A stretch of 64,000 bases of DNA, from contig NZ_ASHR01000010.1 of the NCBI RefSeq assembly GCF_000400485.1, positions 1 through 64,000 on the forward strand, given 5' to 3'. Origin of the DNA: Agrococcus pavilionensis RW1. Its GTDB lineage: Bacteria; Actinomycetota; Actinomycetes; Actinomycetales; Microbacteriaceae. A program made the translations under genes and the position numbers. A model generated the notes under the pieces. It worked only from the letters and a program-made list of their open reading frames with translations. It did no database searches and was not told the DNA's origin. Shown here piece after piece: positions 1 to 64,000 of this stretch (the stretch's first letter is position 1; each line of letters begins with the position of its first letter).

Positions 1-60
1 CTCAAAGAAGCTGAGGCACGTCGGGGTCTTGACGGGCTCGTCGCTCGGGCGCATCCTCGT

Positions 61-82
61 CGTGTGCGGATTTCCGCACACG
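61..82. promoter_or_regulatory. Palindromic operator upstream of ArsR-SRPBCC gene
   Basis: Two perfect 10-base arms, CGTGTGCGGA and TCCGCACACG, are separated by TT. The palindrome ends 16 bases before the ATG of the ArsR-type gene, and a purine-rich GGGAGCGAG lies between them. ArsR proteins bind such dyads and commonly repress their own gene, so autoregulation is the simplest reading. That is inference from position and symmetry. Nothing else is recognised in bases 1-60. Confidence 0.6.
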
Positions 83-98
83 TCCCGATGGGAGCGAG

Positions 99-947
99 AT
101 GACCCAGCACGACGCGGTGTGGTCGGCCCTCTCGCACCCCGCGCGCCGGCGCATCCTCGATGCGCTGCGCGAGCGGCCCGCGTCGACGGGTCGCCTCCAC
201 GAGGCGATCGCGGCCGCCGGCCTCTCCCCCAGCCGCTTCGCGACGCAGCGGCACCTACAGGTGCTGCGCGACGCCGATCTCGTGCTCGTGACCGACCGCG
301 GCCGCGAGCGCGAGAACGCCCTCAACGCATCCGCCCTCTACCAGGCCACCATCGGGTGGCTCGACCCGGCGAGCGCGCGCTCCGCGCACTCGCTCGACAG
401 CTTGCGGCGCCTCGCCGAGGCGCCCCCGCACGAGGAGACCGACATGCACGAGTTCCACGTCCGCCAGGCGATCGAGATCGCCGCCCCCGTCGCGCGCGTC
501 TGGCGCGCGCTCGTCGACGAGCCGCACCGCTGGTGGGGCTCGCCCTACCTGCTGCTCGAGGGCTCCGACCAGCGCCTCGAGTTCCCGCAGCGCGCCGGCG
601 GGGCCGTGCTCGAGCGGCAGGGCGAGGCGAGCGCCCTCTGGGGCATCGTCACCGCGTGCGAGCCCGGCCGCGCCTACGCGTGGACGGGGCAGATGGGCAT
701 GGGCCCCGCCTGGATCGGCGAGGCGCGCTTCGAGCTCGAGGCGACGGATGCCGGCACGCGCGTGACGCTCGTGCACGACGCGATGCGCTTGTGGGGCGAC
801 GACGACGTCGCGGGCACCGGGTCGGGCTACGACTACGGCTGGGCCGACCTCAACGCGCGACTCAAGGCCTTCGTCGAGGACGGCGCCGAGCACGGCACGA
901 CGGGATCGAACGCCGAGCCGGAGTTCGAGTTCGTGCCGTCGGCGTGA
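99..947 (+). CDS. ArsR-type HTH fused to an SRPBCC (AHSA1-like) domain
   Basis: A 282-residue cytoplasmic protein. Residues 1-95 form an ArsR winged helix, opening with MTQHDAVWSALSHPARRRIL and containing a recognition-helix region around SRFATQRHLQVLRDADLV. Residues 116-280 match the SRPBCC/AHSA1 ligand-binding fold (IEIAAPVARVWRALVDEPHRWWG near its start). The usual arrangement in actinobacteria is two separate adjacent genes, so here the DNA-binding and ligand-binding parts are joined. An internal ATG at residue 116 could in principle give the SRPBCC domain alone. ATG 99 is supported by GGGAGCGAG just before it. It probably acts as an autorepressor that senses a hydrophobic ligand; target and ligand are unknown. 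Confidence 0.85.
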   Translation: MTQHDAVWSALSHPARRRILDALRERPASTGRLHEAIAAAGLSPSRFATQRHLQVLRDADLVLVTDRGRERENALNASALYQATIGWLDPASARSAHSLDSLRRLAEAPPHEETDMHEFHVRQAIEIAAPVARVWRALVDEPHRWWGSPYLLLEGSDQRLEFPQRAGGAVLERQGEASALWGIVTACEPGRAYAWTGQMGMGPAWIGEARFELEATDAGTRVTLVHDAMRLWGDDDVAGTGSGYDYGWADLNARLKAFVEDGAEHGTTGSNAEPEFEFVPSA

Positions 948-962
948 CGCGCCCCCGCGCCG

Positions 963-3089
963 CTACTCGGCCCCGGCCGTGCGCGCCCGCCGCCAGCGCG
1001 GCGCGGTGAGGGCGGCGCCGCCGAGCACGAGGAGGAGCGCGCCGATCGCGAGCGCGGGCGATGCGGCAGCTCCGGTGCGCGGCAGCTCGGCCCCGGCTGC
1101 GGCGCCCACCGTCACCGGCTGGATCGCGATCATCCCCAGCTCGGTGAAGTCGAGGATCAGGTGGTGCTCGCCCGCCGGCACGCCGGAGAGCTCGAGGGCT
1201 CCCGTCACGGCGCCGCGCTCCCAGCGCGCGGTGCCCAGCGGCACCGGTTCTGAGCGCATCGTGCCGATGATGCTCGAGGTCGCGGCCGCCAGCCGGCGCT
1301 CGTGGGCTGCGAGCACGGCGGCCGCGTCTTGCTCATCCCCGAGGGCCGCCTCGATGCCTGCCATGTCGCCCTGCTGCGCGGCGCGCGTCGCGTCGGTCTG
1401 CGCTGCGAGCTCCGCTGCCCGTGCTCGGGCCTCCGCGAGCCGTGCGTCGGGCGCCGCCGTCAGGAGCGAGTGGTCGACGCCCGCCGCCGTCAGCGATCGG
1501 GCCGCGTCGGCGAGGGCCTCGGGCCCCGGGGCGCCGACGTAGGCGGCCAGGGCGTCCTCGGCGCCGGCCTCGAGCTGCAGCTGCGCGCTCCTCGCGACGA
1601 GCGCATCGATGAGCGCCTGCAGCTCCCCGGCACCGGCGCCGGCGAGCGCGGCGACCTCGCGCAGGGCGGCGCTGTCGAGGATCCACACCGGGGCGCCCGC
1701 GGCGTCGGTGCCAGCGGTGAACAGCTGCGGGAAGGCGGCCGCGATGGCGGCATCCGGGGCCGCGAGCCCGACGCCCCCGACCGCGCCCTGCCCGTCGACG
1801 AGCCACGCCACGAGACCCGGACCGTCGCTCGGCCGCTGGAAGAAGGCGACGAGCAGCTGCTGCACCGCGGCGGCGTCGCCGCTCGCGAGCAGCGCGCCGA
1901 GCTGCTCGGCATCGCCGGAGGCGAGCTGCGGGGCGGCGGGGACGCTCGGGTCGGTCGGGTCGGGCGGATCCGTCGGCTCCGGCGACGCCGTCGGCTCCGG
2001 CGACGCCGTCGGCTCCGGCGACACCGACGGCTCCGGCGACACCGTCGGCTCCGGCGACAGCGTCGGCTCCGGCGACAGCGTCGGCTCCGGCGACAGCGTC
2101 GGCTCCGGCGACACGGTCGGCTCCGGCGACACGGTCGGCTCCGGCGACACGGTCGGCTCCGGCGACGGCGTCGGGTCCGGCGACGGCGTCGGCTCAGGCG
2201 ACGCGGTCGGCTCAGGCGACGCGGTCGGCTCAGGCGACGCCGTCGGCTCGGGCGACGCCGTCGGCTCAGGCAACGCCGTCGGCTCGGGCGACGCCGTCGG
2301 CTCGGGCGACGCCGTCGGCTCGGGCGACGCCGTCGGCTCGGGCGCACCACCGGCCGCCGTGAGCGCGAAGGAGCGCTCGATCGGGACGACGGAGGGGCTC
2401 GAGCCCTCGAACGGCATCGCGAACGGGAGGTTCTGCGAAGGCTGGATCGCAGCCAGGGCGAAGCCTGGCGGCGGCACGAGCGACACGCTCGTGCGCTCCG
2501 CCGAGCTCGTCGGCAGCGCGGCCGACACGAACGATCCATCGGCTGCGAGCGGCACCCGCTGCACCGCGACACCGGCGCTCGCGACCTCGACCGCGGCGCC
2601 CGAGAGGTCCGGCAGCGGCTCGCCGTCGACGGTCGCGGCGACCGTGCCGGCCACGACCCCGTAGCTGCCCCACAGCGCGACCTCGACGGGCGCGCCGTGC
2701 GAGACGACGAACTCGCTCTGGCCGATCGCCGGCTCCTCGAGGTCGCCGCGATCGCCCGGCCACTCCGCCTCGGCGAAGTAGAAGTCGGCCGCGCCATCGA
2801 GCTCGACCTCGAGCCCGCCATCGAGGCCGGTCACGCCGCTCGCGACCACCACCGGCTCCTCGCCCACCTCGCGCACGGTCACCCGCGCGCCGGCGAGCGG
2901 CGCGGATCCGGTGCCGTCGTCGATGCGCACATCGATGACGACGGTCGTCGAGGCCGGCTCGGCGCTCGCCATCGGCGGCACCGCCATGAGCAGGAGGCCG
3001 GCGACGGCGGTGACGGCGCCGACGCCGCGCAGGCCGCGACGAGCGGGGAGCGCGGCGCTTCGGGTGGGTGGACGCTGGGACGGCGACAT
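963..3089 (-). CDS. LPXTG-anchored surface protein with SPEPTA repeats
   Basis: 708 residues if translation starts at ATG 3089, which has GAGAGG about nine bases upstream; a longer frame reaches 3146 but lacks such a site. A signal peptide covers about residues 1-43 (hydrophobic AVAGLLLMAV, cleavage near ASA). A prealbumin/SpaA-like beta domain follows, then a stalk of about 22 six-residue Pro/Glu/Thr/Ser repeats, then an Ala-rich helical region. The C-terminus is a sortase signal: LPRTG, a hydrophobic segment, and an Arg-rich tail. It should be linked to the cell wall by a sortase, none of which is encoded here. It diverges from a TetR gene across two palindromes and converges with the ArsR fusion gene, whose end lies 15 bases away. 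The function is probably adhesive or structural; no enzymatic motif is visible. Confidence 0.8.
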   Translation of the reverse strand: MSPSQRPPTRSAALPARRGLRGVGAVTAVAGLLLMAVPPMASAEPASTTVVIDVRIDDGTGSAPLAGARVTVREVGEEPVVVASGVTGLDGGLEVELDGAADFYFAEAEWPGDRGDLEEPAIGQSEFVVSHGAPVEVALWGSYGVVAGTVAATVDGEPLPDLSGAAVEVASAGVAVQRVPLAADGSFVSAALPTSSAERTSVSLVPPPGFALAAIQPSQNLPFAMPFEGSSPSVVPIERSFALTAAGGAPEPTASPEPTASPEPTASPEPTALPEPTASPEPTASPEPTASPEPTASPEPTPSPDPTPSPEPTVSPEPTVSPEPTVSPEPTLSPEPTLSPEPTLSPEPTVSPEPSVSPEPTASPEPTASPEPTDPPDPTDPSVPAAPQLASGDAEQLGALLASGDAAAVQQLLVAFFQRPSDGPGLVAWLVDGQGAVGGVGLAAPDAAIAAAFPQLFTAGTDAAGAPVWILDSAALREVAALAGAGAGELQALIDALVARSAQLQLEAGAEDALAAYVGAPGPEALADAARSLTAAGVDHSLLTAAPDARLAEARARAAELAAQTDATRAAQQGDMAGIEAALGDEQDAAAVLAAHERRLAAATSSIIGTMRSEPVPLGTARWERGAVTGALELSGVPAGEHHLILDFTELGMIAIQPVTVGAAAGAELPRTGAAASPALAIGALLLVLGGAALTAPRWRRARTAGAE
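1947..2342. repeat. 18-bp in-frame tandem repeat (about 22 copies)
   Basis: A minisatellite inside the LPXTG gene. Each 18-bp unit reads, on the plus strand, close to GTCGGCTCCGGCGACGCC and encodes PEPTAS on the minus strand. Variants PEPTVS, PEPTLS, PDPTPS and PEPTDP are grouped in runs, the pattern left by stepwise duplication. The unit length is a multiple of three, so copy-number change would alter stalk length without breaking the frame. Confidence 0.9.
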
Positions 3090-3119
3090 GAGGAGCCTCT
3101 CGTGCTGGGGACTCCTATC

Positions 3120-3152
3120 TTGGACTGCGTCCAAACTTTGACGCAAGCCAAA
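3120..3152. promoter_or_regulatory. Double palindrome in divergent TetR/LPXTG promoter region
   Basis: A perfect dyad TTGGAC-TGC-GTCCAA lies at 3120-3134. Two bases on, at 3137-3152, is a second dyad TTTGAC-GCAA-GCCAAA with one mismatch per arm. Both share the TTGgaC/GtCCAA theme and fall between the start of the LPXTG gene (3089) and the GTG of the TetR gene (3155). This is the usual layout for two TetR dimers controlling both divergent genes. Binding is inferred from symmetry only. Confidence 0.6.
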
Positions 3153-3154
3153 TT

Positions 3155-3799
3155 GTGAGATTCGATGTCCGAGTGACAGGACTGCGGGAGCGGAAGCGGC
3201 GGGAGTCGCGACGCGCGATGGAGGCGGCGGCGGTGGAGATCGCCTACGCCGAAGGCGTCGATGCCGTCACCGTCGCGCGCGTCTGCGAGGCGGCCGGCGT
3301 CTCGCGCAGCACCTTCTTCAACTACTTCTGGTCCCTCGAACAGGCGATCTTCGGGGCGCCCATCGGCTACGACGCGGAGATGACCGAGCGCATCCTCACC
3401 GAGCACGCCGACGACCTCGTGCTCGCCGCGGGCCTCATCGTCGTCGAGCACGTGCGCCACGCCCAGGGCGACACCGAGCTCGGCCGCCGCCGGTTCGCGC
3501 TCTTCGTGCGCGAGCCCGGCATGAGCAGCCACGTCGCGGCGCGCAGTCGCGCGAGCCGCGACGCGCTCGTGGCGGTCGTCGAGCGCTGGCTCGACGACCA
3601 TCCGGAGCGCGCCCGCCTCCCGGGCCCGGATCACGGCGCGGAGGCTCGGCTCGCCGTGGGGCTGTCGATCGCGCTCGGCGACGAGGCGCTCCCCCGGCTG
3701 ACCGAGGTCGACGGCGACCACCCGCTCGACCTCGCCGTCTTCCGCGAGGCTCGAGCGCGGATGGCGGCAGTCGCCGCCGACGGGCTGCCCTCGGCGTAG
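3155..3799 (+). CDS. TetR/AcrR-family transcriptional regulator
   Basis: 214 residues starting with GTG. The N-terminal HTH is clear at about residues 18-60, including VTVARVCEAAGVSRSTFFNYF, the signature of TetR DNA-binding domains. The rest is an alpha-helical ligand domain of no recognised subfamily. No strong Shine-Dalgarno precedes the GTG, and the operator-like palindromes run right up to it, so the mRNA leader must be short or absent. It probably represses itself and the divergent LPXTG surface-protein gene. The next gene converges 25 bases downstream. Confidence 0.8.
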   Translation: MRFDVRVTGLRERKRRESRRAMEAAAVEIAYAEGVDAVTVARVCEAAGVSRSTFFNYFWSLEQAIFGAPIGYDAEMTERILTEHADDLVLAAGLIVVEHVRHAQGDTELGRRRFALFVREPGMSSHVAARSRASRDALVAVVERWLDDHPERARLPGPDHGAEARLAVGLSIALGDEALPRLTEVDGDHPLDLAVFREARARMAAVAADGLPSA

Positions 3800-3824
3800 G
3801 GCGCCGCCGCAGGACGTCGGGGCG

Positions 3825-4988
3825 CTACGCCACCCCGAGCGCGCGCGCCACGACGAGCAGCTGCACCTCGCTCGTGCCCTCGCCGATCTCGAGGATCTTC
3901 GAGTCGCGGTAGTGGCGCGCGACGGGGTACTCGTTCATGAAGCCGTTGCCGCCGAAGATCTGCGTCGCGTCGCGCGCGTTGTCCATCGCGGCCTCGCTCG
4001 AAACCAGCTTCGCGATCGCGGCCTCCGTCTTGAACGGCTTGCCCGCATCCCGCAGCCTGGCCGCGTGGTGCCACGCGAGCCGCGCACCGTGCACGCGCGA
4101 CTGCATGCGCGCGATCACGAACTGCACGTTCTGGCGCGTCGCGAGCGGCTCCCCGAAGACGGTGCGCTGCTGCGCGTAGTCGATCGCCGCCTCGAGGCAG
4201 CCCTCGGCCGCGCCGGTCGCGAGCGCCGCGATCGCGATGCGCCCCTCGTCGAGGATGTGCAGGAAGCCCGCGAACCCGCGCCCACGCTGCCCGAGCAGGT
4301 TGCCCGCCGGCACGCGCGCGTCGCGGAAGGTGAGCGGATGCGTGTCGGATGCGTGCCAGCCGACCTTGTCGTACGGCGCTTCGACCGTGAACCCCGGCGT
4401 GCCGTTCGGCACGATGATCGTCGAGATCTCCTTGCGGCCGTCCCGCTCGCCCGTCACCGCGGTCACGGTCACGAAGCGCGTGATGGGCGTGCCCGAGTTG
4501 GTGATGAACTGCTTCGCGCCGTTGATCACCCACTCGTCGCCCTCGAGCCGCGCGGTCGTGCGCGTCGCGCCGGCGTCGGAGCCCGCTTCGGGCTCGGTGA
4601 GGCCGAAGCCCGCGAGCGCGCGGCCCTCGAGCAGGTCGGGCAGCAGCTCGGCCTTCTGCTCCTCGGTGCCGAAGAGGTGGATGGGCATCGCGCCGAGGCT
4701 CACGCCCGCCTCGAGCGTGATGGCGATGGACTGGTCGACGCGCGCGAGCGCCTCGATCGCGAGGCCGAGCGTGAAGTAGTCGCCGCCCTGGCCGCCGTGC
4801 TCCTCCGGGAACGGGATGCCGAACAGCCCGAGCTCGCCCATCTGCGCGACGACGTCCATTGGCAGCGTCTTCGTGCGGTCGGCCTCGTACGAGGCGGGCG
4901 CGACGACCTTGTCGGCGAAGTCGCGCACCGCGCGCGCGAGGTCGAGCTCCTCGTCGCTCAGGGCGTAGGTGGTCAGGTCGATCGTCAT
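3825..4988 (-). CDS. Acyl-CoA dehydrogenase
   Basis: 387 residues from ATG 4988, chosen because GAGGAG lies five bases upstream. The whole protein matches the FAD-dependent acyl-CoA dehydrogenase family, which forms the 2,3-double bond of acyl-CoAs. N-terminal helices are followed by the middle beta domain (GFGLTEPEAGSDAGATRT, the family signature near residue 125) and the C-terminal helical domain. The catalytic glutamate is present in ILEIGEGTSEVQ near the end. It is the last gene on this strand after the tct-prp-oxidoreductase operon, with a 102-bp gap, so it may be cotranscribed. The substrate cannot be read from the sequence; a short branched acyl-CoA would suit the neighbours, by inference. 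Confidence 0.88.
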   Translation of the reverse strand: MTIDLTTYALSDEELDLARAVRDFADKVVAPASYEADRTKTLPMDVVAQMGELGLFGIPFPEEHGGQGGDYFTLGLAIEALARVDQSIAITLEAGVSLGAMPIHLFGTEEQKAELLPDLLEGRALAGFGLTEPEAGSDAGATRTTARLEGDEWVINGAKQFITNSGTPITRFVTVTAVTGERDGRKEISTIIVPNGTPGFTVEAPYDKVGWHASDTHPLTFRDARVPAGNLLGQRGRGFAGFLHILDEGRIAIAALATGAAEGCLEAAIDYAQQRTVFGEPLATRQNVQFVIARMQSRVHGARLAWHHAARLRDAGKPFKTEAAIAKLVSSEAAMDNARDATQIFGGNGFMNEYPVARHYRDSKILEIGEGTSEVQLLVVARALGVA

Positions 4989-5036
4989 GCCGGCTCCTCG
5001 TTCTGGAAGGGACCGCCCTCCGTGCACGGGAGCCGT

Positions 5037-5053
5037 GGGTCGGATCGCGACCC
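5037..5053. promoter_or_regulatory. Small hairpin between oxidoreductase and acyl-CoA dehydrogenase genes
   Basis: GGGTCG and CGACCC form a six-base stem around a five-base loop in the 102-bp gap. It could be a weak terminator separating the acyl-CoA dehydrogenase from the operon, or a regulator site. In GC-rich DNA a stem this short can arise by chance. Confidence 0.25.
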
Positions 5054-5090
5054 GCTCGGCTGCGCTCCGCGCTGAGCAGTCGCCAGCACT

Positions 5091-6170
5091 CTACGCGACC
5101 CGGGCCCGCGTGTACTGGGGAGGCCAGACGGATGCGTCGGGCTCGCCGTCGAGGGCGGCCTCGGCCGCGAGGGCCCAGTGCGGGTTGCGGAGCCACGCGC
5201 GCGCGAGCATGACCGCGTCGGCGTCGCCGTCGGCGAGCAGCTGCTCGGCGTGCGCCGGCTCGTCGATGAGCCCGACGGCGTTGACCCTCGCGCCCGTCGC
5301 GGCGCGCACGTCGCGCGCGAAGTGCACCTGGTAGCCGGGCCCGAGCGGGATCTCCTGCCGCGGGTCGAGCCCGCCGGAGGAGAGGTCGAACCAGTCGGCT
5401 CCGGCCGCGGCGGCGACCCGCACGTGCTCGATCGTGCGCTCGGTAACGATGCCGCCCTCGACCCAGTCGGTGGCGCTGAGCCGCACCATGAGGGCCGCAT
5501 CGGGCGCGGCCTCGCGGACGGCCTCGACGACGAGCCGGAGGAGCCTCGTCGACAGTCCCGACGCATCCGGCCCCCACTCGTCGGAGCGAGCGTTCGTGAG
5601 GGGCGAGAGGAACTGGTGGAGGAGGTAGCCGTGGGCCGCGTGCACCTCGAGCGCCTCGAAGCCCGCGGCGACGGCGCGGCGGGCCGCGTCGGCGAAAGCC
5701 TGCGGCAGCTGCGCGACCTCATCGGTCGCGAGCGCGCGCGGCGGCGCGAAGCGGCCGAACGCATCCGACCCCGCACCGACGGTCTGCCAGCCGCCCTCGG
5801 CCTCGGGCACGGAGCCGCTGCCGCTCCACGCGCGGTAGGTCGACGCCTTGCGGCCCGCGTGCGCGAGCTGCATCGCGGGCACGGCGCCGTGGGCGCGGAT
5901 GCGCGCGGCGATCGGCGCCCACGCCTCGGCCTGGGCGTCGTTCCAGATGCCCGCGTCCTGCGGCGAGATGCGCCCCTCGGGCACGACGGCCGCGGCCTCG
6001 GTCATGACGATGCCCGCGCCGCCGCGCGCGAAGGACGCGAGGTGCTCGCGGTGCCACTCGTTCGGCATGCCGTCCTGCTCCTCGCAGGAGTACTGGCACA
6101 TCGGCGAGACCCACGCGCGGTTGCGCGCCTCGAGCGGCCCGATCGCGACGGGCGAGAAGAGGAGGCTCAC
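5091..6170 (-). CDS. NADH:flavin oxidoreductase, old yellow enzyme (YqjM-like)
   Basis: 359 residues; an FMN-dependent TIM barrel that reduces activated C=C bonds using NAD(P)H. The start is GTG 6170, fused with the prpB stop as GTGA (four-base overlap). YqjM-type features are visible: SPMCQYSC at residues 22-29 (Cys25 and Tyr27 contact the flavin), the central HAAHGYLLHQFLSP segment with the substrate-binding histidines, and the barrel end LARAWLRNPHW. It is the last tightly coupled member of the tct-prp operon, which suggests it reduces an unsaturated carboxylic acid in the same route. A general stress role is equally common in the family. Confidence 0.88.
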   Translation of the reverse strand: MSLLFSPVAIGPLEARNRAWVSPMCQYSCEEQDGMPNEWHREHLASFARGGAGIVMTEAAAVVPEGRISPQDAGIWNDAQAEAWAPIAARIRAHGAVPAMQLAHAGRKASTYRAWSGSGSVPEAEGGWQTVGAGSDAFGRFAPPRALATDEVAQLPQAFADAARRAVAAGFEALEVHAAHGYLLHQFLSPLTNARSDEWGPDASGLSTRLLRLVVEAVREAAPDAALMVRLSATDWVEGGIVTERTIEHVRVAAAAGADWFDLSSGGLDPRQEIPLGPGYQVHFARDVRAATGARVNAVGLIDEPAHAEQLLADGDADAVMLARAWLRNPHWALAAEAALDGEPDASVWPPQYTRARVA

Positions 6171-7078
6171 TCGCTCGCGCCGGTCGGCACGTCGAAGTTG
6201 AACACGCCCTCGTCGAACGCGTTGTAGGCGGCGTAGTCGTTGAGCTCGTAGAGCCGCGCTCGCGTCTGCATGCGCTCGACCGCGCCGTCGAGCGTGCCGG
6301 TCTCCTTGAGGAGGCCGAGCTCGCGCTCGATCGCGCCCATCGCGATGCGCAGCAGCGACACGGGGTGGATGGCGATGTTGACGCCGACGTCCTCGAGCTG
6401 CCGGTGCGTGAAGAGCGCGCTCTTCCCGAACTCCGTCATGTTCGCGAGGATCGGCACGTCGACGGCCTCGCGGATGGCGGCGAACTCCTCGAGCGTCGCC
6501 ATCGCCTCGGGGAAGATCGCGTCGGCGCCGGCGGCCTCGAGCGCCTTCGCGCGGTCCTTCGCGGCCCCGAGCCCTTCGACGCCGCGGATATCGGTGCGCG
6601 CCATGATGACGAGGTCGCGGTCGCGGCGGGCGCTCACGGCCGCCGCGATGCGCTGCACCGCCTGGTCGAGCGAGACGACCTCCTTGCCGTCGAGGTGGCC
6701 GCACCGCTTGGGGTTGACCTGATCCTCGAGGTGGAGGCCCGCGACACCCGCGTCCTCGAGCTCGTGCACCGCGCGCGCGACGTTCATCGCCTCGCCGAAG
6801 CCGGTGTCGGCGTCGATCAGGGTCGGCAGGTCGGTCATGCGCGAGATCTGCCGACCGCGCTCGGCGACCTCCGTGAGCGTCGTGAGGCCGATGTCGGGCA
6901 GCCCGAGCTCGGCCGACATGACGGCGCCCGAGATGTAGGCGCCCTCGAAGCCGAGCTGCTGGATGAGCGGCGCGGTCAGCGGGGTGAACGTGCCCGGGAA
7001 GCGCTGGATGCGCCCGGAGGCGAGCCCGGCGCGGAAGGCCTTGCGCTTCTCGTTCGGCGTGACGGAGCTCGAGAGCAC
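6167..7078 (-). CDS. prpB: Methylisocitrate lyase (PrpB family)
   Basis: 303 residues starting at GTG 7078, whose first base is the last base of the prpD stop (TAGTG). The PEP-mutase/isocitrate-lyase superfamily barrel is complete. LIDADTGFG (residues 87-95) carries the metal-binding aspartates, and NPKRCGH places the catalytic cysteine at Cys126. Known members split 2-methylisocitrate into pyruvate and succinate in the methylcitrate cycle; relatives act on dimethylmalate or oxaloacetate. Pairing with PrpD favours the methylisocitrate reaction. No 2-methylcitrate synthase (prpC) is encoded in this operon or elsewhere in the window. Confidence 0.88.
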   Translation of the reverse strand: MLSSSVTPNEKRKAFRAGLASGRIQRFPGTFTPLTAPLIQQLGFEGAYISGAVMSAELGLPDIGLTTLTEVAERGRQISRMTDLPTLIDADTGFGEAMNVARAVHELEDAGVAGLHLEDQVNPKRCGHLDGKEVVSLDQAVQRIAAAVSARRDRDLVIMARTDIRGVEGLGAAKDRAKALEAAGADAIFPEAMATLEEFAAIREAVDVPILANMTEFGKSALFTHRQLEDVGVNIAIHPVSLLRIAMGAIERELGLLKETGTLDGAVERMQTRARLYELNDYAAYNAFDEGVFNFDVPTGASE

Positions 7079-8583
7079 TAGAAGATGCCCTGCGTCGTGC
7101 CCGCGTCGACGGTGCCGGCGGGAGCGCGGAGGTTGAGCTCGCGCACCTCCTCGGCCGTGAGCTCCGGCAGCCGCTCGACGAGCCCGAGGAAGCGGTCGAG
7201 CTCCGCGTCGTCGACGATGCCCTGCGCGAGCGTGCGGAGCTTCTGCACGTACTCCGCCCGGCCGAACGGGCGCGCCCCGGCCGGGTGCGCATCCGCGACC
7301 GAGATCTCGTCCTCGATCGTCTCGCCCGAGGCGAGGGTGATGACGATGCGGCCGCCGAACGCCTTCTTGTCGGGGTCGGGGTCGTGGTAGCGCTCCGTCC
7401 ACACCGGGTCCTCGAGCGTCGAGATCTTGTTCCACAGCTCGACGGTGTCGGGGCGCGACGCGCGCTCGGGCGCGTAGGAGTCGACGTGGTGCCAGCCGCC
7501 GTCCTGCAGCGCGACCGCGACGATGTACGGGATCGAGTGGTCGAGCGTCTCGCGGCTCGCGGTCGGGTCGTACTTCTGCGGGTCGTTCGCGCCTGAGCCG
7601 ATCACGTAGTGCGTGTGGTGGCTCGTGTGCAGCACGATCGAGGCGATGTTCGCCGGGTCGCGCAGCTCGGGGCGCTCGGTGCCGAGGCGGCGGGCGAGGT
7701 CGATCCACGCCTGCGCCTGGTACTCGGCCGAGTGCTCCTTCGTGTAGGTGTCGAGGATCGCGCGCTTCGGCTCGCCCGGCGCGGGCAGCGGCACGTGGTA
7801 GCGGCCCTCCCAGCCGTCGAGCAGCCAGGCGATGAAGCCGTCCTCGCCCTCGTAGATCGGCACGGGGCTCGTCTGGCCGCGCATCGCGCGGTCGACCGAC
7901 TCGACGGCCATCTTGCCGGCGAACGCGGGCGCGTGCGCCTTCCACGTGGAGATCTCGCCCTTCCGCGACTGCCGCGTCGCGGTCGTCGTGTGGAGCGCCT
8001 GGCCGATGGCCTGGAAGATCGTCTCGGCGTCGAGGCCGAGCATCGTGCCGATGCCGGCGGCGGCCGACGGGCCGAGGTGCGCGACGTGGTCGATCTTGTG
8101 CTTGTGCAGCGAGATGGCGCGCACGAGGTCGACCTGGATCTCGTAGCCCGTCGCGAGGCCGCGCACGAGCGCGGCGCCGTCGCAGCCGAGGTGCTGCGCG
8201 ACCGCGAGGATCGGCGGGATGTTGTCGCCCGGGTGCGAGTAGTCGGCCGCGAGGAAGGTGTCGTGGAAGTCGAGCTCGCGCACGGCGACGCCGTTCGCCC
8301 ACGCCGCCCACTCGGGGCTCACGCGGTCGTCGACGCCGAAGATCGCGGCGCCGGGCGCGTAGGGGTGGCGCTGCGCCTGCTCGCGCGCGGAGACGACGGG
8401 CGCGCGGTTGAGGCTCGCGACGGCGACGGCGGCGTTGTCGATGATGCGGTTCGCGATCATCTCGACGACGTCGGCCTCGACCGCGACGGGGTCGACGGCG
8501 ACCTGGGCGATCTTCCACGCGAGCTGCTCCTCGCGGGGCAGGTTCTCGGCGGACTTCCGGGCTCGCACCTCGTGCGTGATCAT
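7078..8583 (-). CDS. prpD: 2-Methylcitrate dehydratase (MmgE/PrpD family)
   Basis: 501 residues, a usual length for PrpD. The MmgE/PrpD fold is recognisable throughout: [15 protein letters not shown] near the N-terminus, [19 protein letters not shown] around residues 105-123, and the [15 protein letters not shown] segment of the active-site region. The family dehydrates 2-methylcitrate to 2-methylaconitate, but also contains cis-aconitate decarboxylase and iminodisuccinate epimerase. The ATG overlaps the tctA stop as ATGA, and the stop shares a base with the prpB GTG. Translational coupling to a tricarboxylate transporter suggests that its substrate is imported. Confidence 0.88.
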
Positions 8584-10169
8584 GGCGTCTCCTTCGTTCG
8601 GTTCTGTGCGGTGGCGGACGACTCGAGGTCGCGCTCGCCGTCGACCTGCACGGTGTCAAGCATGGTGGTTCTCGAGAGCCGTCGCTTGTTGAGGCGTCGG
8701 ATGAGGCCCGGCAGCAGCAGCACGAGCGCGAGCGTGATGTAGACGATCACCGAGAACGGCGAGCTCACGAGCGTGAGCGGGTCGCCCGCGGAGATGTCGA
8801 GTGCCCGGCGCAGCTGCAGCTCGGCCAGCGGGCCGAGGATGGCGCCGACGACGACGGGCGCGATCGGGAACCCGAACCGGCGCAGCAGGTAGCCGACGAC
8901 GCCGAACGCGATGAGCAGCAGCACGTCGAACGACGCCCCGTTGACCGCGTATGCGCCGAGCAGCGCGAACGTCGCGATGCCCGCGAAGAGATAGGGCTTC
9001 GGGATCTTCAGGAGCTTCACCCACACCCCGACGAACGGCAGGTTGAGGATGAGCAGCATCAGGTTGCCGATCAGGAGGCTCGCGATGAGGCCCCACACGA
9101 GGTCGGCCTCGTTCGCGAGCAGGGCGGGACCAGGCTGCAGCCCGTACTGCTGGAACGCGACGAGGATGATCGCCGCGGTCGCCGAGGTCGGGATGCCGAG
9201 CGTCAGCAACGGCACCATCGTGCCTGCGGCGTTCGCGTTGTTCGCCGCCTCGGGTCCGGCGACGCCCTCGATAGCGCCCTTGCCGAACTCCTGCTTGCGC
9301 GCACCCTTCGCGAGCTTCTTCTCGAGCGAGTACGACAGGAAGGTCGGGATCTCGCTGCCGCCGGCGGGGATGACGCCGAGCGGGAAGCCGATCGCGGTGC
9401 CTCGCAGCCAGGGCTTCCACGAGCGGCGGAAGTCGGCGCCGGTCATCCACTTCTGGCCCTTGATGGATGCGACGGCGTACTTGCTCGAGGTCTGGTGCGC
9501 GACGACGTAGAGCACCTCGCCGATCGCGAAGAGCGCGACGATGAGCACGACGGTATCGATGCCGTCGAGCAGGCGCGGCATGCCGAACGTCAAGCGGTCC
9601 TGGCCCGACTGGAAGTCGATGCCGACGAGCCCGATCGTGAGCCCGAGCGCGAGGGAGATGAGCCCCCGGAGCGGTGAGCCGCCCACGAGCGCGCCGACGG
9701 TCAGGAATGCGACGACCATGAGCGCGAAGTAGTCAGCCGCGCCGAGCTGCACCGCGACGTCGACGATCGCGGGCGCGAACATCGCCACGAGCACCGTCGC
9801 GATCGTGCCGGCGATGAACGAGCCGATCGCGGCCGTCGCGAGCGCTGCGGCGCCGCGACCCACGCGCGCCATCGCGTTGCCGTCGATCGCGGCGACGATG
9901 GAGCCCGATTCGCCCGGCGTCTTGAGCAGGATCGAGGTGGTCGAGCCGCCGTACATCGCGCCGTAGTAGATGCCGGCGAAGAGGATGAACGCGCTCGCGA
10001 CCGGCATCCCGTAGGTCATCGGGAGCAGCAGCGCGATCGTGAGCGCCGGACCGATGCCCGGCAGCACGCCGATCATCGTGCCGACGAAGGCGCCGAGCAG
10101 GGCGAACAGCAGGTTCTGGAGCGTGAACGCGACCGAGAACCCGTGGAGGAGTCCCTCGAGGCCTTCCAT
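8580..10169 (-). CDS. tctA: Tripartite tricarboxylate transporter, large membrane subunit TctA
   Basis: 529 residues and about 11-12 membrane segments, the size expected for the TctA channel subunit. The conserved Gly/Pro-rich motifs are present: [17 protein letters not shown] near residue 35, [15 protein letters not shown] near 75, and a second half with [10 protein letters not shown] and [10 protein letters not shown]. With TctB and the periplasmic-type binding protein TctC it imports citrate-like carboxylates driven by an ion gradient. The ATG shares one base with the tctB stop (TGATG), and the stop overlaps prpD (ATGA). The N-terminal extension of the open frame to 10403 is the shadow of tctB. 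Confidence 0.93.
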
Positions 10170-10723
10170 CACAGGATCCCGGTCAGGACGCCCGCGGGCA
10201 GCTGGATGCGCAACGCGAGCGTGAAGAGGTAGAAGATGCCGAGCGAGAGCACGACGGCGATGGCGCTCGTGACGAGCCACCGACGGGCACCCGTCGCGAC
10301 CGCGACGGCGAAGAACGTGAGCGCTGCGGCGATCGGGTAGCCGAGCACGTCGACGGTGAGTGCGAAGCCCACCATCGCGCCGGCGGAGAGGGCGAGCTGC
10401 CACCAGTGCAGCGTGGCGACGTCGAGGTCGCCTTCGGCGGCGTCGGGGTGGCCGAGCCGCCCGCGCAGGACCTGCACGAGGAGCACCGCGCCGAGCGCGG
10501 CCGTCACGGTGCCGACGATGATCGGGAACTGCCCTGCACCCAGGCCGGAGGCCGAGCGCGAGACGGGCTGACCCATCCCGTCGATGATCGTGATCGCGCC
10601 GATCGCGATGACCGCCGCCGCGAGCAGCAGCTCGGGCCAGCGGCGGGGGCTTCGAACAGGGCTCGCCCCGGAGGCGGTCGCGGATGCGACCGGCTCCGAG
10701 GCGAGCGGGGTGTCGGTGGTCAC
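10169..10723 (-). CDS. tctB: Tripartite tricarboxylate transporter, small membrane subunit TctB
   Basis: 184 residues from GTG 10723, which overlaps the tctC stop as GTGA. A polar Ala/Ser/Pro-rich stretch of about 35 residues precedes four hydrophobic helices. These begin with [15 protein letters not shown] followed by [12 protein letters not shown], the typical TctB opening. The last helix pair ends [20 protein letters not shown], close to the family end motif. It forms the membrane complex with TctA. TctB proteins diverge strongly, so the assignment relies on topology, length and position between tctA and tctC. Confidence 0.88.
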
Positions 10724-11745
10724 TGGACGACGAGGCCGAGCTGCGAGAGCACGCCCTCGACGCGCGTGTTCTCGGTCGTGAGCCACTCGCCGAACTCGTC
10801 GCCCGCCATGAACAGGTCTGCCCAGTCGTTCGTCTCGAGCAGCTCCGCCCACTCGTCGGAGGCAGCGACCTCGGTGATGACGTCGACGTACTGCTGGCGC
10901 AGCTCGTCGTCGAGGTCGCCCGGCGCCATGACGGAGCGCCAGTTGGCGAACTCGAGGTCGGCGTGGCCGATGTCGGTCACGGTCGGGATGTCGAGGCCCT
11001 CGATGGGCTCGGCCGTCGAGAGCAGCAGGCCGCGCAGCTCGCCGGCCTCGATCTGCTGGCGGAACTCGCCGATGCCCGAGATGCCGGCGCTCACCTGGTT
11101 GCCGAGCAGGGCCGTCGTCGCCTCACCGCCGCCCGAATAGGGCACGTAGTTGAGGTCGCTCGGCGAGATGTCGTACTGCTCGGCGAGCAGGCCGAGGAAC
11201 ACGTGGTCGGCACTGCCAGCGGAGCCGCCGGCGATCGGCACGCCTGCCGGGTTCTCGGCGATCGCGGCGAGCAGGTCGTCGACCGACTCGAACTCGGAGT
11301 CAGCCGGCACGACGATGACCTCTGCCTCGCCGATGAGGCGCGCGATCGGCGTGACGTCGTCGAGGCTGACGCCGGTGTCGTTGGTGAGCACGCCGCTCAT
11401 CATCGCGAGACCCGAGGCCATCAGCACGCCGTCGCGGCCGGGGTTGCCGGCGATCTGTGCGAGGGCGACCGTGCCGGATGCGCCGGGCACGTTGGTCACA
11501 GTGACGGAGTCGGCGAGCTCGGTCGCCTCAAGGGCGCCGCCGAGCGCGCGAGCAGTCTGATCCCAGCCGGAGCCGGGGTTGGCCGGAGCGATGATCTCGA
11601 TCCGTCCAAGGCTCTCCGCCGCGACGGGACCCTCGGAGCCGGCCGGATCCTGGCTCGCGCTCGGCTGCTGCGTCGCGGTGGTGCAGCCGGTCAGCACGAG
11701 CGCCGCGGCGCCCACGACTGCGGCGAGCTTCCAGTGCTTGTTCAC
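10720..11745 (-). CDS. tctC: Tricarboxylate-binding lipoprotein TctC
   Basis: 341 residues. Two GTG codons, at 11751 and 11745, could start it. AAGGAG abuts the first and stands five bases from the second, so 11745 is chosen. The signal peptide ends in a lipobox (LVLTGC, Cys21), so the mature protein is membrane-anchored outside the cell. The Bug/TctC family features follow: [20 protein letters not shown], then [18 protein letters not shown]. The family binds citrate, tricarballylate and other carboxylates and delivers them to TctAB. It is the first gene of the leftward operon, next to the divergent GntR regulator. Confidence 0.92.
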
Positions 11746-11805
11746 GTTCACTCCTTTGTGGCGTTGGCGGGCCGAGCTCTCGCGGCCTCCTGGCGACACT
11801 CGCAC

Positions 11806-11819
11806 ATCTGCATGCAGAT
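11806..11819. promoter_or_regulatory. Perfect palindrome between tctC and the GntR gene
   Basis: ATCTGCATGCAGAT is a perfect 14-base dyad, and flanking bases extend the symmetry imperfectly (CGCAC on one side, ACGCA on the other). It lies 61 bases from the tctC start and 36 bases from the ATG of the divergent GntR gene. It is the likely binding site through which that regulator controls both directions, with the imported acid or a pathway intermediate as inducer. Inference from symmetry and position. Confidence 0.65.
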
Positions 11820-11854
11820 ACGCAAGTAACCGCATCCGTGCCACACTGAGCGCC

Positions 11855-12517
11855 ATGGACGATCGAGGGCGCCGTCGCGACCACAGCGCGTCCACGTACG
11901 AGCAGCTGCGCTCGCTCATCGTCGAACGCCGGCTCGCGCCAGGCATGCCCCTCTCGGCGCCTGAGCTGGCCGAGCAGCTTGGCGTCTCGCGCACGCCGGT
12001 GCGCGAGGCGATGGCTACGCTCGTCCTCGAGGGACTCGCCGTGCGGACGGGCTCCAACCGCACGATCGTCGCGCCCGTGTCGGTGGAGGAGCTCGGGCAC
12101 GTGCTCGACACCCGCGCACGGCTCGAGGGACTCATCGCCTCCGACGCCGCCCGGCGCGTGACCGATGCCGACGTCGAGATCCTCGAGCGGCAGATCATGC
12201 TCATGGACCGCTTGCGCGATGACTACACGCAAGTGGTGCGCTTCGGCGCCGAGTTCCACGACGAGCTGCAGCGCATCAGCGGCAACGTGCTCGCCGAGAA
12301 CCTGCTGCGCATCGTGCGCGGGCACGTGGATCGCTACCGCTCGCTCACCTCGGCTCGACCGGGTCGCGCATCCGACGCCACCGACGAGCACAAGGCCGTG
12401 TTCGAAGCGGTCGTCTCCCGCGACCCCGAGCGGGCCGAGGCGGTCATGCGCGCACACATCGACTCAGCGAAGTCGGTCGCGATCTCGCTCATGCTCGAGC
12501 GCGACGCCGCCGAGTGA
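11855..12517 (+). CDS. GntR/FCD-family regulator of the tct-prp operon
   Basis: 220 residues. The N-terminal winged helix is typical GntR: TYEQLRSLIVERRLAPG, then LAEQLGVSRTPVREAMATL. Residues 80-215 form an FCD (FadR C-terminal) ligand domain, with DTRARLEGLIASDAA, FGAEFHDEL and DEHKAVFEAV supplying the Asp/His positions that bind a metal and carboxylate effector in this subfamily. Divergent placement against tctC and the palindrome between them make it the probable operon repressor. A CACACT hexamer lies seven bases before the ATG, so the mRNA may be leaderless. Confidence 0.88.
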   Translation: MDDRGRRRDHSASTYEQLRSLIVERRLAPGMPLSAPELAEQLGVSRTPVREAMATLVLEGLAVRTGSNRTIVAPVSVEELGHVLDTRARLEGLIASDAARRVTDADVEILERQIMLMDRLRDDYTQVVRFGAEFHDELQRISGNVLAENLLRIVRGHVDRYRSLTSARPGRASDATDEHKAVFEAVVSRDPERAEAVMRAHIDSAKSVAISLMLERDAAE

Positions 12518-12665
12518 GCCGAGCGCATCCGCTGCGGTGCGCTTGAGCCGCGACTGCGCGAATCGACGCCGGATCGTGATCGCCACGATGCCCGCTCGAG
12601 AGCACACTGGATGCCACCGCGTCACGGCCGAGCGGCAGCCGGTGCGCATGCCGAAGGAGCGCATG

Positions 12666-13370
12666 ATGCCTCGGACGACCCTCCCCGGCGGCCGCCTGCG
12701 CGACAGCGCGGCGCTCGCGCTCGCCGCGCTCGCGCTCGCCGCGTGCAGCGGCGCGTCGCCCGGCGACTCCGCGCCGCCGTCCCCCTCTGCGTCACCGAGC
12801 GCATCCGCCACCCCGACGCCGACCGAGACCACCGCGCCGCCGACGCCTAGCGCGAGCCCTCGCCCGAGCGTCACGCCGAGCGCCGACCCCGAGCCCGCGC
12901 CCGCGGCTGCGTACTGCGGCGACGAGTTCATCCTCGACCGCCCGCACCTCGTGTGGTGGGAGGGCACCGAGGCCGAGCAGCTCGCGGCCGGCGACGCGCA
13001 GCCGGTCTTCGAGCCGCCGGCGGTGCTCGAGGGCCTCGACGTCATCTGCGTCTCGACCTTCTCGAACCCGCTCGACGACCCGGCTGGCGGCGTCGTGCGC
13101 ATCGCGGAGGCGCTCGTCGAGCGCGAGGACGCGGCCTTCGATCGGCTCGAGGCGTGGGCCGCGGCCAACGGCTACGCCGCCGTCTCGGAGGGCCCCGGCT
13201 ACCTGCAGTACGCGCCGCCCGCCGACGCCGACGGCTCGCAGCGGAGCCTCTTCTGGGCGCCGCTCGACAGCACGCAGCCCTCGCTCGGCAACGCCGACAC
13301 GATCATGCGCTACACCGACGCCGACGCCGACGACATCTACGTGACCCACGCCGTGACGATGCCCGACTGA
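12666..13370 (+). CDS. Secreted lipoprotein of unknown function
   Basis: 234 residues. Start at ATG 12666, six bases after AAGGAG; ATG 12663 is an alternative. A signal peptide ends in a lipobox (LALAAC, Cys27). A Ser/Pro/Thr-rich linker of about 45 residues then leads to a globular domain beginning near AAYCGDEFILDRPHLVWWEG. No family is recognised for this domain. Two cysteines (in YCGDE and VICVS) may form a disulfide. The preceding 148 bp after the GntR gene show nothing notable, and the helicase gene converges from the right. Confidence 0.75.
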   Translation: MPRTTLPGGRLRDSAALALAALALAACSGASPGDSAPPSPSASPSASATPTPTETTAPPTPSASPRPSVTPSADPEPAPAAAYCGDEFILDRPHLVWWEGTEAEQLAAGDAQPVFEPPAVLEGLDVICVSTFSNPLDDPAGGVVRIAEALVEREDAAFDRLEAWAAANGYAAVSEGPGYLQYAPPADADGSQRSLFWAPLDSTQPSLGNADTIMRYTDADADDIYVTHAVTMPD

Positions 13371-13516
13371 CGTGGGGCGGATGCGTCCGGGCGGCTCATG
13401 CGCGCCGTTGCGCGATCGTTACGGACGGCTCCCCCGCCGAGCGCCCGCCTCCCGCAGACTCGGAGGACCACTAGGTGCCACGCCGCACGATCGTGCCGCA
13501 GGGCTGACCGCCGCCG

Positions 13517-15322
13517 TCAGCGCCGGTCGACGAGCCGCCGCAAGTAGTGGATGCGGTCGCGCAGCTGCTGCATCGAGGCCTGCGCCACGGGCGGCCCGCC
13601 GCACACCCGCCGGGCCTCGGCATGCACGAGCGCGTGGGCCTCGCCGCGCCGCTTCGCGACGATCGCGACGAGCGAGTTGAGCAGCTGCCGCTCCTCGCGC
13701 ATGTTGCGGTAGAGCGGCTCGGGCGCCTCCTGCGCCGGCGGCCGATCGCGGATGCGCGCCGCCTGCCGCGCGTGCCGGCGCTTCAGCAGGTCGGAGATCT
13801 CCTCCGCGTCGAGGATGCCCGGGATGCCGATGAAGTCCATCTCCTCCTCGGTCGCCGGCTCGACGAGCTGCCCGAACTCCGCGTCGCCGAAGAGCACGCG
13901 GTCGAAGGTCGCGCTCGACTCGAGCGGCTCCCATGTGAAGGGCGCGGGCTCCCGGTCGTCCTTGTCGCCCTTCTCGGCCGCGGCCATGAGGTCGTCCTCG
14001 AGCAGCTGGTCGTCGGGCTGCTCGCGGTCGAGCGCGTGGTCGCGCTGCCGCTCGAGCTCGGCCGCGAGCGTCAGCAGCGGCGGCACCGACGGCAGGAACA
14101 CGGTCGCGACCTCGCCGCGGTGGCGCGAGCGCACGAAGCGGCCGATCACCTGCGCGAAGAACAGCGGCGTCGCCGAGCTCGTCGCGTAGACGCCCACCGC
14201 GAGCCGCGGCACGTCGACGCCCTCCGAGACCATCCGCACCGCGACCATCCACCGCTGCGTGCCCTTCGAGAACGCCTCGATGCGCTCCGAGCCGCCCGGG
14301 TCGTCCGAGAGCACGACGGTCGGCTCCTCGCCCGAGATGCCGCGCAGCAGCTGCGCGTACTGCCTCGCCTGGGCCTGGTCGGTCGCGATCACGAGACCGC
14401 CCGCATCCGGCACCGCCTGGCGCACGTGCGTGAGCCGCACATCCGCCGAGCGCAGCACCTGCTGGATCCACTCGCCGCCCGGGTCGAGGGCCGTGCGCCA
14501 CGCGCCATTCGTGATGTCCTTCGTGTCGCCGTGGCCGAGCGTCGCCTTCATCTCGTCGCCCATCGACGTGCGCCACTGCATCGTGCCGGCGTAGGCCATG
14601 AAGAGCACGGGCCGGACGACGCCGTCGCGCAGCGCGTGCTCGTAGCCGTAGGCGTAGTCGGTCTGGCTGAGCCGCACGCCGCGCTCGTCGCGCACGTACT
14701 CGACGAACGGGATGGGCGAGGTGTCGCTGCGGAACGGGGTGCCCGTGAGCGAGAGGCGGCGGGTCGCCGGGCCGAACGCCTCGAGCACGGCGTCGCCCCA
14801 GCTGAGCGCATCGCCCGCGTGGTGCACCTCGTCGAGGATGATGAGGCTCGGCGCCGAGGTGGTGATGCGCTCGTGCACGGATGCGCGGGCCGCGACCTGC
14901 GCGTACGTCACGACGACCCCGTGGTACTGCCGCGGGTAGTCGCCGTCGGCGTTCGCGAAGTCGGGGTCGAGGCGGATGCCGGCCTTGTGCGCGGCGTCGG
15001 CCCACTGCTGCTTGAGGTGCTCGGTCGGGGCGACGACCGTGATGCGGCGCACCGTGCCGCGCCGCAGCAGCTCGGAGGCGAGGCGGAGCGCGAAGGTCGT
15101 CTTGCCGGCACCGGGCGTCGCAGCCGCGAGGAAGTCGCGCGGCTCGGTCTCGAAGTACTGGGTGAGCGCCTCCTGCTGCCACGCGCGGAGCGGCTGGGCG
15201 GTGCCCCACGGGGCGCGATCGGGGTAGAGCGGCGGCAGGTTGTCGGCCGCCCACGAGCCGAAGTGGCCGCCGTCTGCGGGGCCCTCGGGGCGCGCGATCG
15301 GCTGGCTGGTCACTCGCTCCAT
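13517..15322 (-). CDS. Superfamily 2 DEAD/DEAH-box helicase
   Basis: 601 residues. The first RecA domain has the Walker A TPGAGKTT at about residues 69-76, motif Ia VVAPTEHLKQQW, the Walker B DEVH at 164-167 and SLTGTPFRSD near 190. The second domain contains MVSEGVDVPRLAVGVYAT and QVIGRFVRSRHRGE (motifs V and VI). This pattern is that of stand-alone actinobacterial SF2 helicases related to the XPB/UvrB-like restriction-helicase group, rather than RNA DEAD proteins. The C-terminal 170 residues are charged and end in a helical region. It is isolated on this strand; whether it serves repair or another function is unknown. Confidence 0.85.
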   Translation of the reverse strand: MERVTSQPIARPEGPADGGHFGSWAADNLPPLYPDRAPWGTAQPLRAWQQEALTQYFETEPRDFLAAATPGAGKTTFALRLASELLRRGTVRRITVVAPTEHLKQQWADAAHKAGIRLDPDFANADGDYPRQYHGVVVTYAQVAARASVHERITTSAPSLIILDEVHHAGDALSWGDAVLEAFGPATRRLSLTGTPFRSDTSPIPFVEYVRDERGVRLSQTDYAYGYEHALRDGVVRPVLFMAYAGTMQWRTSMGDEMKATLGHGDTKDITNGAWRTALDPGGEWIQQVLRSADVRLTHVRQAVPDAGGLVIATDQAQARQYAQLLRGISGEEPTVVLSDDPGGSERIEAFSKGTQRWMVAVRMVSEGVDVPRLAVGVYATSSATPLFFAQVIGRFVRSRHRGEVATVFLPSVPPLLTLAAELERQRDHALDREQPDDQLLEDDLMAAAEKGDKDDREPAPFTWEPLESSATFDRVLFGDAEFGQLVEPATEEEMDFIGIPGILDAEEISDLLKRRHARQAARIRDRPPAQEAPEPLYRNMREERQLLNSLVAIVAKRRGEAHALVHAEARRVCGGPPVAQASMQQLRDRIHYLRRLVDRR

Positions 15323-15411
15323 CGTAGGCGCGACCGCCGACGCGGGCGCGGTCGCGCGTGTCGCGCGCGGCTCCTGGGAAGCGGCCCCGTGCCATCTCAG
15401 GCGAGCCTGCC

Positions 15412-15417
15412 TAGGCT
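15412..15417 (+). promoter_or_regulatory. -10 element, probable leaderless start
   Basis: TAGGCT fits the actinobacterial TANNNT -10 pattern and lies six bases before the ATG at 15424. Transcription would then begin at or next to the start codon. No ribosome-binding site is present and no convincing -35 element was found. Confidence 0.5.
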
Positions 15418-15423
15418 GGCCGC

Positions 15424-16314
15424 ATGCACTACCTGCTCGGCCTGGCTGCCCTCCTGATCGGCGTCGTGATCGCGACCCGCCGCACGCGGCCCACGTGGTT
15501 CGTCGTGCTCACCGCCGTGCTCATCGGCGTCGGCGCGCTGCTCGCCGTGCTGAGCTACGCGCGCGTCACCGACTCGCTCGGCCTCGTCGCCAACAACGTG
15601 CTCGGTTGGACGTACGTCGGGCTCTCGATCATCACGATGCTGTCGGCGGTGTTCGTGCTCGAGCGGCGCGGCGAGTTCGGCGAGGAGCTGCCGCCGCTCA
15701 TCGGCGACAACCCGCTCGACGGCGACACCGACGACAGCGACGACCTGCCGCCCGGGCAGCCGCACCCCGACTTCGCCGACGCCGCTGCCGAGCGCGCGCG
15801 CGACCAGGCGGGAGCTCGCAGCCGCGCCGAGGCGCGCGGCTCCGCGGGCCTCTCGGCCGGGCTCGCGGGCGGCGCGGGCGCGGCGGCGGCGACGGCCGCG
15901 GCGTTCGGCGACGGCGTCGTGCCGACCGCCGACGAGCTCGGCTCCGACCCGGCCGCGAACCGCGGCGGCACGCTCGCGAGCGACGCGGTCGCGGGCGACT
16001 CGAGCGGTGCCGGCGCGGCGCAGCCCGAGGCCGGCACGCGCGGCGGCACCATGCCCGAGGCGCACCCCGGCGAGACCGAGACGCCGCGCGGCTACTCCCC
16101 CGCTCCCGAGGAGGGCCACCGGGGCCGCGACGAGGACGCCGACGCCGAGGGCGCCGGCTACCGCCCCGGCCCGAGCGAGGGCGCGCAGGACGGCACGGCG
16201 GTCATCGGCGCCGACCCCGACATCCACACGCCCGCCGACGAGACCGACGTCGAGGCCGCGCCCGAGGGCCGCGCCGACGACGGCGACCGGACGGATGCGC
16301 CCGGCCGGGATTGA
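15424..16314 (+). CDS. Membrane protein with long acidic disordered tail
   Basis: 296 residues. Three hydrophobic helices occupy about residues 1-18, 24-46 and 58-80. The remaining 210 residues are rich in Ala, Gly, Asp, Glu and Pro, are probably unstructured and carry a net negative charge. No domain is recognised beyond the three-helix membrane part. The gene lies alone, with a leaderless-type promoter before it and a strong palindromic terminator after it. The function is unknown. Confidence 0.7.
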   Translation: MHYLLGLAALLIGVVIATRRTRPTWFVVLTAVLIGVGALLAVLSYARVTDSLGLVANNVLGWTYVGLSIITMLSAVFVLERRGEFGEELPPLIGDNPLDGDTDDSDDLPPGQPHPDFADAAAERARDQAGARSRAEARGSAGLSAGLAGGAGAAAATAAAFGDGVVPTADELGSDPAANRGGTLASDAVAGDSSGAGAAQPEAGTRGGTMPEAHPGETETPRGYSPAPEEGHRGRDEDADAEGAGYRPGPSEGAQDGTAVIGADPDIHTPADETDVEAAPEGRADDGDRTDAPGRD

Positions 16315-16341
16315 CGCATCCGCTCGTCTTCTGCAGACAGC

Positions 16342-16373
16342 ACGACGCCCGCCGGTCGACCGGCGGGCGTCGT
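16342..16373. terminator. 32-bp perfect palindrome, bidirectional terminator
   Basis: The sequence is perfectly self-complementary over 32 bases (ACGACGCCCGCCGGTC and its complement, centred on GTCGAC). It lies between the ends of two convergent genes, 28 bases after one stop and 15 bases from the other. There is no T-run, as is common for high-GC actinobacterial terminators. Confidence 0.8.
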
Positions 16374-16387
16374 CGCGTCGAGGGAGG

Positions 16388-16867
16388 CTAGGCCGTCTCC
16401 TCGCCCTTCTCGTCGACCTCCTCGACCCACGACGGCGGCTCGTCGCGACCGGCCTCCTCGTCCTCCTCGGCCTGCTCGGCCGTCTCCTGCACGATGCCCT
16501 GCGCGTGGTGCGTGGGCGCGTAGATCGCGTAGAGCCGCAGCGGCTCGTCGCCGGTGTTCTCGACGTCGTGCCACGTGCCCTCCGGCACCTGGATGCTCCA
16601 GCCGTCGCTGACCTCGGTCTCGGTCAGGTCGTCCTTCGTCGGGCCCATCTTGGCGACGCCCTTGCCCTGGTCGATGCGCAGGAACTGGTCGGTGCCCTTG
16701 TGCACCTCGAGCCCGATCGAGTCGCCCGGCTCGATCGACATGAGCGTGACCTGGAGGTGCTTGCCCGTCCAGGCGACGTGGCGGTACGCCCCGTTCTCGA
16801 CCGTGGCGGTCTCGATGTCGAAGACGTTCGGCTTGGGTCCGTTGTCCTTGATGTCCATGCTCCGCAT
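16388..16867 (-). CDS. Cupin-domain protein
   Basis: 159 residues, starting at ATG 16867 with GGAGG upstream; ATG 16858 is an alternative. The single cupin barrel shows SIEPGDSIGLEVHKGTDQFL (motif 1 with its His and Glu) and VPEGTWHDVENTGDEPLRLY (motif 2), and matches small sugar/mannose-6-phosphate-isomerase-like cupins. A very acidic tail of about 35 residues follows the barrel. A metal is expected to be bound by the conserved His/Glu positions. The substrate is unknown and no neighbour suggests one. Confidence 0.82.
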   Translation of the reverse strand: MRSMDIKDNGPKPNVFDIETATVENGAYRHVAWTGKHLQVTLMSIEPGDSIGLEVHKGTDQFLRIDQGKGVAKMGPTKDDLTETEVSDGWSIQVPEGTWHDVENTGDEPLRLYAIYAPTHHAQGIVQETAEQAEEDEEAGRDEPPSWVEEVDEKGEETA

Positions 16868-16969
16868 CCTGCCTCCGGAGGCTGAGAAGAGCCAGGAGAG
16901 ACCGGGTGGCGTCGCACCGCGCGCCGCCCCGCCGCGTCGCGCTTCGATACCGGGACCCTGATTCGGCAG

Positions 16970-16993
16970 CGGGACCCGAGAACTCGGGTCCCG
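16970..16993. repeat. Palindromic unit left of the AbiEi/Vsr-like gene
   Basis: CGGGACCCGAG-AA-CTCGGGTCCCG, with perfect 11-base arms, is preceded by TTCGGCAG. A partner at 18088-18111, in inverted orientation, lies on the other side of the gene at 17026-17985. This copy could terminate that gene's transcript. The shared outer CGGCAG sequence points to a common repeat family. The rest of 16868-17025 shows nothing else. Confidence 0.65.
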
Positions 16994-17025
16994 TCGCCGA
17001 ACTCGGGTCCGCGACGCATCCCCGC

Positions 17026-17985
17026 TCATGTCGGCGACTGCGACCGGCTCGCGAGGCCGAGCTGCGCCGGGCGCACTCGCGGCACGCCGTACGCGGTGAG
17101 CAGCGCGTCGAGCCTCGACGGCTGCAGCACGTCGAGCCACACCCAGTGCGCGGGATCGCCCGTGTACAAGAGGTCGTCGTCCCGCAGCTTCTCCCGCGCG
17201 AGCGCCTTCGCGCCCGTCGTGCCCACCTCGTTCGCGAGCGCGCCGTACTTCACCGCACCGTCGAACTCGCCGTACAGGGGTCGGCGCCCGGGTCGCTCGA
17301 ACGTCATGTCGACCCGCCAGCGCCTGCCGGTCGGACCGGTCACCCATCGCTGCAGCTCCGGCGCGGCGAAACCGAGCTGGAAGACACGCACCCGACTCCA
17401 CGACTCCCCGACCGACTCGCCGCGCTCGTCGGCGAACGCGATCGCCCAGTGCGCGGCATCGTGGCCGCGGCGGCTCTGGCGCTGCAGCGCATCGAGCACC
17501 TGCTGCTTCGTCGTGCGCCGCTCCCGCAGGGCGAAGTCGAGTGCCGACACCGAATCCAGCGGTTCACCTCGTCGAGCGACCTCCGCGAGCGCGTACGCGA
17601 GCGAGCAGACGCGCAAGCCGCCCACGTCGACGATGTCGTCCGGGTCGAGCTCGACCGACGAGTGCACCACACCCGCCTTCTTGTGCGCCGTGCGCCGATC
17701 GCCGGTGGTGTACACCGCATCCGGCCGCCCGAAGGGAACGCCGTGGGCCGCGAGCGCCGATTCCCGGGCGAAGATCGGCCGATCGCGCACCGCGTTCACG
17801 GCATGGATGCGCGTGAGGTAGCGCGCGTCGTCGGTCGATCCGTCGAACGCGGCGGCCTCCGCGTAGACGCCATGGCGCACGCGCGCGAGGCTCGCGTCGC
17901 GCTCGGGCTGCGCCCCTGGCACCACCTGGCCGATCTCACACGCTCGCTGCAGCGGCACGACCGCCGGAGCTGTGCTGCGTTCCAT
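17026..17985 (-). CDS. AbiEi-like winged helix plus Vsr/DUF559-like nuclease-fold protein
   Basis: About 319 residues from ATG 17985; ATG 17997 is possible and neither has a clear ribosome-binding site. The N-terminal half resembles type IV antitoxin AbiEi-type proteins: residues 25-100 with LARVRHGVYAE and FARESALAAHGVPFG. The C-terminal 100 residues carry a PD-(D/E)XK-like pattern (WRVDMTFERPG, then YGEFDGAVKYG, then AREKLRDDDLLY), typical of Vsr/DUF559 endonuclease-fold proteins common in Microbacteriaceae. No AbiEii toxin gene is adjacent. Similar orphan genes are often multicopy and of unknown role. Related palindromes lie on both sides. Confidence 0.75.
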   Translation of the reverse strand: MERSTAPAVVPLQRACEIGQVVPGAQPERDASLARVRHGVYAEAAAFDGSTDDARYLTRIHAVNAVRDRPIFARESALAAHGVPFGRPDAVYTTGDRRTAHKKAGVVHSSVELDPDDIVDVGGLRVCSLAYALAEVARRGEPLDSVSALDFALRERRTTKQQVLDALQRQSRRGHDAAHWAIAFADERGESVGESWSRVRVFQLGFAAPELQRWVTGPTGRRWRVDMTFERPGRRPLYGEFDGAVKYGALANEVGTTGAKALAREKLRDDDLLYTGDPAHWVWLDVLQPSRLDALLTAYGVPRVRPAQLGLASRSQSPT

Positions 17986-18087
17986 GGGGCGCACCATGCC
18001 ACGGACTCGGTGGCGCGTGTCGGCACCGACCGACCGACGGTGGAGAGTGCGCGACCCGACGATCGGGCATGGACCCGATGTCGGTCG

Positions 18088-18111
18088 CGGGACCCGGGAT
18101 CTCGGGTCCCG
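18088..18111. repeat. Palindromic unit right of the AbiEi/Vsr-like gene
   Basis: CGGGACCCG and CGGGTCCCG form nine-base arms around GGATCT, followed by CTGCCGAG. Read on the minus strand it matches the unit at 16970-16993 closely, including the CGGCAG flank, so the two are inverted copies about 1.1 kb apart. It lies between the start of the AbiEi/Vsr-like gene and the hrpA start. The remainder of 17986-18206 holds only a putative hrpA -10 element. Confidence 0.6.
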
Positions 18112-18206
18112 CTGCCGAGGCGGGGTCCGTCTCCGATGGCGGGGCAGGCGCGGGGCGGATGCGGCAGCCGCGCGGGCGCGGAGCCGCACTGCGGGAGAAT
18201 GGTCGG

Positions 18207-21200
18207 GTGCGCATCGAGTACCCGGCTGAGCTGCCCGTCAGCGACGCGCGCGACGAGATCATGGCGGCGATCCGCGACCACCAGGTCGTCGTCGTCGCTG
18301 GCGCGACCGGCTCCGGCAAGACGACGCAGCTGCCGAAGATGTGCCTCGAGCTCGGTCGCTCGAGCATCGGCCACACGCAGCCGCGCCGGCTCGCCGCCCG
18401 CACGATCGCCGAGCGCATCGCCGAGGAGCTCGGCACCGAGCTCGGGCAGGAAGTCGGCTACAAGGTGCGCTTCACCGACCAGGTGAGCGCCGACACCCGC
18501 GTCAAGGTCATGACCGACGGCATCCTGCTCGCCGAGATGCACCGCGACAAGGACCTCCGGGCCTACGACACGATCATCATCGACGAGGCGCACGAGCGCA
18601 GCCTCACGATCGACTTCCTGATCGGCTACCTGCAGCGGCTGCTCCCCCGCCGCCCCGACCTCAAGGTCATCGTCACGAGCGCGACGATCGACCCCGAGTC
18701 GTTCAGCCGCCACTTCGGCGGCGCGCCGATCATCGAGGTCTCCGGCCGCACGTTCCCGGTCGACATCCGCTACCGCCCGCTCGTCGCCGAGGCGCAGCGC
18801 GTCGGCGCGCAGGACGCCGACGACGACGGCGAGCCCGACGAGCCGACCGTCGACCTCGACCCGATCGAGGGCATCGAGGCGGCGCTGAAGGAGATCGCGC
18901 GCGACGACTCCGGCGACGTGCTCGTCTTCTTCCCGAGCGAGGCCGACATCCGCGACGCGCAGGACCAGCTGCAGGGCAAGCTGGGCCCGGCCACCGAGAT
19001 CCTGCCGCTCTACGGCCGCCTGAGCGCCGCCGAGCAGCACCGCGTCTTCGAGCGCTCGACCCGCGCGGGCATCCGTCGCCGGGTCGTGCTCGCCACCAAC
19101 GTGGCCGAGACGAGCCTCACGGTGCCCGGCATCCGGCACGTCATCGACACCGGCACTGCCCGCATCTCGCGCTACTCGGCGCGCAGCAAGGTGCAGCGGC
19201 TGCCGATCGAGGCGATCAGCCAGGCGAGCGCCAACCAGCGCTCCGGCCGCGCGGGCCGCGTCGCCCCCGGCATCGCGATCCGCCTCTACTCCGAGGAGGA
19301 CTTCGACCGCCGCCCCGAGTTCACCGACCCCGAGATCCTCCGCACCAACCTCGCGGCCGTCATCCTGCAGGCCGCGTCGCTCGGGCTCGGCCCGCTCGAG
19401 GAGTTCCCCTTCCTCCAGCCGCCCGATCCGCGCGGCATCAAGGACGGCCGCGACCTGCTGCGCGAGCTCGGCGCCATCAGCCCGAAGGGCGACATCACGC
19501 GCATCGGACGCGAGCTCGCGCGGCTCCCCGTCGACCCGAGGTTCGGGCGGATGGCCTTGGCCGGCCGGGACGCGGACGTCGCCCACGAGGTCATCGCGAT
19601 CGTCGCGGGGCTCACGATCCAGGACCCGCGCGAGCGCCCGCTCGAGCGCCGCGAGGAGGCGGACCGCATGCACGCGCGGTTCATCGACCCGAAGAGCGAC
19701 TTCATCACGCTGCTCGCGCTGTGGCGCTACCTGCAGCAGCAGCAGGCGAGGCTCTCGGGCAACCAGTTCCGCAAGCTGTGCAAGGCGGAGCACCTCAGCT
19801 TCCTGCGCGTGCGCGAGTGGCAGGACGTGGTGCGGCAGCTCACCCGCTCGATGGGACTCAAGCCAGACTCCGCCGGTCGTCGAGTAGGCCCGAAGGGTCG
19901 CATCGAGACGCGGAACGGGAGTGGTCTCGATACGCCGGCTTCGCCGGCTACTCGACCAGCGGAGGGAGCGCCGGCTACTCGACCAGCGGGTGGAGCGACG
20001 GCTGCTCGACCAGCGGAGGCGGTGGCGGTCGACGCCGACGCCGTCCACAAGGCGCTCCTGTCGGGCCTGCTCGGCCGCATCGGCCGCCTCGACGAGACGC
20101 AGAAGTCGCAGCAGCCGCGACCCGGCGAGCCGGGCTCGAAGCGACGGATGCGTCCCCGCCCCGAGTACGTCGGCGCGCGCGGCGCGCGGTTCCAGATCTT
20201 CCCGGGCTCGGGCCTCGCGAAGAGCCCGCCGCGCGCCGTCATGGCCGCCGAGCTCGTCGAGACGAGCCGCCTGTTCGCCCGCACCGTCGCATCCGTCGAC
20301 CTCGCCTGGGCCGAGCCGCTCGCGGGCGACCTCGCGAAGCGGCAGGTGAGCGAGCCCCATTGGGAGCGCAAGCAGGGCGCGGTCGTCGCGTTCGAGAAGG
20401 TGACGCTCTTCGGCGTCACGATCGTCGAGCGGCGGCGCGTGCAGTACGCGCGCATCGACCCGGAGCACGCGCGCGAGCTCTTCATCCGCCACGCGCTCGT
20501 CGAGGGCGAGTGGGACAGCCCGCAGGAGTTCGAGCGCAAGAACCGCGAGCTGCGGCGCGAGATCGAGCGCCTCGAGGAGCGGCAGCGGCGCCGCGACCTG
20601 CTCGTCGGCGACGAGGCGGTCTTCGAGTTCTTCGACGCGCGCATCCCCGCCGACGTCGTCTCGACCCGCAGCTTCGAGGGCTGGTGGCGCAAGGCGCGCG
20701 AGGAGTCGCCCGACCTGCTGACGATGACGCGCCGCGACCTCACCGGCGAGGAGCCGCAGGTCGACTCGCGCGCGTTCCCGACGAAGTGGCAGCAGGGCGA
20801 GCAGCGGCTGCGGCTCAGCTACCGCTTCGAGCCGGGCGCGGCCGACGACGGCCTCACGGTGCACGTGCCGCTCGCGGTGCTGCCGCGGCTGAGCCCCGAG
20901 GGCTTCGACTGGCTCGTGCCCGGCATGCGCGAGGAGCTGCTCACCGCGATGATCAAGAGCCTGCCGAAGCACGTGCGCAAGCACGTCGTGCCGGCCGGCG
21001 ACTGGGCGCGCGGCATGCTCGCCGAGCTCCCCGACGAGCCGGCGGGCGGCGAGCGCGCGCGGTCGCTCTCGGAGGTGCTCGCGGCGCGGATCTCGCGCAC
21101 CGCCTACGTGCAGGCGGCCGCGACCGACGTCGACTGGGGACGCATCCCCGACCACTTGAAGCCGACGTTCGCGGTGGAGGACGCCCGCGGCCGCCGGCTC

Positions 21201-22181
21201 GGGCAGGACAAGGACCTCGAGGCGCTCAAGCGGCGCTTCGCGGGGCAGGCGCGCACCCAGGTTGCGAAGGCCGCCGTCAAGGTGACGAGCGACCTCGAGC
21301 GCGACGAGGTGGCGGGCTTCGACACCGACCTGCCCGAGCACATCGACGTGCGGCAGGGCGGCAACACGGTGCGCGCCTACCCCGGCTATGCGGTGACGGG
21401 CAAGGGCACGGTCGGCATCCGGCTCGCGTCGACGCGCGCGGCGCAGCAGCGCGACCAGCGGCAGGCGGTGCGGCAGCTGCTGCTGCGCCAGGTGCCGAGC
21501 CCGGCGCCCTACGTGCAGGCGAACCTCACGAGCGCCGAGAAGCTCGCGCTCGGCGCCTCGCCCTACCCCTCGACCGACCGGCTCTTCGACGACCTCATGC
21601 TCGCGATCATCGACGCCGAGCTCGGGCCGCGGCCGCCCGCGACGGTCGCGGAGTTCGAGGCCCTACGCGCGCGGGTCGCCGACGGGCTCGTCGACCGCAT
21701 GTTCGCGCTCGCGAGCCAGGTCGCGCGCATCCTGACGAGCGCGCGGCTCGCCGACCGCGCGATCCGCGACGGCGCGAGCCTCACGCACATGGCGGCGCTC
21801 GCCGACGCGCGCGCCAACCTCGAGCAGCTCGTCTTCGACGGCTTCGTGAGCCGCACGGGGCTCGAGCGGCTCGGCCGGCTCGAGGTCTACGTGCGGGCGA
21901 TCGAGCACCGCGTGAAGCGGCTGCCCGAGACCGCCAACCGCGATCGCGCGTGGATGACCGAGGTCGAGCAGGCCAAGCAGCTCTACACGGCGGCGGGCGG
22001 CACGCTGCCGCTGCCGCCCTCGGTGACGGATGCGGTGGCGAGCGCGGACGAGACCGGCAAGGCCGAGCGGCTGGTCACCGCCCGCTGGCTGCTGGAGGAG
22101 CTGCGCGTGAGCCTCTTCGCGCAGCCGCTCGGCACGGCGGGACCGGTGAGCCTGCAGCGCATCAGGAAGGCGCTCGCGTAA
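18207..22181 (+). CDS. hrpA: ATP-dependent RNA helicase HrpA
   Basis: 1324 residues from GTG 18207, the usual HrpA length. Upstream in-frame codons to 18069 run through a repeat and are rejected as the start. GAGAAT six bases before the GTG suggests a leaderless mRNA. Walker A is GATGSGKT (32-39) and the DEAH box is at 126-129. Motif III is TSATID, and SANQRSGRAGRVAPG is motif VI. The HA2/OB-fold region and the long DUF3418 C-terminus follow. Members unwind RNA and act in mRNA processing or ribosome rescue. Oddity: residues about 557-603 are encoded by copies of the dispersed palindromic repeat, giving an in-frame Pro/Ala/Thr-rich insert (TRPAEGAPATRPAGGATAAR). Confidence 0.93.
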   Translation: MRIEYPAELPVSDARDEIMAAIRDHQVVVVAGATGSGKTTQLPKMCLELGRSSIGHTQPRRLAARTIAERIAEELGTELGQEVGYKVRFTDQVSADTRVKVMTDGILLAEMHRDKDLRAYDTIIIDEAHERSLTIDFLIGYLQRLLPRRPDLKVIVTSATIDPESFSRHFGGAPIIEVSGRTFPVDIRYRPLVAEAQRVGAQDADDDGEPDEPTVDLDPIEGIEAALKEIARDDSGDVLVFFPSEADIRDAQDQLQGKLGPATEILPLYGRLSAAEQHRVFERSTRAGIRRRVVLATNVAETSLTVPGIRHVIDTGTARISRYSARSKVQRLPIEAISQASANQRSGRAGRVAPGIAIRLYSEEDFDRRPEFTDPEILRTNLAAVILQAASLGLGPLEEFPFLQPPDPRGIKDGRDLLRELGAISPKGDITRIGRELARLPVDPRFGRMALAGRDADVAHEVIAIVAGLTIQDPRERPLERREEADRMHARFIDPKSDFITLLALWRYLQQQQARLSGNQFRKLCKAEHLSFLRVREWQDVVRQLTRSMGLKPDSAGRRVGPKGRIETRNGSGLDTPASPATRPAEGAPATRPAGGATAARPAEAVAVDADAVHKALLSGLLGRIGRLDETQKSQQPRPGEPGSKRRMRPRPEYVGARGARFQIFPGSGLAKSPPRAVMAAELVETSRLFARTVASVDLAWAEPLAGDLAKRQVSEPHWERKQGAVVAFEKVTLFGVTIVERRRVQYARIDPEHARELFIRHALVEGEWDSPQEFERKNRELRREIERLEERQRRRDLLVGDEAVFEFFDARIPADVVSTRSFEGWWRKAREESPDLLTMTRRDLTGEEPQVDSRAFPTKWQQGEQRLRLSYRFEPGAADDGLTVHVPLAVLPRLSPEGFDWLVPGMREELLTAMIKSLPKHVRKHVVPAGDWARGMLAELPDEPAGGERARSLSEVLAARISRTAYVQAAATDVDWGRIPDHLKPTFAVEDARGRRLGQDKDLEALKRRFAGQARTQVAKAAVKVTSDLERDEVAGFDTDLPEHIDVRQGGNTVRAYPGYAVTGKGTVGIRLASTRAAQQRDQRQAVRQLLLRQVPSPAPYVQANLTSAEKLALGASPYPSTDRLFDDLMLAIIDAELGPRPPATVAEFEALRARVADGLVDRMFALASQVARILTSARLADRAIRDGASLTHMAALADARANLEQLVFDGFVSRTGLERLGRLEVYVRAIEHRVKRLPETANRDRAWMTEVEQAKQLYTAAGGTLPLPPSVTDAVASADETGKAERLVTARWLLEELRVSLFAQPLGTAGPVSLQRIRKALA
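19876..20016. repeat. Dispersed palindromic repeat cluster inside hrpA
   Basis: One inverted-type copy (GTCGTCGAGTAGGCCCGAAG...CATCGAGAC, 19876-19909) faces one direct copy (GGTCTCGATACGCCGG...CTACTCGACCAGCGG, 19923-19962). Two truncated copies of the CGGCTACTCGACCAGCGG end follow, at about 19971-19989 and 19999-20016. The same family occurs between genes at 22185, 26594 and 27582. Here all copies are open in the hrpA frame; the TAG present in the inverted copy is read out of frame. Confidence 0.85.
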
Positions 22182-22184
22182 CCG

Positions 22185-22223
22185 CTCGTCGAGTAGCCCG
22201 CCGCAGGCGGGCGTATCGAGACG
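22185..22223. repeat. Dispersed palindromic repeat, copy after hrpA
   Basis: CTCGTCGAGTAG then a hairpin GCCCGCC-GCA-GGCGGGC then GTATCGAGACG. It begins three bases after the hrpA stop codon and could serve as the hrpA terminator. It belongs to the same family as the copies at 19876, 26594 and 27582. Confidence 0.8.
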
Positions 22224-22235
22224 CCTGTACCGCGT

Positions 22236-22241
22236 TAGGTT
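22236..22241 (+). promoter_or_regulatory. -10 element for the DUF6804-like gene
   Basis: TAGGTT (TANNNT type) lies eight bases before ATG 22250. GGGAGG sits between it and the ATG but only two bases from the ATG, too close for an efficient ribosome-binding site, so a leaderless or near-leaderless message is likely. Confidence 0.45.
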
Positions 22242-22249
22242 GGGAGGCG

Positions 22250-22594
22250 ATGTCCTCCGACCGCTACGGCCCCACATTCCAGCGCAACGCGCTCGCCCCC
22301 GGCATCCTGCTCGCGATCCTGCTCGTCGTCGCGACGCTGCTGCTCGACAGCGAGTGGTACGGCACGCTCCGCTTCGTGATCGCGGTGCTCGCGATCATCA
22401 TCGGCTGGTTCGCGCTGCAGGCGAAGCACTGGTGGTGGGTGCCGCTGTTCGCGGTCGTGGCCATCGCGTGGAACCCGGTGCTCCCCTTCGACTTCGCCGG
22501 TCAGGGCTGGGCGCTCGCGCACGTGGGCGTCGCGCTCCTCTCGCTCGTCGCGGGCGTGCTCATCAAGAGCCCGCGCGTCGACGACCGACGTTAG
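22250..22594 (+). CDS. Small DUF6804-like membrane protein
   Basis: 114 residues with four hydrophobic helices at about 15-30, 38-55, 60-76 and 86-104, and a short Arg/Lys tail. WWWVPLFAVVAIAWNPVLPFDF in the middle resembles the DUF6804 family common in Microbacteriaceae; the family call is from memory. No enzymatic residues are evident. The frame is continuous with a long shadow frame of hrpA, but only this last part has protein-like membrane character and its own start. The function is unknown. Confidence 0.75.
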   Translation: MSSDRYGPTFQRNALAPGILLAILLVVATLLLDSEWYGTLRFVIAVLAIIIGWFALQAKHWWWVPLFAVVAIAWNPVLPFDFAGQGWALAHVGVALLSLVAGVLIKSPRVDDRR

Positions 22595-22624
22595 GCGTTC
22601 CACCGGCCAGCGCTGCTCGAGGAG

Positions 22625-22831
22625 TCAGGCGCGCTGCTTCGCGAGCTCGACGATCCACGGCTCGGTCTCGATGCCGCGGATCTCATCAGCCACGATGCGT
22701 GCTCGCGCCGCGGCGATGCGCTCGGCCTGCGTCACGATCTGCCCGGTGATGCGCGAACGGTAGACCGTCTGCGCCGGCCGCGCGGGCTCGCCCCCGCCCG
22801 TGGTCGCGTCGTCACGCTGCTCGTCAGCCAT
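22625..22831 (-). CDS. Small hypothetical protein (68 residues)
   Basis: A short polar protein with an AGGAGG ribosome-binding site five bases before ATG 22831. It contains VYRSRITGQIVTQAERIAAA, reminiscent of small proteins with a YRS-TG-VT pattern, and a helical Ala/Arg-rich second half. Its start overlaps the end of the upstream 167-residue membrane protein gene by eight bases, so the two are probably translated as a pair. Function unknown. Confidence 0.6.
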   Translation of the reverse strand: MADEQRDDATTGGGEPARPAQTVYRSRITGQIVTQAERIAAARARIVADEIRGIETEPWIVELAKQRA

Positions 22832-23327
22832 CGTCGCCTCCTGAGCCCATTCTCCCTCGGTCGGGCTCGGCCGTCGAGTGCGCCTCGGCCGTGAGCGCGA
22901 ACTCCGTCGCGGCGGCGATGATGTCGGCCTCGTGCTGGTCGGCCCACTCGCTGCGACCGAGCGCCTCGAGCACGCCGAGCCCGATGACCGCAGAGCCCCC
23001 GCCCCGAGCGACTTCCGTGAGCGCCCACTCCGCTCGCGCCCACCACTGCTCCTTCCGCCGCTGCCGCTCGAGCTGCCGGCGGTCCTCCTCTGCCTGCCGC
23101 CGGGTGGAGCGCGCGCCGTAGGCCGCCGCGGCGAACGCGATGAGCGCGGCGGCGACCGCCGCGGCGCCGCCGAAGCCCGCCGACGTCAGGAACGTCGACC
23201 ACGCGAGCGCGTCGCCGAGCAGCGCCACCGCGAGACCGCCGGCGATCAGCCCGACGACGACGCCGAGCGCCGCCGACAGCACGGCGATCGCTCGCCGGTC
23301 GCCGAGCTCGTCCACGCTCCTGGCCAT
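22824..23327 (-). CDS. Two-helix membrane protein with cytoplasmic coiled coil
   Basis: 167 residues. Hydrophobic segments at about 14-38 and 43-68 are followed by a charged helix (STRRQAEEDRRQLERQRRKEQ) likely to form a coiled coil, then a mixed C-terminal helical region ending in a polar tail. No family is recognised. It overlaps the 68-residue gene downstream by eight bases. The 153-bp gap to the divergent MFS gene holds that gene's -10 element. Confidence 0.6.
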   Translation of the reverse strand: MARSVDELGDRRAIAVLSAALGVVVGLIAGGLAVALLGDALAWSTFLTSAGFGGAAAVAAALIAFAAAAYGARSTRRQAEEDRRQLERQRRKEQWWARAEWALTEVARGGGSAVIGLGVLEALGRSEWADQHEADIIAAATEFALTAEAHSTAEPDRGRMGSGGDDG

Positions 23328-23468
23328 GCGCGGATCGTACGCGGCGAGCCCCCAGCCGCACCACGGGAGATCGCACCCCTGTGGAGGAACGCGTGCACCG
23401 CATCCGCCCCGTCACCGACCGCGCAGACACCTCCTCCGGCATGCACGTCCGCCGGATGCAACCCGTCG

Positions 23469-23474
23469 TAGGCT
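23469..23474 (+). promoter_or_regulatory. -10 element, probable leaderless start
   Basis: TAGGCT lies six bases before GTG 23481, identical in sequence and spacing to the element at 15412. There is no Shine-Dalgarno sequence between it and the GTG. Confidence 0.5.
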
Positions 23475-23480
23475 CTCCTG

Positions 23481-24683
23481 GTGCGTGCGTACGGTGAGGT
23501 GCTGAGGGTTCCGGGGCTCGCGCGCATCATGCTCGCGCAGCTCATCGCGCGCTTCCCCGCCGGCATGTACTCGCTCGGCATCCTCATGCACATGGAGCAG
23601 CAGCACGGCTCCTACACGGCCGCCGGCCTCGTGCTCGCCGCCTTCTCGGTCGGCATGGCGATCGCCGGCCCCTTCGTCTCGCGGCTCATGAGCCGCTTCG
23701 GCACCGTCACGGTGCTGCTCACGACCGCGATCATCTCGATGCTCGCGCTGCTGTCGATCGCGAGCTTCGAGATCCCGCTCTGGGGCGATGTGCTCGCCGG
23801 CGCGATCGCGGGCGCCGCGATGCCGCCCGTCGTGCCGACCGTGCGCACCCTCTACCCGCGCATGGTGCAGCAGCGCCTGCTCGCGCCGCTGTTCTCCTTC
23901 GACGCCGCGCTGCAGGAGATCATCTGGGTCTTCGGCCCCGTGCTGCTGACGCTGCTCGTCTCGCTGCTGGGCACCGGCCCGACGCTGCTCGTGACGATCG
24001 CGATCCAGGCCGTCGGCGCGCTGTTCTTCATCCTCTCCCCCGAGGTGCGGCGCCTGCGCATCCCGCCGACGACCCGCAAGCTCGGCCGCGTGCTGCGCAA
24101 GCCCCCGGTGCTGCTCTCGGTCATCGTCTCGTCGATGTTCATCGGCGGCTTCGCGGCGGTCGAGGCGGGCGTCGTCGCGACCTTCGGCGAGGGCGCGCTC
24201 GAGGCGGGCATCGTGCTCGGCGTCTCGGCGCTCGGCTCACTCGCGGGCGGCTTCGCGCTCGGCGGCCGCGGCATCACGCCCTGGTCGGTCGCGATCCGCC
24301 TGACGATCGTGCTGCTCGGCATGGCCATCGCACTGCCGCTCAGCGACGTCGTCGGCCTCTCGATCGCCCTCTTCATCGCCGGCATCGGCACCGCGCCCGC
24401 GCTCGCCGCCTTCTCAGCGATCGTCGCCGGCACCGTGAAGTTCGCCGACACCCCCGAGGCCTACGCCTGGATCGGCACCGGCCAGCTGCTCGGCGCCGCC
24501 CTCGGCTCGGCGATCGCGGGCGTCGCGATCGACGCGAACGGCGGTGTGGGCGGCGTCTGGGTCGCGGTCGTCATGGTCGCGATCGCGGCGGCGATCGCCG
24601 CGATCTTCCGCCACCACCAGCCCGACCTGCGGCAGGGCATCGGCGAGCCGCCCGACACCGCGCCGGTCGAGCTGCCGCGCTGA
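23481..24683 (+). CDS. Major facilitator superfamily transporter
   Basis: 400 residues with 12 predicted membrane helices in two halves of six. The intracellular loop SRLMSRFGTVTVLL between helices 2 and 3 corresponds to the MFS motif A, and the charged RRLRIPPTTRKLGRVLRKPP is the central loop. The N-terminus (MRAYGEVLRVPGLARIML) is of the type seen in actinobacterial sugar/drug efflux MFS members. The substrate cannot be assigned. A GC-rich stem-loop follows the stop codon and may separate it from the aldo/keto reductase gene. Confidence 0.85.
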   Translation: MRAYGEVLRVPGLARIMLAQLIARFPAGMYSLGILMHMEQQHGSYTAAGLVLAAFSVGMAIAGPFVSRLMSRFGTVTVLLTTAIISMLALLSIASFEIPLWGDVLAGAIAGAAMPPVVPTVRTLYPRMVQQRLLAPLFSFDAALQEIIWVFGPVLLTLLVSLLGTGPTLLVTIAIQAVGALFFILSPEVRRLRIPPTTRKLGRVLRKPPVLLSVIVSSMFIGGFAAVEAGVVATFGEGALEAGIVLGVSALGSLAGGFALGGRGITPWSVAIRLTIVLLGMAIALPLSDVVGLSIALFIAGIGTAPALAAFSAIVAGTVKFADTPEAYAWIGTGQLLGAALGSAIAGVAIDANGGVGGVWVAVVMVAIAAAIAAIFRHHQPDLRQGIGEPPDTAPVELPR

Positions 24684-24687
24684 GCCG

Positions 24688-24713
24688 CGCGCGGGCCATC
24701 ACTCCCCCGCGCG
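24688..24713. terminator. Stem-loop after the MFS gene
   Basis: CGCGCGGG and CCCGCGCG form an eight-base stem around a ten-base loop, beginning four bases after the MFS stop codon. No T-run follows. Position and stem strength suggest a terminator. Confidence 0.45.
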
Positions 24714-24752
24714 ACGGACGACGCCGCGCATCCCGCCTGCCATGATCGACGC

Positions 24753-25577
24753 GTGCCCCACGAACTCGAGCTCAACGACGGCAGCCGCCTGCCCGCGGTC
24801 GGCTTCGGGCTCTACAAGGTGGCGCCCGCCGAGACTGTCGACGTCGTCGCCGCGGGCCTCGCCGCCGGCTACCGGCTCATCGACGGCGCCGAGCTCTACG
24901 GCAACGAGCGCGAGCTCGGTGAGGCCCTCCGGCGAGCGGATGCGTCGGGTCTCGACCGCGACGAGCTCACGGTCACGAGCAAGTTCTGGGGTGAGGCCTC
25001 GCAGGTGCCCGCCGCCGTGCGGGCGGCGTTCGACGCGAGCGAGCGGGCGCTCGGCCGGATCGACGTCTACATGATCCACTGGCCCAGGCCGGCCCGCGAC
25101 CGCTACGTCGACGTCTGGCGTACACTCGTCGAGCTGCAGGCCGAGGGGCGCGTGCGCACGATCGGGGTCAGCAACTTCACCGAGGAGCACCTCCGCCGCA
25201 TCATCGGCGAGACGGGCGTGACGCCCGCGATCAACCAGGTCGAGTCGCACCCGTGGCTGCCGCAGCACGAGCTGCGCCGCGCGCACGACGAGCTCGGCAT
25301 CGTCACCCAGGCGTGGAGCCCGCTCGGCCGCTCCCGCGTGCTGCGAGACCCGACCATCGGGCGCATCGCGGCCGAGCACGGCGTGACGCCCGCGCAGGCG
25401 ATCATCCGCTGGCACCTGCAGGCCGGTGGTGCCCTCGTGCCGAAGTCGACGCATCCGCACCGCTTGCGCGAGAACCTCGACGTCGACCGCTTCACCCTCA
25501 GCGACGCCGACATGGCCGCGATCGCGGCGCTCGAGACCGGCGAGCGCACCGGCACGCACCCCGACGACCGCAACTAG
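24753..25577 (+). CDS. Aldo/keto reductase
   Basis: 274 residues, a single TIM-barrel NADPH-dependent reductase of the 2,5-diketo-D-gluconate reductase type. The catalytic tetrad is complete: Asp44, Tyr49, Lys77 and His109 (LIDGAELYGNE, TSKFWG, MIHWP). NADPH-binding features near the C-terminus are present (ALVPKSTHPHRLREN). GTG 24753 follows CATGAT by six bases, so a leaderless start is possible. The TetR gene begins 33 bases after its stop and may be cotranscribed; it could regulate this gene, but that is inference. Confidence 0.92.
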   Translation: MPHELELNDGSRLPAVGFGLYKVAPAETVDVVAAGLAAGYRLIDGAELYGNERELGEALRRADASGLDRDELTVTSKFWGEASQVPAAVRAAFDASERALGRIDVYMIHWPRPARDRYVDVWRTLVELQAEGRVRTIGVSNFTEEHLRRIIGETGVTPAINQVESHPWLPQHELRRAHDELGIVTQAWSPLGRSRVLRDPTIGRIAAEHGVTPAQAIIRWHLQAGGALVPKSTHPHRLRENLDVDRFTLSDADMAAIAALETGERTGTHPDDRN

Positions 25578-25609
25578 CGACCAACGACACGACACGAGAC
25601 GCGACACCC

Positions 25610-26581
25610 ATGACGAGCATCGGCAGCCACGACGAGTCCCCGCACCTCCCTCACGCGCACGCCCTCACGTGGGGCGTCGCCGCGCTGCCCCACCGCGGCC
25701 CGAAGCGCGAGCTGAGCACCGAGCGCATCGTCGACGCGGCGATCGAGATCGCCGACGCCGACGGGCTCGAGGCGGTCAGCATGGGCAAGGTCGCGGCGGC
25801 GGTCGGCGTCGCGCCGATGTCGCTCTACCGCTACGTCACCGGCAAGGACGACCTGCTGCTGCTCATGTTCGACCGCGCGAGCGAGGTGACGGTGCCGAGC
25901 ACGGGCGGCTCGTGGCGCGAGCGCGTGAAGCAGTGGGCGCTGTTCGTGCGCGCGACCTACGACGCCCACCCCTGGCTCGCCGACCTGCCGCCGAGCGCGA
26001 CGCCCACGACGCCCAACCGGCTCGCGATCCTCGAGGCGGGCCTCGTCGCGCTCGAGGAGGTCGACGCGCCCGATCGCATGAAGGTGCCGACGCTGCTGCT
26101 GCTGCTCGGCTACATCGCCCTCTACGCGCGCGCGTCGAGCGACGCGGACGTCGACGACGAGGTGCGCCGCGCGCTGCCCGAGCTCGTCACCGACGAGCGC
26201 TTCCCGCTGCTCGCGCCCGCCGTGCGCGAGGGCATGTTCGAGCCGCGGCAACCCGACGACGGCCGCGGCTTCGGCTTCGGCCTCTCTCGGCTGCTCGACG
26301 GCATCGAGCGCTGGCTCGAGCGCAACGAGCCCGACGACGCCGACGAGCGCATGCCCGCCGCGATCGTCGCCGACAAGCAGGTGCGCGAGGCCGCGAAGGC
26401 CGTCGCCGAGGCGCGCGAGCAGCTGCGGCGCGCGGAGTCGAAGGCGGCGGATGCGGTGGCGAAGGCGACCGAGCGGCTGCGGGCTGCCGAGGCCAAGACC
26501 GAGGCCGCGGAGGCGAAGGCGGCCGCGAAGGCCGACGCGAAGGCTGCGAAGGCGGAGGCGAAGCGCGCGAAGCGCGACTGA
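25610..26581 (+). CDS. TetR-family regulator with Ala/Lys/Glu-rich C-terminal tail
   Basis: 323 residues. The HTH domain lies at about residues 34-82 (LSTERIVDAAIEIADADGLE, VAPMSLYRYVTGKDDLLLLM). The middle region, up to about 240, resembles the C-terminal ligand domain of tetracycline-repressor-like proteins. The last 75 residues are almost entirely Ala, Lys, Glu, Arg and Asp in heptad-like order (AEAKTEAAEAKAAAKADAK), predicted to be a single long helix or coiled coil with a basic end. Such a tail is unusual for TetR proteins and could add nonspecific DNA binding or oligomerisation. It probably shares a transcript with the upstream aldo/keto reductase. Confidence 0.8.
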   Translation: MTSIGSHDESPHLPHAHALTWGVAALPHRGPKRELSTERIVDAAIEIADADGLEAVSMGKVAAAVGVAPMSLYRYVTGKDDLLLLMFDRASEVTVPSTGGSWRERVKQWALFVRATYDAHPWLADLPPSATPTTPNRLAILEAGLVALEEVDAPDRMKVPTLLLLLGYIALYARASSDADVDDEVRRALPELVTDERFPLLAPAVREGMFEPRQPDDGRGFGFGLSRLLDGIERWLERNEPDDADERMPAAIVADKQVREAAKAVAEAREQLRRAESKAADAVAKATERLRAAEAKTEAAEAKAAAKADAKAAKAEAKRAKRD

Positions 26582-26593
26582 CCCTGTTTCGTT

Positions 26594-26630
26594 GGTCGAG
26601 TAGTCGGCCGAAGGCCGACGTATCGAGACC
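26594..26630. repeat. Dispersed palindromic repeat, copy between TetR and DUF4349 genes
   Basis: GGTCGAGTAG, then a GTCGGCC-GAA-GGCCGAC hairpin, then GTATCGAGACC. It starts 13 bases after the TetR stop and is likely to end that transcript. Same family as the copies at 19876, 22185 and 27582. Confidence 0.8.
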
Positions 26631-26694
26631 CAGACGCCCAACTCCAAAGAAAGGTTGGGCTGTGCTTCTGCCCCTCGCGAAGCACGCTGGAAGC

Positions 26695-27594
26695 ATGACC
26701 CGCAGACTCGCCCCGATGGCCGGCATACTGATCGCCGGCGCCGTCCTCCTCACCGGCTGCGGCGCGAGCGGCGCCTCGACCGGCTCCCCGCTCCTGCCGA
26801 CCACCGACCAGGGCGGCTTCCCCGAGTCCGCGCCCGACTTCGAGGAGTCGGCCGGCGGCGACAGCGGCGGCCTCCCCGAGCAGGACACCGACAACGATCG
26901 CGACGTCATCATCACCGGCGACGTGTCGATGCGCGCCGAGGACCCGATCACGACGGCGGATGCGGTGGCCGACGCCGTCGAGGCCCGTGACGGCTCGATC
27001 GACGCGCGCTCCGAGGGTGCGTCGACCGACTTCGAGCCGGCGTGGGCGACGCTCACCGTGCGGGTGCCGGCGCCGCAGGTCGAGGACCTCCTCACGGCGA
27101 TCCGCGGCCTCGGCGACGTCACCGCCGTCGACACGAAGGAGCAGCGCGTCGGCGCGCAGGTGCGCGACCTCGAGGTGCGGGTCAACGCGGCGCGAGCCTC
27201 GGTCGAGCGCCTCACCGAGCTGCTCGGCACGGCCGCGAATACCGACATCCTGCTCGACGTCGAGGCGCAGCTGACGCAGCGCACCTCGGAGCTCGAGCAG
27301 CTCCTCTCGCAGCAGCGCACGCTCGCCGACCAGCTCGCGATGTCGACGATCGACGTCAGCATCCGCGCGACGACGGTCGAGGGGCCGACGGGCACGCCGA
27401 GCTTCTGGGACGGACTCGTCGGCGGCTGGGGCGCGTTCCTCGCGTGGGGCGCCGCGTTCCTGTTCGGCCTCGGCCAAGCGGTGCCGACGCTCGTCGTCCT
27501 CGCGCTGCTCGCGCTGCTCGCCCTCGTCGTCGTGCGTCGGGTCATCAAGCGGATGCCGTCCCGTAAGACCGCTGCTCCCCCGGTCGTCGAGTAG
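26695..27594 (+). CDS. DUF4349 lipoprotein
   Basis: 299 residues. The signal peptide ends in a lipobox (VLLTGC, Cys22). A low-complexity linker precedes the DUF4349 domain: VIITGDVSMRAEDP, then VRVPAPQVEDLLTAIRGLGDV, then a coiled-coil segment with LEVRVNAARASVERL and LDVEAQLTQRTSELEQ. A membrane helix at about 245-285 and a basic tail end the protein. It should be anchored at the outer face by lipid and also cross the membrane near its C-terminus. The role is unknown. Its last codons and TAG stop (GTCGTCGAGTAG) are part of a dispersed palindromic repeat, so the present C-terminus may have been set by repeat insertion. Confidence 0.82.
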   Translation: MTRRLAPMAGILIAGAVLLTGCGASGASTGSPLLPTTDQGGFPESAPDFEESAGGDSGGLPEQDTDNDRDVIITGDVSMRAEDPITTADAVADAVEARDGSIDARSEGASTDFEPAWATLTVRVPAPQVEDLLTAIRGLGDVTAVDTKEQRVGAQVRDLEVRVNAARASVERLTELLGTAANTDILLDVEAQLTQRTSELEQLLSQQRTLADQLAMSTIDVSIRATTVEGPTGTPSFWDGLVGGWGAFLAWGAAFLFGLGQAVPTLVVLALLALLALVVVRRVIKRMPSRKTAAPPVVE

Positions 27595-27718
27595 GCCTGG
27601 AGGGCCGCATCGAGACGGGGGCGACGGGTCTCGATACGCACCTGCGGCGCTACTCGACCGACGGGGGTGGGGAGCGACCGGTCTCGACACGCGCCGGCGG
27701 CGCTACTCGACCAGCGGG
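27582..27718. repeat. Cluster of three dispersed palindromic repeats
   Basis: One inverted-type copy at 27582-27616 (GGTCGTCGAGTAGGCC...CATCGAGAC) and two direct copies at 27627-27665 and 27680-27718 (GGTCTCGATACG or GGTCTCGACACG, variable GC-rich centre, CTACTCGACC). Opposed copies can fold into a large cruciform or hairpin and probably terminate the DUF4349 transcript. The first copy overlaps the end of that gene and provides its stop. Beyond the repeats, 27719-27811 holds the leader of the protease gene. Confidence 0.85.
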
Positions 27719-27811
27719 TGGGGGCGAAAGTTCTAGCCGAGGTTGAACCCCTCCGCTACGCTCATCCTGGCCCCAGCCTGTTCTGATACTCCGACCGTCA
27801 CGAGGTCCGCT

Positions 27812-29500
27812 TTGTCCCGCCGCCGCTCCCTGCTCTACGCCGCCCTGGCGACGCTCGGTCTCAGCACCGTGCTCGTCGTGGCACCCGCCGCGCCGCCCGC
27901 GATCTCGTCAGAGCAACTCGCTCAGACGCAGGAGGCGCACCTCGCGGTGATCGACGAGATCTCGATGTGGGATGCGCGCTCCCCGCACCCGCGCATCGGC
28001 ACGGTCTCGGGCGACCCGGTCGCCGGCACGATCGAGATCGGCTGGGCGGGTCCCGTGCCGTCCGAGGTCCGGGCGATCGCCGACGACGCGGCGACCCGCG
28101 GCATCGACATCACCTTCGTGGCGCAGGAGGCGAGCGAGGCCGAGCTGGTCGAGCTCGCTCACGCGCTCGCCGCATCCATGCCCGCCGACGGCGCGTTCGC
28201 CATCGGCATCGGCGCCGACTCCCTCTCGGTCGAGGTGCCGACGCCCGAGGCCGCGGAGGCGGCCGGCACGGAGCCGATCGCGCTCGAGGGCGAGGTGCTC
28301 GAGGTCATCGACGAGACCGAGCAGGCCGCCGAGCAGCTCGGCGCGACGGTCACGGTCGAGGAGACCGACACCGTGCCGACGACCACCGCCGTGACCGAGC
28401 TCGCGCAGGGTCAGCCGGTCGACGCATCCGCCGCCCTCTTCGCCGGCCGCTCGAACGACTCGGCCGAGGTGTCGGGCGGGATGCGCGTGCAGACGCAGTT
28501 CGCGAGCGGCTCGTGGGTGGGCTGCACGTCGGGCTTCACCGGCTTCTACGGCCACCAGCCGGTGATCGTCACCGCGGCGCACTGCAGCGACTTCCGCGAC
28601 GGCCGCGCGGTGCGGAACGCCGCCGGCACCCGCATCGGCACCTCCGACCTCGTGGCCGAGCTCAACGACGGCGCCCGCCCGTACGACCTCGGCACGATCG
28701 CGCTGTCGTACGACACCCGCACGCTGCCACGCATCTACACGAGCGAGACCGCGACCGTCAGCATCACCGACACCCAGCTCTCGTTCCCGCCCGCGGGCTA
28801 CCAGCTGTGCTCGTCGGGCCAGGTGACGGGCTGGAAGTGCAACATGACGACGGGCGCCGCCTACGTCGCCTGCTACGGCACCGAGTGCATGAACGTGCAG
28901 GAGGTGCGGGCGAGCAGCGGGAACGCGTTCTGCCGCGGCGACTCCGGCGGCCCGGTCGTCAGCACGCCGAGCTCGGGCGGCGCGATCGCCGTCGGCGTCG
29001 TGTCGGGCCTGCGCGGCACGAACGTCACGTGCTCCGATCGCGGGCTCATCGCGCCGATGTCGCAGCTCATGGCGACGATCCCCGGCCTGCAGCTCCACAC
29101 CGTCAGCGGCAGCGTCGCGGGCGACGCGCCCATCGCCATCCTCGACCGCATCAACGCCGAGCGCCGGGCCGCCGGCGTCGCCCCGCTGTCGCAGGATGGG
29201 TGCCTCAGCAGCATGGCGCAGGGCTGGTCGGCCACGATGGCCGCGACCTCGGCGACCGGCAGCGCGCACAACCCCAACCTCAACGCGCAGGCCCGCGGCT
29301 GCGCCATGCTCGGCTGGGGCGAGAACGTCGGCCGCACCTCCGGCTCGGCCGTCGCCCCGAACGGGATCATGGACGCCTGGATGGCCTCCTCCGCCCACCG
29401 CGCCAACCTGCTGAGCACGTCGTTCACCCACGTCGGCATCGGCGTCGAGCGCGGCTCGAACGGCTACTGGTACTACGTGCTCGACTTCGGCCGCCGCTGA
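27812..29500 (+). CDS. Secreted trypsin-like serine protease fused to a CAP/SCP domain
   Basis: 562 residues with TTG 27812 as start. GAGG lies six bases upstream and the protein then begins with a compact signal peptide (SRRRSLLYAALATLGLSTV). TTG 27743 would add 23 residues that do not look like a signal. A pro-region of about 190 residues precedes an S1-type protease domain with the complete triad His257 (TAAHC), Asp292 (YDLGT) and Ser378 (GDSGGP). Residues about 440-562 form a CAP/SCP (PR-1-like) domain with ILDRINAERRAAG, SAHNP, GENVG and WMASSAHRANLL. Each domain is common, but the fusion is unusual. It is probably secreted; the CAP part may bind wall or lipid ligands. Confidence 0.85.
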   Translation: MSRRRSLLYAALATLGLSTVLVVAPAAPPAISSEQLAQTQEAHLAVIDEISMWDARSPHPRIGTVSGDPVAGTIEIGWAGPVPSEVRAIADDAATRGIDITFVAQEASEAELVELAHALAASMPADGAFAIGIGADSLSVEVPTPEAAEAAGTEPIALEGEVLEVIDETEQAAEQLGATVTVEETDTVPTTTAVTELAQGQPVDASAALFAGRSNDSAEVSGGMRVQTQFASGSWVGCTSGFTGFYGHQPVIVTAAHCSDFRDGRAVRNAAGTRIGTSDLVAELNDGARPYDLGTIALSYDTRTLPRIYTSETATVSITDTQLSFPPAGYQLCSSGQVTGWKCNMTTGAAYVACYGTECMNVQEVRASSGNAFCRGDSGGPVVSTPSSGGAIAVGVVSGLRGTNVTCSDRGLIAPMSQLMATIPGLQLHTVSGSVAGDAPIAILDRINAERRAAGVAPLSQDGCLSSMAQGWSATMAATSATGSAHNPNLNAQARGCAMLGWGENVGRTSGSAVAPNGIMDAWMASSAHRANLLSTSFTHVGIGVERGSNGYWYYVLDFGRR

Positions 29501-29553
29501 GCTGACCGACCCCACTCTGCCAACGCTCAACCAGCGCAGGCAGACTGACCCGC

Positions 29554-30882
29554 ATGAGCGCATCCCTGCCCTTCGACGCTCCCGAGGTCACCGACGCGAT
29601 CGCCGCATGGATGCCCTCCACTCGCTGGTACCCGCTCAAGGGCCAGCAGGCAGACGCCTCGCTCGCCCACGCCTACCCGCTCGGCGACGACGCCGCGATC
29701 CTGCTGCTGCGCGCCGGCGACGCCCTGCTGCAGGTGCCGGTCGCCTGGCGCGACGAGCCGGGCGCCGCGCACATCGCGCAGCTCGACGGCCGCTGGCTCG
29801 TGGATGCCTGCCACGATCCGGATGCGGTGCAGGCGATCCTCGACGTCGCCTCCGGCGCGCGGGCGGTCACCGACCTCGAGGGCGACACGGCGGGCGAGCC
29901 GCCGGCTCCCGCGGGCGCGAGCCGCGTCGTGAGCGGCGAGCAGTCGAACACCTCGATCATCGGCGGAGACGGCAGCTGGATCGCGAAGGTCTTCCGCGTC
30001 GTCCACCCCGGCGACAACCCCGACGTCGTCGTGACGGGTGCCCTCACGCGCGCGGGTTCGAAGCCCGTGCCCGCACTGCTCGCCTCGCTCCGCGCCCGCT
30101 GGCCGGTCGGCGACGCCTTCGTCACCGGCCACCTGCTCGCCGTCTCCGAGTTCGTCAGCGGCGCCGACGACGCGTGGGAACTCTATCGGCAGCACGCGCT
30201 CGCGACGCTCCGCGGCGAGGAGCGAGAGGCGCCCGACGCCCGCGCGCTCGGCACCGCCGTCGCGACCGTGCACCGCGACCTCGCCGCGGCGCTCGGCACG
30301 GCGGCGGCGACCGAGGCCGACACCCACAGCTTCATCAGCGGCCTCGAGCAGCGGCTCGGCTGGGCCCGCGAGCAGGCGGCCGACGCGCTCGCCGACCTCG
30401 ACGACGAGCTCGGCCGCGCCAAGGAGCAGCTTCGCGAGATCCGCTCGATCGGCGAGCTGCAGCACATCCACGGCGACCTGCACCTCGGCCAGGTGCTGCG
30501 CTCGAGCGCCGGCGACTGGCTGCTGCTCGACTTCGAGGGCGAGCCGCTGCGACCCATGCACGAGCGCGCGATCCGCGAGCCGCGGCTGCGCGACGTCGTC
30601 GGCATGCTCCGCTCGTTCGACTACGCCGCCGGCTCGGCGCAGCAGGAGCTGCCCGATGCCGACCCCGCGATCGCCGACGCGTGGGTCGAGCAGCGGCAGC
30701 GGGAGTTCCTAGCCGGCTACGCGGATGCCGCGGGCCCGGTGGACGAGCACGACCCCGTCTTCCGCGCGCTCCTGCTCGACAAGGCGCTCTACGAGGTGGT
30801 CTACGAGGTGCGGAACCGCCCCGACTGGCTGCAGGTGCCGCTCGAGGCCGTCCGCCGCCTCCTCCGCCCCTCCGCCGCCTGA
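29554..30882 (+). CDS. mak: Maltokinase
   Basis: 442 residues, matching the actinobacterial maltokinase (Pep2) family that makes maltose 1-phosphate from maltose and ATP for the GlgE glucan route. The N-terminal cap domain includes WMPSTRWYPLKGQ. The aminoglycoside-phosphotransferase-like kinase core has HIHGDLHLGQVLRS (catalytic loop, near residue 306) and WLLLDFEGEPLRP (metal-binding Asp). The C-terminal helix LDKALYEVVYEVRNRPDW is a family hallmark. treS and glgE are not in the window, so the gene stands alone here. CAGACT lies seven bases before the ATG, compatible with a leaderless message. Confidence 0.9.
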   Translation: MSASLPFDAPEVTDAIAAWMPSTRWYPLKGQQADASLAHAYPLGDDAAILLLRAGDALLQVPVAWRDEPGAAHIAQLDGRWLVDACHDPDAVQAILDVASGARAVTDLEGDTAGEPPAPAGASRVVSGEQSNTSIIGGDGSWIAKVFRVVHPGDNPDVVVTGALTRAGSKPVPALLASLRARWPVGDAFVTGHLLAVSEFVSGADDAWELYRQHALATLRGEEREAPDARALGTAVATVHRDLAAALGTAAATEADTHSFISGLEQRLGWAREQAADALADLDDELGRAKEQLREIRSIGELQHIHGDLHLGQVLRSSAGDWLLLDFEGEPLRPMHERAIREPRLRDVVGMLRSFDYAAGSAQQELPDADPAIADAWVEQRQREFLAGYADAAGPVDEHDPVFRALLLDKALYEVVYEVRNRPDWLQVPLEAVRRLLRPSAA

Positions 30883-30975
30883 ACCGGGCGCGGGCGCTCC
30901 TCGGCCAGCGCTGAGCCACGCCGGGCGGCCCGTCCGCTACGGTGCCCCTAGCAACGCCTGGGAGGAGGGGCACGG

Positions 30976-31038
30976 ATGCTCGTCGCGCGCCCTCCGCACC
31001 GGCGCGAGTCAGCACGCCCCGCGGGCCCGGTGGGCTGA
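30976..31038 (+). CDS. Possible 20-residue leader peptide upstream of the polymerase gene
   Basis: An ATG preceded by the very strong GGAGGAGGGG opens a 20-codon frame, MLVARPPHRRESARPAGPVG, ending at TGA 31036-31038. The GTG of the Wzy-like gene follows ten bases later, and the GAGG that serves it overlaps the leader stop codon. The arrangement suggests translational coupling or leader-peptide control. It is too short to be sure that it is translated. A TACGGT hexamer at 30938-30943 is a possible -10 element. The rest of 30883-30975 shows nothing else. Confidence 0.4.
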   Translation: MLVARPPHRRESARPAGPVG

Positions 31039-31048
31039 GGCGCCGAGC

Positions 31049-32389
31049 GTGGCGATGCTCTCCGACCGCGGCCGGTTGACGGCGCCTGCCATCCCCGAGC
31101 GCCCCGCCCGCCGCGAGCGCCGCCACGTGCTGCTGACGCTCACGATCCTCGCGCTGCCCTTCTCCTACGTGCCGCTCGAGCTGCTGCCGGGCAAGGTGAG
31201 CGTCACCCTCGCCGTCTTCGCGCTCGTCGCGGCCACGGGCATCCGCTACGGCGTGCTGCGCCGGCGCGTCGTGCCGCTCGAAGGGGTCACGCTCGCGCTC
31301 TCGGCCTTCATCCTCGTGCGGCTCACCGCGATCGCCGCGCTCGAAGGGGCGCCGATCGACTGGGTCGATGCCCTGAGCTCGGCGCTCGCACCGCTCGGCG
31401 GCGTCGTGCTCTTCCGCATCGCGCAGCGCCCCGACGTGAAGGACGCGTGCCTGAGGGCGCTGCGGTGGATGCTGCTGCTGCTCGCGATGGTCGCGCTCTA
31501 CCAGGAGGCGGCGGGCCTCGCATGGCTGCAGGGCCGCGGCTACGCGGAGGGCTTCTACTACTTCACGTTCGAGGGCACCTACCGGCCGTTCGGCACCTTC
31601 CTCTCCCCCACGGTCTTCGGCGCGTTCCTCGCCGTCGCGGGCTCGGCGCTCGTGTGCATGTCGCGCACCGTGCGCGACGCGCTCGTCTCGCTCGCGATCG
31701 TCGCCGTGCCGCTCGCGCTCACGCAGACGCGCGCCGCGTGGATCGCGTTCGCCCTCGCCCTCGCCGTCGGCTGGCTGCTGCGCAGCCGCGCCCGCCCCGT
31801 GCACCTCACGCTCGGCATCGCGGCCGCCGTGTGGGGCGCGGCGTTCGTCGTCTGGCTCGTGCCGAGCGCCGTCGACGCGCTCGTCGAGCGGCTCGCGACC
31901 ATCAGCGACGCGGGCTTCAGCTCGAACCTCGCGCGCGTGCGGCTGTGGGAGGGCACGGTCGAGGCGACACTCGACGGGTCGCCGCTCGTCGGGTTCCCCG
32001 CCGAGCGCTTCACGTCGCTGGTCGGCGCGCTCGCCGGTCAGTACGCCGACTTCGGCCACGCCCACAGCAACTACCTCCAGCTGCTGTTCCTCTACGGCCT
32101 CATCGGCCTCGCGCTCTTCGTCGCGATCCTCGTCATCGCCCTCATCGGCGCGCTCCGCGACGTCACGACCGCCGCCGCGACCGGCGCGCCGTGGGCCTAC
32201 GGCGCGGTCGCGGCGCTCGTCGCCTTCGCCGTCGACTCAGCGTTCGAGACGAGCTGGACGAGCTTCTCGGTCGTCGCGGTGCTCTACTTCGTGCTCGGCC
32301 TGGGCTCGACGGCCGCCCGCGGCACGGCACGCTCGATGGAGCCGATTCGGGCGGATGCGCTTCCTTCGGCCCGCGGCTGGGTGCGGTAG
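31049..32389 (+). CDS. O-antigen ligase/polymerase-like (Wzy-type) membrane protein
   Basis: 446 residues, GTG 31049 with GAGG eight bases upstream. About 10-12 membrane helices are present, with a large external loop before the last third: TYRPFGTFLSPTVFGAFLAV, then WEGTVEATLDGSPLVGFPAE, then ADFGHAHSNYLQLLFLYGLI. The GHAHSNYL motif and preceding Arg-rich loop are characteristic of the Wzy_C/O-antigen ligase family, which joins repeat units of surface polysaccharides at the outer face of the membrane. It opens the polysaccharide locus and is followed four bases later by a glycosyltransferase gene. Confidence 0.85.
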   Translation: MAMLSDRGRLTAPAIPERPARRERRHVLLTLTILALPFSYVPLELLPGKVSVTLAVFALVAATGIRYGVLRRRVVPLEGVTLALSAFILVRLTAIAALEGAPIDWVDALSSALAPLGGVVLFRIAQRPDVKDACLRALRWMLLLLAMVALYQEAAGLAWLQGRGYAEGFYYFTFEGTYRPFGTFLSPTVFGAFLAVAGSALVCMSRTVRDALVSLAIVAVPLALTQTRAAWIAFALALAVGWLLRSRARPVHLTLGIAAAVWGAAFVVWLVPSAVDALVERLATISDAGFSSNLARVRLWEGTVEATLDGSPLVGFPAERFTSLVGALAGQYADFGHAHSNYLQLLFLYGLIGLALFVAILVIALIGALRDVTTAAATGAPWAYGAVAALVAFAVDSAFETSWTSFSVVAVLYFVLGLGSTAARGTARSMEPIRADALPSARGWVR

Positions 32390-32393
32390 GCGG

Positions 32394-33533
32394 GTGGTCA
32401 CCCAAGGCGGAGGCCGCCCGCTGCGCGTGCTGCTCGTCACGCCCGACTTCCCGCCGGGCGTCGGCGGCGTGCAGAGCGTCATGCACCGGATCGCGGCCGC
32501 GATGCCGAACGCCGACGTCACGGTGCTGACACCCGATGCACCCGGAGCGGCGGCATTCGACCGGACCGCCAGCGTGCGCGTGCGGCGCGTGCGGGTACCC
32601 GCCGGGCCGCCGAAGCTGCGCAGCGCCGCCTTCAACGCGCGCGGACTCTTCGCGATCCGCGGCCTGCGACCCGACGTCGTGCTCAGCGGCCACATCGCAT
32701 CGAGCCCGCTCGGCATCGCCGCGGCGCGGCTCCACCGCGTGCCGTTCGTCGTCTACGCGCACGGGAAGGAAGTGCTCGGCCACCCCGCGCTGGCGGCGTG
32801 GGCGCTGCGGAGCTCGGCCGGCGCGGTCGCTGTGAGCCGCTTCACGCGCGGTCTGCTGCTCGAGACGGTCGGCGGCCGACCGCATCCGCCCGTCCACGTC
32901 ATCCACCCCGGCGTCGAGATCCCGCCAGGCCCGGCGCCGGAGCGCCTGGAGCGAGCCGGCCGCCCGTTCACGATGGTGACGGTCGGCCGCCTGCGCGACC
33001 GCTACAAGGGGCACGACGTCGTGCTCGAGGCGCTGCCGCGCGTGCTCGAGCGGCTCCCGGATGCGCGCTGGATCGTGATCGGCGACGGCCGGCAGCGGGC
33101 CGAGCTCGAGGCGCGCGCCGCACGGCTCGGCGTCGCCCACGCTGTGTCGTTCCTCGGCGCGGTGCCCGACGCCGAGAAGGATGCGAAGCTGCGCGAGGCC
33201 GATGTCTTCGTGATGCCCGCGCGCTACCCCGCGGGCGAGGTCGCGGTCGAGGGCTTCGCGATCGTCTACCTCGAGGCCGCCGCGTGGGGCGTCCCGGCGA
33301 TCGCCGGCGACGTCGGCGGCCCGCGAGAGGCGGTCGTCGACGGCGAGACGAGCCTGCTCGTCGACCCCGAGTCCCCGGAGCGCATCGCCGAGGCGATCCT
33401 CTCGCTCGCCGAGGACCCGGCGCGGAGGCGCCGCCTCGGCGATCGAGCACGTCGACGCGCTGCCGCGGAGTTCACGTGGGAGCACGTCGCCGGGCAGCTC
33501 GAGCGGCTGCTGCGACTGGTGGCGCAGCGCTAG
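32394..33533 (+). CDS. Family 4 glycosyltransferase
   Basis: 379 residues from GTG 32394, four bases after the preceding stop. A GT-B fold is clear: N-terminal LRVLLVTPDFPPGVGGVQSV, a central VTVGRLRDRYKGHDVVLEAL, and the donor-binding end with PARYPAGEVAVEGFAIVYLEAAAWG (the E-x7-E region) and GPREAVVDGETSLLVDPES. It transfers a sugar, probably mannose- or rhamnose-type given the gmd/rmd genes just downstream, from a nucleotide donor to a growing lipid-linked oligosaccharide. The exact linkage cannot be told. Confidence 0.88.
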   Translation: MVTQGGGRPLRVLLVTPDFPPGVGGVQSVMHRIAAAMPNADVTVLTPDAPGAAAFDRTASVRVRRVRVPAGPPKLRSAAFNARGLFAIRGLRPDVVLSGHIASSPLGIAAARLHRVPFVVYAHGKEVLGHPALAAWALRSSAGAVAVSRFTRGLLLETVGGRPHPPVHVIHPGVEIPPGPAPERLERAGRPFTMVTVGRLRDRYKGHDVVLEALPRVLERLPDARWIVIGDGRQRAELEARAARLGVAHAVSFLGAVPDAEKDAKLREADVFVMPARYPAGEVAVEGFAIVYLEAAAWGVPAIAGDVGGPREAVVDGETSLLVDPESPERIAEAILSLAEDPARRRRLGDRARRRAAAEFTWEHVAGQLERLLRLVAQR

Positions 33534-33669
33534 CGAAGCCCAGGTTCGTCCCCCATCGCTCATGGTTGGCTCAAGCGCGAGACAGGGGGAATCCTCAGCA
33601 GTTACGCTCCGGCTCAATCGTTCTCCACAGCGCGGTGGTCACGAACCGGCTCCAACGAAGGGCAGGCGG

Positions 33670-34701
33670 ATGCGCGCTCTCATCACCGGCATCACGGGCC
33701 AGGACGGCGGTCACCTCGCGGAGCTGCTGCATGCCAAGGGCTACGAGGTCTACGGCCTCGTGCACGGGCAGCACAACCCGAAGCGGCACGCGGTCGAGTC
33801 GGAGTTCCCATTCGTGACGCTGCTCGAGGGCGACGTGACCGACCAGACCTCGCTCGTGCGGGCGGTCGAGGCGTCGCAGCCCGACGAGCTCTACAACCTC
33901 GCGGCCATCAGCCACGTCGGCTACTCGTTCAAGAACCCCGCGCTCACCGCGGAGGTGACGGGCAAGGGCGTGCTCAACGTGCTCGAGGCGGTGCGCATCG
34001 CACGCCTGACCGACACGACCCGCCTCTACCAGGCGTCGACCTCCGAGATGTTCGGCGGCCTCGACTACAACCGGCCGGCACGCGGCTACAACGAGACCTC
34101 GCTCTTCCACCCGCGCAGCCCCTACGGCGCGGCGAAGCTCTACGGGCACTCGATCGCCAAGAACTACCGCGAGAGCTACGGCATGTTCGTCAGCTGCGGC
34201 ATCCTGTTCAACCACGAGGGCGAGCGCCGCGGCGTCGAGTTCGTAACGCGGAAGATCACCAGCGCCGCAGCCCGCATCGCGTGCGGCCTGCAGGATCACG
34301 TCGAGCTCGGCGACCTGTGGCCCAAGCGCGACTGGGGCTACGCGGGCGACTACGTGCGCGGCATGTGGCAGATGCTGCAGCACGACGAGCCCGACGACTT
34401 CGTGCTCGCGTCGGGCGAGACGCGCACGGTCGAGCAGTTCGTCGCCGCCGCGTTCTCGGAGGTCGGCATCGACGACTGGCGCCCCTTCGTGCGCCAGAGC
34501 CCGGCGCTGCTGCGGCCCGCCCAGGTCGACATCCTGCTCGGCGACGCCTCGAAGGCGCACGACGAGCTCGGCTGGCGGCGCGAGGTCGACTTCCCGGGGC
34601 TCGTCCAGCGCATGGTGCAGCACGATCTGCGGCTGCACGGCGGGCACGACGTGCGGCACCGGCGCCCGCGCAGCCGCACGCTCGTCGGCGGGGCCGCCTG
34701 A
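33670..34701 (+). CDS. gmd: GDP-mannose 4,6-dehydratase
   Basis: 343 residues. The Rossmann motif TGITGQDGGHL (residues 6-16) is the classical GMD signature. The catalytic set is visible in YQASTSEMFG and SPYGAAKLYGHS (Ser/Thr, Tyr, Lys), with FNHEGERRGVEFVTRKI and the dimer/GDP-binding RDWGYAGDYVRGMW further on. It makes GDP-4-keto-6-deoxy-D-mannose. Start ATG 33670 is preceded by AAGGGCAGGCGG. rmd follows three bases after its stop, so GDP-D-rhamnose is the expected end product. The 136-bp gap before it contains a possible TACGCT -10 element. Confidence 0.95.
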   Translation: MRALITGITGQDGGHLAELLHAKGYEVYGLVHGQHNPKRHAVESEFPFVTLLEGDVTDQTSLVRAVEASQPDELYNLAAISHVGYSFKNPALTAEVTGKGVLNVLEAVRIARLTDTTRLYQASTSEMFGGLDYNRPARGYNETSLFHPRSPYGAAKLYGHSIAKNYRESYGMFVSCGILFNHEGERRGVEFVTRKITSAAARIACGLQDHVELGDLWPKRDWGYAGDYVRGMWQMLQHDEPDDFVLASGETRTVEQFVAAAFSEVGIDDWRPFVRQSPALLRPAQVDILLGDASKAHDELGWRREVDFPGLVQRMVQHDLRLHGGHDVRHRRPRSRTLVGGAA

Positions 34702-34704
34702 GCG

Positions 34705-35601
34705 GTGCTCCGTCTCGCGATCACGGGCGCCGACGGGTTCGTCGGCCGGCACGTCGTCGCGCTCGCGGCCGAGCGCGGCCACCGGGTCGTCGCGCTCACG
34801 CGATCGGGGGATGCGTCGGTGCCGGGCGCCGACGTCGTGCTCGGCGCCGACCTCACGGCGGGCTGGCCCGCGCTGCCGGCGATCGACGCGGTCGTGCACC
34901 TCGCCGCGCTCGCGGCGGTCGGCCCGTCGTTCGATGAGCCCGCCCGCTACATCGCCGAGAACGCCGCGATGGCCGCCCACGCGTGCGAGTCGCTGCTGCG
35001 AGGCCCGCGCCCGGCACCGCGGGTGATCGCGGCGAGCACCGGCGCGATCTACGCCGCGGCGCCGCACCCCATCGACGAGTCCGCGCCGCTCGAGTTCGCC
35101 TCGCCCTACGCCGTGAGCAAGGCCACCGTCGACAGCCTGCTCTCCTACTACCGCCGCCGCGGCCTCGACACCGTCGTCGTGCGGCCCTTCAACCACATCG
35201 GCGCCGGGCAGGGCCCCGGCTTCCTCGTGCCCGACCTCATCGCGCGCCTCGACGCGCTCGAGCCTGGCGCGCCGCTCCAGGTCGGCAACCTCGACGCCGA
35301 GCGCGACTACACCGACGTGCGCGACGTCGCGCTGGCCTACGTGCTGCTCGCGGAGGCGCCGGTGCTCGAGCACGACGTCTACAACGTCGCCTCCGGTCGC
35401 GCGCGCAGCGGTCACGAGGTGCTCGCCGCGATCTGCGCCGCGATGGGCCGCGAGGTGCCGCGGCTCCGCGCCGGCCGCCGCCGGCCGCTCGACGTGCCGC
35501 GGGTCGTCGGCGACGCTCGCCGGCTGCGCGGCGAGCTCGGCTGGTCGCCCCGCTTCGACTTCGCGAGCTCGATCGCCACGGCGATCGACGCGCGGGTGTG
35601 A
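34705..35601 (+). CDS. rmd: GDP-6-deoxy-4-keto-D-mannose reductase (Rmd-like)
   Basis: 298 residues, a short-chain NAD(P)-dependent epimerase/dehydratase. ITGADGFVGRHVV is the cofactor motif, IAASTGAIYAA and SPYAVSKATVDSL carry the Ser/Tyr/Lys triad, and RPFNHIGAGQGPGFLVPDL is the substrate region typical of RMD/GMER proteins. Directly after gmd it most likely reduces the keto sugar to GDP-D-rhamnose; an epimerase-reductase giving GDP-fucose is the alternative. GTG start. Its stop overlaps the next glycosyltransferase as GTGA. Confidence 0.88.
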   Translation: MLRLAITGADGFVGRHVVALAAERGHRVVALTRSGDASVPGADVVLGADLTAGWPALPAIDAVVHLAALAAVGPSFDEPARYIAENAAMAAHACESLLRGPRPAPRVIAASTGAIYAAAPHPIDESAPLEFASPYAVSKATVDSLLSYYRRRGLDTVVVRPFNHIGAGQGPGFLVPDLIARLDALEPGAPLQVGNLDAERDYTDVRDVALAYVLLAEAPVLEHDVYNVASGRARSGHEVLAAICAAMGREVPRLRAGRRRPLDVPRVVGDARRLRGELGWSPRFDFASSIATAIDARV

Positions 35602-36782
35602 TCGCCATGCCGGCCGTCGCGCACCTCGAGCACTCGGTCGAGCCCGGCGGCGCCGAGCTCGCGCTCCTGCGGCTGCTCGAGACCGGCCCCGCCTGGGACG
35701 CGGCGGTCTTCGTGCCGCGGTCGCCCGCGGGCGCGGGCGCCTTCGCCCCGCTGGGCGAGCTCGTGCACGTGCTCGGCGTGCGGCAGCCCGCCGGCGCGAT
35801 CGGCGGCTCGCGCCGAGCGCGTGCCGGGATGCTCGCCCGCGTCGCGCTGCACGCCGCGGCCCTGCGGGTCACCCGCTCCTTCCGTCGCTGCGACGTCGTG
35901 CACGCGAACACGAGCCGCGCGGCGCTCATCGGCCTGCTCGCGACGACCGGCTCTCGACGACGGCTCGTCGTCCACCTCCGCGACGCCGTCGACGAGGCAG
36001 CCATGGGCCGGTTCGCGGCGCTCGCGCTCCGCGCGGCGCTCCGCCGTGCCGACGGCGTGATCGCCAACTCGGGCTTCACCCTCGACTCGGCGCGGCCGTG
36101 GATCCGGCCGGGCGCCGCCGTCGCGGTCATCCCCTCCCCGATCGGGATCGATGGCGCGCGGCCCGTGACGCCGCCGCGCGCCGCCGTCACGACGGTCGGG
36201 ATGCTCGCTCGCCTCGCACCCTGGAAGGGGCAGGCGCAGCTCGTCCGCGCCTTCGCCGAGGCGTTCCCGACGGGCGATGTGCGACTGCAGCTGGCCGGCT
36301 CCGCCGCGTTCGGCGAGGCGCCGTTCGAGCGCGAGCTGCGCGCGCTCATCGACGAGCTCGGCATCGCCGACCGCGTCGACCTGCTCGGGCACGTCGACGA
36401 CGTGTGGCCGCTGCTCGACGGGTGGGACGTCTGCGTGCACGCGTCGACGCGCGCCGAGCCGCTCGGGCAGAACGTGCTGCAGTACCTCGCGGCGGCGCGG
36501 CCGCTCGTCGCGACCGCAGCCGGCGGCCCGCTCGAGCTGGTCGACGACGGCGAGACGGGACTGCTCGTCGCGCCAGGCGACGTCGGCGCTCTCGCCGCGG
36601 CGCTCCGCCGGCTCGCCGACGAGCCGGGCCTGCGCGAGCGCCTGCACCGCACGGCCGCTGCATGGCGGCCCGTGCCGCCCGACACCGCCATCGCGCGCGC
36701 CCACGCCGAGCTCTTCGCCCGCGTCGCCGCGCCGCGCCCGGCTCAGGCCGAGGCGCGCGCCGCCCGGATGGCGGCCTCGTAG
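35598..36782 (+). CDS. Family 4 glycosyltransferase
   Basis: 394 residues from GTG 35598, overlapping the rmd stop by four bases; ATG 35607 is an alternative. A GT-B protein opening with AVAHLEHSVEPGGAELALLR. The acceptor half contains VVHANTSRAALIGLLA, and the donor half VGMLARLAPWKGQAQLVRAF followed by VHASTRAEPLGQNVLQYLAAARP and ELVDDGETGLLVAPGD. It is probably a rhamnosyl- or mannosyltransferase using the GDP-sugar made by the two upstream genes. The end overlaps the convergent glycosyltransferase gene by 40 bases, leaving no room for a separate terminator. Confidence 0.88.
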   Translation: MIAMPAVAHLEHSVEPGGAELALLRLLETGPAWDAAVFVPRSPAGAGAFAPLGELVHVLGVRQPAGAIGGSRRARAGMLARVALHAAALRVTRSFRRCDVVHANTSRAALIGLLATTGSRRRLVVHLRDAVDEAAMGRFAALALRAALRRADGVIANSGFTLDSARPWIRPGAAVAVIPSPIGIDGARPVTPPRAAVTTVGMLARLAPWKGQAQLVRAFAEAFPTGDVRLQLAGSAAFGEAPFERELRALIDELGIADRVDLLGHVDDVWPLLDGWDVCVHASTRAEPLGQNVLQYLAAARPLVATAAGGPLELVDDGETGLLVAPGDVGALAAALRRLADEPGLRERLHRTAAAWRPVPPDTAIARAHAELFARVAAPRPAQAEARAARMAAS

Positions 36783-37792
36783 TGCTCGAGCAGGCGCGCC
36801 GGCGACCCGGCCTCGAGCACCTCGTCGATGAGGCGGCGCGCCGCGTGCCGCTCGGCGGGCTCGAGCTCGGGGCCCGCCGCGAGCCGCCGCCGCAGCGCCT
36901 CGGTGAACGCGTCACCGCTCGCGAGGTCGAGCGGCACGGGTCCATCCGCGAGCGAGCGCAGGTACTCCGAGCCGGGGTTCGGGTAGGCGACGACCGGCAG
37001 CCCGTGGTCGAGCCCCTCGAGCACCGGGATGCCGAAGCCCTCGTACGCCGAGGGCGACACGAGCACCCACGCGCGACGCACGGCATCCGCCACCTCGTCG
37101 TCGCTCAGCCCGGCGCGGTGGTCGACCCACGGCGCCCACGACGCGGCGTCGTCCGCCGGCCCGATGACGGTGAGCGCGACCTCGCCACGCTCGCCGCCGA
37201 GCTCGGCGACCGCCGCTTGCGCGACGCGGCCCTGCTTGCGGCCCTCGAAGCTGCCGATGAAGACGACCGAGGGCGTCGCGCTCGGCAGCCGCTCGCCCGG
37301 CGGCACGCCGAAGTAGGGCGGCAGGATCGCGTCGCAGCGCATGAGCTCGAGCGACTCCGGCGCGATCGCGAGCGTGCGGGTGGCGCGCGCGGCCGAGCGC
37401 GACTCGAGCCCCGCGAGCACGTAGTGGTTGAGCCTGCGGAGTCCGGTCGACGAGCGCGCCTCCCCGAGCGAGGAGCCGTAGAACGTGCGCACGAGCGGCA
37501 CGCCGCGCGGCAGCAGCACGTCGTCTCCGTGCGAGTGCACGAGGTCGGGCTCGAGCCGCCGGATGGCGCGCGAGGCGCGCAGCGCCGCGCCGTAGTAGCG
37601 GCCGATGCGGCCGCGCGGCGCGGGCAGCTCGACCAGGCGCACGCCCGCCATCGGCACCGCTCCCTCGAAGCAGACGACGGTCAGCTCGACGAGGTCGCGC
37701 ACGCGCTCCGCGAGGCGCCGCACGTAGCGGCCGACGCCGCCCGAGTGGTGGCCCGCCCGGGGCCACTCGAGCGCGAGCCAGGTGACGCGCAT
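36743..37792 (-). CDS. Family 4 glycosyltransferase (minus strand)
   Basis: 349 residues, starting at ATG 37792 after AAGGGAGA; the open frame extends nine codons further without such a site. Features are the N-terminal MRVTWLALEW and HSGGVGRYVRRLAE, the central VVFIGSFEGRKQGRVAQAAV, and the donor site SPSAYEGFGIPVLEGLDHGLPVVAYPNP. The SAYEGFGIPVLE sequence is the classical E-x7-E motif of GT4. It diverges from the plus-strand glycosyltransferase at 37846 and overlaps the convergent one at its end. The sugar is not assignable. Confidence 0.88.
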   Translation of the reverse strand: MRVTWLALEWPRAGHHSGGVGRYVRRLAERVRDLVELTVVCFEGAVPMAGVRLVELPAPRGRIGRYYGAALRASRAIRRLEPDLVHSHGDDVLLPRGVPLVRTFYGSSLGEARSSTGLRRLNHYVLAGLESRSAARATRTLAIAPESLELMRCDAILPPYFGVPPGERLPSATPSVVFIGSFEGRKQGRVAQAAVAELGGERGEVALTVIGPADDAASWAPWVDHRAGLSDDEVADAVRRAWVLVSPSAYEGFGIPVLEGLDHGLPVVAYPNPGSEYLRSLADGPVPLDLASGDAFTEALRRRLAAGPELEPAERHAARRLIDEVLEAGSPARLLEHYEAAIRAARASA

Positions 37793-37845
37793 CCCGTCTC
37801 CCTTCCGCGAGTGCGGCAAGGCTATCCCCCGAGCGGCGGCTAGCG

Positions 37846-38988
37846 ATGGCGCGGGAGCCGCTCGTCATCGCGCACGACTACCTCACCCAGCGGGGCGGGG
37901 CGGAGCGGGTCGTGCTCGCCCTCGCGCGAGCCTTCGCGGGCGCGCCCATCCAGACGACGCTCTTCGAGCCGGGCGACACCTATCCCGAGTTCGGCGACGT
38001 CGAGGTGCGGACGACACCGCTCGACCGCATCGCCCTCCTGCGCCGCCACCACCGGCTCGCGCTGCCGCTCCTGGCCGCCGCGGTGCAGCGCACGCGCATC
38101 GACGCCGACGTGGTGATCGCGAGCTCGAGCGGCTGGGCGCACGGCTTCCGCACGACCGGCCGCAAGATCGTCTACTGCTACTCCCCCGCCCGCTGGCTCT
38201 ACCAGCCGGGCGCCTACCTCGGGCAGCACGCGTCCCGCTCGACGCGGCTCGCGCTCGCGGTGCTCGGCCCGTGGCTGCGGCGCTGGGACCGCCGGCAGGC
38301 GCGCAGCGCCGACGCCTACATCGCCTGCTCCTCGGTCGCGCGCGACCGCGTGCGAGCCGTGTACGGCATCGAGGCCGAGGTCGTGCATCCGCCCCACTCC
38401 TCCGGCGCGGGCGGCTCGGAGCACCGGCCGGCCGGGCTCAGCGACACGGCCCTCGACGGCGCCGGCGGCTTCGACCTGTGCGTCTCGCGCCTCCTGCCGT
38501 ACAAGAACGTGGATGCCGTGGTCACCGCGTTCGCGACCCTCCCGCACCGGCTCGTGGTCGTCGGCGCCGGGCCGGAGCAGGCGCGCCTGCGGGCGATGGC
38601 GCCGCCGAACGTCGTCTTCCTGCAGCACCTCACCGATGCCGAGATGCGCTGGCTCTACGCGCGCTGCGCGTCGATCGTCGCGGCGAGCTTCGAGGACTTC
38701 GGCCTCATCCCGGTCGAGGCGGCATCGTTCGGCAAGCCCTCGGTCGCGCTGCGCTGGGGTGGCTTCCTCGACACGATCGTCGAGGGCGTCACCGGGATAC
38801 TCTTCGACGAGCCGACGCCGACGGCGATCGCCGACGCGATGCGGCGCTGCCGCTCGATGCGGTGGGATGCCGAGGCGATCCGGGCGCACGCGGCCGGATT
38901 CTCGGAGGAGGCGTTCCTCGAGCGCCTCACCGCCGCCATCGAGCGGGCGACGGGCGCGCTCCCGCGCGCGAGCCGGGGCCGACCGTGA
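37846..38988 (+). CDS. Family 4 glycosyltransferase (WbaZ-like)
   Basis: 380 residues. The N-terminus LVIAHDYLTQRGGAERVVLAL together with YCYSPARWLYQPGAYL is characteristic of WbaZ-type mannosyl/galactosyl transferases of O-antigen clusters. The donor half shows VSRLLPYKNVDAVVTAF and ASFEDFGLIPVEAASFGKPSV. It is probably cytoplasmic and membrane-associated. The GTG of the flippase gene overlaps its stop as GTGA, so the two are translationally coupled. Confidence 0.88.
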   Translation: MAREPLVIAHDYLTQRGGAERVVLALARAFAGAPIQTTLFEPGDTYPEFGDVEVRTTPLDRIALLRRHHRLALPLLAAAVQRTRIDADVVIASSSGWAHGFRTTGRKIVYCYSPARWLYQPGAYLGQHASRSTRLALAVLGPWLRRWDRRQARSADAYIACSSVARDRVRAVYGIEAEVVHPPHSSGAGGSEHRPAGLSDTALDGAGGFDLCVSRLLPYKNVDAVVTAFATLPHRLVVVGAGPEQARLRAMAPPNVVFLQHLTDAEMRWLYARCASIVAASFEDFGLIPVEAASFGKPSVALRWGGFLDTIVEGVTGILFDEPTPTAIADAMRRCRSMRWDAEAIRAHAAGFSEEAFLERLTAAIERATGALPRASRGRP

Positions 38989-40241
38989 GCCGCGAGACGG
39001 CCCGCCCCGCGACCGCCGCGCTCGTTCGCCGCGCGCGGCCGGCGCTGCAGCTCGCGAGCGTGACCTACGTCGGCCTCGCGCTCAGCGTCGTCTCCGCCCC
39101 GATGCTCGCGACCGCGCTCGGTGCGAGCGGCCGCGGGCAGCTCGCCGCCGCGTTCGCCGTCATCCACGTGCTCGGCCTCGTCGCGTTCGTCGGCCTGCCG
39201 CGCGGCATCGCCGTGCAGGATCACCGCGACGAGTCGGCGTCGCGCGCGGCGGTCGTGCTCGTCGGCGTCGCGGGCCTGCTGTCGGCCTCCGCGTGCTTCC
39301 TCGCCGCCGACGTGCTCGCCGGCGGCGACGCGTGGGTCGCGAGCGCGATCCGCCTCTCGAGCGTCGTGCTCGCGCTCGCCGGGCTCTACCAGCTCGGCGT
39401 CGAGCGGATGCTCGTCGGCTCGCGCCTCGCCGGCTACAACCTCGCTCGCGCGTGCAACGTCGTGCTGCCCTCACTCGGCTGCATCATCGCGTTCCTCGCC
39501 GGAGCGCTCACGCTCGAGCTCGCCTTCGCGATCACCCTCGCCGGCCAGCTGCTCGCGTCGCTCGTGGGCATCGCCGGCTCGATCGGCGCGATCCGCCGTG
39601 CCGAGCGGCGCCCCGCGCCCTGGCGCTTCAGCCTCTCGATGTGGTCGTCGACGGTCGTCGACGGCGTGGCCTGGCGCCTCGACCAGGTGCTGCTCGCGAT
39701 GCTCGCGAGCTCGGCGACGCTCGGCGTCTACGCGGTCGCCTCGACGCTCGCGAGCGCCTCGGGCGGGCTCACGCAAGCCATCAACGCCGTGCTCTACGGC
39801 CGCTTCGCGGCCGACGAGGCGCTCCGGATCCGCCGCAGCCGACTGCTGTCGCTGGGCTCGTCGGCGCTCGCGTCGGCGGCCCTCATCACCGGGATCGCGC
39901 TGTGGCAGGAGACGCTGCTCGGGCCGACGTTCGACGGGCTGCTCGCGCCCCTCGCGGTGCTGTGCGCGGCGCAGGCGCTCAACGACCAGTGGCAGCTGCA
40001 GGTCTACCGGCAGGCGGCGGCGCAGGCACACGCGGGCATCGCGCTGCCCTCGTGGATCGGGCTCGCCGCCTTCGCCGCGGTCGCCGCGGCGCTCGCCCTC
40101 GCCGGCGCACTCGACGCGACCTCGATGGCGGTCGCGGTGCTGATCGGTGCGGCGACGAGGGTCGTCGTGCGCCTGCTCTCCGAAGCCCTCCCCGCGCGGA
40201 TGCCGTCCGCGTGGGCCAGGGCGCGCGGGCCCGTCCTCTGA
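38985..40241 (+). CDS. Polysaccharide flippase, Wzx-like (MATE/MOP superfamily)
   Basis: 418 residues with about 12 membrane helices and almost no large loops, typical of Wzx/MurJ-type lipid-linked oligosaccharide flippases. The beginning of the first domain reads LATALGASGRGQLAAAFAVI, the usual GxxxxGxYA-like opening of polysaccharide export proteins; WSSTVVDGVAWRLDQVLLAML is the corresponding start of the second half. It would move lipid-linked repeat units outward for the Wzy-like protein at 31049. Coupled by GTGA to the preceding glycosyltransferase. The next gene converges. Confidence 0.82.
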   Translation: MSRETARPATAALVRRARPALQLASVTYVGLALSVVSAPMLATALGASGRGQLAAAFAVIHVLGLVAFVGLPRGIAVQDHRDESASRAAVVLVGVAGLLSASACFLAADVLAGGDAWVASAIRLSSVVLALAGLYQLGVERMLVGSRLAGYNLARACNVVLPSLGCIIAFLAGALTLELAFAITLAGQLLASLVGIAGSIGAIRRAERRPAPWRFSLSMWSSTVVDGVAWRLDQVLLAMLASSATLGVYAVASTLASASGGLTQAINAVLYGRFAADEALRIRRSRLLSLGSSALASAALITGIALWQETLLGPTFDGLLAPLAVLCAAQALNDQWQLQVYRQAAAQAHAGIALPSWIGLAAFAAVAAALALAGALDATSMAVAVLIGAATRVVVRLLSEALPARMPSAWARARGPVL

Positions 40242-40246
40242 CCCCC

Positions 40247-40260
40247 GCGGCGCGGGCCGC
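40247..40260. terminator. Short GC hairpin between convergent flippase and kinase genes
   Basis: GCGGC-GCGG-GCCGC lies in the 39-bp gap between two convergent stops. A terminator is expected here, but the stem is only five bases and the whole gap is GC-rich, so the assignment is weak. Confidence 0.25.
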
Positions 40261-40280
40261 CCCCGGTGCCGCGCGAGGCG

Positions 40281-41756
40281 TCAGCGGTGCGCGCGACTGC
40301 GCTTGCCGCCGCGCCCGCGCCGTCGTCGCGACGGCGCCTCCTCGGCCGGCCGCGCGTGCTCCGCGGTCTTCGCGCGCGGCGGCGCCGGCACCTCCGGCTC
40401 CGCCCGCTCCGACCGCCCGTAGCCGTACTCGGCGTAGCGGTACGACTCGGAGGAGTCGAGCCGCGCCATCGTCATGATGAGACCTGCGACCGACGCCTCG
40501 ACCGTCTCGAGCATCTCGAGCGAGCGCTTGAGCTGCGGCGCGTTCACACGGTCGGCGGCGGCGACGAGCAGCACGTCGGCGCCGTGCTGAGCGAGCACGA
40601 CGGCGTCGGTCACCGGCAGCAGCGGCGGCGCGTCGAGCAGCACCCAGTCGAACTCCGCCCGCAGCTCCTCGAGCATCGCGTGCATCGCACGCGAGCCGAG
40701 CATCTCGCTCGGGTTGGGCGGCACGGCACCGGCCGGCAGCACGTACAGGCCCGACGTGCCCCACTGCTGCACGGCATCCGCCGGGGCGACGCGGTCGATC
40801 AGCACGTCGGTGAGCCCGACCGCGCCGTTGAGGTTCATGTAGTCGGCGACCTTGGGCTTGCGCAGGTCGGCGTCGACGAGCAGCACCGACTGCCCGGAGC
40901 CGGCGATCGCGAGCGCGAGGTTGACCGCGGTGGTGGTCTTGCCCTCCCCCGGGATCGACGACGTCATCACGAACAGCCGGCTCTTGCCGTCGACCTCGAC
41001 GAAGTTGAGGTTGGTGCGCAGGGTGCGGAAGACCTCCGACTGCGGGCTGAGCGGCTCGGCGTGCACGACGAGCGGTCGCGAGGCGGCCTTCGGGTCGAAG
41101 TGCACGGCGGCGAGCAGCGGCACGGAGGTGACGGCCTTCACGTCGCGTTCGGTGCGGATGCGCGTGTCGACCAGGTCGCGGATGACGATGAACGCGAGCG
41201 CCGCGACCGCGAGCAGGAGCGCGCCGAGGATGGCCTGCAGCACCGGCCGCGGGCTCTCGGGCTCGGCCGGCACGTCGGCGCTCACGATGGTCGCGAGCCG
41301 CACGGGGCTCGTCGAGCCGGTCGTCTCGAGCTCCTCGACCGCCTCGGCGAGGCTCGCGGCGGTCGCGTTCGCGAGGTCGGCCGCGAGCGCGGGGTCGTCG
41401 CTCAAGGCCGAGATCTCGAGGATGGCGGTGTTCGTCACCGGCATCGCCTCGACCTGCTCCATGAGGTCGCGCACCGGCACCTCGAGCTCGAGCTGATCGG
41501 CGACCCGCTCGAGCACCTCCTCGCTGCCGGCGAGCCGGGCATAGGTGTTCACGCGCGAGAGCGTGAAGGCATTGCCCTGCACGAGGTCGGAGCTGGTATC
41601 GGCCGCTTGCGTCGAGATGAAGACCTCGGTGGATGCGCGATAGGACGGCGTCTGCACGAACGAGATGAGCAGTCCCGCGGCGGCGCCGAGCACCGCTGCG
41701 AAGATCACGAGGAACCAGTGCTTGCGCAGCAGCCGCGCGTATTCAAGGAAGCCCAT
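40281..41756 (-). CDS. Polysaccharide co-polymerase with bacterial tyrosine kinase domain (Wzz/Wzc-like)
   Basis: 491 residues, ATG 41756 with GGAGG seven bases upstream. The N-terminal Wzz domain has membrane helices at about 14-34 and 175-195, flanking the external part. The BY-kinase domain carries Walker A SIPGEGKTTT (about 265-273), Walker A' VLLVDADLRKP and Walker B WVLLDAPPLLP (near 372). The C-terminus has the autophosphorylation tyrosine cluster SYRYAEYGYGRSE, followed by an unusual Pro/Arg-rich basic tail ([17 protein letters not shown]). It controls chain length and export of the polymer made by the Wzy/Wzx-type genes. The 146 bp behind the upstream lsr2 end carry its leader, with a possible TACGAT -10 at 41830-41835. 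Confidence 0.92.
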   Translation of the reverse strand: MGFLEYARLLRKHWFLVIFAAVLGAAAGLLISFVQTPSYRASTEVFISTQAADTSSDLVQGNAFTLSRVNTYARLAGSEEVLERVADQLELEVPVRDLMEQVEAMPVTNTAILEISALSDDPALAADLANATAASLAEAVEELETTGSTSPVRLATIVSADVPAEPESPRPVLQAILGALLLAVAALAFIVIRDLVDTRIRTERDVKAVTSVPLLAAVHFDPKAASRPLVVHAEPLSPQSEVFRTLRTNLNFVEVDGKSRLFVMTSSIPGEGKTTTAVNLALAIAGSGQSVLLVDADLRKPKVADYMNLNGAVGLTDVLIDRVAPADAVQQWGTSGLYVLPAGAVPPNPSEMLGSRAMHAMLEELRAEFDWVLLDAPPLLPVTDAVVLAQHGADVLLVAAADRVNAPQLKRSLEMLETVEASVAGLIMTMARLDSSESYRYAEYGYGRSERAEPEVPAPPRAKTAEHARPAEEAPSRRRRGRGGKRSRAHR

Positions 41757-41902
41757 CGTCGTACCTCCGGAGCATCATCGCGGCCATTCGTGCCGCAGTG
41801 CGCCATCGCCCCGGCTGCCGATTGCTCACATCGTAGGGGCGTTGGCGCAACGCAGACGGGCGCCGCTGCTCAGCAGCGGCGCCCGAAAGCATCATGATCC
41901 GA

Positions 41903-42247
41903 TCAGCGGTTCTTGTATCGCTCCACGATGTCGGCGGGAATGCGGCCGCGCGAGGCGACCTTCAGCCCCTGCGACTCCGCCCACTCGCGGATCGCGGCAG
42001 TCTCGCTGCTGCCGCCGCTGCTGCGCCGGCTGCCGCTGGAGGCGCGGCCACGGCTCCGCCCGGAGACGCGGCGCGACGCCCGCACATAGCGCTCGAGCGT
42101 GCTCGAGAGCTCTTCGATGTTCTCGTTGCTGAGGTCGATCTCGTACTCAGCGCCGTCGAATGCGAATCGCACCGTGCGACCGGTGCCATCCTCGATGGGC
42201 TCGCCCGTGAAGTCGTCGACGAGCTGCGTGAAAGTCTGCTTTGCCAT
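41903..42247 (-). CDS. lsr2: Lsr2 nucleoid-associated protein
   Basis: 114 residues, the standard Lsr2 length. The N-terminal dimerisation domain (TFTQLVDDFTGEPI, VRFAFDGAEYEIDLS) and the C-terminal DNA-binding domain (TAAIREWAESQGLKVASRGRIPADIVERY) are both intact, including the minor-groove-binding Arg100-Gly101-Arg102. The linker is a long Arg/Ser/Gly stretch. Lsr2 is the actinobacterial xenogeneic silencer, binding AT-richer DNA. Its position inside the polysaccharide locus, beside the compositionally distinct right half, makes local silencing plausible but unproven. The promoter lies so close that the mRNA appears leaderless. Confidence 0.95.
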   Translation of the reverse strand: MAKQTFTQLVDDFTGEPIEDGTGRTVRFAFDGAEYEIDLSNENIEELSSTLERYVRASRRVSGRSRGRASSGSRRSSGGSSETAAIREWAESQGLKVASRGRIPADIVERYKNR

Positions 42248-42254
42248 GCCACGC

Positions 42255-42282
42255 AATATAGACGAATCGCCCGTGAGCGCAA
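42255..42282 (-). promoter_or_regulatory. lsr2 promoter, leaderless transcript predicted
   Basis: On the minus strand, TTGCGC (42282-42277) is followed after 16 bases by TATATT (42260-42255), a good SigA-type promoter. Only seven bases separate the -10 from the ATG at 42247. Transcription should therefore begin at or one base before the ATG. GCGTGGC, the sequence between, is no ribosome-binding site. Confidence 0.65.
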
Positions 42283-42346
42283 CATAGGAATTCGAAGTGA
42301 GGAAATGTACCCCTCGGAATGTACCCCGAAATGAATCGGGAAGCGA

Positions 42347-43249
42347 CTATACGGGCTGCCCCGAGAACTGCTCCACATACTCGCGAAGCCATTCGCGGAG
42401 TCCCGGCCCGAGATCCTCCCGCTCGCACGCGAGCATGACGTTCGCCTTGATGTAGTCGAGCTTGTCGCCCGTGTCATAGCGGCGGCCGCGGAAGATGACG
42501 CCGTGCACGCCGCCCTCTGCATCGTCCTCGGCCATGGTGAGGAGGGCATCCGTCAATTGGATCTCCCCGCCGCGACCGGGCGCCGTCTGCTCGAGCACCG
42601 GGTAGATCTCGGGCTTCAGCACGTAGCGGCCGACGATGGCGAGGTTCGAGGGCGCCGTGCCCGGCTCCGGCTTCTCGACGAGCCCGCGCACGCGCACGAC
42701 GTCGTCCTCCTCCGTCGCGTCGACCGTGGCGATGCCGTAGAGGTGCGCTTGCGCCGGATCGACCTCCATGAGCGCGACGACGCACGTGTCGCGCTCGTCG
42801 TGCACCTGCAGCATGCGCTCGAGCAGGTGGTCGCGGGAATCGATGATGTCGTCGCCGAGCAGCACGGCGAAGGAATCGCCGTTGACGTGCGCTTGCGAGC
42901 GCAGCACCGCATGGCCGAGCCCGAGCGGATCGCCCTGCCGCACGTAGTGCACATTGGCGAGCCCCGTCGACTCCGCGACCTTCTCGAGCCGGTCCGCGTC
43001 GCCCTTGCGCGTGAGGATCTGCTCGAGCTCCGTCGCGCGGTCGAAGTGGTTCTCGAGCGCGTTCTTGTTGCGCCCGGTCACGAACAGCACATCGGGAAGC
43101 CCGGCGCGCACGGCTTCCTCGACGACGTATTGGATCGCCGGCTTGTCGACGACCGGCATCATCTCCTTCGGCAGCGCCTTCGTGGCGGGGAGGAAGCGAG
43201 TGCCGAGGCCCGCCGCGGGGATGACCACCTTGGTGACTGAGTGCCGCAT
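42347..43249 (-). CDS. galU: UTP-glucose-1-phosphate uridylyltransferase
   Basis: 300 residues, full GalU length. The nucleotide-binding opening VIPAAGLGTRFLPATKALPK is exact for the family. KEMMPVVDKPAIQYVVEE, the sugar-binding VLLGDDIID, the LVEKPEP segment and GRRYDTGDKLDYIKANV follow. It makes UDP-glucose, precursor for surface glycans. lsr2 follows in the same direction after 99 bp but has its own promoter. It diverges from the large glycosyltransferase gene over about 40 bp. Confidence 0.96.
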   Translation of the reverse strand: MRHSVTKVVIPAAGLGTRFLPATKALPKEMMPVVDKPAIQYVVEEAVRAGLPDVLFVTGRNKNALENHFDRATELEQILTRKGDADRLEKVAESTGLANVHYVRQGDPLGLGHAVLRSQAHVNGDSFAVLLGDDIIDSRDHLLERMLQVHDERDTCVVALMEVDPAQAHLYGIATVDATEEDDVVRVRGLVEKPEPGTAPSNLAIVGRYVLKPEIYPVLEQTAPGRGGEIQLTDALLTMAEDDAEGGVHGVIFRGRRYDTGDKLDYIKANVMLACEREDLGPGLREWLREYVEQFSGQPV

Positions 43250-43289
43250 AGGGGTCAGGCTAGTGGTGCCGAATGCGAGGATGGCATCC

Positions 43290-45080
43290 GTGGGGATGCA
43301 TCCGGGTGCCATGGAGCGCGGCAGTGACGTGCTCGCGCGCTCGGCACGCCTCAGCGGCAACGCCGCGATGGCGGCGGCGACGGCAAGTCGCTCGCTGCGC
43401 GAGGATCCGCTGACCTTCGCCGTGCAGCTCGCCCGGCGGTTCCCCGCCGCACGCACGCCGCTGCTCGCGGCCGCGCGCCGCGCGCGCGGCTCTGAGCGCG
43501 AGCTGGCGGAGACGTGGCTCTCGGGCGACCTCACATCGACTCGCGCGCTGCTCGGCGAGATCGCTGGTCGATCCGGCCTCGGCCGACTCGGCGCCGAGAT
43601 CGCGCATGCGGCCGGCCGCCCCGAGCTCGTCGCCGACGACACTCGCATCGCGCCGATCGCTCGCGCCCGCGCGGCGTGGCAGCTGGGCGAGGCGACGCGC
43701 GCGATCGCGCTGCTCGCCGAGCACGCGCCGAAGTCGCGGCTGCACCGCGTGCTGCGCGCCGAGCTCGCCATGATGACGCCCGGCACGCGCCTGCGCTGGA
43801 ACGCGACCGACATCGCTCCGACGACGCCGCGCCACGGCATCCTGCACCTGCTCACGAACTCGCTGCCGCACACGCAGTCCGGCTACACCGTCCGCTCGCA
43901 CGCCGTGCTGCAGGCGCAGCGCGACGCCGGCCTCGATCCCGTCGCGATGACGCGCGTCGGCTACCCCGTCGTGGTCGGCAAGCTCGGAGCGGCGGCGCGA
44001 GACGTGATCGACGGGATCGACTACCACCGGGCGCTGCCGCCGCTCCTTGCCCCATCCCCGGACGGCAGGCTCGCCCAGCAGGCCGAAGCGCTTGGCCGGC
44101 TCGCCCGCTCGGTGCGGCCGGCTGCGCTGCAGACGACCACCCACTACCCGAACGCCGTCGTGGCCCGCGAGGTCGCCGAGTGGCTGGGCACCCCGTGGGC
44201 CTACGAGGTGCGCGGCATGCTCGAACAGACCTGGGTCGCAAGCCTCGGCAGCGATGAGGCGCGCGAGCGGGCGGCGGCGAGCGAGCGCTTCAGCCTGACC
44301 CGCGAGCGAGAGGCGGAGCTCGCGTCGGCGGCCGACGCGGTCTTCACGCTGTCGGGGAGCATGCGCGACGACCTGGCCGCCCGCGGCCTCCCGGCCGATC
44401 GCATCACCCTCGTCCCGAATGCGATCGACGCGTCGCTGCTCGACCGGCGAGCTCCTGCGCCCGCAGACGCGCGAGCCGCCCTCGGCTTGCCCCGTGAGGG
44501 CTTCTGGGTGGGGTCGACGTCGTCGCTCGTCGACTACGAGGGCTTCGACGTGCTGTTGGATGCCGTGGCACGACTGCGCGAGCGAGGGCACGACGTGCGC
44601 GCACTCCTGGTCGGCGAAGGCACCGCCCGGCCCGCGCTCGAGGCTCAAGCAGCGGCGCTCGGACTCGGCGACGCCGCGGTCTTCACCGGCCGCGTCAGCC
44701 GCGACGCGGTCGTGCGGCACCGCGACGCGCTCGACCTCTTCGTTGTGCCGCGCCTGGACCGCGAGGTGACGCGCACCGTCTCGCCGCTGAAGCCGGTCGA
44801 GGCCATGGCGAGCGGGCGCCCGCTGGTCGTGAGCGCGTTGCCTCCGCTGCTCGAGACGATCGGTGGCGAGCTCGCGGCCGCAGGAGCCGCCGTCGCGCCC
44901 AGCGATGTCAGCGCGCTCTCGGACCGCATCGGGCAGATCGCGACGCAACCAAACCTGCGCGCACGGCTCACCTCGCTCGGCAGGCAACGCGCGGCTGCAC
45001 TCACCTGGCAGCGCAACGGCCTGACGTACCGCTCAGCGATGCGCAAGAACGGCGCAGATTTGCCCATGTGGGAGGATTGA
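43290..45080 (+). CDS. Glycosyltransferase family 4 with N-terminal helical extension
   Basis: About 596 residues. GTG 43290 is preferred because GAGG lies nine bases upstream; ATG 43281, 43296 and 43311 are also in frame. Residues 1-175 form an Ala/Arg/Leu-rich helical region resembling TPR-like repeats. The GT4 domain then starts with HGILHLLTNSLPHTQSGYTVRSHAVL and includes PWAYEVRGMLEQTW, GSTSSLVDYEGFDVLLDAV and VSPLKPVEAMASGRPLVVS. The HTQSGYTVRSH opening is shared with the first GT domain of the 1484-residue protein at 57487, so they may act on similar substrates. It leads the plus-strand operon containing the ABC exporter. Confidence 0.82.
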   Translation: MGMHPGAMERGSDVLARSARLSGNAAMAAATASRSLREDPLTFAVQLARRFPAARTPLLAAARRARGSERELAETWLSGDLTSTRALLGEIAGRSGLGRLGAEIAHAAGRPELVADDTRIAPIARARAAWQLGEATRAIALLAEHAPKSRLHRVLRAELAMMTPGTRLRWNATDIAPTTPRHGILHLLTNSLPHTQSGYTVRSHAVLQAQRDAGLDPVAMTRVGYPVVVGKLGAAARDVIDGIDYHRALPPLLAPSPDGRLAQQAEALGRLARSVRPAALQTTTHYPNAVVAREVAEWLGTPWAYEVRGMLEQTWVASLGSDEARERAAASERFSLTREREAELASAADAVFTLSGSMRDDLAARGLPADRITLVPNAIDASLLDRRAPAPADARAALGLPREGFWVGSTSSLVDYEGFDVLLDAVARLRERGHDVRALLVGEGTARPALEAQAAALGLGDAAVFTGRVSRDAVVRHRDALDLFVVPRLDREVTRTVSPLKPVEAMASGRPLVVSALPPLLETIGGELAAAGAAVAPSDVSALSDRIGQIATQPNLRARLTSLGRQRAAALTWQRNGLTYRSAMRKNGADLPMWED

Positions 45081-45131
45081 GACGGCGCGCGCTCGCGCGA
45101 CCGTCAAACCTACAAGATTGCTCACCTTCGA

Positions 45132-46094
45132 ATGACCGCTCCGTCCCAGCGATCCGGGTCTCAGGGACTCCGCACGCAGTGGCGACGGGCATGGTCAGCG
45201 AGGCGGTCCGGGGCCGACGCCCTATCCCCCGCGCTGCGGCTTCGGCTGGAGCGCGAGTTCGGCGACATCAGCTACCTCCGCCGCGTCGGCACTCGGCCGC
45301 CGCTGCGCGAGTACTTCACCGAGCTGTGGGATCGGCGCCACTTCGTCTGGGCTGGCGCCCGGGGCGAGGCCGTTACCCGCTACTCCAATGAGCGCCTCGG
45401 CGTCGCCTGGTATGTGCTGCGACCGCTGCTCGATGCTGCCTTCTACTGGGTCATCTTCGGCATCGTGCTGCAGCTCTCGCGGGGCATGGAGAACTTCATC
45501 GCCTTCATCCTCATCGGCGTCTTCATGTTCCAGCTGTCGTCGCGAGCGATCACAAGCGGCGTCTCGCTCATCCGGAGCTCCAAGGCGATGATCAGGGCGT
45601 TCGCGTTCCCTCGGGCCGCGCTTGCGGTGTCGATGATCCTTCGCGACTTCCTCAGCTCGTTGCCCGCGATCGCGGTGATGTTCGTCATGATCATGGCGAT
45701 CCCTCCGCACGAGGCGCCGAACGTCGCATGGTCGCTGTTCCCGATCGTCCTGGTGCTGCAGCTCGCCTTGAGCCTCGGGTTCGCCCTCTTCTTCGGCTGG
45801 CTCGGCGCGCTCATGCCCGACCTCGCGCAGGCGATGAGCTTCGTGTCGCGATTGCTCATGTACGCCTCGGCGGTCATCTTCCCGATCGAGCGGTTCCTCG
45901 ACGACCCCGCGGTTCTCGCGATCGTGCAGGCGAACCCGATCTACATCGTGCTCGACATGTATCGCTCGGTCCTGATCTCGGGCGCGGTGCCGCCGGCGGA
46001 GCAGTGGATCTCGCTCTCGATCTGGTCACTCGCCACCCTCGCGGTGGGTTTCATTCTCTTTTGGCGGGACGAGGAGCGCTATGGCCGCGAATGA
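45132..46094 (+). CDS. wzm: ABC-2 type polysaccharide export permease (Wzm-like)
   Basis: 320 residues, six membrane helices after an N-terminal amphipathic region of about 80 residues. RPPLREYFTELWDRRHFVWAGARGE is the characteristic Wzm/TagG cytoplasmic gate helix, followed by NERLGVAWYVLRPLLDAAFYWVIFG. It forms the channel that exports a finished undecaprenyl-linked polysaccharide. No obvious ribosome-binding site precedes the ATG. The ATPase gene begins inside it (14-base overlap), so the two subunits are coupled. Confidence 0.9.
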   Translation: MTAPSQRSGSQGLRTQWRRAWSARRSGADALSPALRLRLEREFGDISYLRRVGTRPPLREYFTELWDRRHFVWAGARGEAVTRYSNERLGVAWYVLRPLLDAAFYWVIFGIVLQLSRGMENFIAFILIGVFMFQLSSRAITSGVSLIRSSKAMIRAFAFPRAALAVSMILRDFLSSLPAIAVMFVMIMAIPPHEAPNVAWSLFPIVLVLQLALSLGFALFFGWLGALMPDLAQAMSFVSRLLMYASAVIFPIERFLDDPAVLAIVQANPIYIVLDMYRSVLISGAVPPAEQWISLSIWSLATLAVGFILFWRDEERYGRE

Positions 46095-46923
46095 AGTTGC
46101 ACCGGGCTGGCGACTGAGCGACGACCCGAAGGTCACGATCGCTGCGGAAGACGTGCGTCTGCGCTACACAGTGAATCGCTCCACCGGTGGCTCCTGGTGG
46201 CGCCGCGGCAGCAGGAAGGCAGTCACCGGGCCGGTGCTGCGCGGAGTGACCATGGCCGCCCGCGAGGGCGAAATGGTCGGGCTCGTCGGCCTCAACGGCT
46301 CTGGCAAGAGCTCGCTGCTCCGGGTGCTCGCCGGCCTGCAGCCAGCCACGTCTGGCACCGTGGTCGCGTCTGCGCAACCGCAGCTGCTCGGCGTGAGCGC
46401 GGCGCTCGTGCCGGAGCTCTCCGGTGAGGAGAACATCTGGCTCGGCACGCTCGCGATGGGCATGACGCCCGACGACGCCTACTTCGCCAAAGAGCGCATC
46501 GAAGAGCTCGCCGGCCTCGGCGACGCAATCAAGCAACCGATGAACACCTATTCATCCGGCATGGGCGCGCGGCTCCGCTTCGCGATCTCGGTCGCGGCCG
46601 ATCCCGAGATCTTGATGATCGACGAGGCCCTCTCGACCGGTGACGCATCATTCGCCGAGCGGTCGAAGGAGGCCATGCAGGGCCTCATCGCGCGCGCCGG
46701 CACCGTGTTCTTGGTCAGCCACGCCGCCAAGACCATCGAAGACATGTGCACGCGTGCGATCTGGCTCGATGCTGGCACGCTCATCGCCGACGGCCCGGCC
46801 GATGAGGTCGCAAACATGTACCGCTACTACGCACACAGCATCGCGCTCGGCAAGCACGACGCCGCGAAGAAGGCGCTCGAGCGAGCCACCGCTGCGCATC
46901 CGCCAGCGCTCTCGCATACCTGA
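46081..46923 (+). CDS. wzt: Polysaccharide ABC exporter ATPase (Wzt/TagH-like)
   Basis: 280 residues. Walker A GLNGSGKSS (70-78), the signature YSSGMGARLRF (near 158) and Walker B ILMIDEALSTGD are complete. The TYSSGMGARLRFAIS form is typical of Wzt/TagH ATPases. No C-terminal carbohydrate-binding domain is present; only a short charged tail follows, so the exporter probably does not need a specific terminal cap on the polymer. It partners the permease whose end it overlaps. wecB follows after 25 bases. Confidence 0.92.
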   Translation: MAANEVAPGWRLSDDPKVTIAAEDVRLRYTVNRSTGGSWWRRGSRKAVTGPVLRGVTMAAREGEMVGLVGLNGSGKSSLLRVLAGLQPATSGTVVASAQPQLLGVSAALVPELSGEENIWLGTLAMGMTPDDAYFAKERIEELAGLGDAIKQPMNTYSSGMGARLRFAISVAADPEILMIDEALSTGDASFAERSKEAMQGLIARAGTVFLVSHAAKTIEDMCTRAIWLDAGTLIADGPADEVANMYRYYAHSIALGKHDAAKKALERATAAHPPALSHT

Positions 46924-46948
46924 GGCGCCCACCGCGAAGAGGAGAACC

Positions 46949-48097
46949 ATGAAGCAGCACAAGATCATGACGGTTTACGGAACCCGTCCCGAGGCCATCA
47001 AGGTCGCGCCTGTCATCGAGCTGCTCGATCGGGACGATCGCTTCGAATCGATCCCGGTCGTGACGGGACAGCACCGCGAAATGCTCGACCAGGTCAACAA
47101 GCGCTTCGGCATCACGCCGAAGCATGACCTCGATCTCATGAAGCCGGGGCAGCCTCTCAACGGCATCGTCTCTCGCGCGATCGCCGGGATCGACGAGCTG
47201 ATCGAGCGCGAGCAGCCCGACGTCGTGATCGTGCAGGGCGATACCTCAACGGCCATGGCCGCCGCGATCGCCGCCTTCAACCGCCAGGTCACGGTCGTGC
47301 ATCTCGAGGCTGGACTCCGCACCGGCAACATCGACTCGCCCTTCCCCGAAGAGGCGAACCGCAAGATCATCGGTCAGGTCGCGAAGCTGCACCTTCCGCC
47401 GACCGCTGGCTCCCGGGAGAACCTGTTGCACGAGTCGGTTGACCCCGACTCGATCGTCGTCACGGGCAACACCGTGATCGACGCTCTGCTCGAGGCATCC
47501 ACGTGGGAGATCGTGCCCAGCGACGCACGCCTCGCCCAGGCGGTCGCGAGCGGCCGTCCCATCATTCTCGCGACGATGCACCGTCGCGAGAATCTCGGCG
47601 GCAGCATGCAAGCGATCGGCGAGGCGTTCGCGAACATCGCCCGGAAGCACACTGACCACATCATCGCGCTGCCGATCCACCGCAATCCGGCGGTGCGCGA
47701 AGCAGTGCTCCCCTACCTCGAGGGCCTCGAGAACGTAGTGGTGACGGAGCCTCTCGGCTATGCGGAATTCACCAAGGTGATGGCCGCGTCGACGATCGTC
47801 GTGACCGACTCCGGCGGTGTGCAGGAGGAAGCGCCGAGCCTCGGCAAGCCTGTGCTCGTAATGCGGGAGAACACGGAGCGGCCAGAGGCGGTCGACGCCG
47901 GCACCGTCCGCCTTGTCGGCACCGATCGGGAGCGCATCGAGTTCGAGGTGAACCATCTGATCACCGACCCTCAGGCGTACGCTGCGATGGCGAATGCTGT
48001 CAATCCCTACGGCGACGGCAAGGCGTCGGCGCGAGCGGTCGCTGCCATCGCAGCGATGCTCGGCGTAGGTGAGCGCGAGCCAGAGTTCTCCATCTGA
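46949..48097 (+). CDS. wecB: UDP-N-acetylglucosamine 2-epimerase (non-hydrolysing)
   Basis: 382 residues, ATG with GAGGAG four bases upstream. VYGTRPEAIKVAPVI is the family opening. VVIVQGDTSTAMAAA, VHLEAGLRTGNIDSPFPEE, ATMHRRENLG and TDSGGVQEEAPSLGKP complete the substrate and allosteric site. It converts UDP-GlcNAc to UDP-ManNAc, which WecC (61973-63241) oxidises to UDP-ManNAcA. The two genes lie 14 kb apart on opposite strands but enclose the putative amidation/polymer genes, suggesting one locus. Confidence 0.95.
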   Translation: MKQHKIMTVYGTRPEAIKVAPVIELLDRDDRFESIPVVTGQHREMLDQVNKRFGITPKHDLDLMKPGQPLNGIVSRAIAGIDELIEREQPDVVIVQGDTSTAMAAAIAAFNRQVTVVHLEAGLRTGNIDSPFPEEANRKIIGQVAKLHLPPTAGSRENLLHESVDPDSIVVTGNTVIDALLEASTWEIVPSDARLAQAVASGRPIILATMHRRENLGGSMQAIGEAFANIARKHTDHIIALPIHRNPAVREAVLPYLEGLENVVVTEPLGYAEFTKVMAASTIVVTDSGGVQEEAPSLGKPVLVMRENTERPEAVDAGTVRLVGTDRERIEFEVNHLITDPQAYAAMANAVNPYGDGKASARAVAAIAAMLGVGEREPEFSI

Positions 48098-48202
48098 CCG
48101 AACTCCTGGCGGCTTGGTTGAGCCACGTCGTTGCAACAACCAGTAACCTGAGCTAGCGCCGCGAGAGCATTCCGGCGGTCGGCAAAGGAGCGTCGGAACG
48201 CC

Positions 48203-48964
48203 ATGGAAGAGCTGCGCTACGAGAGTGGCATCGCGGGGCAGCCGTTGCACGCCCGCTTGTGGAGGCGCGCTTCGGCCAGCCAGTTGCTCGTGCTGATGCC
48301 CGCAGCGGTCAGCAGGGAAAGCCCGAACAGGCACCCAGCATTTGCGCGATGGCGCTGGGCAGACCGATTCCCTGATACGCACATCGTCGCGTTCGCTGAC
48401 CCATCGATGGGCCTGAGCGAAGAATTGCGTGGGGCGTGGTTCCTCCATCCAGAGGTCGACGTCCTCGACGGGATCGCGCGGCAGGTGCGAGCGATTGCGC
48501 AGACTCTCGGCGCTCGCTCAGTGCTCATCTACGGCTCCTCGCTAGGCGGCTTCGGCGCCCTTGCCACGGCCGCCCTGGTACCGAGCGCCAAAGCCTTGGT
48601 CGAAGTACCACAGCTGGATTTCGCGCACTGGCACCCCGGCGCGGTGGCTGATGTGGAGCGGCACGTTCTGGGCATGCCGTTGGAAGAACACAGAGCGCGA
48701 CAACCACACCAAGTCAGCGTTCGATCGCGCTTTGAGCGTGCGGGACGCATCCCTCCATACGTGATTGTCACCAACGTACGCGAAGACGGTTTCGATGAGC
48801 AGATCGCCTTCCAGCGATGGGTGGTCGATTCACAACTCGAGCGCGGTAATGATCTCGGGGGGCACGAGCTGCGCGTCATCGACGACGTGGTGGGCCACCG
48901 CGCACTCGGGCCCGTGCCCGCTAGCGCACTCATCTTGGAACAGTTGCGAGCCATCGCGGACTAG
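48203..48964 (+). CDS. Alpha/beta-hydrolase-like protein
   Basis: 253 residues without a signal peptide. YGSSLGGFG (residues 110-118) gives the GxSxG nucleophile elbow with Ser113. RVIDDVVGHRALG near the C-terminus could supply Asp and His of a triad. The region before the elbow (RWADRFPDTHIVAFADPSMG) fits an alpha/beta hydrolase core. Similar proteins occur among polysaccharide and accessory secretion genes as putative esterases or acyltransferases; no function is established. AAGGAG lies about 12 bases before the ATG, farther than ideal. The last four bases overlap the stop of the convergent glycosyltransferase. The 105-bp gap before it has a TAACCT -10 candidate. Confidence 0.65.
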   Translation: MEELRYESGIAGQPLHARLWRRASASQLLVLMPAAVSRESPNRHPAFARWRWADRFPDTHIVAFADPSMGLSEELRGAWFLHPEVDVLDGIARQVRAIAQTLGARSVLIYGSSLGGFGALATAALVPSAKALVEVPQLDFAHWHPGAVADVERHVLGMPLEEHRARQPHQVSVRSRFERAGRIPPYVIVTNVREDGFDEQIAFQRWVVDSQLERGNDLGGHELRVIDDVVGHRALGPVPASALILEQLRAIAD

Positions 48965-50262
48965 CTGCTGCGGTTGCGCTCGACTTCTGTCTCTAGCAAA
49001 ACACGATATTGCTCGCCGATGACGTCGTACTCAGCGTTCCTTGCGATCCAAGCGCGCCCGCCATCACGGCTGGCGACGAGTGCGCGATCCCTCGACAGCC
49101 GTCCCCACAGGTCCGCGACCGCGCTCGCATCCCCTGGCGGCACGACGTCACCACTGTTCGACTCGCGAACGAGGGCCGCCGCCTCGCCGTCCACGATCGC
49201 GGTGATGTGCTTGCCTGTCGCCATGAGTTCGTAGAGCTTCGACGGCACAGTCCACTTGAAGGGCTCCCAGTCACGCAACGCGACCACGGTCGTGTCGGCC
49301 CAGTCGTAGTGTCCGAACACTTCGTTCGGCTGCACACGGTCGAGAAGCCGGACGGGTGACCCTAGCGCCGTATTGAGCGCGCGCAGTCGCGCGACGTCGG
49401 CACCGTATCCGACGATGCGAGTTTCGATTCTCACACCGTGCTCGCGGGCAGCCGCAGTCGCCCTGATCACGGTTTCGAGCCCTTGACTCCGGCCGATGGT
49501 GCCCATGTACAGGACTCGCAGTTCGTCGTGATCGTGAACGGTAGGTGGGATCACTGCATAGCGCGCAAGCGAAGTGCCGTTGCGGATCACGTGTACCGGG
49601 TCCACTTCCCGGTCGCGTAACACTTCGGCGAAGCTCTCCGTCGTGGTGACCACGACCGCAGCGTCTCGTTGCAGCGCAGTGATCGCTCCATGCACGCGCT
49701 GCTTCACCCTCGCAATTGGTCCCGCCCCACTCACAAGCCCCGGTGTATGCGAGACGAGATCGGGCCAAGCGTCACGCATCTCTGCCACAAGCGGAACTCC
49801 CAGGCGCTTGGCTACGACCCGACCGGCTAACAAAGTCGGCAGCCCGGGCGCGGTGGCCACGATGACATCAGGCCTGACAATGCCTCTCCGCGCAAGCTTC
49901 GTCGCCAGCATGATCGAAGCTGCGGCGACCCACAGATGGTCAAGAGTCCTAGAGGCGACGCTCGCGTCGTGCCGAAGGAACGAGACGCGCCTCACTGTGC
50001 CGCCATGTGACCCGACAGCGACACCTCCCGCCCGCGTCGCCGGCGCGGCCGCGGGGTCTAGCTTGCCGGTCGGGTAGTGCGGTGGTGGCGCAATGACGTC
50101 TACAGCATGCCCTGACGCCACAAGCCGTTGAATTAGCGCGTGCCAGCGCCGTTGCGGCGCACCATTCTCCGGTTCGAAGTAGTGCGTGAGGAGGAGCACG
50201 TGCACCGGTGGCCTCACACCCCGCCGTCGATCACGTGCTTCACCCAAGCAGGATATCCGCAT
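48961..50262 (-). CDS. Family 4 glycosyltransferase (WbuB-like)
   Basis: About 433 residues from ATG 50262; GTG 50217 is an equally possible start closer to the conserved VHVLLLTHYFEPENGAPQRR. The WbuB/WcaI-type features are PPHYPTGKL, DHLWVAAASIMLATKLARR and VVAEMRDAWPDLV-like PLVAEMRDAWPDLVS. The donor half has VLYMGTIGRSQGLETVIRA, DWEPFKWTVPSKLYELMATGK (lacking the classic E-x7-E sequence but matching this subfamily) and VVPPGDASAVADL. WbuB-type enzymes often add N-acetylated fucosamine or ManNAcA-type sugars, which would suit wecB/wecC. It diverges from the permease gene over 116 bp. Confidence 0.85.
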   Translation of the reverse strand: MRISCLGEARDRRRGVRPPVHVLLLTHYFEPENGAPQRRWHALIQRLVASGHAVDVIAPPPHYPTGKLDPAAAPATRAGGVAVGSHGGTVRRVSFLRHDASVASRTLDHLWVAAASIMLATKLARRGIVRPDVIVATAPGLPTLLAGRVVAKRLGVPLVAEMRDAWPDLVSHTPGLVSGAGPIARVKQRVHGAITALQRDAAVVVTTTESFAEVLRDREVDPVHVIRNGTSLARYAVIPPTVHDHDELRVLYMGTIGRSQGLETVIRATAAAREHGVRIETRIVGYGADVARLRALNTALGSPVRLLDRVQPNEVFGHYDWADTTVVALRDWEPFKWTVPSKLYELMATGKHITAIVDGEAAALVRESNSGDVVPPGDASAVADLWGRLSRDRALVASRDGGRAWIARNAEYDVIGEQYRVLLETEVERNRSS

Positions 50263-50378
50263 CTCGCCAGAAACCCGGACGGAAGTCGCCTTCGCCGCGC
50301 CCGCGCCTGTTACGTTCGAGACTCGATGCGCGCGAACCCCGCGGTCGCGCACCCTCTCTACGACAAGGCTTTCATCAG

Positions 50379-51821
50379 ATGAGTACGGACTCGTTCGTCC
50401 CGACCGCCACATTGAAGCGCACGCTGCAGCCGCGATGGGTTTTTGCGATCGCGTTGGGCTCTGCAGTCGGGTGGGGCGCGTTCATCTTGCCATTCGACTG
50501 GCTCGCCGCTGGCGGACTGGGGGGCACCCTCCTGGGGTTCTTGATCGGCGGAGCGCTCATCGCCGTGATCGCGATGAGCTACGGCGCTGTCATCCGCGCG
50601 CTTCCAGTCACTGGCGGAGGCGTCGCATTCGCGCTGGCCTCGTTGGGCCGCGTCCACGCGTTCGTCGCGGGCTGGTGTCTGACACTCGGGTACGCGGGCA
50701 TCGTTGCTCTTAACGCGTCCGCGATGTCGCTGGTATTTCGGATGGCGATGCCCGATCTGATGATGCAACTCAAGCTGTATTCCGTCGCGGGATGGGACAT
50801 CTACCTGCCTGAGGTAATCGTCTCAGTCCTGTTCCTCTTGATCTTCGCTTGGATCAATGCGCGCGGCGTCGCACTCTCCGGTCGCCTCCAGTTCCTCGCG
50901 TGCGTGATCATGCTGCTCGCCGTCACTGCGATCATGATCGCAGCCGGTGCCTACTTCATGACCGGGGCAACCCCGATCCCTCCAGCATTCCCCGCGGACG
51001 TCTCACCCGTTGCCGCGATCGCTACGATCGTCGCTTTCGCCCCCTGGGCATACGTCGGCTTCGACAACGTCCCTCAAACGGCCGGTGAGTTCAATTTCTC
51101 GCCCCGCAAGGCGCTTGCTCTCCTACTCTGGGGTGTCGTCGCGGCGACCTTCATCTACATGGCGATGACCGTAGCGACCGCGATCGCCGTCGGCGACCAG
51201 CCGGAGCTCTATGCCGACACGGCATGGCCGCCTGCTGTCGCAATCACCGGGATCGCGGGCCCGATCGGCATGATCCTCATGCTAATTGCGGTTTCCATGG
51301 GCGTGTTAACGGGACTCAACGGCTTCTATGTCTCAACGAGCCGCGTCCTTCTCACTATGGGACGCGCGAAGATGCTCCCGCGTGCCTTTGCGGCCCTGCA
51401 CCCTAGGCACGGCACGCCCGTCGTCGGCATCGCGTTCACTCTGCTGATCTGCGTCGTAACTCCATGGTTCGGACGGGCCGCATTGTTGTGGATCGTCGAC
51501 ATGACAAGCTTCGGGATAACCGTCGCGTACTTCTACACGTGCTACTGCGCCTTCCAGCTCGGCAGATCGGGGCGCTTGCCCGGCATGACTTCGCAGCAAG
51601 CGTCGAGCGCCGGCCTCCAGGCGACCGGGCTCATTGGATGCGCGTTCGCGGTCATCTTCATGCTGCTCTTGCTCGTGCCAGGATCGCCGGGAGCCCTGGG
51701 GGCACCTTCTCTTATCGCACTGGGCGCCTGGATTGTGATGGGAGTGGTGTTCTTCCTCGCGCGACGCAAGTCTTACCTCTCGACATCCGACGAGGAGCTG
51801 CACCGCTCGGTGTTCCATTGA
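50379..51821 (+). CDS. APC-superfamily amino acid permease
   Basis: 480 residues with about 12 membrane helices. The first helix carries IALGSAVGWGAFILPFDWLA, the GSxIGxGxF-like substrate motif of APC transporters; helix 6 has FAPWAYVGFDNVPQTAGEF, also diagnostic. It should import an amino acid or related amine by ion symport. An amino acid permease inside a polysaccharide locus is unexpected. It lies directly before an asparagine-synthetase-like gene on the same strand, hinting that it supplies the amine for polymer modification (inference). Codon choice is less GC-biased than in the left half. Confidence 0.85.
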   Translation: MSTDSFVPTATLKRTLQPRWVFAIALGSAVGWGAFILPFDWLAAGGLGGTLLGFLIGGALIAVIAMSYGAVIRALPVTGGGVAFALASLGRVHAFVAGWCLTLGYAGIVALNASAMSLVFRMAMPDLMMQLKLYSVAGWDIYLPEVIVSVLFLLIFAWINARGVALSGRLQFLACVIMLLAVTAIMIAAGAYFMTGATPIPPAFPADVSPVAAIATIVAFAPWAYVGFDNVPQTAGEFNFSPRKALALLLWGVVAATFIYMAMTVATAIAVGDQPELYADTAWPPAVAITGIAGPIGMILMLIAVSMGVLTGLNGFYVSTSRVLLTMGRAKMLPRAFAALHPRHGTPVVGIAFTLLICVVTPWFGRAALLWIVDMTSFGITVAYFYTCYCAFQLGRSGRLPGMTSQQASSAGLQATGLIGCAFAVIFMLLLLVPGSPGALGAPSLIALGAWIVMGVVFFLARRKSYLSTSDEELHRSVFH

Positions 51822-52012
51822 GCAAGCCAGGCCGGTTGGTAAGGGTCGGGCGACCCGGCCGGACATGGCGGGAACTGCGCCTGGGGCATGGGGCCCTCTG
51901 ACACCGCGGCGCCGGAACCAATGTCGACTCCGAACTTGCCGAGCTGGGCGAATCCTTAGTCTCTGTCTCGCCGCCGATAACATTGGAGAACCCTACCTCC
52001 CAAGGATTCCAA

Positions 52013-53827
52013 TTGATCACTGACGTCGTTCGATTCGCCGGTGCCGGGAAGCTCGACCCGAGCAACGAACGCGGCGACACCGGCTCGTTCCGCATTGTTC
52101 AGAGGTGGGGAGCGGCAGTCACGCCCGTGCGTGATACCCCAGCCTTCAGAGTTGGCCAACCGGTCGACCCCACCCTCGCACTCAACGGCGAGTGGTGGAC
52201 TGTCTCTCGTGACACAGCGGGGCGATTCCTGGTGATGTCTGATCCTTACTCGCTGCAACCCCTGTTCTATGCATCCGTGGAAACGCGCGACAGCCGGGAC
52301 CTCCTCGTTGGGGGCAACCTGGCAGCAGTTGCGCAAGCAATGCATCTGTTAGGCGCCAAGGTGGAGACCGACTGGGCCGCTGTCCTCCCTTCGCTCGCGA
52401 CCAAACGAGACTTCTTTGACACCATGTGGGATGTTGGGACCGCAATCCGGGGAGTAACGGTATCGCTGCCGGGTCAAGCGTTGCTGGTCAACCCGAGCGG
52501 TCATAGCATCGTGACGCGCCCTGAGCCAGACCACCTGTGGCGCGCGTCGTACGAAGACCTTCTCCGCTCGGGAGCTGCCGCCGCCATCGAGGAGTTGCAG
52601 CGCACCTTCGCGGCGGCCGATGGCGACAAGCCCGTGCTGAATCTCTCGGGCGGGAAGGACTCCCGGCTTGTGCTGGCGCTGATGATCGCGGCCGGGCTCT
52701 CCGACCGCGTATGCGTCAGTGCGCAAGACCCTCGAGGGGCAAAGCCGCAATGGAAGTTCGACATCCTGGATGCCGACCTGGCGATCAGCTCGCGTTTGAC
52801 GAACAGGTTTGGTCTCGACTGGCGCAGTTCACTCCCCGAAAGAGAAGTCTGGCCCGATTCGCTCGAAAGTCAATTGGCCGACTTTCAGCTGTTCCGAGGC
52901 GCCCGTAGCTATCAATTCTTTCCGCTCTCTCACAACTACAGATACATCAAGCCGGCCGTTCGCATCACGGGCGCCGGTGCCGGAACGCTGAAGTCCCCCT
53001 GGCGGCAGCAGTGGGAGCGAGAAGGGCTCTGGGCTCAATTGAGCCGCACTCCAGGCTCTTTGGACGAGGATGCGCATCGGATTCTTCGCAGCGAGTTCCG
53101 CCGGGCGCCGATTCCGCGAGAACTCGAAGGGCCAGTGTTCGCGCGATTCAGCGAGACTCTTCTCAGCCTGGGAAAGGGCTCGATCGACGATGCGGTCATG
53201 AATCACTACGGCGCTTTCCGGAATCGCGGCCATGTCGGAGGCATGCTCTGGGCACGCGATAAGGGAGCAATTGTCTGCAACCCCCTGCTTCAGCCGGCGC
53301 TGCAGCGAGCTTCCATGCGCTTGCCTGCGCACCTGCGCGACGCGGGTCGTGTGACATTTGACCTGCTTGAACTCTTGCTCCCTGAAATGAACGATCTGGA
53401 ATTCCAGTCCGGTGCGTGGCCATGGAGCAGTGACCGACCACAAGCGCTCGACTGGTCCAAGTACCCTAGCGACCGTCGCGGCTTCTTCCAGTCTCAAGAC
53501 AGACGAGCGTCGGCCCCCCGACCCCAGTACAAGTGGGGCCCTAATCCCGACATGACGGCACTCATCAGGTCCGGTCTTTCGGAGTTGCGCGAGGCGGTCG
53601 ACGCGGCGGGCTTGCCCGGTGACCATGTCGTCGGGCCGATCCAAGTCGAGCCGCCCGAGGATAGACGAGGACAGGGACGCCTCCTCGCTCGACTGGCGAC
53701 GTGGGGCCAGGGCTTGCCGCACGCTGCCAGTTTCGCTAGGACGATAGAGTCGCGATCGCCGAGGGTCTTCTCAATCTTCCCCGAGTATGACTACACCACG
53801 CCTCCAGCAATCGGAGGCTCGGCGTAG
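52013..53827 (+). CDS. Asparagine-synthetase-like ATP-dependent amide ligase, Cys-less
   Basis: 604 residues from TTG 52013, six bases after AAGGA; TTG 51983 lacks a ribosome-binding site. Residues 1-190 resemble the class II glutamine amidotransferase fold (FLVMSDPYSLQPLFYA, LLVGGNLAAVAQA) but there is no N-terminal Cys to release ammonia from glutamine. The synthetase domain has the PP-loop LSGGKDSRL (211-219), which activates a carboxylate as acyl-AMP. Proteins of this layout include beta-lactam synthetases and uncharacterised enzymes in polysaccharide loci. It probably forms an amide on a uronic acid with an external amine. Another member lies convergently downstream. Base composition is clearly less GC-rich than in the left half. 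Confidence 0.72.
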   Translation: MITDVVRFAGAGKLDPSNERGDTGSFRIVQRWGAAVTPVRDTPAFRVGQPVDPTLALNGEWWTVSRDTAGRFLVMSDPYSLQPLFYASVETRDSRDLLVGGNLAAVAQAMHLLGAKVETDWAAVLPSLATKRDFFDTMWDVGTAIRGVTVSLPGQALLVNPSGHSIVTRPEPDHLWRASYEDLLRSGAAAAIEELQRTFAAADGDKPVLNLSGGKDSRLVLALMIAAGLSDRVCVSAQDPRGAKPQWKFDILDADLAISSRLTNRFGLDWRSSLPEREVWPDSLESQLADFQLFRGARSYQFFPLSHNYRYIKPAVRITGAGAGTLKSPWRQQWEREGLWAQLSRTPGSLDEDAHRILRSEFRRAPIPRELEGPVFARFSETLLSLGKGSIDDAVMNHYGAFRNRGHVGGMLWARDKGAIVCNPLLQPALQRASMRLPAHLRDAGRVTFDLLELLLPEMNDLEFQSGAWPWSSDRPQALDWSKYPSDRRGFFQSQDRRASAPRPQYKWGPNPDMTALIRSGLSELREAVDAAGLPGDHVVGPIQVEPPEDRRGQGRLLARLATWGQGLPHAASFARTIESRSPRVFSIFPEYDYTTPPAIGGSA

Positions 53828-53830
53828 GGG

Positions 53831-53850
53831 AAGCGCTTTGCCCAGCGCTT
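53831..53850. terminator. Hairpin between the convergent asparagine-synthetase-like genes
   Basis: AAGCGCT-TTGCCC-AGCGCTT forms a perfect seven-base stem with a six-base loop in the 21-bp gap between the two stops; its last two bases fall in the TAA of the minus-strand gene. It probably serves both directions. Confidence 0.6.
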
Positions 53851-55693
53851 AGTCGGGAACTTCAATCTCGACGACCTCCACCTGCCGGGGTTCCTCGGCC
53901 GAGAGCCAGCCGCCGTTCAGCGAGTACTGCGCCGAAAACAGCGCCCAGGCGGCGGGAGCGCGGTACTGCCGTCCGCCCAGCATTCTCTCGACAGCCCGGC
54001 GATCGACCACATCGAACAACGCAGAGTTCGCGTCGCCGAGGATGTATGACTTGAAGAACCCGCTCAAGTCACGACCGTAGACGCTGCGCCAGTTGAAGTT
54101 GGCACGCGGCTGCTCGTGGGCGGTGTGTGGCGCCCGAGCGTCCCATCCGTTCGGATCATAGAACCCTGACGGTCCCGCCTTCTCGAAAGCCCATCGGTCT
54201 CGGAAGAAGGGCAGGTCCTGCACTCCGGGTGCGAGGCGCGACATCAGGCTGTGCGAGACCTTCTCCGAGCGCATCTCCTCCGTCGAGAACGTCTTGAGTC
54301 GACGCACGAGCTGGTTGTTGATCAGGAGCGTCGCGTGAGGAGCCACTACGGACTCGCCGTGACGCATCGTCGCAAGCCAGCGACCCGTCCGGTTGGTGAT
54401 GTATCCCTCGAACAGGGTGCGCCCCGGGTCCGACCACCGCGAGTCGAAGATGGGCCGGAAGTCAGCCAGCACGGCTTCCTGCGCGAATGGCTGCAGCAGA
54501 TCGCGATTGTTGGTCCAGTACCGGGTCAGGATGTCGAGCGTTCGATCGGCCGACGGCGCGTCCGCCTCCATGTAACGGAGGAAACCACCTCGGATGATCT
54601 CACCTCCCTGCCCGCCGAAGTTCGCCTTCTTGAGCGGCGACACATGCTGCTGGGAAGGATTCGGCAGCACGGTAAAGGCATTCCCCAGGCCACCCGTGGA
54701 ACGCAAGGTCTGCCACGCCTGCCTCTCGGGCTCAGCCGCGATCACCTGCTTCCCCGACTTACCCGTGGTGGTCCGCGGAACCTGAGTCACGTGCTCGATG
54801 CCCAAGAGCTTCGCAACGGACTTCCCGACGTGCGCCTCCCCGCTCTCGGGCAAGCCGTTCGTATAGGTCGAGAACCCGACGCCGGCCGCGTGCAACGCCG
54901 AGATCACCAGGCGGCTGTCCTTGCCGCCCGTAGCCGCCGCCGCCACGCTTTCGACGCCGTTTGAGAGCATCCGCGCGTAGCTCACGAGACTGTCCGCGAG
55001 GCTGTCGACCCGCTCCGCGTACGGTCGAGCGGCGAACTCACTCGCCCCCGGATCGTGCGTCACCGCGATGTTGGCAGCAGCGCCACCGCTGATCTTGGCG
55101 CCGGCCGGCACGAGCTGAACTCCGAGGAACGGCACGGTGTCGGTGATGGGGAGCCCGTGCATGATGAAGCCCGCGATCCCGAGACGACTCGGCTCGACCT
55201 TGCCGCCATTGCGCATGAGCGAGAGCGCGGCGGCAGAGTTGCTGATCACGAGCGCATCTGGCAGATCGATCCAGTACATCGCTTCGGAGCGATGGGTGTT
55301 CGTGTAGGCCGCCAGCGTGTCGGGTGTGGCCCCGAGCGTCGCGAAGCTGCCGATCCCGTCCCAGATCGGGTCATCAATCGTCCCGCGGTCCACGTCGTGG
55401 CCCCGCAGCGCGGCCACGGTGTCGGCGCCCATGACGCCGGTCCACGCCCAGCATCGCTGCTTGTTCCCGAGCCAACCGCCGCGCTCCGGCACGCTTTCAG
55501 GTTCGTTCGATCGGTAGATGACGGCGGTGCGCCCCTTGCCCGGCACCCACTGCAGGGCCTGGGTCGTATTCGCGGCAGGCCAAGGTTGCACACGCTCGAG
55601 CGCCGACAGCGCTTGTCGCACGAGACCAAACCGGGGCTCCCGCGACTCGGGTGTGATGTGATTCTTCACCCTTATGCCGACGATCAGTCTCAT
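53849..55693 (-). CDS. Second asparagine-synthetase-like ligase, Cys-less
   Basis: 614 residues. The N-terminal half has an amidotransferase-like fold (AYTNTHRSEAMYWIDLPDALVISNSAAAL) but begins MRLIVGIRVKN, so the catalytic Cys2 is absent. The PP-loop is ATGGKDSRL (254-262), followed by ALHAAGVGFSTYTNGLPES. The length and domain order equal those of its convergent neighbour, but the two share little sequence outside the PP-loop, so they are not recent duplicates. The ATG overlaps the stop of the heparinase-like gene (ATGA), linking it to the minus-strand operon with wecC. It is likely an ATP-dependent amide ligase acting on a sugar acid; substrate unknown. Confidence 0.72.
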   Translation of the reverse strand: MRLIVGIRVKNHITPESREPRFGLVRQALSALERVQPWPAANTTQALQWVPGKGRTAVIYRSNEPESVPERGGWLGNKQRCWAWTGVMGADTVAALRGHDVDRGTIDDPIWDGIGSFATLGATPDTLAAYTNTHRSEAMYWIDLPDALVISNSAAALSLMRNGGKVEPSRLGIAGFIMHGLPITDTVPFLGVQLVPAGAKISGGAAANIAVTHDPGASEFAARPYAERVDSLADSLVSYARMLSNGVESVAAAATGGKDSRLVISALHAAGVGFSTYTNGLPESGEAHVGKSVAKLLGIEHVTQVPRTTTGKSGKQVIAAEPERQAWQTLRSTGGLGNAFTVLPNPSQQHVSPLKKANFGGQGGEIIRGGFLRYMEADAPSADRTLDILTRYWTNNRDLLQPFAQEAVLADFRPIFDSRWSDPGRTLFEGYITNRTGRWLATMRHGESVVAPHATLLINNQLVRRLKTFSTEEMRSEKVSHSLMSRLAPGVQDLPFFRDRWAFEKAGPSGFYDPNGWDARAPHTAHEQPRANFNWRSVYGRDLSGFFKSYILGDANSALFDVVDRRAVERMLGGRQYRAPAAWALFSAQYSLNGGWLSAEEPRQVEVVEIEVPD

Positions 55694-57474
55694 TGCTCTC
55701 CTACCTGTGAGCTTGCGTTGCGCTCAGCGATCAGCGAGCCAAAGTCCTCGACGCTCGCGCGTCCGGGCGTGACAGTGCCCCACTGCTCGCCCAGCAGCAG
55801 CGACGTCGAGCGGCCGTCTGGCAGCGAGACCGTCGCGGCGATCCACGAGGAGTCGACGTCAACGAGTTCCGCTTCCGCCCGCTCCGCCGTCCCGTCGAAG
55901 CACAGCAGAGTCAGCATGCGGGATTGGCCGGGACCCGGCTCGAACGCCAGGGTTCTGACCGGCACCTTCTCTCGCCAGTTGGGCGAGTACCAGCCTTGGA
56001 GCGGCGATGTGGAGCCCTCGTACACCGAGAGCGAGTCGCTGCCGTCGAGCCTGAACAGTCGCGCGCGGTTACTGCCGCTCCTGACGAAGACCGAACCTTC
56101 CTCCCGACGGTGGCTCGCACCTTCGGCGAAGTGCCACCACTGGCGGGCCCGAACAGCGCGAGCGGACTCGATGTCGTCGACGACGACAGCAAGGCGCTGG
56201 TGCAGGCTCACCAAGACCCGTCTGGTGATCGTCACGCCAGGGTAGCCGCGGTCCACGAGCCGGTAGAACTCGGCGCTCTCGTCAATCGAGTGCGCGTCGA
56301 GCACGACCTCGGTGGCGCGCTCGTACTCGATGCCGTCGAGGCTCACGGAATTGTGACCCGCCCTCGACACGACGTACTTGCGCACGGGATCGGCCACGTC
56401 GTAGGTGAATTTTCCTGCGTCGCGCAGGAACGATTCGCCGTTGGCGAAGAGCGTCAGCGCCATGCCGTCGTTGTGCCCGTGGATCTGCTTCTGCGATCCG
56501 AAGCGGAGAGAGTAGAAGGACGCATCGGCGAACGATTCTCTCGCGTCGCCCCATGTGGAGCGACCGAACGCGTACCCTCGCGAGTAGACCTTGACGCGCT
56601 CTCGCGGGGGCACCCCTTCGCGACCGCTCGAGTGCACGTAGCGCACCGCCGGGTGGTCGACGCCGCCCATCTTGAACTCTTCGGTGTCGCCGATCATCTC
56701 GACACGGCCGTCCGGACGGGTCGCATGTGCCATGCCGATCGGAGCCCGGTTCACGCGGTCGAAGTCTTGTGGCGACGAGCCCATGGTGATCTCGAAGCGA
56801 CGCCGCATGAGGTTCCACCACGAGTAGTTCATGTGGTGGTACTGCAGAGCGCCCTCTTCGTTGATGCCTTCATCGTCGTAGGCGATGTGCACCATTTCGA
56901 CGCAGCGCTCTCGCGCGAGCTCGACCCAGTCCGGGCGCTGCAGCACTGCGCCCAAGACGAGCAGTCCTTGGTGCTGCTGCAGGGCGTGATTGCCAGTCTT
57001 GATGTGAGCCGGGTCCTCGAGCCAAGCGCCATGCTCCTCGAGCGAAGCGAGGATCAACGGCAGCGCGTCGGGGCGATGCTCCTCGATGACCGGCAGCGCG
57101 AAACTGAAGGTCAGCGCTCGAGCGCCGTCGACCATGTCGGCCCAGGAGTAGCGCGAGACACCTCGTCCGGGCGGGTTCCTCTCGATCCACGACGTCGCAT
57201 ACTTCAACCACGTGTCGATGAAGTGGGAGTCACCGGCGGCCGCGCGCCGCCGCAGCGGATCGAGCCAGCGGAGCGTTTGATACTGGAAGGTCCAGTTCGT
57301 CTCCTTGAACGGATCTTCCCGCCACGTCGGCTCCCCCGGCAGCTTCCAAGGCTTGTGGGGATGCAGATGCAGCGTGCCGCCTGCGATCGCCTCCGCGAGG
57401 GCACGGTCCTGGTTCGTGGGGCGGAACATGGCGCCGAACGCGTGCGCCTCCGCCATCTCTTTCGAATATGACAT
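55690..57474 (-). CDS. Heparinase II/III-like protein
   Basis: 594 residues. The N-terminal alpha/alpha toroid (TWLKYATSWIERNPPGRGVSRYSW, NHALQQHQGLLVLGAVLQ) and the C-terminal beta-sandwich are typical of heparinase II/III and alginate-lyase-like proteins. QIHGHNDGMALTLFANGESFLRDAG near residue 331 is the conserved domain motif, with His332 and His334, and GALQYHHMNYSWWN may hold the active-site Tyr. No signal peptide is found, so it appears cytoplasmic or exported by another route. Such proteins in surface-polymer loci could trim or edit a uronic-acid-containing glycan. Coupled by ATGA to the Cys-less ligase downstream; the large glycosyltransferase gene lies 12 bases upstream. Confidence 0.82.
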   Translation of the reverse strand: MSYSKEMAEAHAFGAMFRPTNQDRALAEAIAGGTLHLHPHKPWKLPGEPTWREDPFKETNWTFQYQTLRWLDPLRRRAAAGDSHFIDTWLKYATSWIERNPPGRGVSRYSWADMVDGARALTFSFALPVIEEHRPDALPLILASLEEHGAWLEDPAHIKTGNHALQQHQGLLVLGAVLQRPDWVELARERCVEMVHIAYDDEGINEEGALQYHHMNYSWWNLMRRRFEITMGSSPQDFDRVNRAPIGMAHATRPDGRVEMIGDTEEFKMGGVDHPAVRYVHSSGREGVPPRERVKVYSRGYAFGRSTWGDARESFADASFYSLRFGSQKQIHGHNDGMALTLFANGESFLRDAGKFTYDVADPVRKYVVSRAGHNSVSLDGIEYERATEVVLDAHSIDESAEFYRLVDRGYPGVTITRRVLVSLHQRLAVVVDDIESARAVRARQWWHFAEGASHRREEGSVFVRSGSNRARLFRLDGSDSLSVYEGSTSPLQGWYSPNWREKVPVRTLAFEPGPGQSRMLTLLCFDGTAERAEAELVDVDSSWIAATVSLPDGRSTSLLLGEQWGTVTPGRASVEDFGSLIAERNASSQVGEQ

Positions 57475-57486
57475 CCGGTTCCTGCC

Positions 57487-60400
57487 TCAGCCACCGACGA
57501 CGCGACGGTGCAGCTCTTTCAGCACCTTCGCCTGCGCGTAGTTGTCGCGGATGAACTCGGCCGACTGGCCCGCTTCGCTTCGGCGGCGGAGGATTGCGGC
57601 AGCCATGTCCTCGACGGTGGGTTCGATCCAAGACTTCGGGTACAGATACTCGGATCCTCCCCATGCCAATGTCACCGGAACGGCACCCGATGCGGCGCCA
57701 TCGGCGATGGTGAAGTGGAATGATTCGTAGTCCGAGACCGAGATGGCGAAGCCGATCTTGCGGTACCACTCCGCCATGTCGTCGCCGTAGCCGTCGAAGA
57801 CGACCGAATCGGGACTCACCTGGTTCAGAGTTTCGATCTCCTGGTAGACACGGTCGTAGTACGCGAGCTCCTCGGGACGGTTGCGCATCCAGTGGTAGTC
57901 GTGCGGCTGCTTACCCTTGATGCGCAGCGTGAAGCGCGGGTCTGATTCCCTCACTCGGCGCAGCAGGTCGACCGCCAGATCGAGTCGCTTCATCTGCGGC
58001 ACGATGCCCACCATGCCGAGCGTGAACTCCGCCTCCGAATGCTTCGGTAGCGCAAGCGCGTCCACGTCCACGAAGTTCGGCACGACCACCGACTTGGCGG
58101 CTGGGATGCCGTGGCTCGCGATCGCCGCGAGCTTGATGAGCTGTCCGACGAACAGGAATGCCTCGACGCGGCTGTGGTCGATGCGTCGCAGGTGCGGTAG
58201 CTGCAGCTCTTGGCGGTGGACTCGCACCACCATGCGCTGGTCCTCGCGCAGATGTCGCGAGTACCAGACGGCGTTGCCGAGGCCCCACTCCGCGAAGACC
58301 GTGTCGGCCTGCGCGAGCAACTCCAAAGACTGCTGCTCGTCGTGCTGATCGTGACCGTGCCACTGGTCGATGAGCACGCGGTGGCCTTCACCCTCCAGGT
58401 GAGCGATGAGCGCGCGCGCGAACTTGAGGTCGTGGCCGGCGACGACGACGGTCTTCGCACCAATCGGCCGGTCGATCACCTCGGCCGCGCGGTCGAGCTG
58501 TGCGACGGGCGATGGGGCGAAGAGCAGCTCCACGCCCGCCGGCCGCACCTCGGTCAGATCATCGATCGTTGCGACGTGCGTCGATCGGACCAGGCCGACC
58601 GACGCACCCCTGGAGACGGGTCGCGCGAGGGTGCTCGTCGCGTCTTCCTCGGACGCCCACGCGTAGTGCACCGCTTCCCAGTCCCCGAAGCGCGTGGCGT
58701 GCAGCAGATCCTCGAAGTGCGTGCGAGCGATCGGGGCGTCAACGCGGCCCGCGTACGCGACGACCGTCGCGTCAAACCCATCGATGCTCTGAATGTCGAT
58801 GTCTGAGCCGACGGCCGCGCGGACTCGTTGGACGGCGGAGCCCTCAACCCACGCGCGCGCTGGGCGCACCGACTGCGATTCGAGAGAAGCGAGCGTGGCT
58901 GAATCCGTCGCGCCCAGCACGACGCCGTAACTAGGGGTGGCTTCAACCTGCACCGGCACTCCGGCAGTGCGGGCGAGGATCGCGATGGCGGTCTCTGCGG
59001 TGTGGGCCCGGTAGACGGCGCGCATCTGGAGCCACGCCTCCCGCACACGCTCCACGGGATTCGTCGACCAGTCGCGCAGCATCCCACGCCAATGCGTCGC
59101 GTCATCCGTGCTCGCGATGGCGGTGCCGAAGGTCTCGGCCATACCCCGGCTCGAGCTCGACAAGACGATCCCGCCGCACCCGGCGATCTCGACGACGCGC
59201 CTCGAGAACATAGAGGGAGACCCCTCAACCGAGTTGACGTTGATGTGCGCGACGTGGCTCTTGTAGGCGTCGATCACCTCGTCGTACGGGAGCGACCCGA
59301 CGACGTATGGCGCGAACTCAAGCGGGAAGCGATAGGGCGAGTCGGGATTCGATGCCTGACGATCATAGATGGTCAAGCCGTAGGGCCGAGCCGTCGAGAG
59401 GAGCCTCGCAAGGCGACGCGAACGGTCGGCGTAGCGGTCGCCGTAGTACGTGCCAGCGTACGCCACGGTGTGCCTGAACTCGCGGGCCGACGGCAAGGGG
59501 TTGTGGATGCGCGGCTGGGCGTAGAAGCCCAGCGACGACGCTGTGCGCGTCGCGGCACCCGCAGTCGTCAGGTAGCCAGGGATCATGTCGGCATCGGTCG
59601 TGAAGACGTGATCGCAGAGGCCCGCATTGCGGCGGAAGCGGTCGAAGTGGACGGGGTCTTCCTTGTTCCAGAAGACGCTCGGGATGCCTAGCTCACGTGC
59701 CCGAGCGAGCAGCTGCACTAGGTCGGCGCTCTCTTCGTCGCTGTAGTGGCCGACGCCACGGTGCCACGTGCCCTCGTTGCCGGACCATGCGGACTCCACG
59801 AAGACGAGGTCGAGCGCGTCTGAGTCCAGTTGCTCGAGCCACCCCTCGCGTTGGAGCGGCACGATTTGCACCGTCGCGGCGAGGGTCTTCGTGGTGAACT
59901 CGTCGGCGATGAGACCCACCCGCAGTGTCCGCAATGCGGGTCCCCCCTGCGCGGCCGCAGCGTAGTTCGACGCGGCGATCGAGTGAGTCTCGAGCATCCG
60001 CCGCCCGATCTGATTCCACGTCCGCTCACGCACCACCCACTGCCGAGCGGCACGTCCGAGGTCCGCGGCGCGGTCGCCATCGACGATGAGCTGCTCGAGT
60101 GAGTCAGCGAGTTCCTTCGCGTCACCCGGAGTCACCAGCACAGCACGGTCACTGCGCTCCCCGGCGAGATCCCGGTGCGGAGCGACGTCCGAGAGCACGA
60201 CGGGCTTCATCATGCTGAACGCCTCGAGCGGCTTCAGCGGCGACACCAGCTCAGTCACCCGGTTGGAGAGTCGCGGGATCGGCATGATGTCGAACGTGCT
60301 GAGCAAGCGCGGTATGTCCTGCATCGGAAGGCGACCCAAGAACGTGACGGACCGGAGCTTGCGTTCGTCTCTCTTGGCCCTCAACTGCCCCGCGGCCGCA

Positions 60401-61941
60401 CCGGAGCCCGCGATGACCACCTGGTGGTCGACGCCGCGGTCGTCGAGGATCTCGGAGGCGTCGAGCAGCGTCTGGAGACCCTCATAATCGACGAGGCTGC
60501 CGGCGAAGCCGATTACGGGTACGTCGACGCGCACGCTCTTCAGTGAAGCGAACGCGACGTCCTTCGGGATAGGCGCGAACTGCTCTGCGTCCACGGCGTT
60601 CGGCGCGAGCCGGATCTTGTCGGCTTGCACGCCGCGCCGGATGAGCTCATCGGCGACCTGCTCGGTGATGGCAAGCACCACGTCGGCTTCTTGAGCGACA
60701 AGTGTCTCGAGCGCCACCATCTGCGCGTATTGCTCGGTCGCCTCCCACTCCGCCTTGCTCGACGCGTTCGTGACCTCCCACAGCCCGCGCACCTCGTAGA
60801 CGAAGGGCACGCCGAGTCGGCGTGCCGCGATGAGCGCGGGCAGTGCGGTCCGGTGATTGGACGCCGACTGGATCACCGAAGGACGTTGCCGGCGCGCCTC
60901 GCGCACGAAGCCATCAGCGGCGACCTGCACGTAGTGGTCGATGGGGGCATCGACCAGCGACAGCCCAGGGAGGTGGACGTAGGGCACCTCGTCCATGTGC
61001 TGCTCGTGGCGCAACCGCTTCGGCTTCTGCGAGTCGGCCTCGGAGTCCCACGGGTATCCGGGCCTGGCCACCACGACCACGTCGGCACCGTTGGCGCGCA
61101 TCCCCGCGGCTACACCGCGGGTGCGAGTCGAGTAGCCATTCGAGTTGAACATCGGAGTCGAGTGCACGCAGTAGAGCACCCGTCCGGGCTCCGCCACGTA
61201 GGCGACGCCCTTCGCTCGGGGCGGCACGCTGACGCCACGCTGCAGCAACCGCTGCTCCCCCATCACGCGTTCGGCGAGCGTTCGGTCGCCGGCCTCCAGG
61301 GCAGCGAACGACTCGGGATTGCGAGCGATGAAGTCCGCGGTGTCGTTGATGGACCCATGGCCGAACCACAGGCGGTTGACCACTCGAGCGAACCGCTTCG
61401 GCGACGGGTCCTGCTCGAACTCACGCATGAGCGTCTCGGTTGAGCGCTCTGCCACGGGTATCTCGGAGGTCCTCGGCTCGTCCGGCGTCGCAGGAACCAC
61501 CGGGATGGAGGCATCCTCGATCGTCTTGACCTCGGCGGAGACTGACCCCGTCGCGGCGGCCGTCGAGCCGCCGCTACGAGCGATTCGCTTCACAGCATGG
61601 AGCGGGCTGAGCACGGCGCGGCCCAGGCGCATCGAGTTCGAGGAGCGAACGCGCTGCAGGTCTTCCTTCAGGCGCTTCGTCTCACGCCGGTAGGCATCCA
61701 GGGAGCCATGCGCCGAGGCGAGACGACGTCGCATGTCGGCGTCCTGATGCTTCTTCGCCGCTTCCACCGCACGTTCGAGATCCTGGATCCGCTTCTTGTA
61801 CGCGGCCTCCCTCGCTTTGTGCTGTCGCTCTCGAGCCAGCAGTCCTTCGTACTTGCGGAAGAGCGCGATCGGGTCGTCGGTCGCTTCCCGAGCGCGCTGC
61901 GCCCAGATCAGCTCTTCGCTGCGGCCCTCATCAGGATGCAT
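57487..61941 (-). CDS. Giant triple-domain glycosyltransferase
   Basis: 1484 residues from ATG 61941, five bases after GAGGGG; an ATG five codons upstream lacks one. Residues 30-110 are a coiled coil (ARERQHKAREAAYKKRIQDL). A GT4 domain spans about 245-660 (YCVHSTPMFNSNGYSTRTRG, VIGFAGSLVDYEGLQTLLDA, VSPLKPLEAFSMMKPVVLS). About 665-990 is a CgeB-like domain (LRVGLIADEFTTKTLAATV, GSPSMFSRRVVEIAGCGGIV). A degenerate linker follows, then a third GT-B domain at about 1160-1484 (VVVAGHDLKFARALIAHLEG, GMVGIVPQMKRLDLAVDLL, SVSDYESFHFTIADGAASG). It may polymerise a repeat by successive transfers. Last gene before the heparinase-like gene in an operon led by wecC. Confidence 0.82.
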   Translation of the reverse strand: MHPDEGRSEELIWAQRAREATDDPIALFRKYEGLLARERQHKAREAAYKKRIQDLERAVEAAKKHQDADMRRRLASAHGSLDAYRRETKRLKEDLQRVRSSNSMRLGRAVLSPLHAVKRIARSGGSTAAATGSVSAEVKTIEDASIPVVPATPDEPRTSEIPVAERSTETLMREFEQDPSPKRFARVVNRLWFGHGSINDTADFIARNPESFAALEAGDRTLAERVMGEQRLLQRGVSVPPRAKGVAYVAEPGRVLYCVHSTPMFNSNGYSTRTRGVAAGMRANGADVVVVARPGYPWDSEADSQKPKRLRHEQHMDEVPYVHLPGLSLVDAPIDHYVQVAADGFVREARRQRPSVIQSASNHRTALPALIAARRLGVPFVYEVRGLWEVTNASSKAEWEATEQYAQMVALETLVAQEADVVLAITEQVADELIRRGVQADKIRLAPNAVDAEQFAPIPKDVAFASLKSVRVDVPVIGFAGSLVDYEGLQTLLDASEILDDRGVDHQVVIAGSGAAAGQLRAKRDERKLRSVTFLGRLPMQDIPRLLSTFDIMPIPRLSNRVTELVSPLKPLEAFSMMKPVVLSDVAPHRDLAGERSDRAVLVTPGDAKELADSLEQLIVDGDRAADLGRAARQWVVRERTWNQIGRRMLETHSIAASNYAAAAQGGPALRTLRVGLIADEFTTKTLAATVQIVPLQREGWLEQLDSDALDLVFVESAWSGNEGTWHRGVGHYSDEESADLVQLLARARELGIPSVFWNKEDPVHFDRFRRNAGLCDHVFTTDADMIPGYLTTAGAATRTASSLGFYAQPRIHNPLPSAREFRHTVAYAGTYYGDRYADRSRRLARLLSTARPYGLTIYDRQASNPDSPYRFPLEFAPYVVGSLPYDEVIDAYKSHVAHINVNSVEGSPSMFSRRVVEIAGCGGIVLSSSSRGMAETFGTAIASTDDATHWRGMLRDWSTNPVERVREAWLQMRAVYRAHTAETAIAILARTAGVPVQVEATPSYGVVLGATDSATLASLESQSVRPARAWVEGSAVQRVRAAVGSDIDIQSIDGFDATVVAYAGRVDAPIARTHFEDLLHATRFGDWEAVHYAWASEEDATSTLARPVSRGASVGLVRSTHVATIDDLTEVRPAGVELLFAPSPVAQLDRAAEVIDRPIGAKTVVVAGHDLKFARALIAHLEGEGHRVLIDQWHGHDQHDEQQSLELLAQADTVFAEWGLGNAVWYSRHLREDQRMVVRVHRQELQLPHLRRIDHSRVEAFLFVGQLIKLAAIASHGIPAAKSVVVPNFVDVDALALPKHSEAEFTLGMVGIVPQMKRLDLAVDLLRRVRESDPRFTLRIKGKQPHDYHWMRNRPEELAYYDRVYQEIETLNQVSPDSVVFDGYGDDMAEWYRKIGFAISVSDYESFHFTIADGAASGAVPVTLAWGGSEYLYPKSWIEPTVEDMAAAILRRRSEAGQSAEFIRDNYAQAKVLKELHRRVVGG

Positions 61942-61972
61942 CCTCGCCCCTCGCATCGGATCGCCTGGCGCG

Positions 61973-63241
61973 TCAGCGCCAGACGCCCTTGGTGTCGATG
62001 AGGACCTTCTCCTGCAGCGCCTCGCGATCGATCCGCTTGAATGGACTGTGGTCCACGAGCATCACGACGATGTCGGCTTCCGCGATGGCGCTCTCCGCGT
62101 CCTGCAGCTGCACGTTCGGCAGCTCGGACAGTCGAACGGGCAGCGCCTCGACGTTCGGCTCGACCACGCGCACGCTCGCATCCGGCATCTCAGCCGCGAG
62201 CTGCCGCACGATCTCCAGTGATGGCGATTCCCGCAAGTCATCGATGTCGGCCTTGAACGCAATCCCCAGCGCGGCGATCACCGGCGCTTTGAACCGCGCC
62301 GCCTTCGTGAGCACCTTGTCGACCACGTAGCGCGGCTTGCTGTCGTTGATCTCCCGAGCCCACCGAATCAGCTTCGCCTCCTCGGGCGCCGCCGCGACGA
62401 TGAACCACGGGTCCACCGCGATGCAGTGGCCACCGACCCCCGGACCGGGCTGAAGGATGTTGACACGCGGGTGATGGTTCGAGAGCTCGATCAGCTCCCA
62501 GACGTCGATGCCGAGCTTGTCGCAGATGATCGACAGCTCGTTCGCGAACGCGATGTTGACGTCGCGGAACGAGTTCTCCGTGAGCTTCGCCATCTCCGCC
62601 GTGCGAGCGTCAGTCACCAGCAGCTTGCCGTTCGAGAACGTGGCATAGAGGTCGCGAGCCATCTGGCCGGCGATCGGCGTCACCCCGCCGATGACGCGGT
62701 CGTTCTCCGCCATCTCGATCATGATCCGACCCGGCAGAACGCGCTCTGGCGCGTGCGCGAAGTACACAGAGTTCGGCTTCCCGTCCGCGTCGGTCAGATC
62801 CGGACGAGCGTCGAGGATGAACTGCGCCATCTCCTCCGTCGTCCCCGGAGGCGACGTCGACTCCAGCACCACGAGCTCGCCGCCCTTGAGCTGCTCAGCG
62901 ATGCTCTTGGCCGCAGCCTTGATGTACTTCGTGTCAACCGAGTAGTCATGCTGAAACGGCGTCGGCACCGCCACGATGTACGCATCAGCATGCGGTGTCG
63001 TCGTCTGCGCCGTCAATGACCCCATGCTCACCACGCCCGCGAGCGTCGCCTCGAAGTCTGGCTCGAAGAACGGCACCTCGCCGCGGTTGATCCGCTCGAC
63101 GAAGCGCTCGTTGACGTCGACTCCGATCACTCTGATGCCTTTCGACGCGATGAACGCAGCGGTCGGCAGACCGATGTAGCCGAGACCGACGACGCTGACC
63201 GTCTCGAAAGTCGACATCGCGGTCGAGTGGGTTTCGGTCAT
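61973..63241 (-). CDS. wecC: UDP-N-acetyl-D-mannosamine dehydrogenase
   Basis: 422 residues, start ATG 63241 supported by AAGGATGG; the frame extends 19 codons further. The NAD-binding opening VVGLGYIGLPTAAFIASKG is followed by VLESTSPPGTTEEMA, FAHAPERVLPGR and LTENSFRDVNIAFANELS. GPGVGGHCIAVDPWF carries the catalytic Cys273, and GIAFKADIDDLRESPSLEIV is the last domain's signature. It oxidises UDP-ManNAc (from WecB) twice to UDP-ManNAcA, the uronic acid proposed as the target of the two Cys-less amide ligases downstream. The giant glycosyltransferase gene starts 31 bases after its stop. Confidence 0.94.
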   Translation of the reverse strand: MTETHSTAMSTFETVSVVGLGYIGLPTAAFIASKGIRVIGVDVNERFVERINRGEVPFFEPDFEATLAGVVSMGSLTAQTTTPHADAYIVAVPTPFQHDYSVDTKYIKAAAKSIAEQLKGGELVVLESTSPPGTTEEMAQFILDARPDLTDADGKPNSVYFAHAPERVLPGRIMIEMAENDRVIGGVTPIAGQMARDLYATFSNGKLLVTDARTAEMAKLTENSFRDVNIAFANELSIICDKLGIDVWELIELSNHHPRVNILQPGPGVGGHCIAVDPWFIVAAAPEEAKLIRWAREINDSKPRYVVDKVLTKAARFKAPVIAALGIAFKADIDDLRESPSLEIVRQLAAEMPDASVRVVEPNVEALPVRLSELPNVQLQDAESAIAEADIVVMLVDHSPFKRIDREALQEKVLIDTKGVWR

Positions 63242-63380
63242 GAGTCCATCCTTTTGGTCGCGTACAGCACCCCAGACGTGGCAGCTCCCAGCCGACACGT
63301 AAGCCGCAATCCTATCTGGCAGCGGAACGAGCCACCGTCGTCCAACATCCGGACCACTGAAGAGCCAGCTGAGCCGTCCG

Positions 63381-64000
63381 CTAGCGCGCGATCTGCTGCG
63401 GAAACGTGTCGAGCAACGCCGCCTGGACCGCGTCGAGGCTCTCGATCGGCCTGTAGCGCGTCTCGACCGCTCGCAGCAGATCTCTCATCGGCGACAACGG
63501 CGTCACATCTGGCTCACGACCGAACCCCGAGTAGTAGTCCGCGAACTTGAAGCCGTCGCCGGCGACATCGGCCGAGAACTGAACCCAAGCGTTCGGGATA
63601 CGTAGAGCGTCGCTCAATACCAACCCGTGCAAACTCGAAGAGATGATCCGGCGGCATTGCGCAACGCCGCGCACGACCTCGGCAACCGGCGCGGCGACGT
63701 CAATGATCGATACGTCGGCGGACCGACTGAGCTCGCCCAGGAGAGGAGCCGAAGCGTCTACATAGTGCGGCACCACGCCCAGCTCGTACTTGGTCTCGAC
63801 TTCCTGCGCGTCGAAAAGAAGTCCGACCAGCAAACCCGGGTCCCCCAGTACCACGCCGCGCTGCTGCCCCGGCTGAAGCTTCGCAAGCGTGAGCGCGCCC
63901 CGGACGGCATGAAACTGAGTACGGTCGTGCATCCCCCACGAGTTCGACGCAATGTAACCGGCACCCCAGCAGTGGAGACGTGAGGTTCGGTGGCGCTTGA
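63381..64000 (-). CDS. Polysaccharide pyruvyltransferase, 5' end beyond window
   Basis: About 206 residues are present; the reading frame stays open past ATG 63932 to the window edge (upstream residues include HCWGAGYIASNSWG), so the true start lies outside. The HCWGAG and later CRRIISSSLHGLVLSDALRIPNAWV and FKFADYYSGFGREP segments are those of the polysaccharide pyruvyltransferase family (CsaB/WcaK-like), which adds pyruvate ketals to sugars such as ManNAc. Pyruvylated ManNAc-type polymers anchor surface proteins in Gram-positive bacteria, consistent with WecB here. wecC follows after 139 bp with no recognised terminator; a TAGGAT hexamer at 63309-63314 may be the wecC -10. Confidence 0.85.
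   Translation of the reverse strand, partial: KRHRTSRLHCWGAGYIASNSWGMHDRTQFHAVRGALTLAKLQPGQQRGVVLGDPGLLVGLLFDAQEVETKYELGVVPHYVDASAPLLGELSRSADVSIIDVAAPVAEVVRGVAQCRRIISSSLHGLVLSDALRIPNAWVQFSADVAGDGFKFADYYSGFGREPDVTPLSPMRDLLRAVETRYRPIESLDAVQAALLDTFPQQIAR

Follow-up and report, generated by a model that had tools for sequence, protein, structure and literature searches.

What do an amino acid permease, asparagine-synthetase-like proteins without a catalytic N-terminal cysteine and a heparinase-like protein do beside the ManNAcA genes of Agrococcus pavilionensis RW1? An earlier note on this DNA proposed that ManNAcA residues are amidated, with the permease supplying the amine and the heparinase-like protein editing the chain. 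The window analysed here is the whole stretch of 64,000 nucleotides (contig NZ_ASHR01000010.1, positions 1 to 64,000). In the reading that we prefer, and to which we give a probability of about 0.4, the locus is a strain-variable cassette that modifies a ManNAcA wall polymer before its export by the ABC transporter, most likely by ATP-dependent amidation. The alternatives weighed below overlap in part, and their odds do not sum to one.

Gene content of the locus

The locus is that of Agrococcus, and gene calls, Pfam and NCBIfam recover every gene named earlier: the permease, ligases A and B, the heparinase-like protein and WecC. The earlier list had passed over a hydrolase-like gene at 48203-48964. 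The features are as follows.

45132..46094, plus strand: ABC-2 type polysaccharide export permease (Pfam PF01061, 36.9 bits, cut-off 26.9; orthologues at WecB/WecC loci in relatives)
46081..46923, plus strand: ABC export ATPase (Pfam PF00005, 65.5 bits)
46640..48097, plus strand: WecB-type UDP-GlcNAc 2-epimerase (open frame, true start internal; TIGR00236, 448.8 bits, cut-off 210)
48203..48964, plus strand: alpha/beta-hydrolase-like protein (Abhydrolase_1, E 0.003, below cut-off)
48961..50412, minus strand: GT4 glycosyltransferase, divergent to the permease (Pfam Glyco_trans_1_4, 47.5 bits)
50379..51821, plus strand: APC-family amino acid/amine permease (Pfam PF13520, AA_permease_2, 114 bits, cut-off 27; open frame from 50208)
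51983..53827, plus strand: Cys-less ligase A (SGGKDSR; TTG start; PP-loop at residue 222; member of profile A5)
53849..55693, minus strand: Cys-less ligase B (TGGKDSR; PP-loop at residue 255; member of profile A5)
55690..57474, minus strand: heparinase II/III-like protein (two Pfam domains above cut-off; N162, Y212 and H332 conserved)
57487..61956, minus strand: large multi-domain glycosyltransferase, with the heparinase gene 12 nt downstream
61973..63298, minus strand: WecC-type UDP-ManNAc dehydrogenase (NF008286, 588.6 bits, cut-off 459), with the glycosyltransferase gene 16 nt downstream
63381..64000, minus strand, continuing past the window to contig position 64172: polysaccharide pyruvyl transferase (Pfam PF04230, 28.1 bits, cut-off 25.3)
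Contig positions 64169-65683, beyond the window end: ligase C
Contig positions 72022-73536, beyond the window end: ligase D

The heparinase stop and the ligase B start overlap as ATGA, and an LCP gene adjoins ligase D. WecB and WecC both score over curated cut-offs, thus supporting a UDP-ManNAcA pathway, and these two enzymes would yield UDP-ManNAcA. Glycosyltransferases would assemble the uronic-acid polymer in the cytoplasm; the polymer would then be exported by the ABC transporter and probably attached to peptidoglycan by the LCP protein. With its ABC exporter and LCP genes, the locus has a teichuronic-acid-type wall polymer as a candidate product. The locus resembles the utr loci of Streptomyces, which direct an amino-uronic-acid, teichuronic-acid-like wall polymer and vary in gene content between species; in contrast to the Agrococcus locus, heparinase goes unmentioned and asparagine appears only as a point mutation in the portions of that report available to us (PMC13274773).

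A Cys-less ligase is present in 13 of 14 WecC-bearing and 0 of 10 WecC-lacking Agrococcus genomes (Fisher 5.6e-6, a value that ignores kinship). Here, as in the heparinase searches, the best five candidates per genome were scored, and the genome searches in general scored no more than a few, so that absences are weaker than presences. The ligase lies at the WecC locus itself in 10 of the 14 WecC-bearing genomes, which bears out its earlier placement beside ManNAcA wall-polymer genes; the WecC stretches read in G006, G018 and G010 hold no Cys-less ligase.

A family of ligases without the N-terminal cysteine

The earlier count of two unrelated ligases was too low and its adjective too strong. 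Besides A and B, the genome encodes ligases C and D past the window end, and contig C18 carries a fifth. At 17% identity to each other, A and B still belong to one profile family (A5, 17 members, mean column identity 24%). The observation that both lack the N-terminal Cys and retain intact PP-loops is sound. In a Cys scan, ligase A has two Cys, at positions 244 and 432, and ligase B a single one, at 81; both PP-loops end in Arg, against Ser in SGGxDS.

At the profile level, the beta-lactam synthetase likeness first suggested for these proteins is supported. The best solved-structure match of the 17-member profile is beta-lactam synthetase (1jgt, E 4.2e-17), with both the Ntn-like and PP-loop domains covered, and the same profile also matches carbapenam synthetase CarA (8e-7) and asparagine synthetases (4e-8). 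A profile-profile comparison with canonical AsnB gives a match (97.6%, E 4e-12) that begins in the Ntn-like domain and extends as far as the GxGxE motif. The Agrococcus ligases thus share an Ntn-like N-domain and a PP-loop synthetase domain with beta-lactam synthetase and CarA, which have themselves lost the Cys. They differ in that the PP-loop ends in Arg or Lys rather than Ser, in their location at wall-polymer loci, and in that catalysis by Tyr/Glu/Lys is putative.

In searches with single sequences, ligases A and B have no Pfam match at E<=1, PDB searches with A, B, C and D gave no meaningful match, and neither a contig scan with ligase B alone nor a viral-contig scan with ligase D gave any match. 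Among 148 other genomes, B found two matches and A four, all weak, and a plasmid collection searched with B returned one record, from Nonomuraea. Profile searches do find relatives in other genomes; of four genomes newly named by a contig scan with the heparinase alignment, only Brachybacterium phenoliresistens has strong profile matches. With five-row alignments, AlphaFold gave no usable model (pLDDT 32.9 for B and 34.2 for A).

Are these proteins enzymes? The PP-loop is present in 44 of 44 relatives scoring at least 100 bits, a count that is partly circular because the seeds were chosen by the PP-loop motif. A C-terminal Lys, matched by eye, is kept in one clade only (YYKA, 7/7); by eye, no conserved C-terminal Lys is seen in the A, B and D clades, and D-clade proteins seem to stop short of its position. 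Ligase A has lost the acidic residue of GxGGE, as have 9 of the 10 members of the D clade and several others. Such losses, together with the very high divergence within A5, would fit relatives that bind ATP without catalysing a reaction, or that have a regulatory role, perhaps as scaffolds in the polymerase complex. We consider this improbable, as GGxDSR survives at 13-24% identity to B, and as one member of the clade that keeps the Lys is fused to a heparinase.

If the ligases are active, their target might lie elsewhere than on ManNAcA: a different carboxylate or amine in the polymer or in one of its precursors, such as a pyruvate ketal, an amino sugar or a peptide. Some ligases do lie outside sugar loci (in Nonomuraea, G138, G212 and on the genome's own contig C18), and ligase C overlaps the pyruvyl transferase gene by 4 nt. 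There is also a weak likeness of B and D to the albusnodin/ikarugamycin-type macrolactam cyclases: NF033561, which matches in 30 of 148 genomes in a class-wide search, gives 25.7 bits for B and 38.7 for D, far under its cut-off of 300, and no match for A. Since the association with WecC is near complete in Agrococcus, this alternative is very unlikely. In the preferred reading, the Cys-less PP-loop ligases would use ATP before export to turn a carboxylate, most likely the one on ManNAcA, into an activated form, which would be coupled to an amine supplied from outside.

The heparinase-like protein and its pairing with ligases

Both Hepar_II_III_N and Hepar_II_III_C score above the Pfam cut-off in the heparinase-like protein (52.9 and 37.5 bits). 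N162, Y212 and H332 are invariant in this protein and three homologues and align with the Asn, Tyr and His of solved heparinase III, positions that we take to be catalytic in PL12 enzymes. The Agrococcus protein differs from heparinase III in that no signal-like N-terminus is evident by eye (one is present in a Nocardioides homologue), in that it is encoded in a biosynthetic locus, and in that its nearest homologues carry a hydrolase-like extension. For fused or extended proteins, "hydrolase-like" denotes a motif and mutual likeness, with no Pfam name. The hydrolase-like protein of the window has a 57% identical counterpart on a WecC contig of G010, and a gene of G007 bridges the two groups, with 26% identity to it and 35% to the C-terminal extension of the relatives' heparinases.

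Relatives of the heparinase are found in other genomes. A Cys-less ligase lies within 10 kb of 7 of 20 heparinase matches outside the Agrococcus pavilionensis genome (four genomes), canonical AsnB within 10 kb at 3 of 20, and neither kind at 10 of 20, a count that leaves out 1 of 21 matches (G121 contig 52) and in which many of the 20 have less than 10 kb of sequence on a side. The ten without either ligase in the stretch read include the WecC-locus heparinases of G005, G221 and G115. A contig scan with the heparinase alignment gave seven loci, two of them with a Cys-less ligase in the stretch covered; three of the seven are the G005, G221 and G100 contigs. In G113, ligase, heparinase and hydrolase-like parts are fused into one protein of 1518 aa, and in G100 the same parts are encoded by neighbouring genes.

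Because the pairing recurs in related bacteria, once as a fusion, the ligase-heparinase pair probably adds to the polymer a kind of decoration that has so far gone undescribed. The heparinase-fold and hydrolase-like proteins would act on the chain by lyase cleavage, trimming, or removal of esters or amides. An open-access literature search joining heparinase and asparagine synthetase returned nothing relevant, only unrelated cancer work. Many bacterial surface glycans contain uronic acids that are amide-linked to amino acids or other amines (PMC10609480). If the proposal is true, the linked and once-fused pair would be a candidate, open to testing, for the step that couples the amine.

The permease and the possible source of the amine

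The earlier note would have counted a permease unlinked to these genes in relatives against its proposal. By that standard the link fails within Agrococcus, where 0 of 23 other genomes have the permease, and recurs elsewhere. The permease is found near similar loci in other genera: among 18 other genomes with the permease, 6 also encode a Cys-less ligase, which in 3 of the 18 lies within 25 kb of the permease.

WbpS and WbqG, AsnB-like proteins encoded next to uronic-acid sugar genes as the ligases are here, are taken to use glutamine through an N-terminal Cys, which ligases A and B lack. One may ask whether the ligases form plain uronamides (CONH2) from free ammonia, the permease being an unrelated neighbour. 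According to the part of PMC7468200 available to us, a WbpS-type AsnB encoded beside Wbp sugar genes makes glucuronamide and is needed for the uronamide, and this AsnB-type uronamide maker is the sole carboxyl-side enzyme found in the literature surveyed. The canonical AsnB genes near heparinases and the lack of the permease in other Agrococcus genomes point the same way. We nevertheless regard free ammonia as unlikely, since the family-wide Cys loss fits a non-ammonia amine at least equally well, and among solved structures the family stands closest to beta-lactam synthetase rather than to AsnB.

It is also conceivable, but rather unlikely, that two units were crowded together in an island and share no pathway: permease with ligase A, and ligase C, pyruvyl transferase, WecC, glycosyltransferase and heparinase with ligase B. 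The two are on opposite strands and converge at 53827/53849, GC3 is low over 48-69 kb, which suggests insertion, and the permease is missing from the other Agrococcus genomes. Such independence accords poorly with the ligase-heparinase pairs found elsewhere and with the permease orthologues of G113 and G634, which adjoin ManNAcA/ABC genes.

Under amidation with an external amine, the permease would be the supplier. A wider proposal, which we hold to be doubtful, is that GGxDSR Cys-less ligases, with cytoplasmic heparinase-fold and hydrolase-like domains, amidate wall uronic acids of actinobacteria with imported amines. In Agrococcus the amine might be taurine or a related omega-amino acid, and the outcome would be a surface chemistry that is particular to each strain and shifts in a serotype-like manner. 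In Streptomyces, a wall polymer broadly like this one serves as a toxin receptor (PMC13274773), and strain-variable decoration could thus matter for competition.

An Xsc-like gene is present at 8 of 19 permease orthologue loci, in apparent taurine operons. The window has no Xsc-like gene, and the best match in its own genome to the Xsc of taurine loci is 32% identical. Taurine as the substrate is a lead rather than the main claim: the window shows no linkage to taurine catabolism, and its permease clusters with the Brachybacterium clade, outside the taurine-operon clade.

Gene order and composition of the locus

The stretch studied covers 1–64,000 of a 114-kb contig in a genome of 2.88 Mb. Genes were read on both strands, and chosen ones were scored against families. 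Judged by its predicted gene content, this is a wall-polymer locus with the following order:

GT4 glycosyltransferase, ABC exporter pair, WecB, hydrolase-like gene
GT4 glycosyltransferase, opposite strand
50379–51821 (+), APC-family permease
51983–53827 (+), ligase A
53849–55693 (−), ligase B
55690–57474 (−), heparinase-like gene
large glycosyltransferase (−)
61973–63298 (−), WecC
pyruvyl transferase (−)
beyond the window end: ligase C, more glycosyltransferases, DUF6270 protein, ligase D, LCP protein

An ATGA overlap joins the heparinase-like gene and ligase B, ligase C shares 4 nt with the pyruvyl transferase, and the gaps from WecC to the glycosyltransferase and from the latter to the heparinase-like gene are 16 and 12 nt. 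This spacing points to a coupled minus-strand operon from which the permease and ligase A stand apart. GC at third positions is 0.69–0.86 in 12 called frames between 48 and 69 kb; the median is above 0.9 in 31 called frames flanking this span (either side, 30–95 kb), with values of 0.85 or less in five of them. The lowered values fit a variable segment, imported in part.

A DUF6270 protein lies near WecC (8675–9451 of stretch L004), likewise in the majority of loci read from Agrococcus and Brachybacterium. The window also encodes, at 963–3146 (−), what is probably a surface protein, with numerous SPEPTA repeats and an LPRTG-like C-terminus.

Ligase-like proteins and their tie to WecC

A Cys scan found no cysteine near the N-terminus of ligases A and B, and a Pfam search gave no match in either. 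Among solved structures, the top match of A5, a 17-member profile of the Cys-less family, is beta-lactam synthetase (E 4.2e-17), followed by asparagine synthetases (4e-8), carbapenam synthetase (8e-7), and NAD synthetase (5e-6). The earlier description of these proteins as Cys-less and beta-lactam-synthetase-like is supported by the Cys scan and the profile; the best match spans profile positions 90–317 of 563 (Ntn-like domain and PP-loop), and the C-terminal catalytic half is unaligned in it. Compared profile to profile with the canonical AsnB of three further actinobacteria, A5 aligns as far as the GxGxE motif. The ligases are not Cys-type amidotransferases, as they lack the defining cysteine, nor NF033561 macrolactam cyclases, as they score below the family cut-off; they would share the mode of action of beta-lactam synthetase, if active at all.

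Of 44 distinct relatives (at least 100 bits, loci read), 42 have Arg as the last loop residue and two have Lys, a partly circular count because the motif guided seed choice for the ligase profile. Three canonical AsnB neighbours score 61–68 bits with this profile and have Ser there. The acidic residue of GxGGE is missing in ligase A, in nine of ten D-clade members, and in several more. A Lys near the RPK position of AsnB is visible in one clade only (members from G100, G113, G532, B. phenoliresistens, and the Agrococcus genome G008). Members from the first four adjoin heparinases, one being fused; the seventh, from G008, has no heparinase within the stretch read. Ligases A and B thus descend from a ligase-like family, and their catalytic activity is putative.

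The ligase profile reaches 100 bits or more in 21 of 248 other relatives, with five candidates scored in each genome. Within Agrococcus, 13 of the 14 WecC-bearing genomes have a match (E ≤ 1e-12), versus 0 of the 10 that lack WecC (Fisher 5.6e-6, kinship ignored). In 10 of these 14 (own genome, G002, G004, G005, G007, G008, G013, G014, G019, G020) the surroundings of WecC, as far as read, include a ligase, while G006, G018, and G010 have ligases away from it; G003, whose WecC sits on a 3-kb contig, has no ligase. Ligase D is the most widespread, with a D-like protein in 9 of 13 other WecC genomes (57–73% identity in eight, 39% in G019). The other ligases vary between strains.

The own genome encodes a fifth Cys-less relative (TGGMDSR) off the WecC contig (contig C18, 3645–5372, stretch L125); two other Agrococcus genomes have close homologues of it. 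A PF00733 search of the own genome matched only this relative and ligase C, and no canonical asparagine synthetase. A relative of ligase B in Nonomuraea (L023:14785–16575, 26–27% identity) has no recognised sugar-locus genes nearby.

The heparinase-like protein and the proposed modification

The heparinase-like protein matches solved heparinase III at E 1.5e-8 to 9.7e-5, and N162, Y212, and H332 are invariant across it and three homologues. Judged by eye, its start has no signal-like stretch; a Nocardioides homologue has one. Heparinase matches occur in 14 of the 248 other relatives, six of them among the 21 ligase-positive genomes.

The pairing of ligase and heparinase recurs elsewhere. Surroundings were covered for 20 of 21 heparinase matches (neighbour radius 10 kb): a Cys-less ligase is found at seven, from four genomes (G100, G113, G020, G007), canonical AsnB at three, and neither kind at ten. 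A contig scan gave a Cys-less ligase at two of seven heparinase loci in the stretches read. In G113, ligase, heparinase-like, and hydrolase-like parts form one 1518-aa frame (L059:9607–14163), of which Pfam names solely the heparinase part; in G100 (Brachybacterium) they are adjoining genes. The heparinases of G005, G221, and G100, three close homologues of the one in the window, are extended at the C-terminus by a hydrolase-like part, to which the separate hydrolase-like gene of the window, at 48203, is tied via a G007 gene. In three other genomes (L056, L060, L061), roughly 4 kb separates a heparinase from a canonical Cys-type AsnB. A search of an open library, which covers little of the subscription literature, gave no paper joining a heparinase and an asparagine synthetase in a sugar locus.

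With an ABC-type exporter, a polymer is expected to be complete before leaving the cell, so this one should be completed intracellularly. A heparinase-fold protein with no evident export signal, alongside ligase-like ATP-binding proteins, would suit modification inside the cell. The most economical step would be activation of the ManNAcA carboxylate and its joining to an amine; for the heparinase-like protein, possible roles are chain trimming or cleavage of unmodified stretches. Known chemistry makes ManNAcA amidation reasonable: in surface glycans, several amino acids, as well as aminopropanediol, form amides with uronic acids (PMC10609480), and a uronamide requires the AsnB-type WbpS (PMC7468200).

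The permease

The linkage of the permease to these genes, expected earlier, is absent from the 23 other Agrococcus genomes, which have no orthologue at E ≤ 1e-60, but appears farther afield. A search of 396 genomes of the order gave orthologues (E ≤ 1e-90) at 19 loci in 18 genomes besides the own. Six of the 18 possess a Cys-less ligase, and in three it is no more than 25 kb from the permease (G113, 1.3 kb; G634, 19 kb; G532, 22.5 kb). ABC exporter genes resembling those of the window lie no more than 20 kb from at least 5 of the 19 loci (G113 second copy, G221, G510, G532, G634), a lower bound since about half of the loci were covered to 10 kb per side.

At eight loci (L153, L155, L162–L166, L173), the permease adjoins an Xsc-like gene, a class III aminotransferase, and a phosphate-acetyltransferase-like gene, a set we take to be the taurine breakdown pathway; these loci are read as apparent taurine-breakdown operons. 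The Xsc-like protein of G113 scores 1027 bits with TIGR03457 (cut-off 676), and the others are 81–98% identical to it; its best match in the own genome has 32% identity (223 bits). The tree places the window permease with those of Brachybacterium and G552, at support 1.0 and apart from the taurine-operon group. Taurine as its substrate is thus a lead only, and a link between permease and polymer is plausible.
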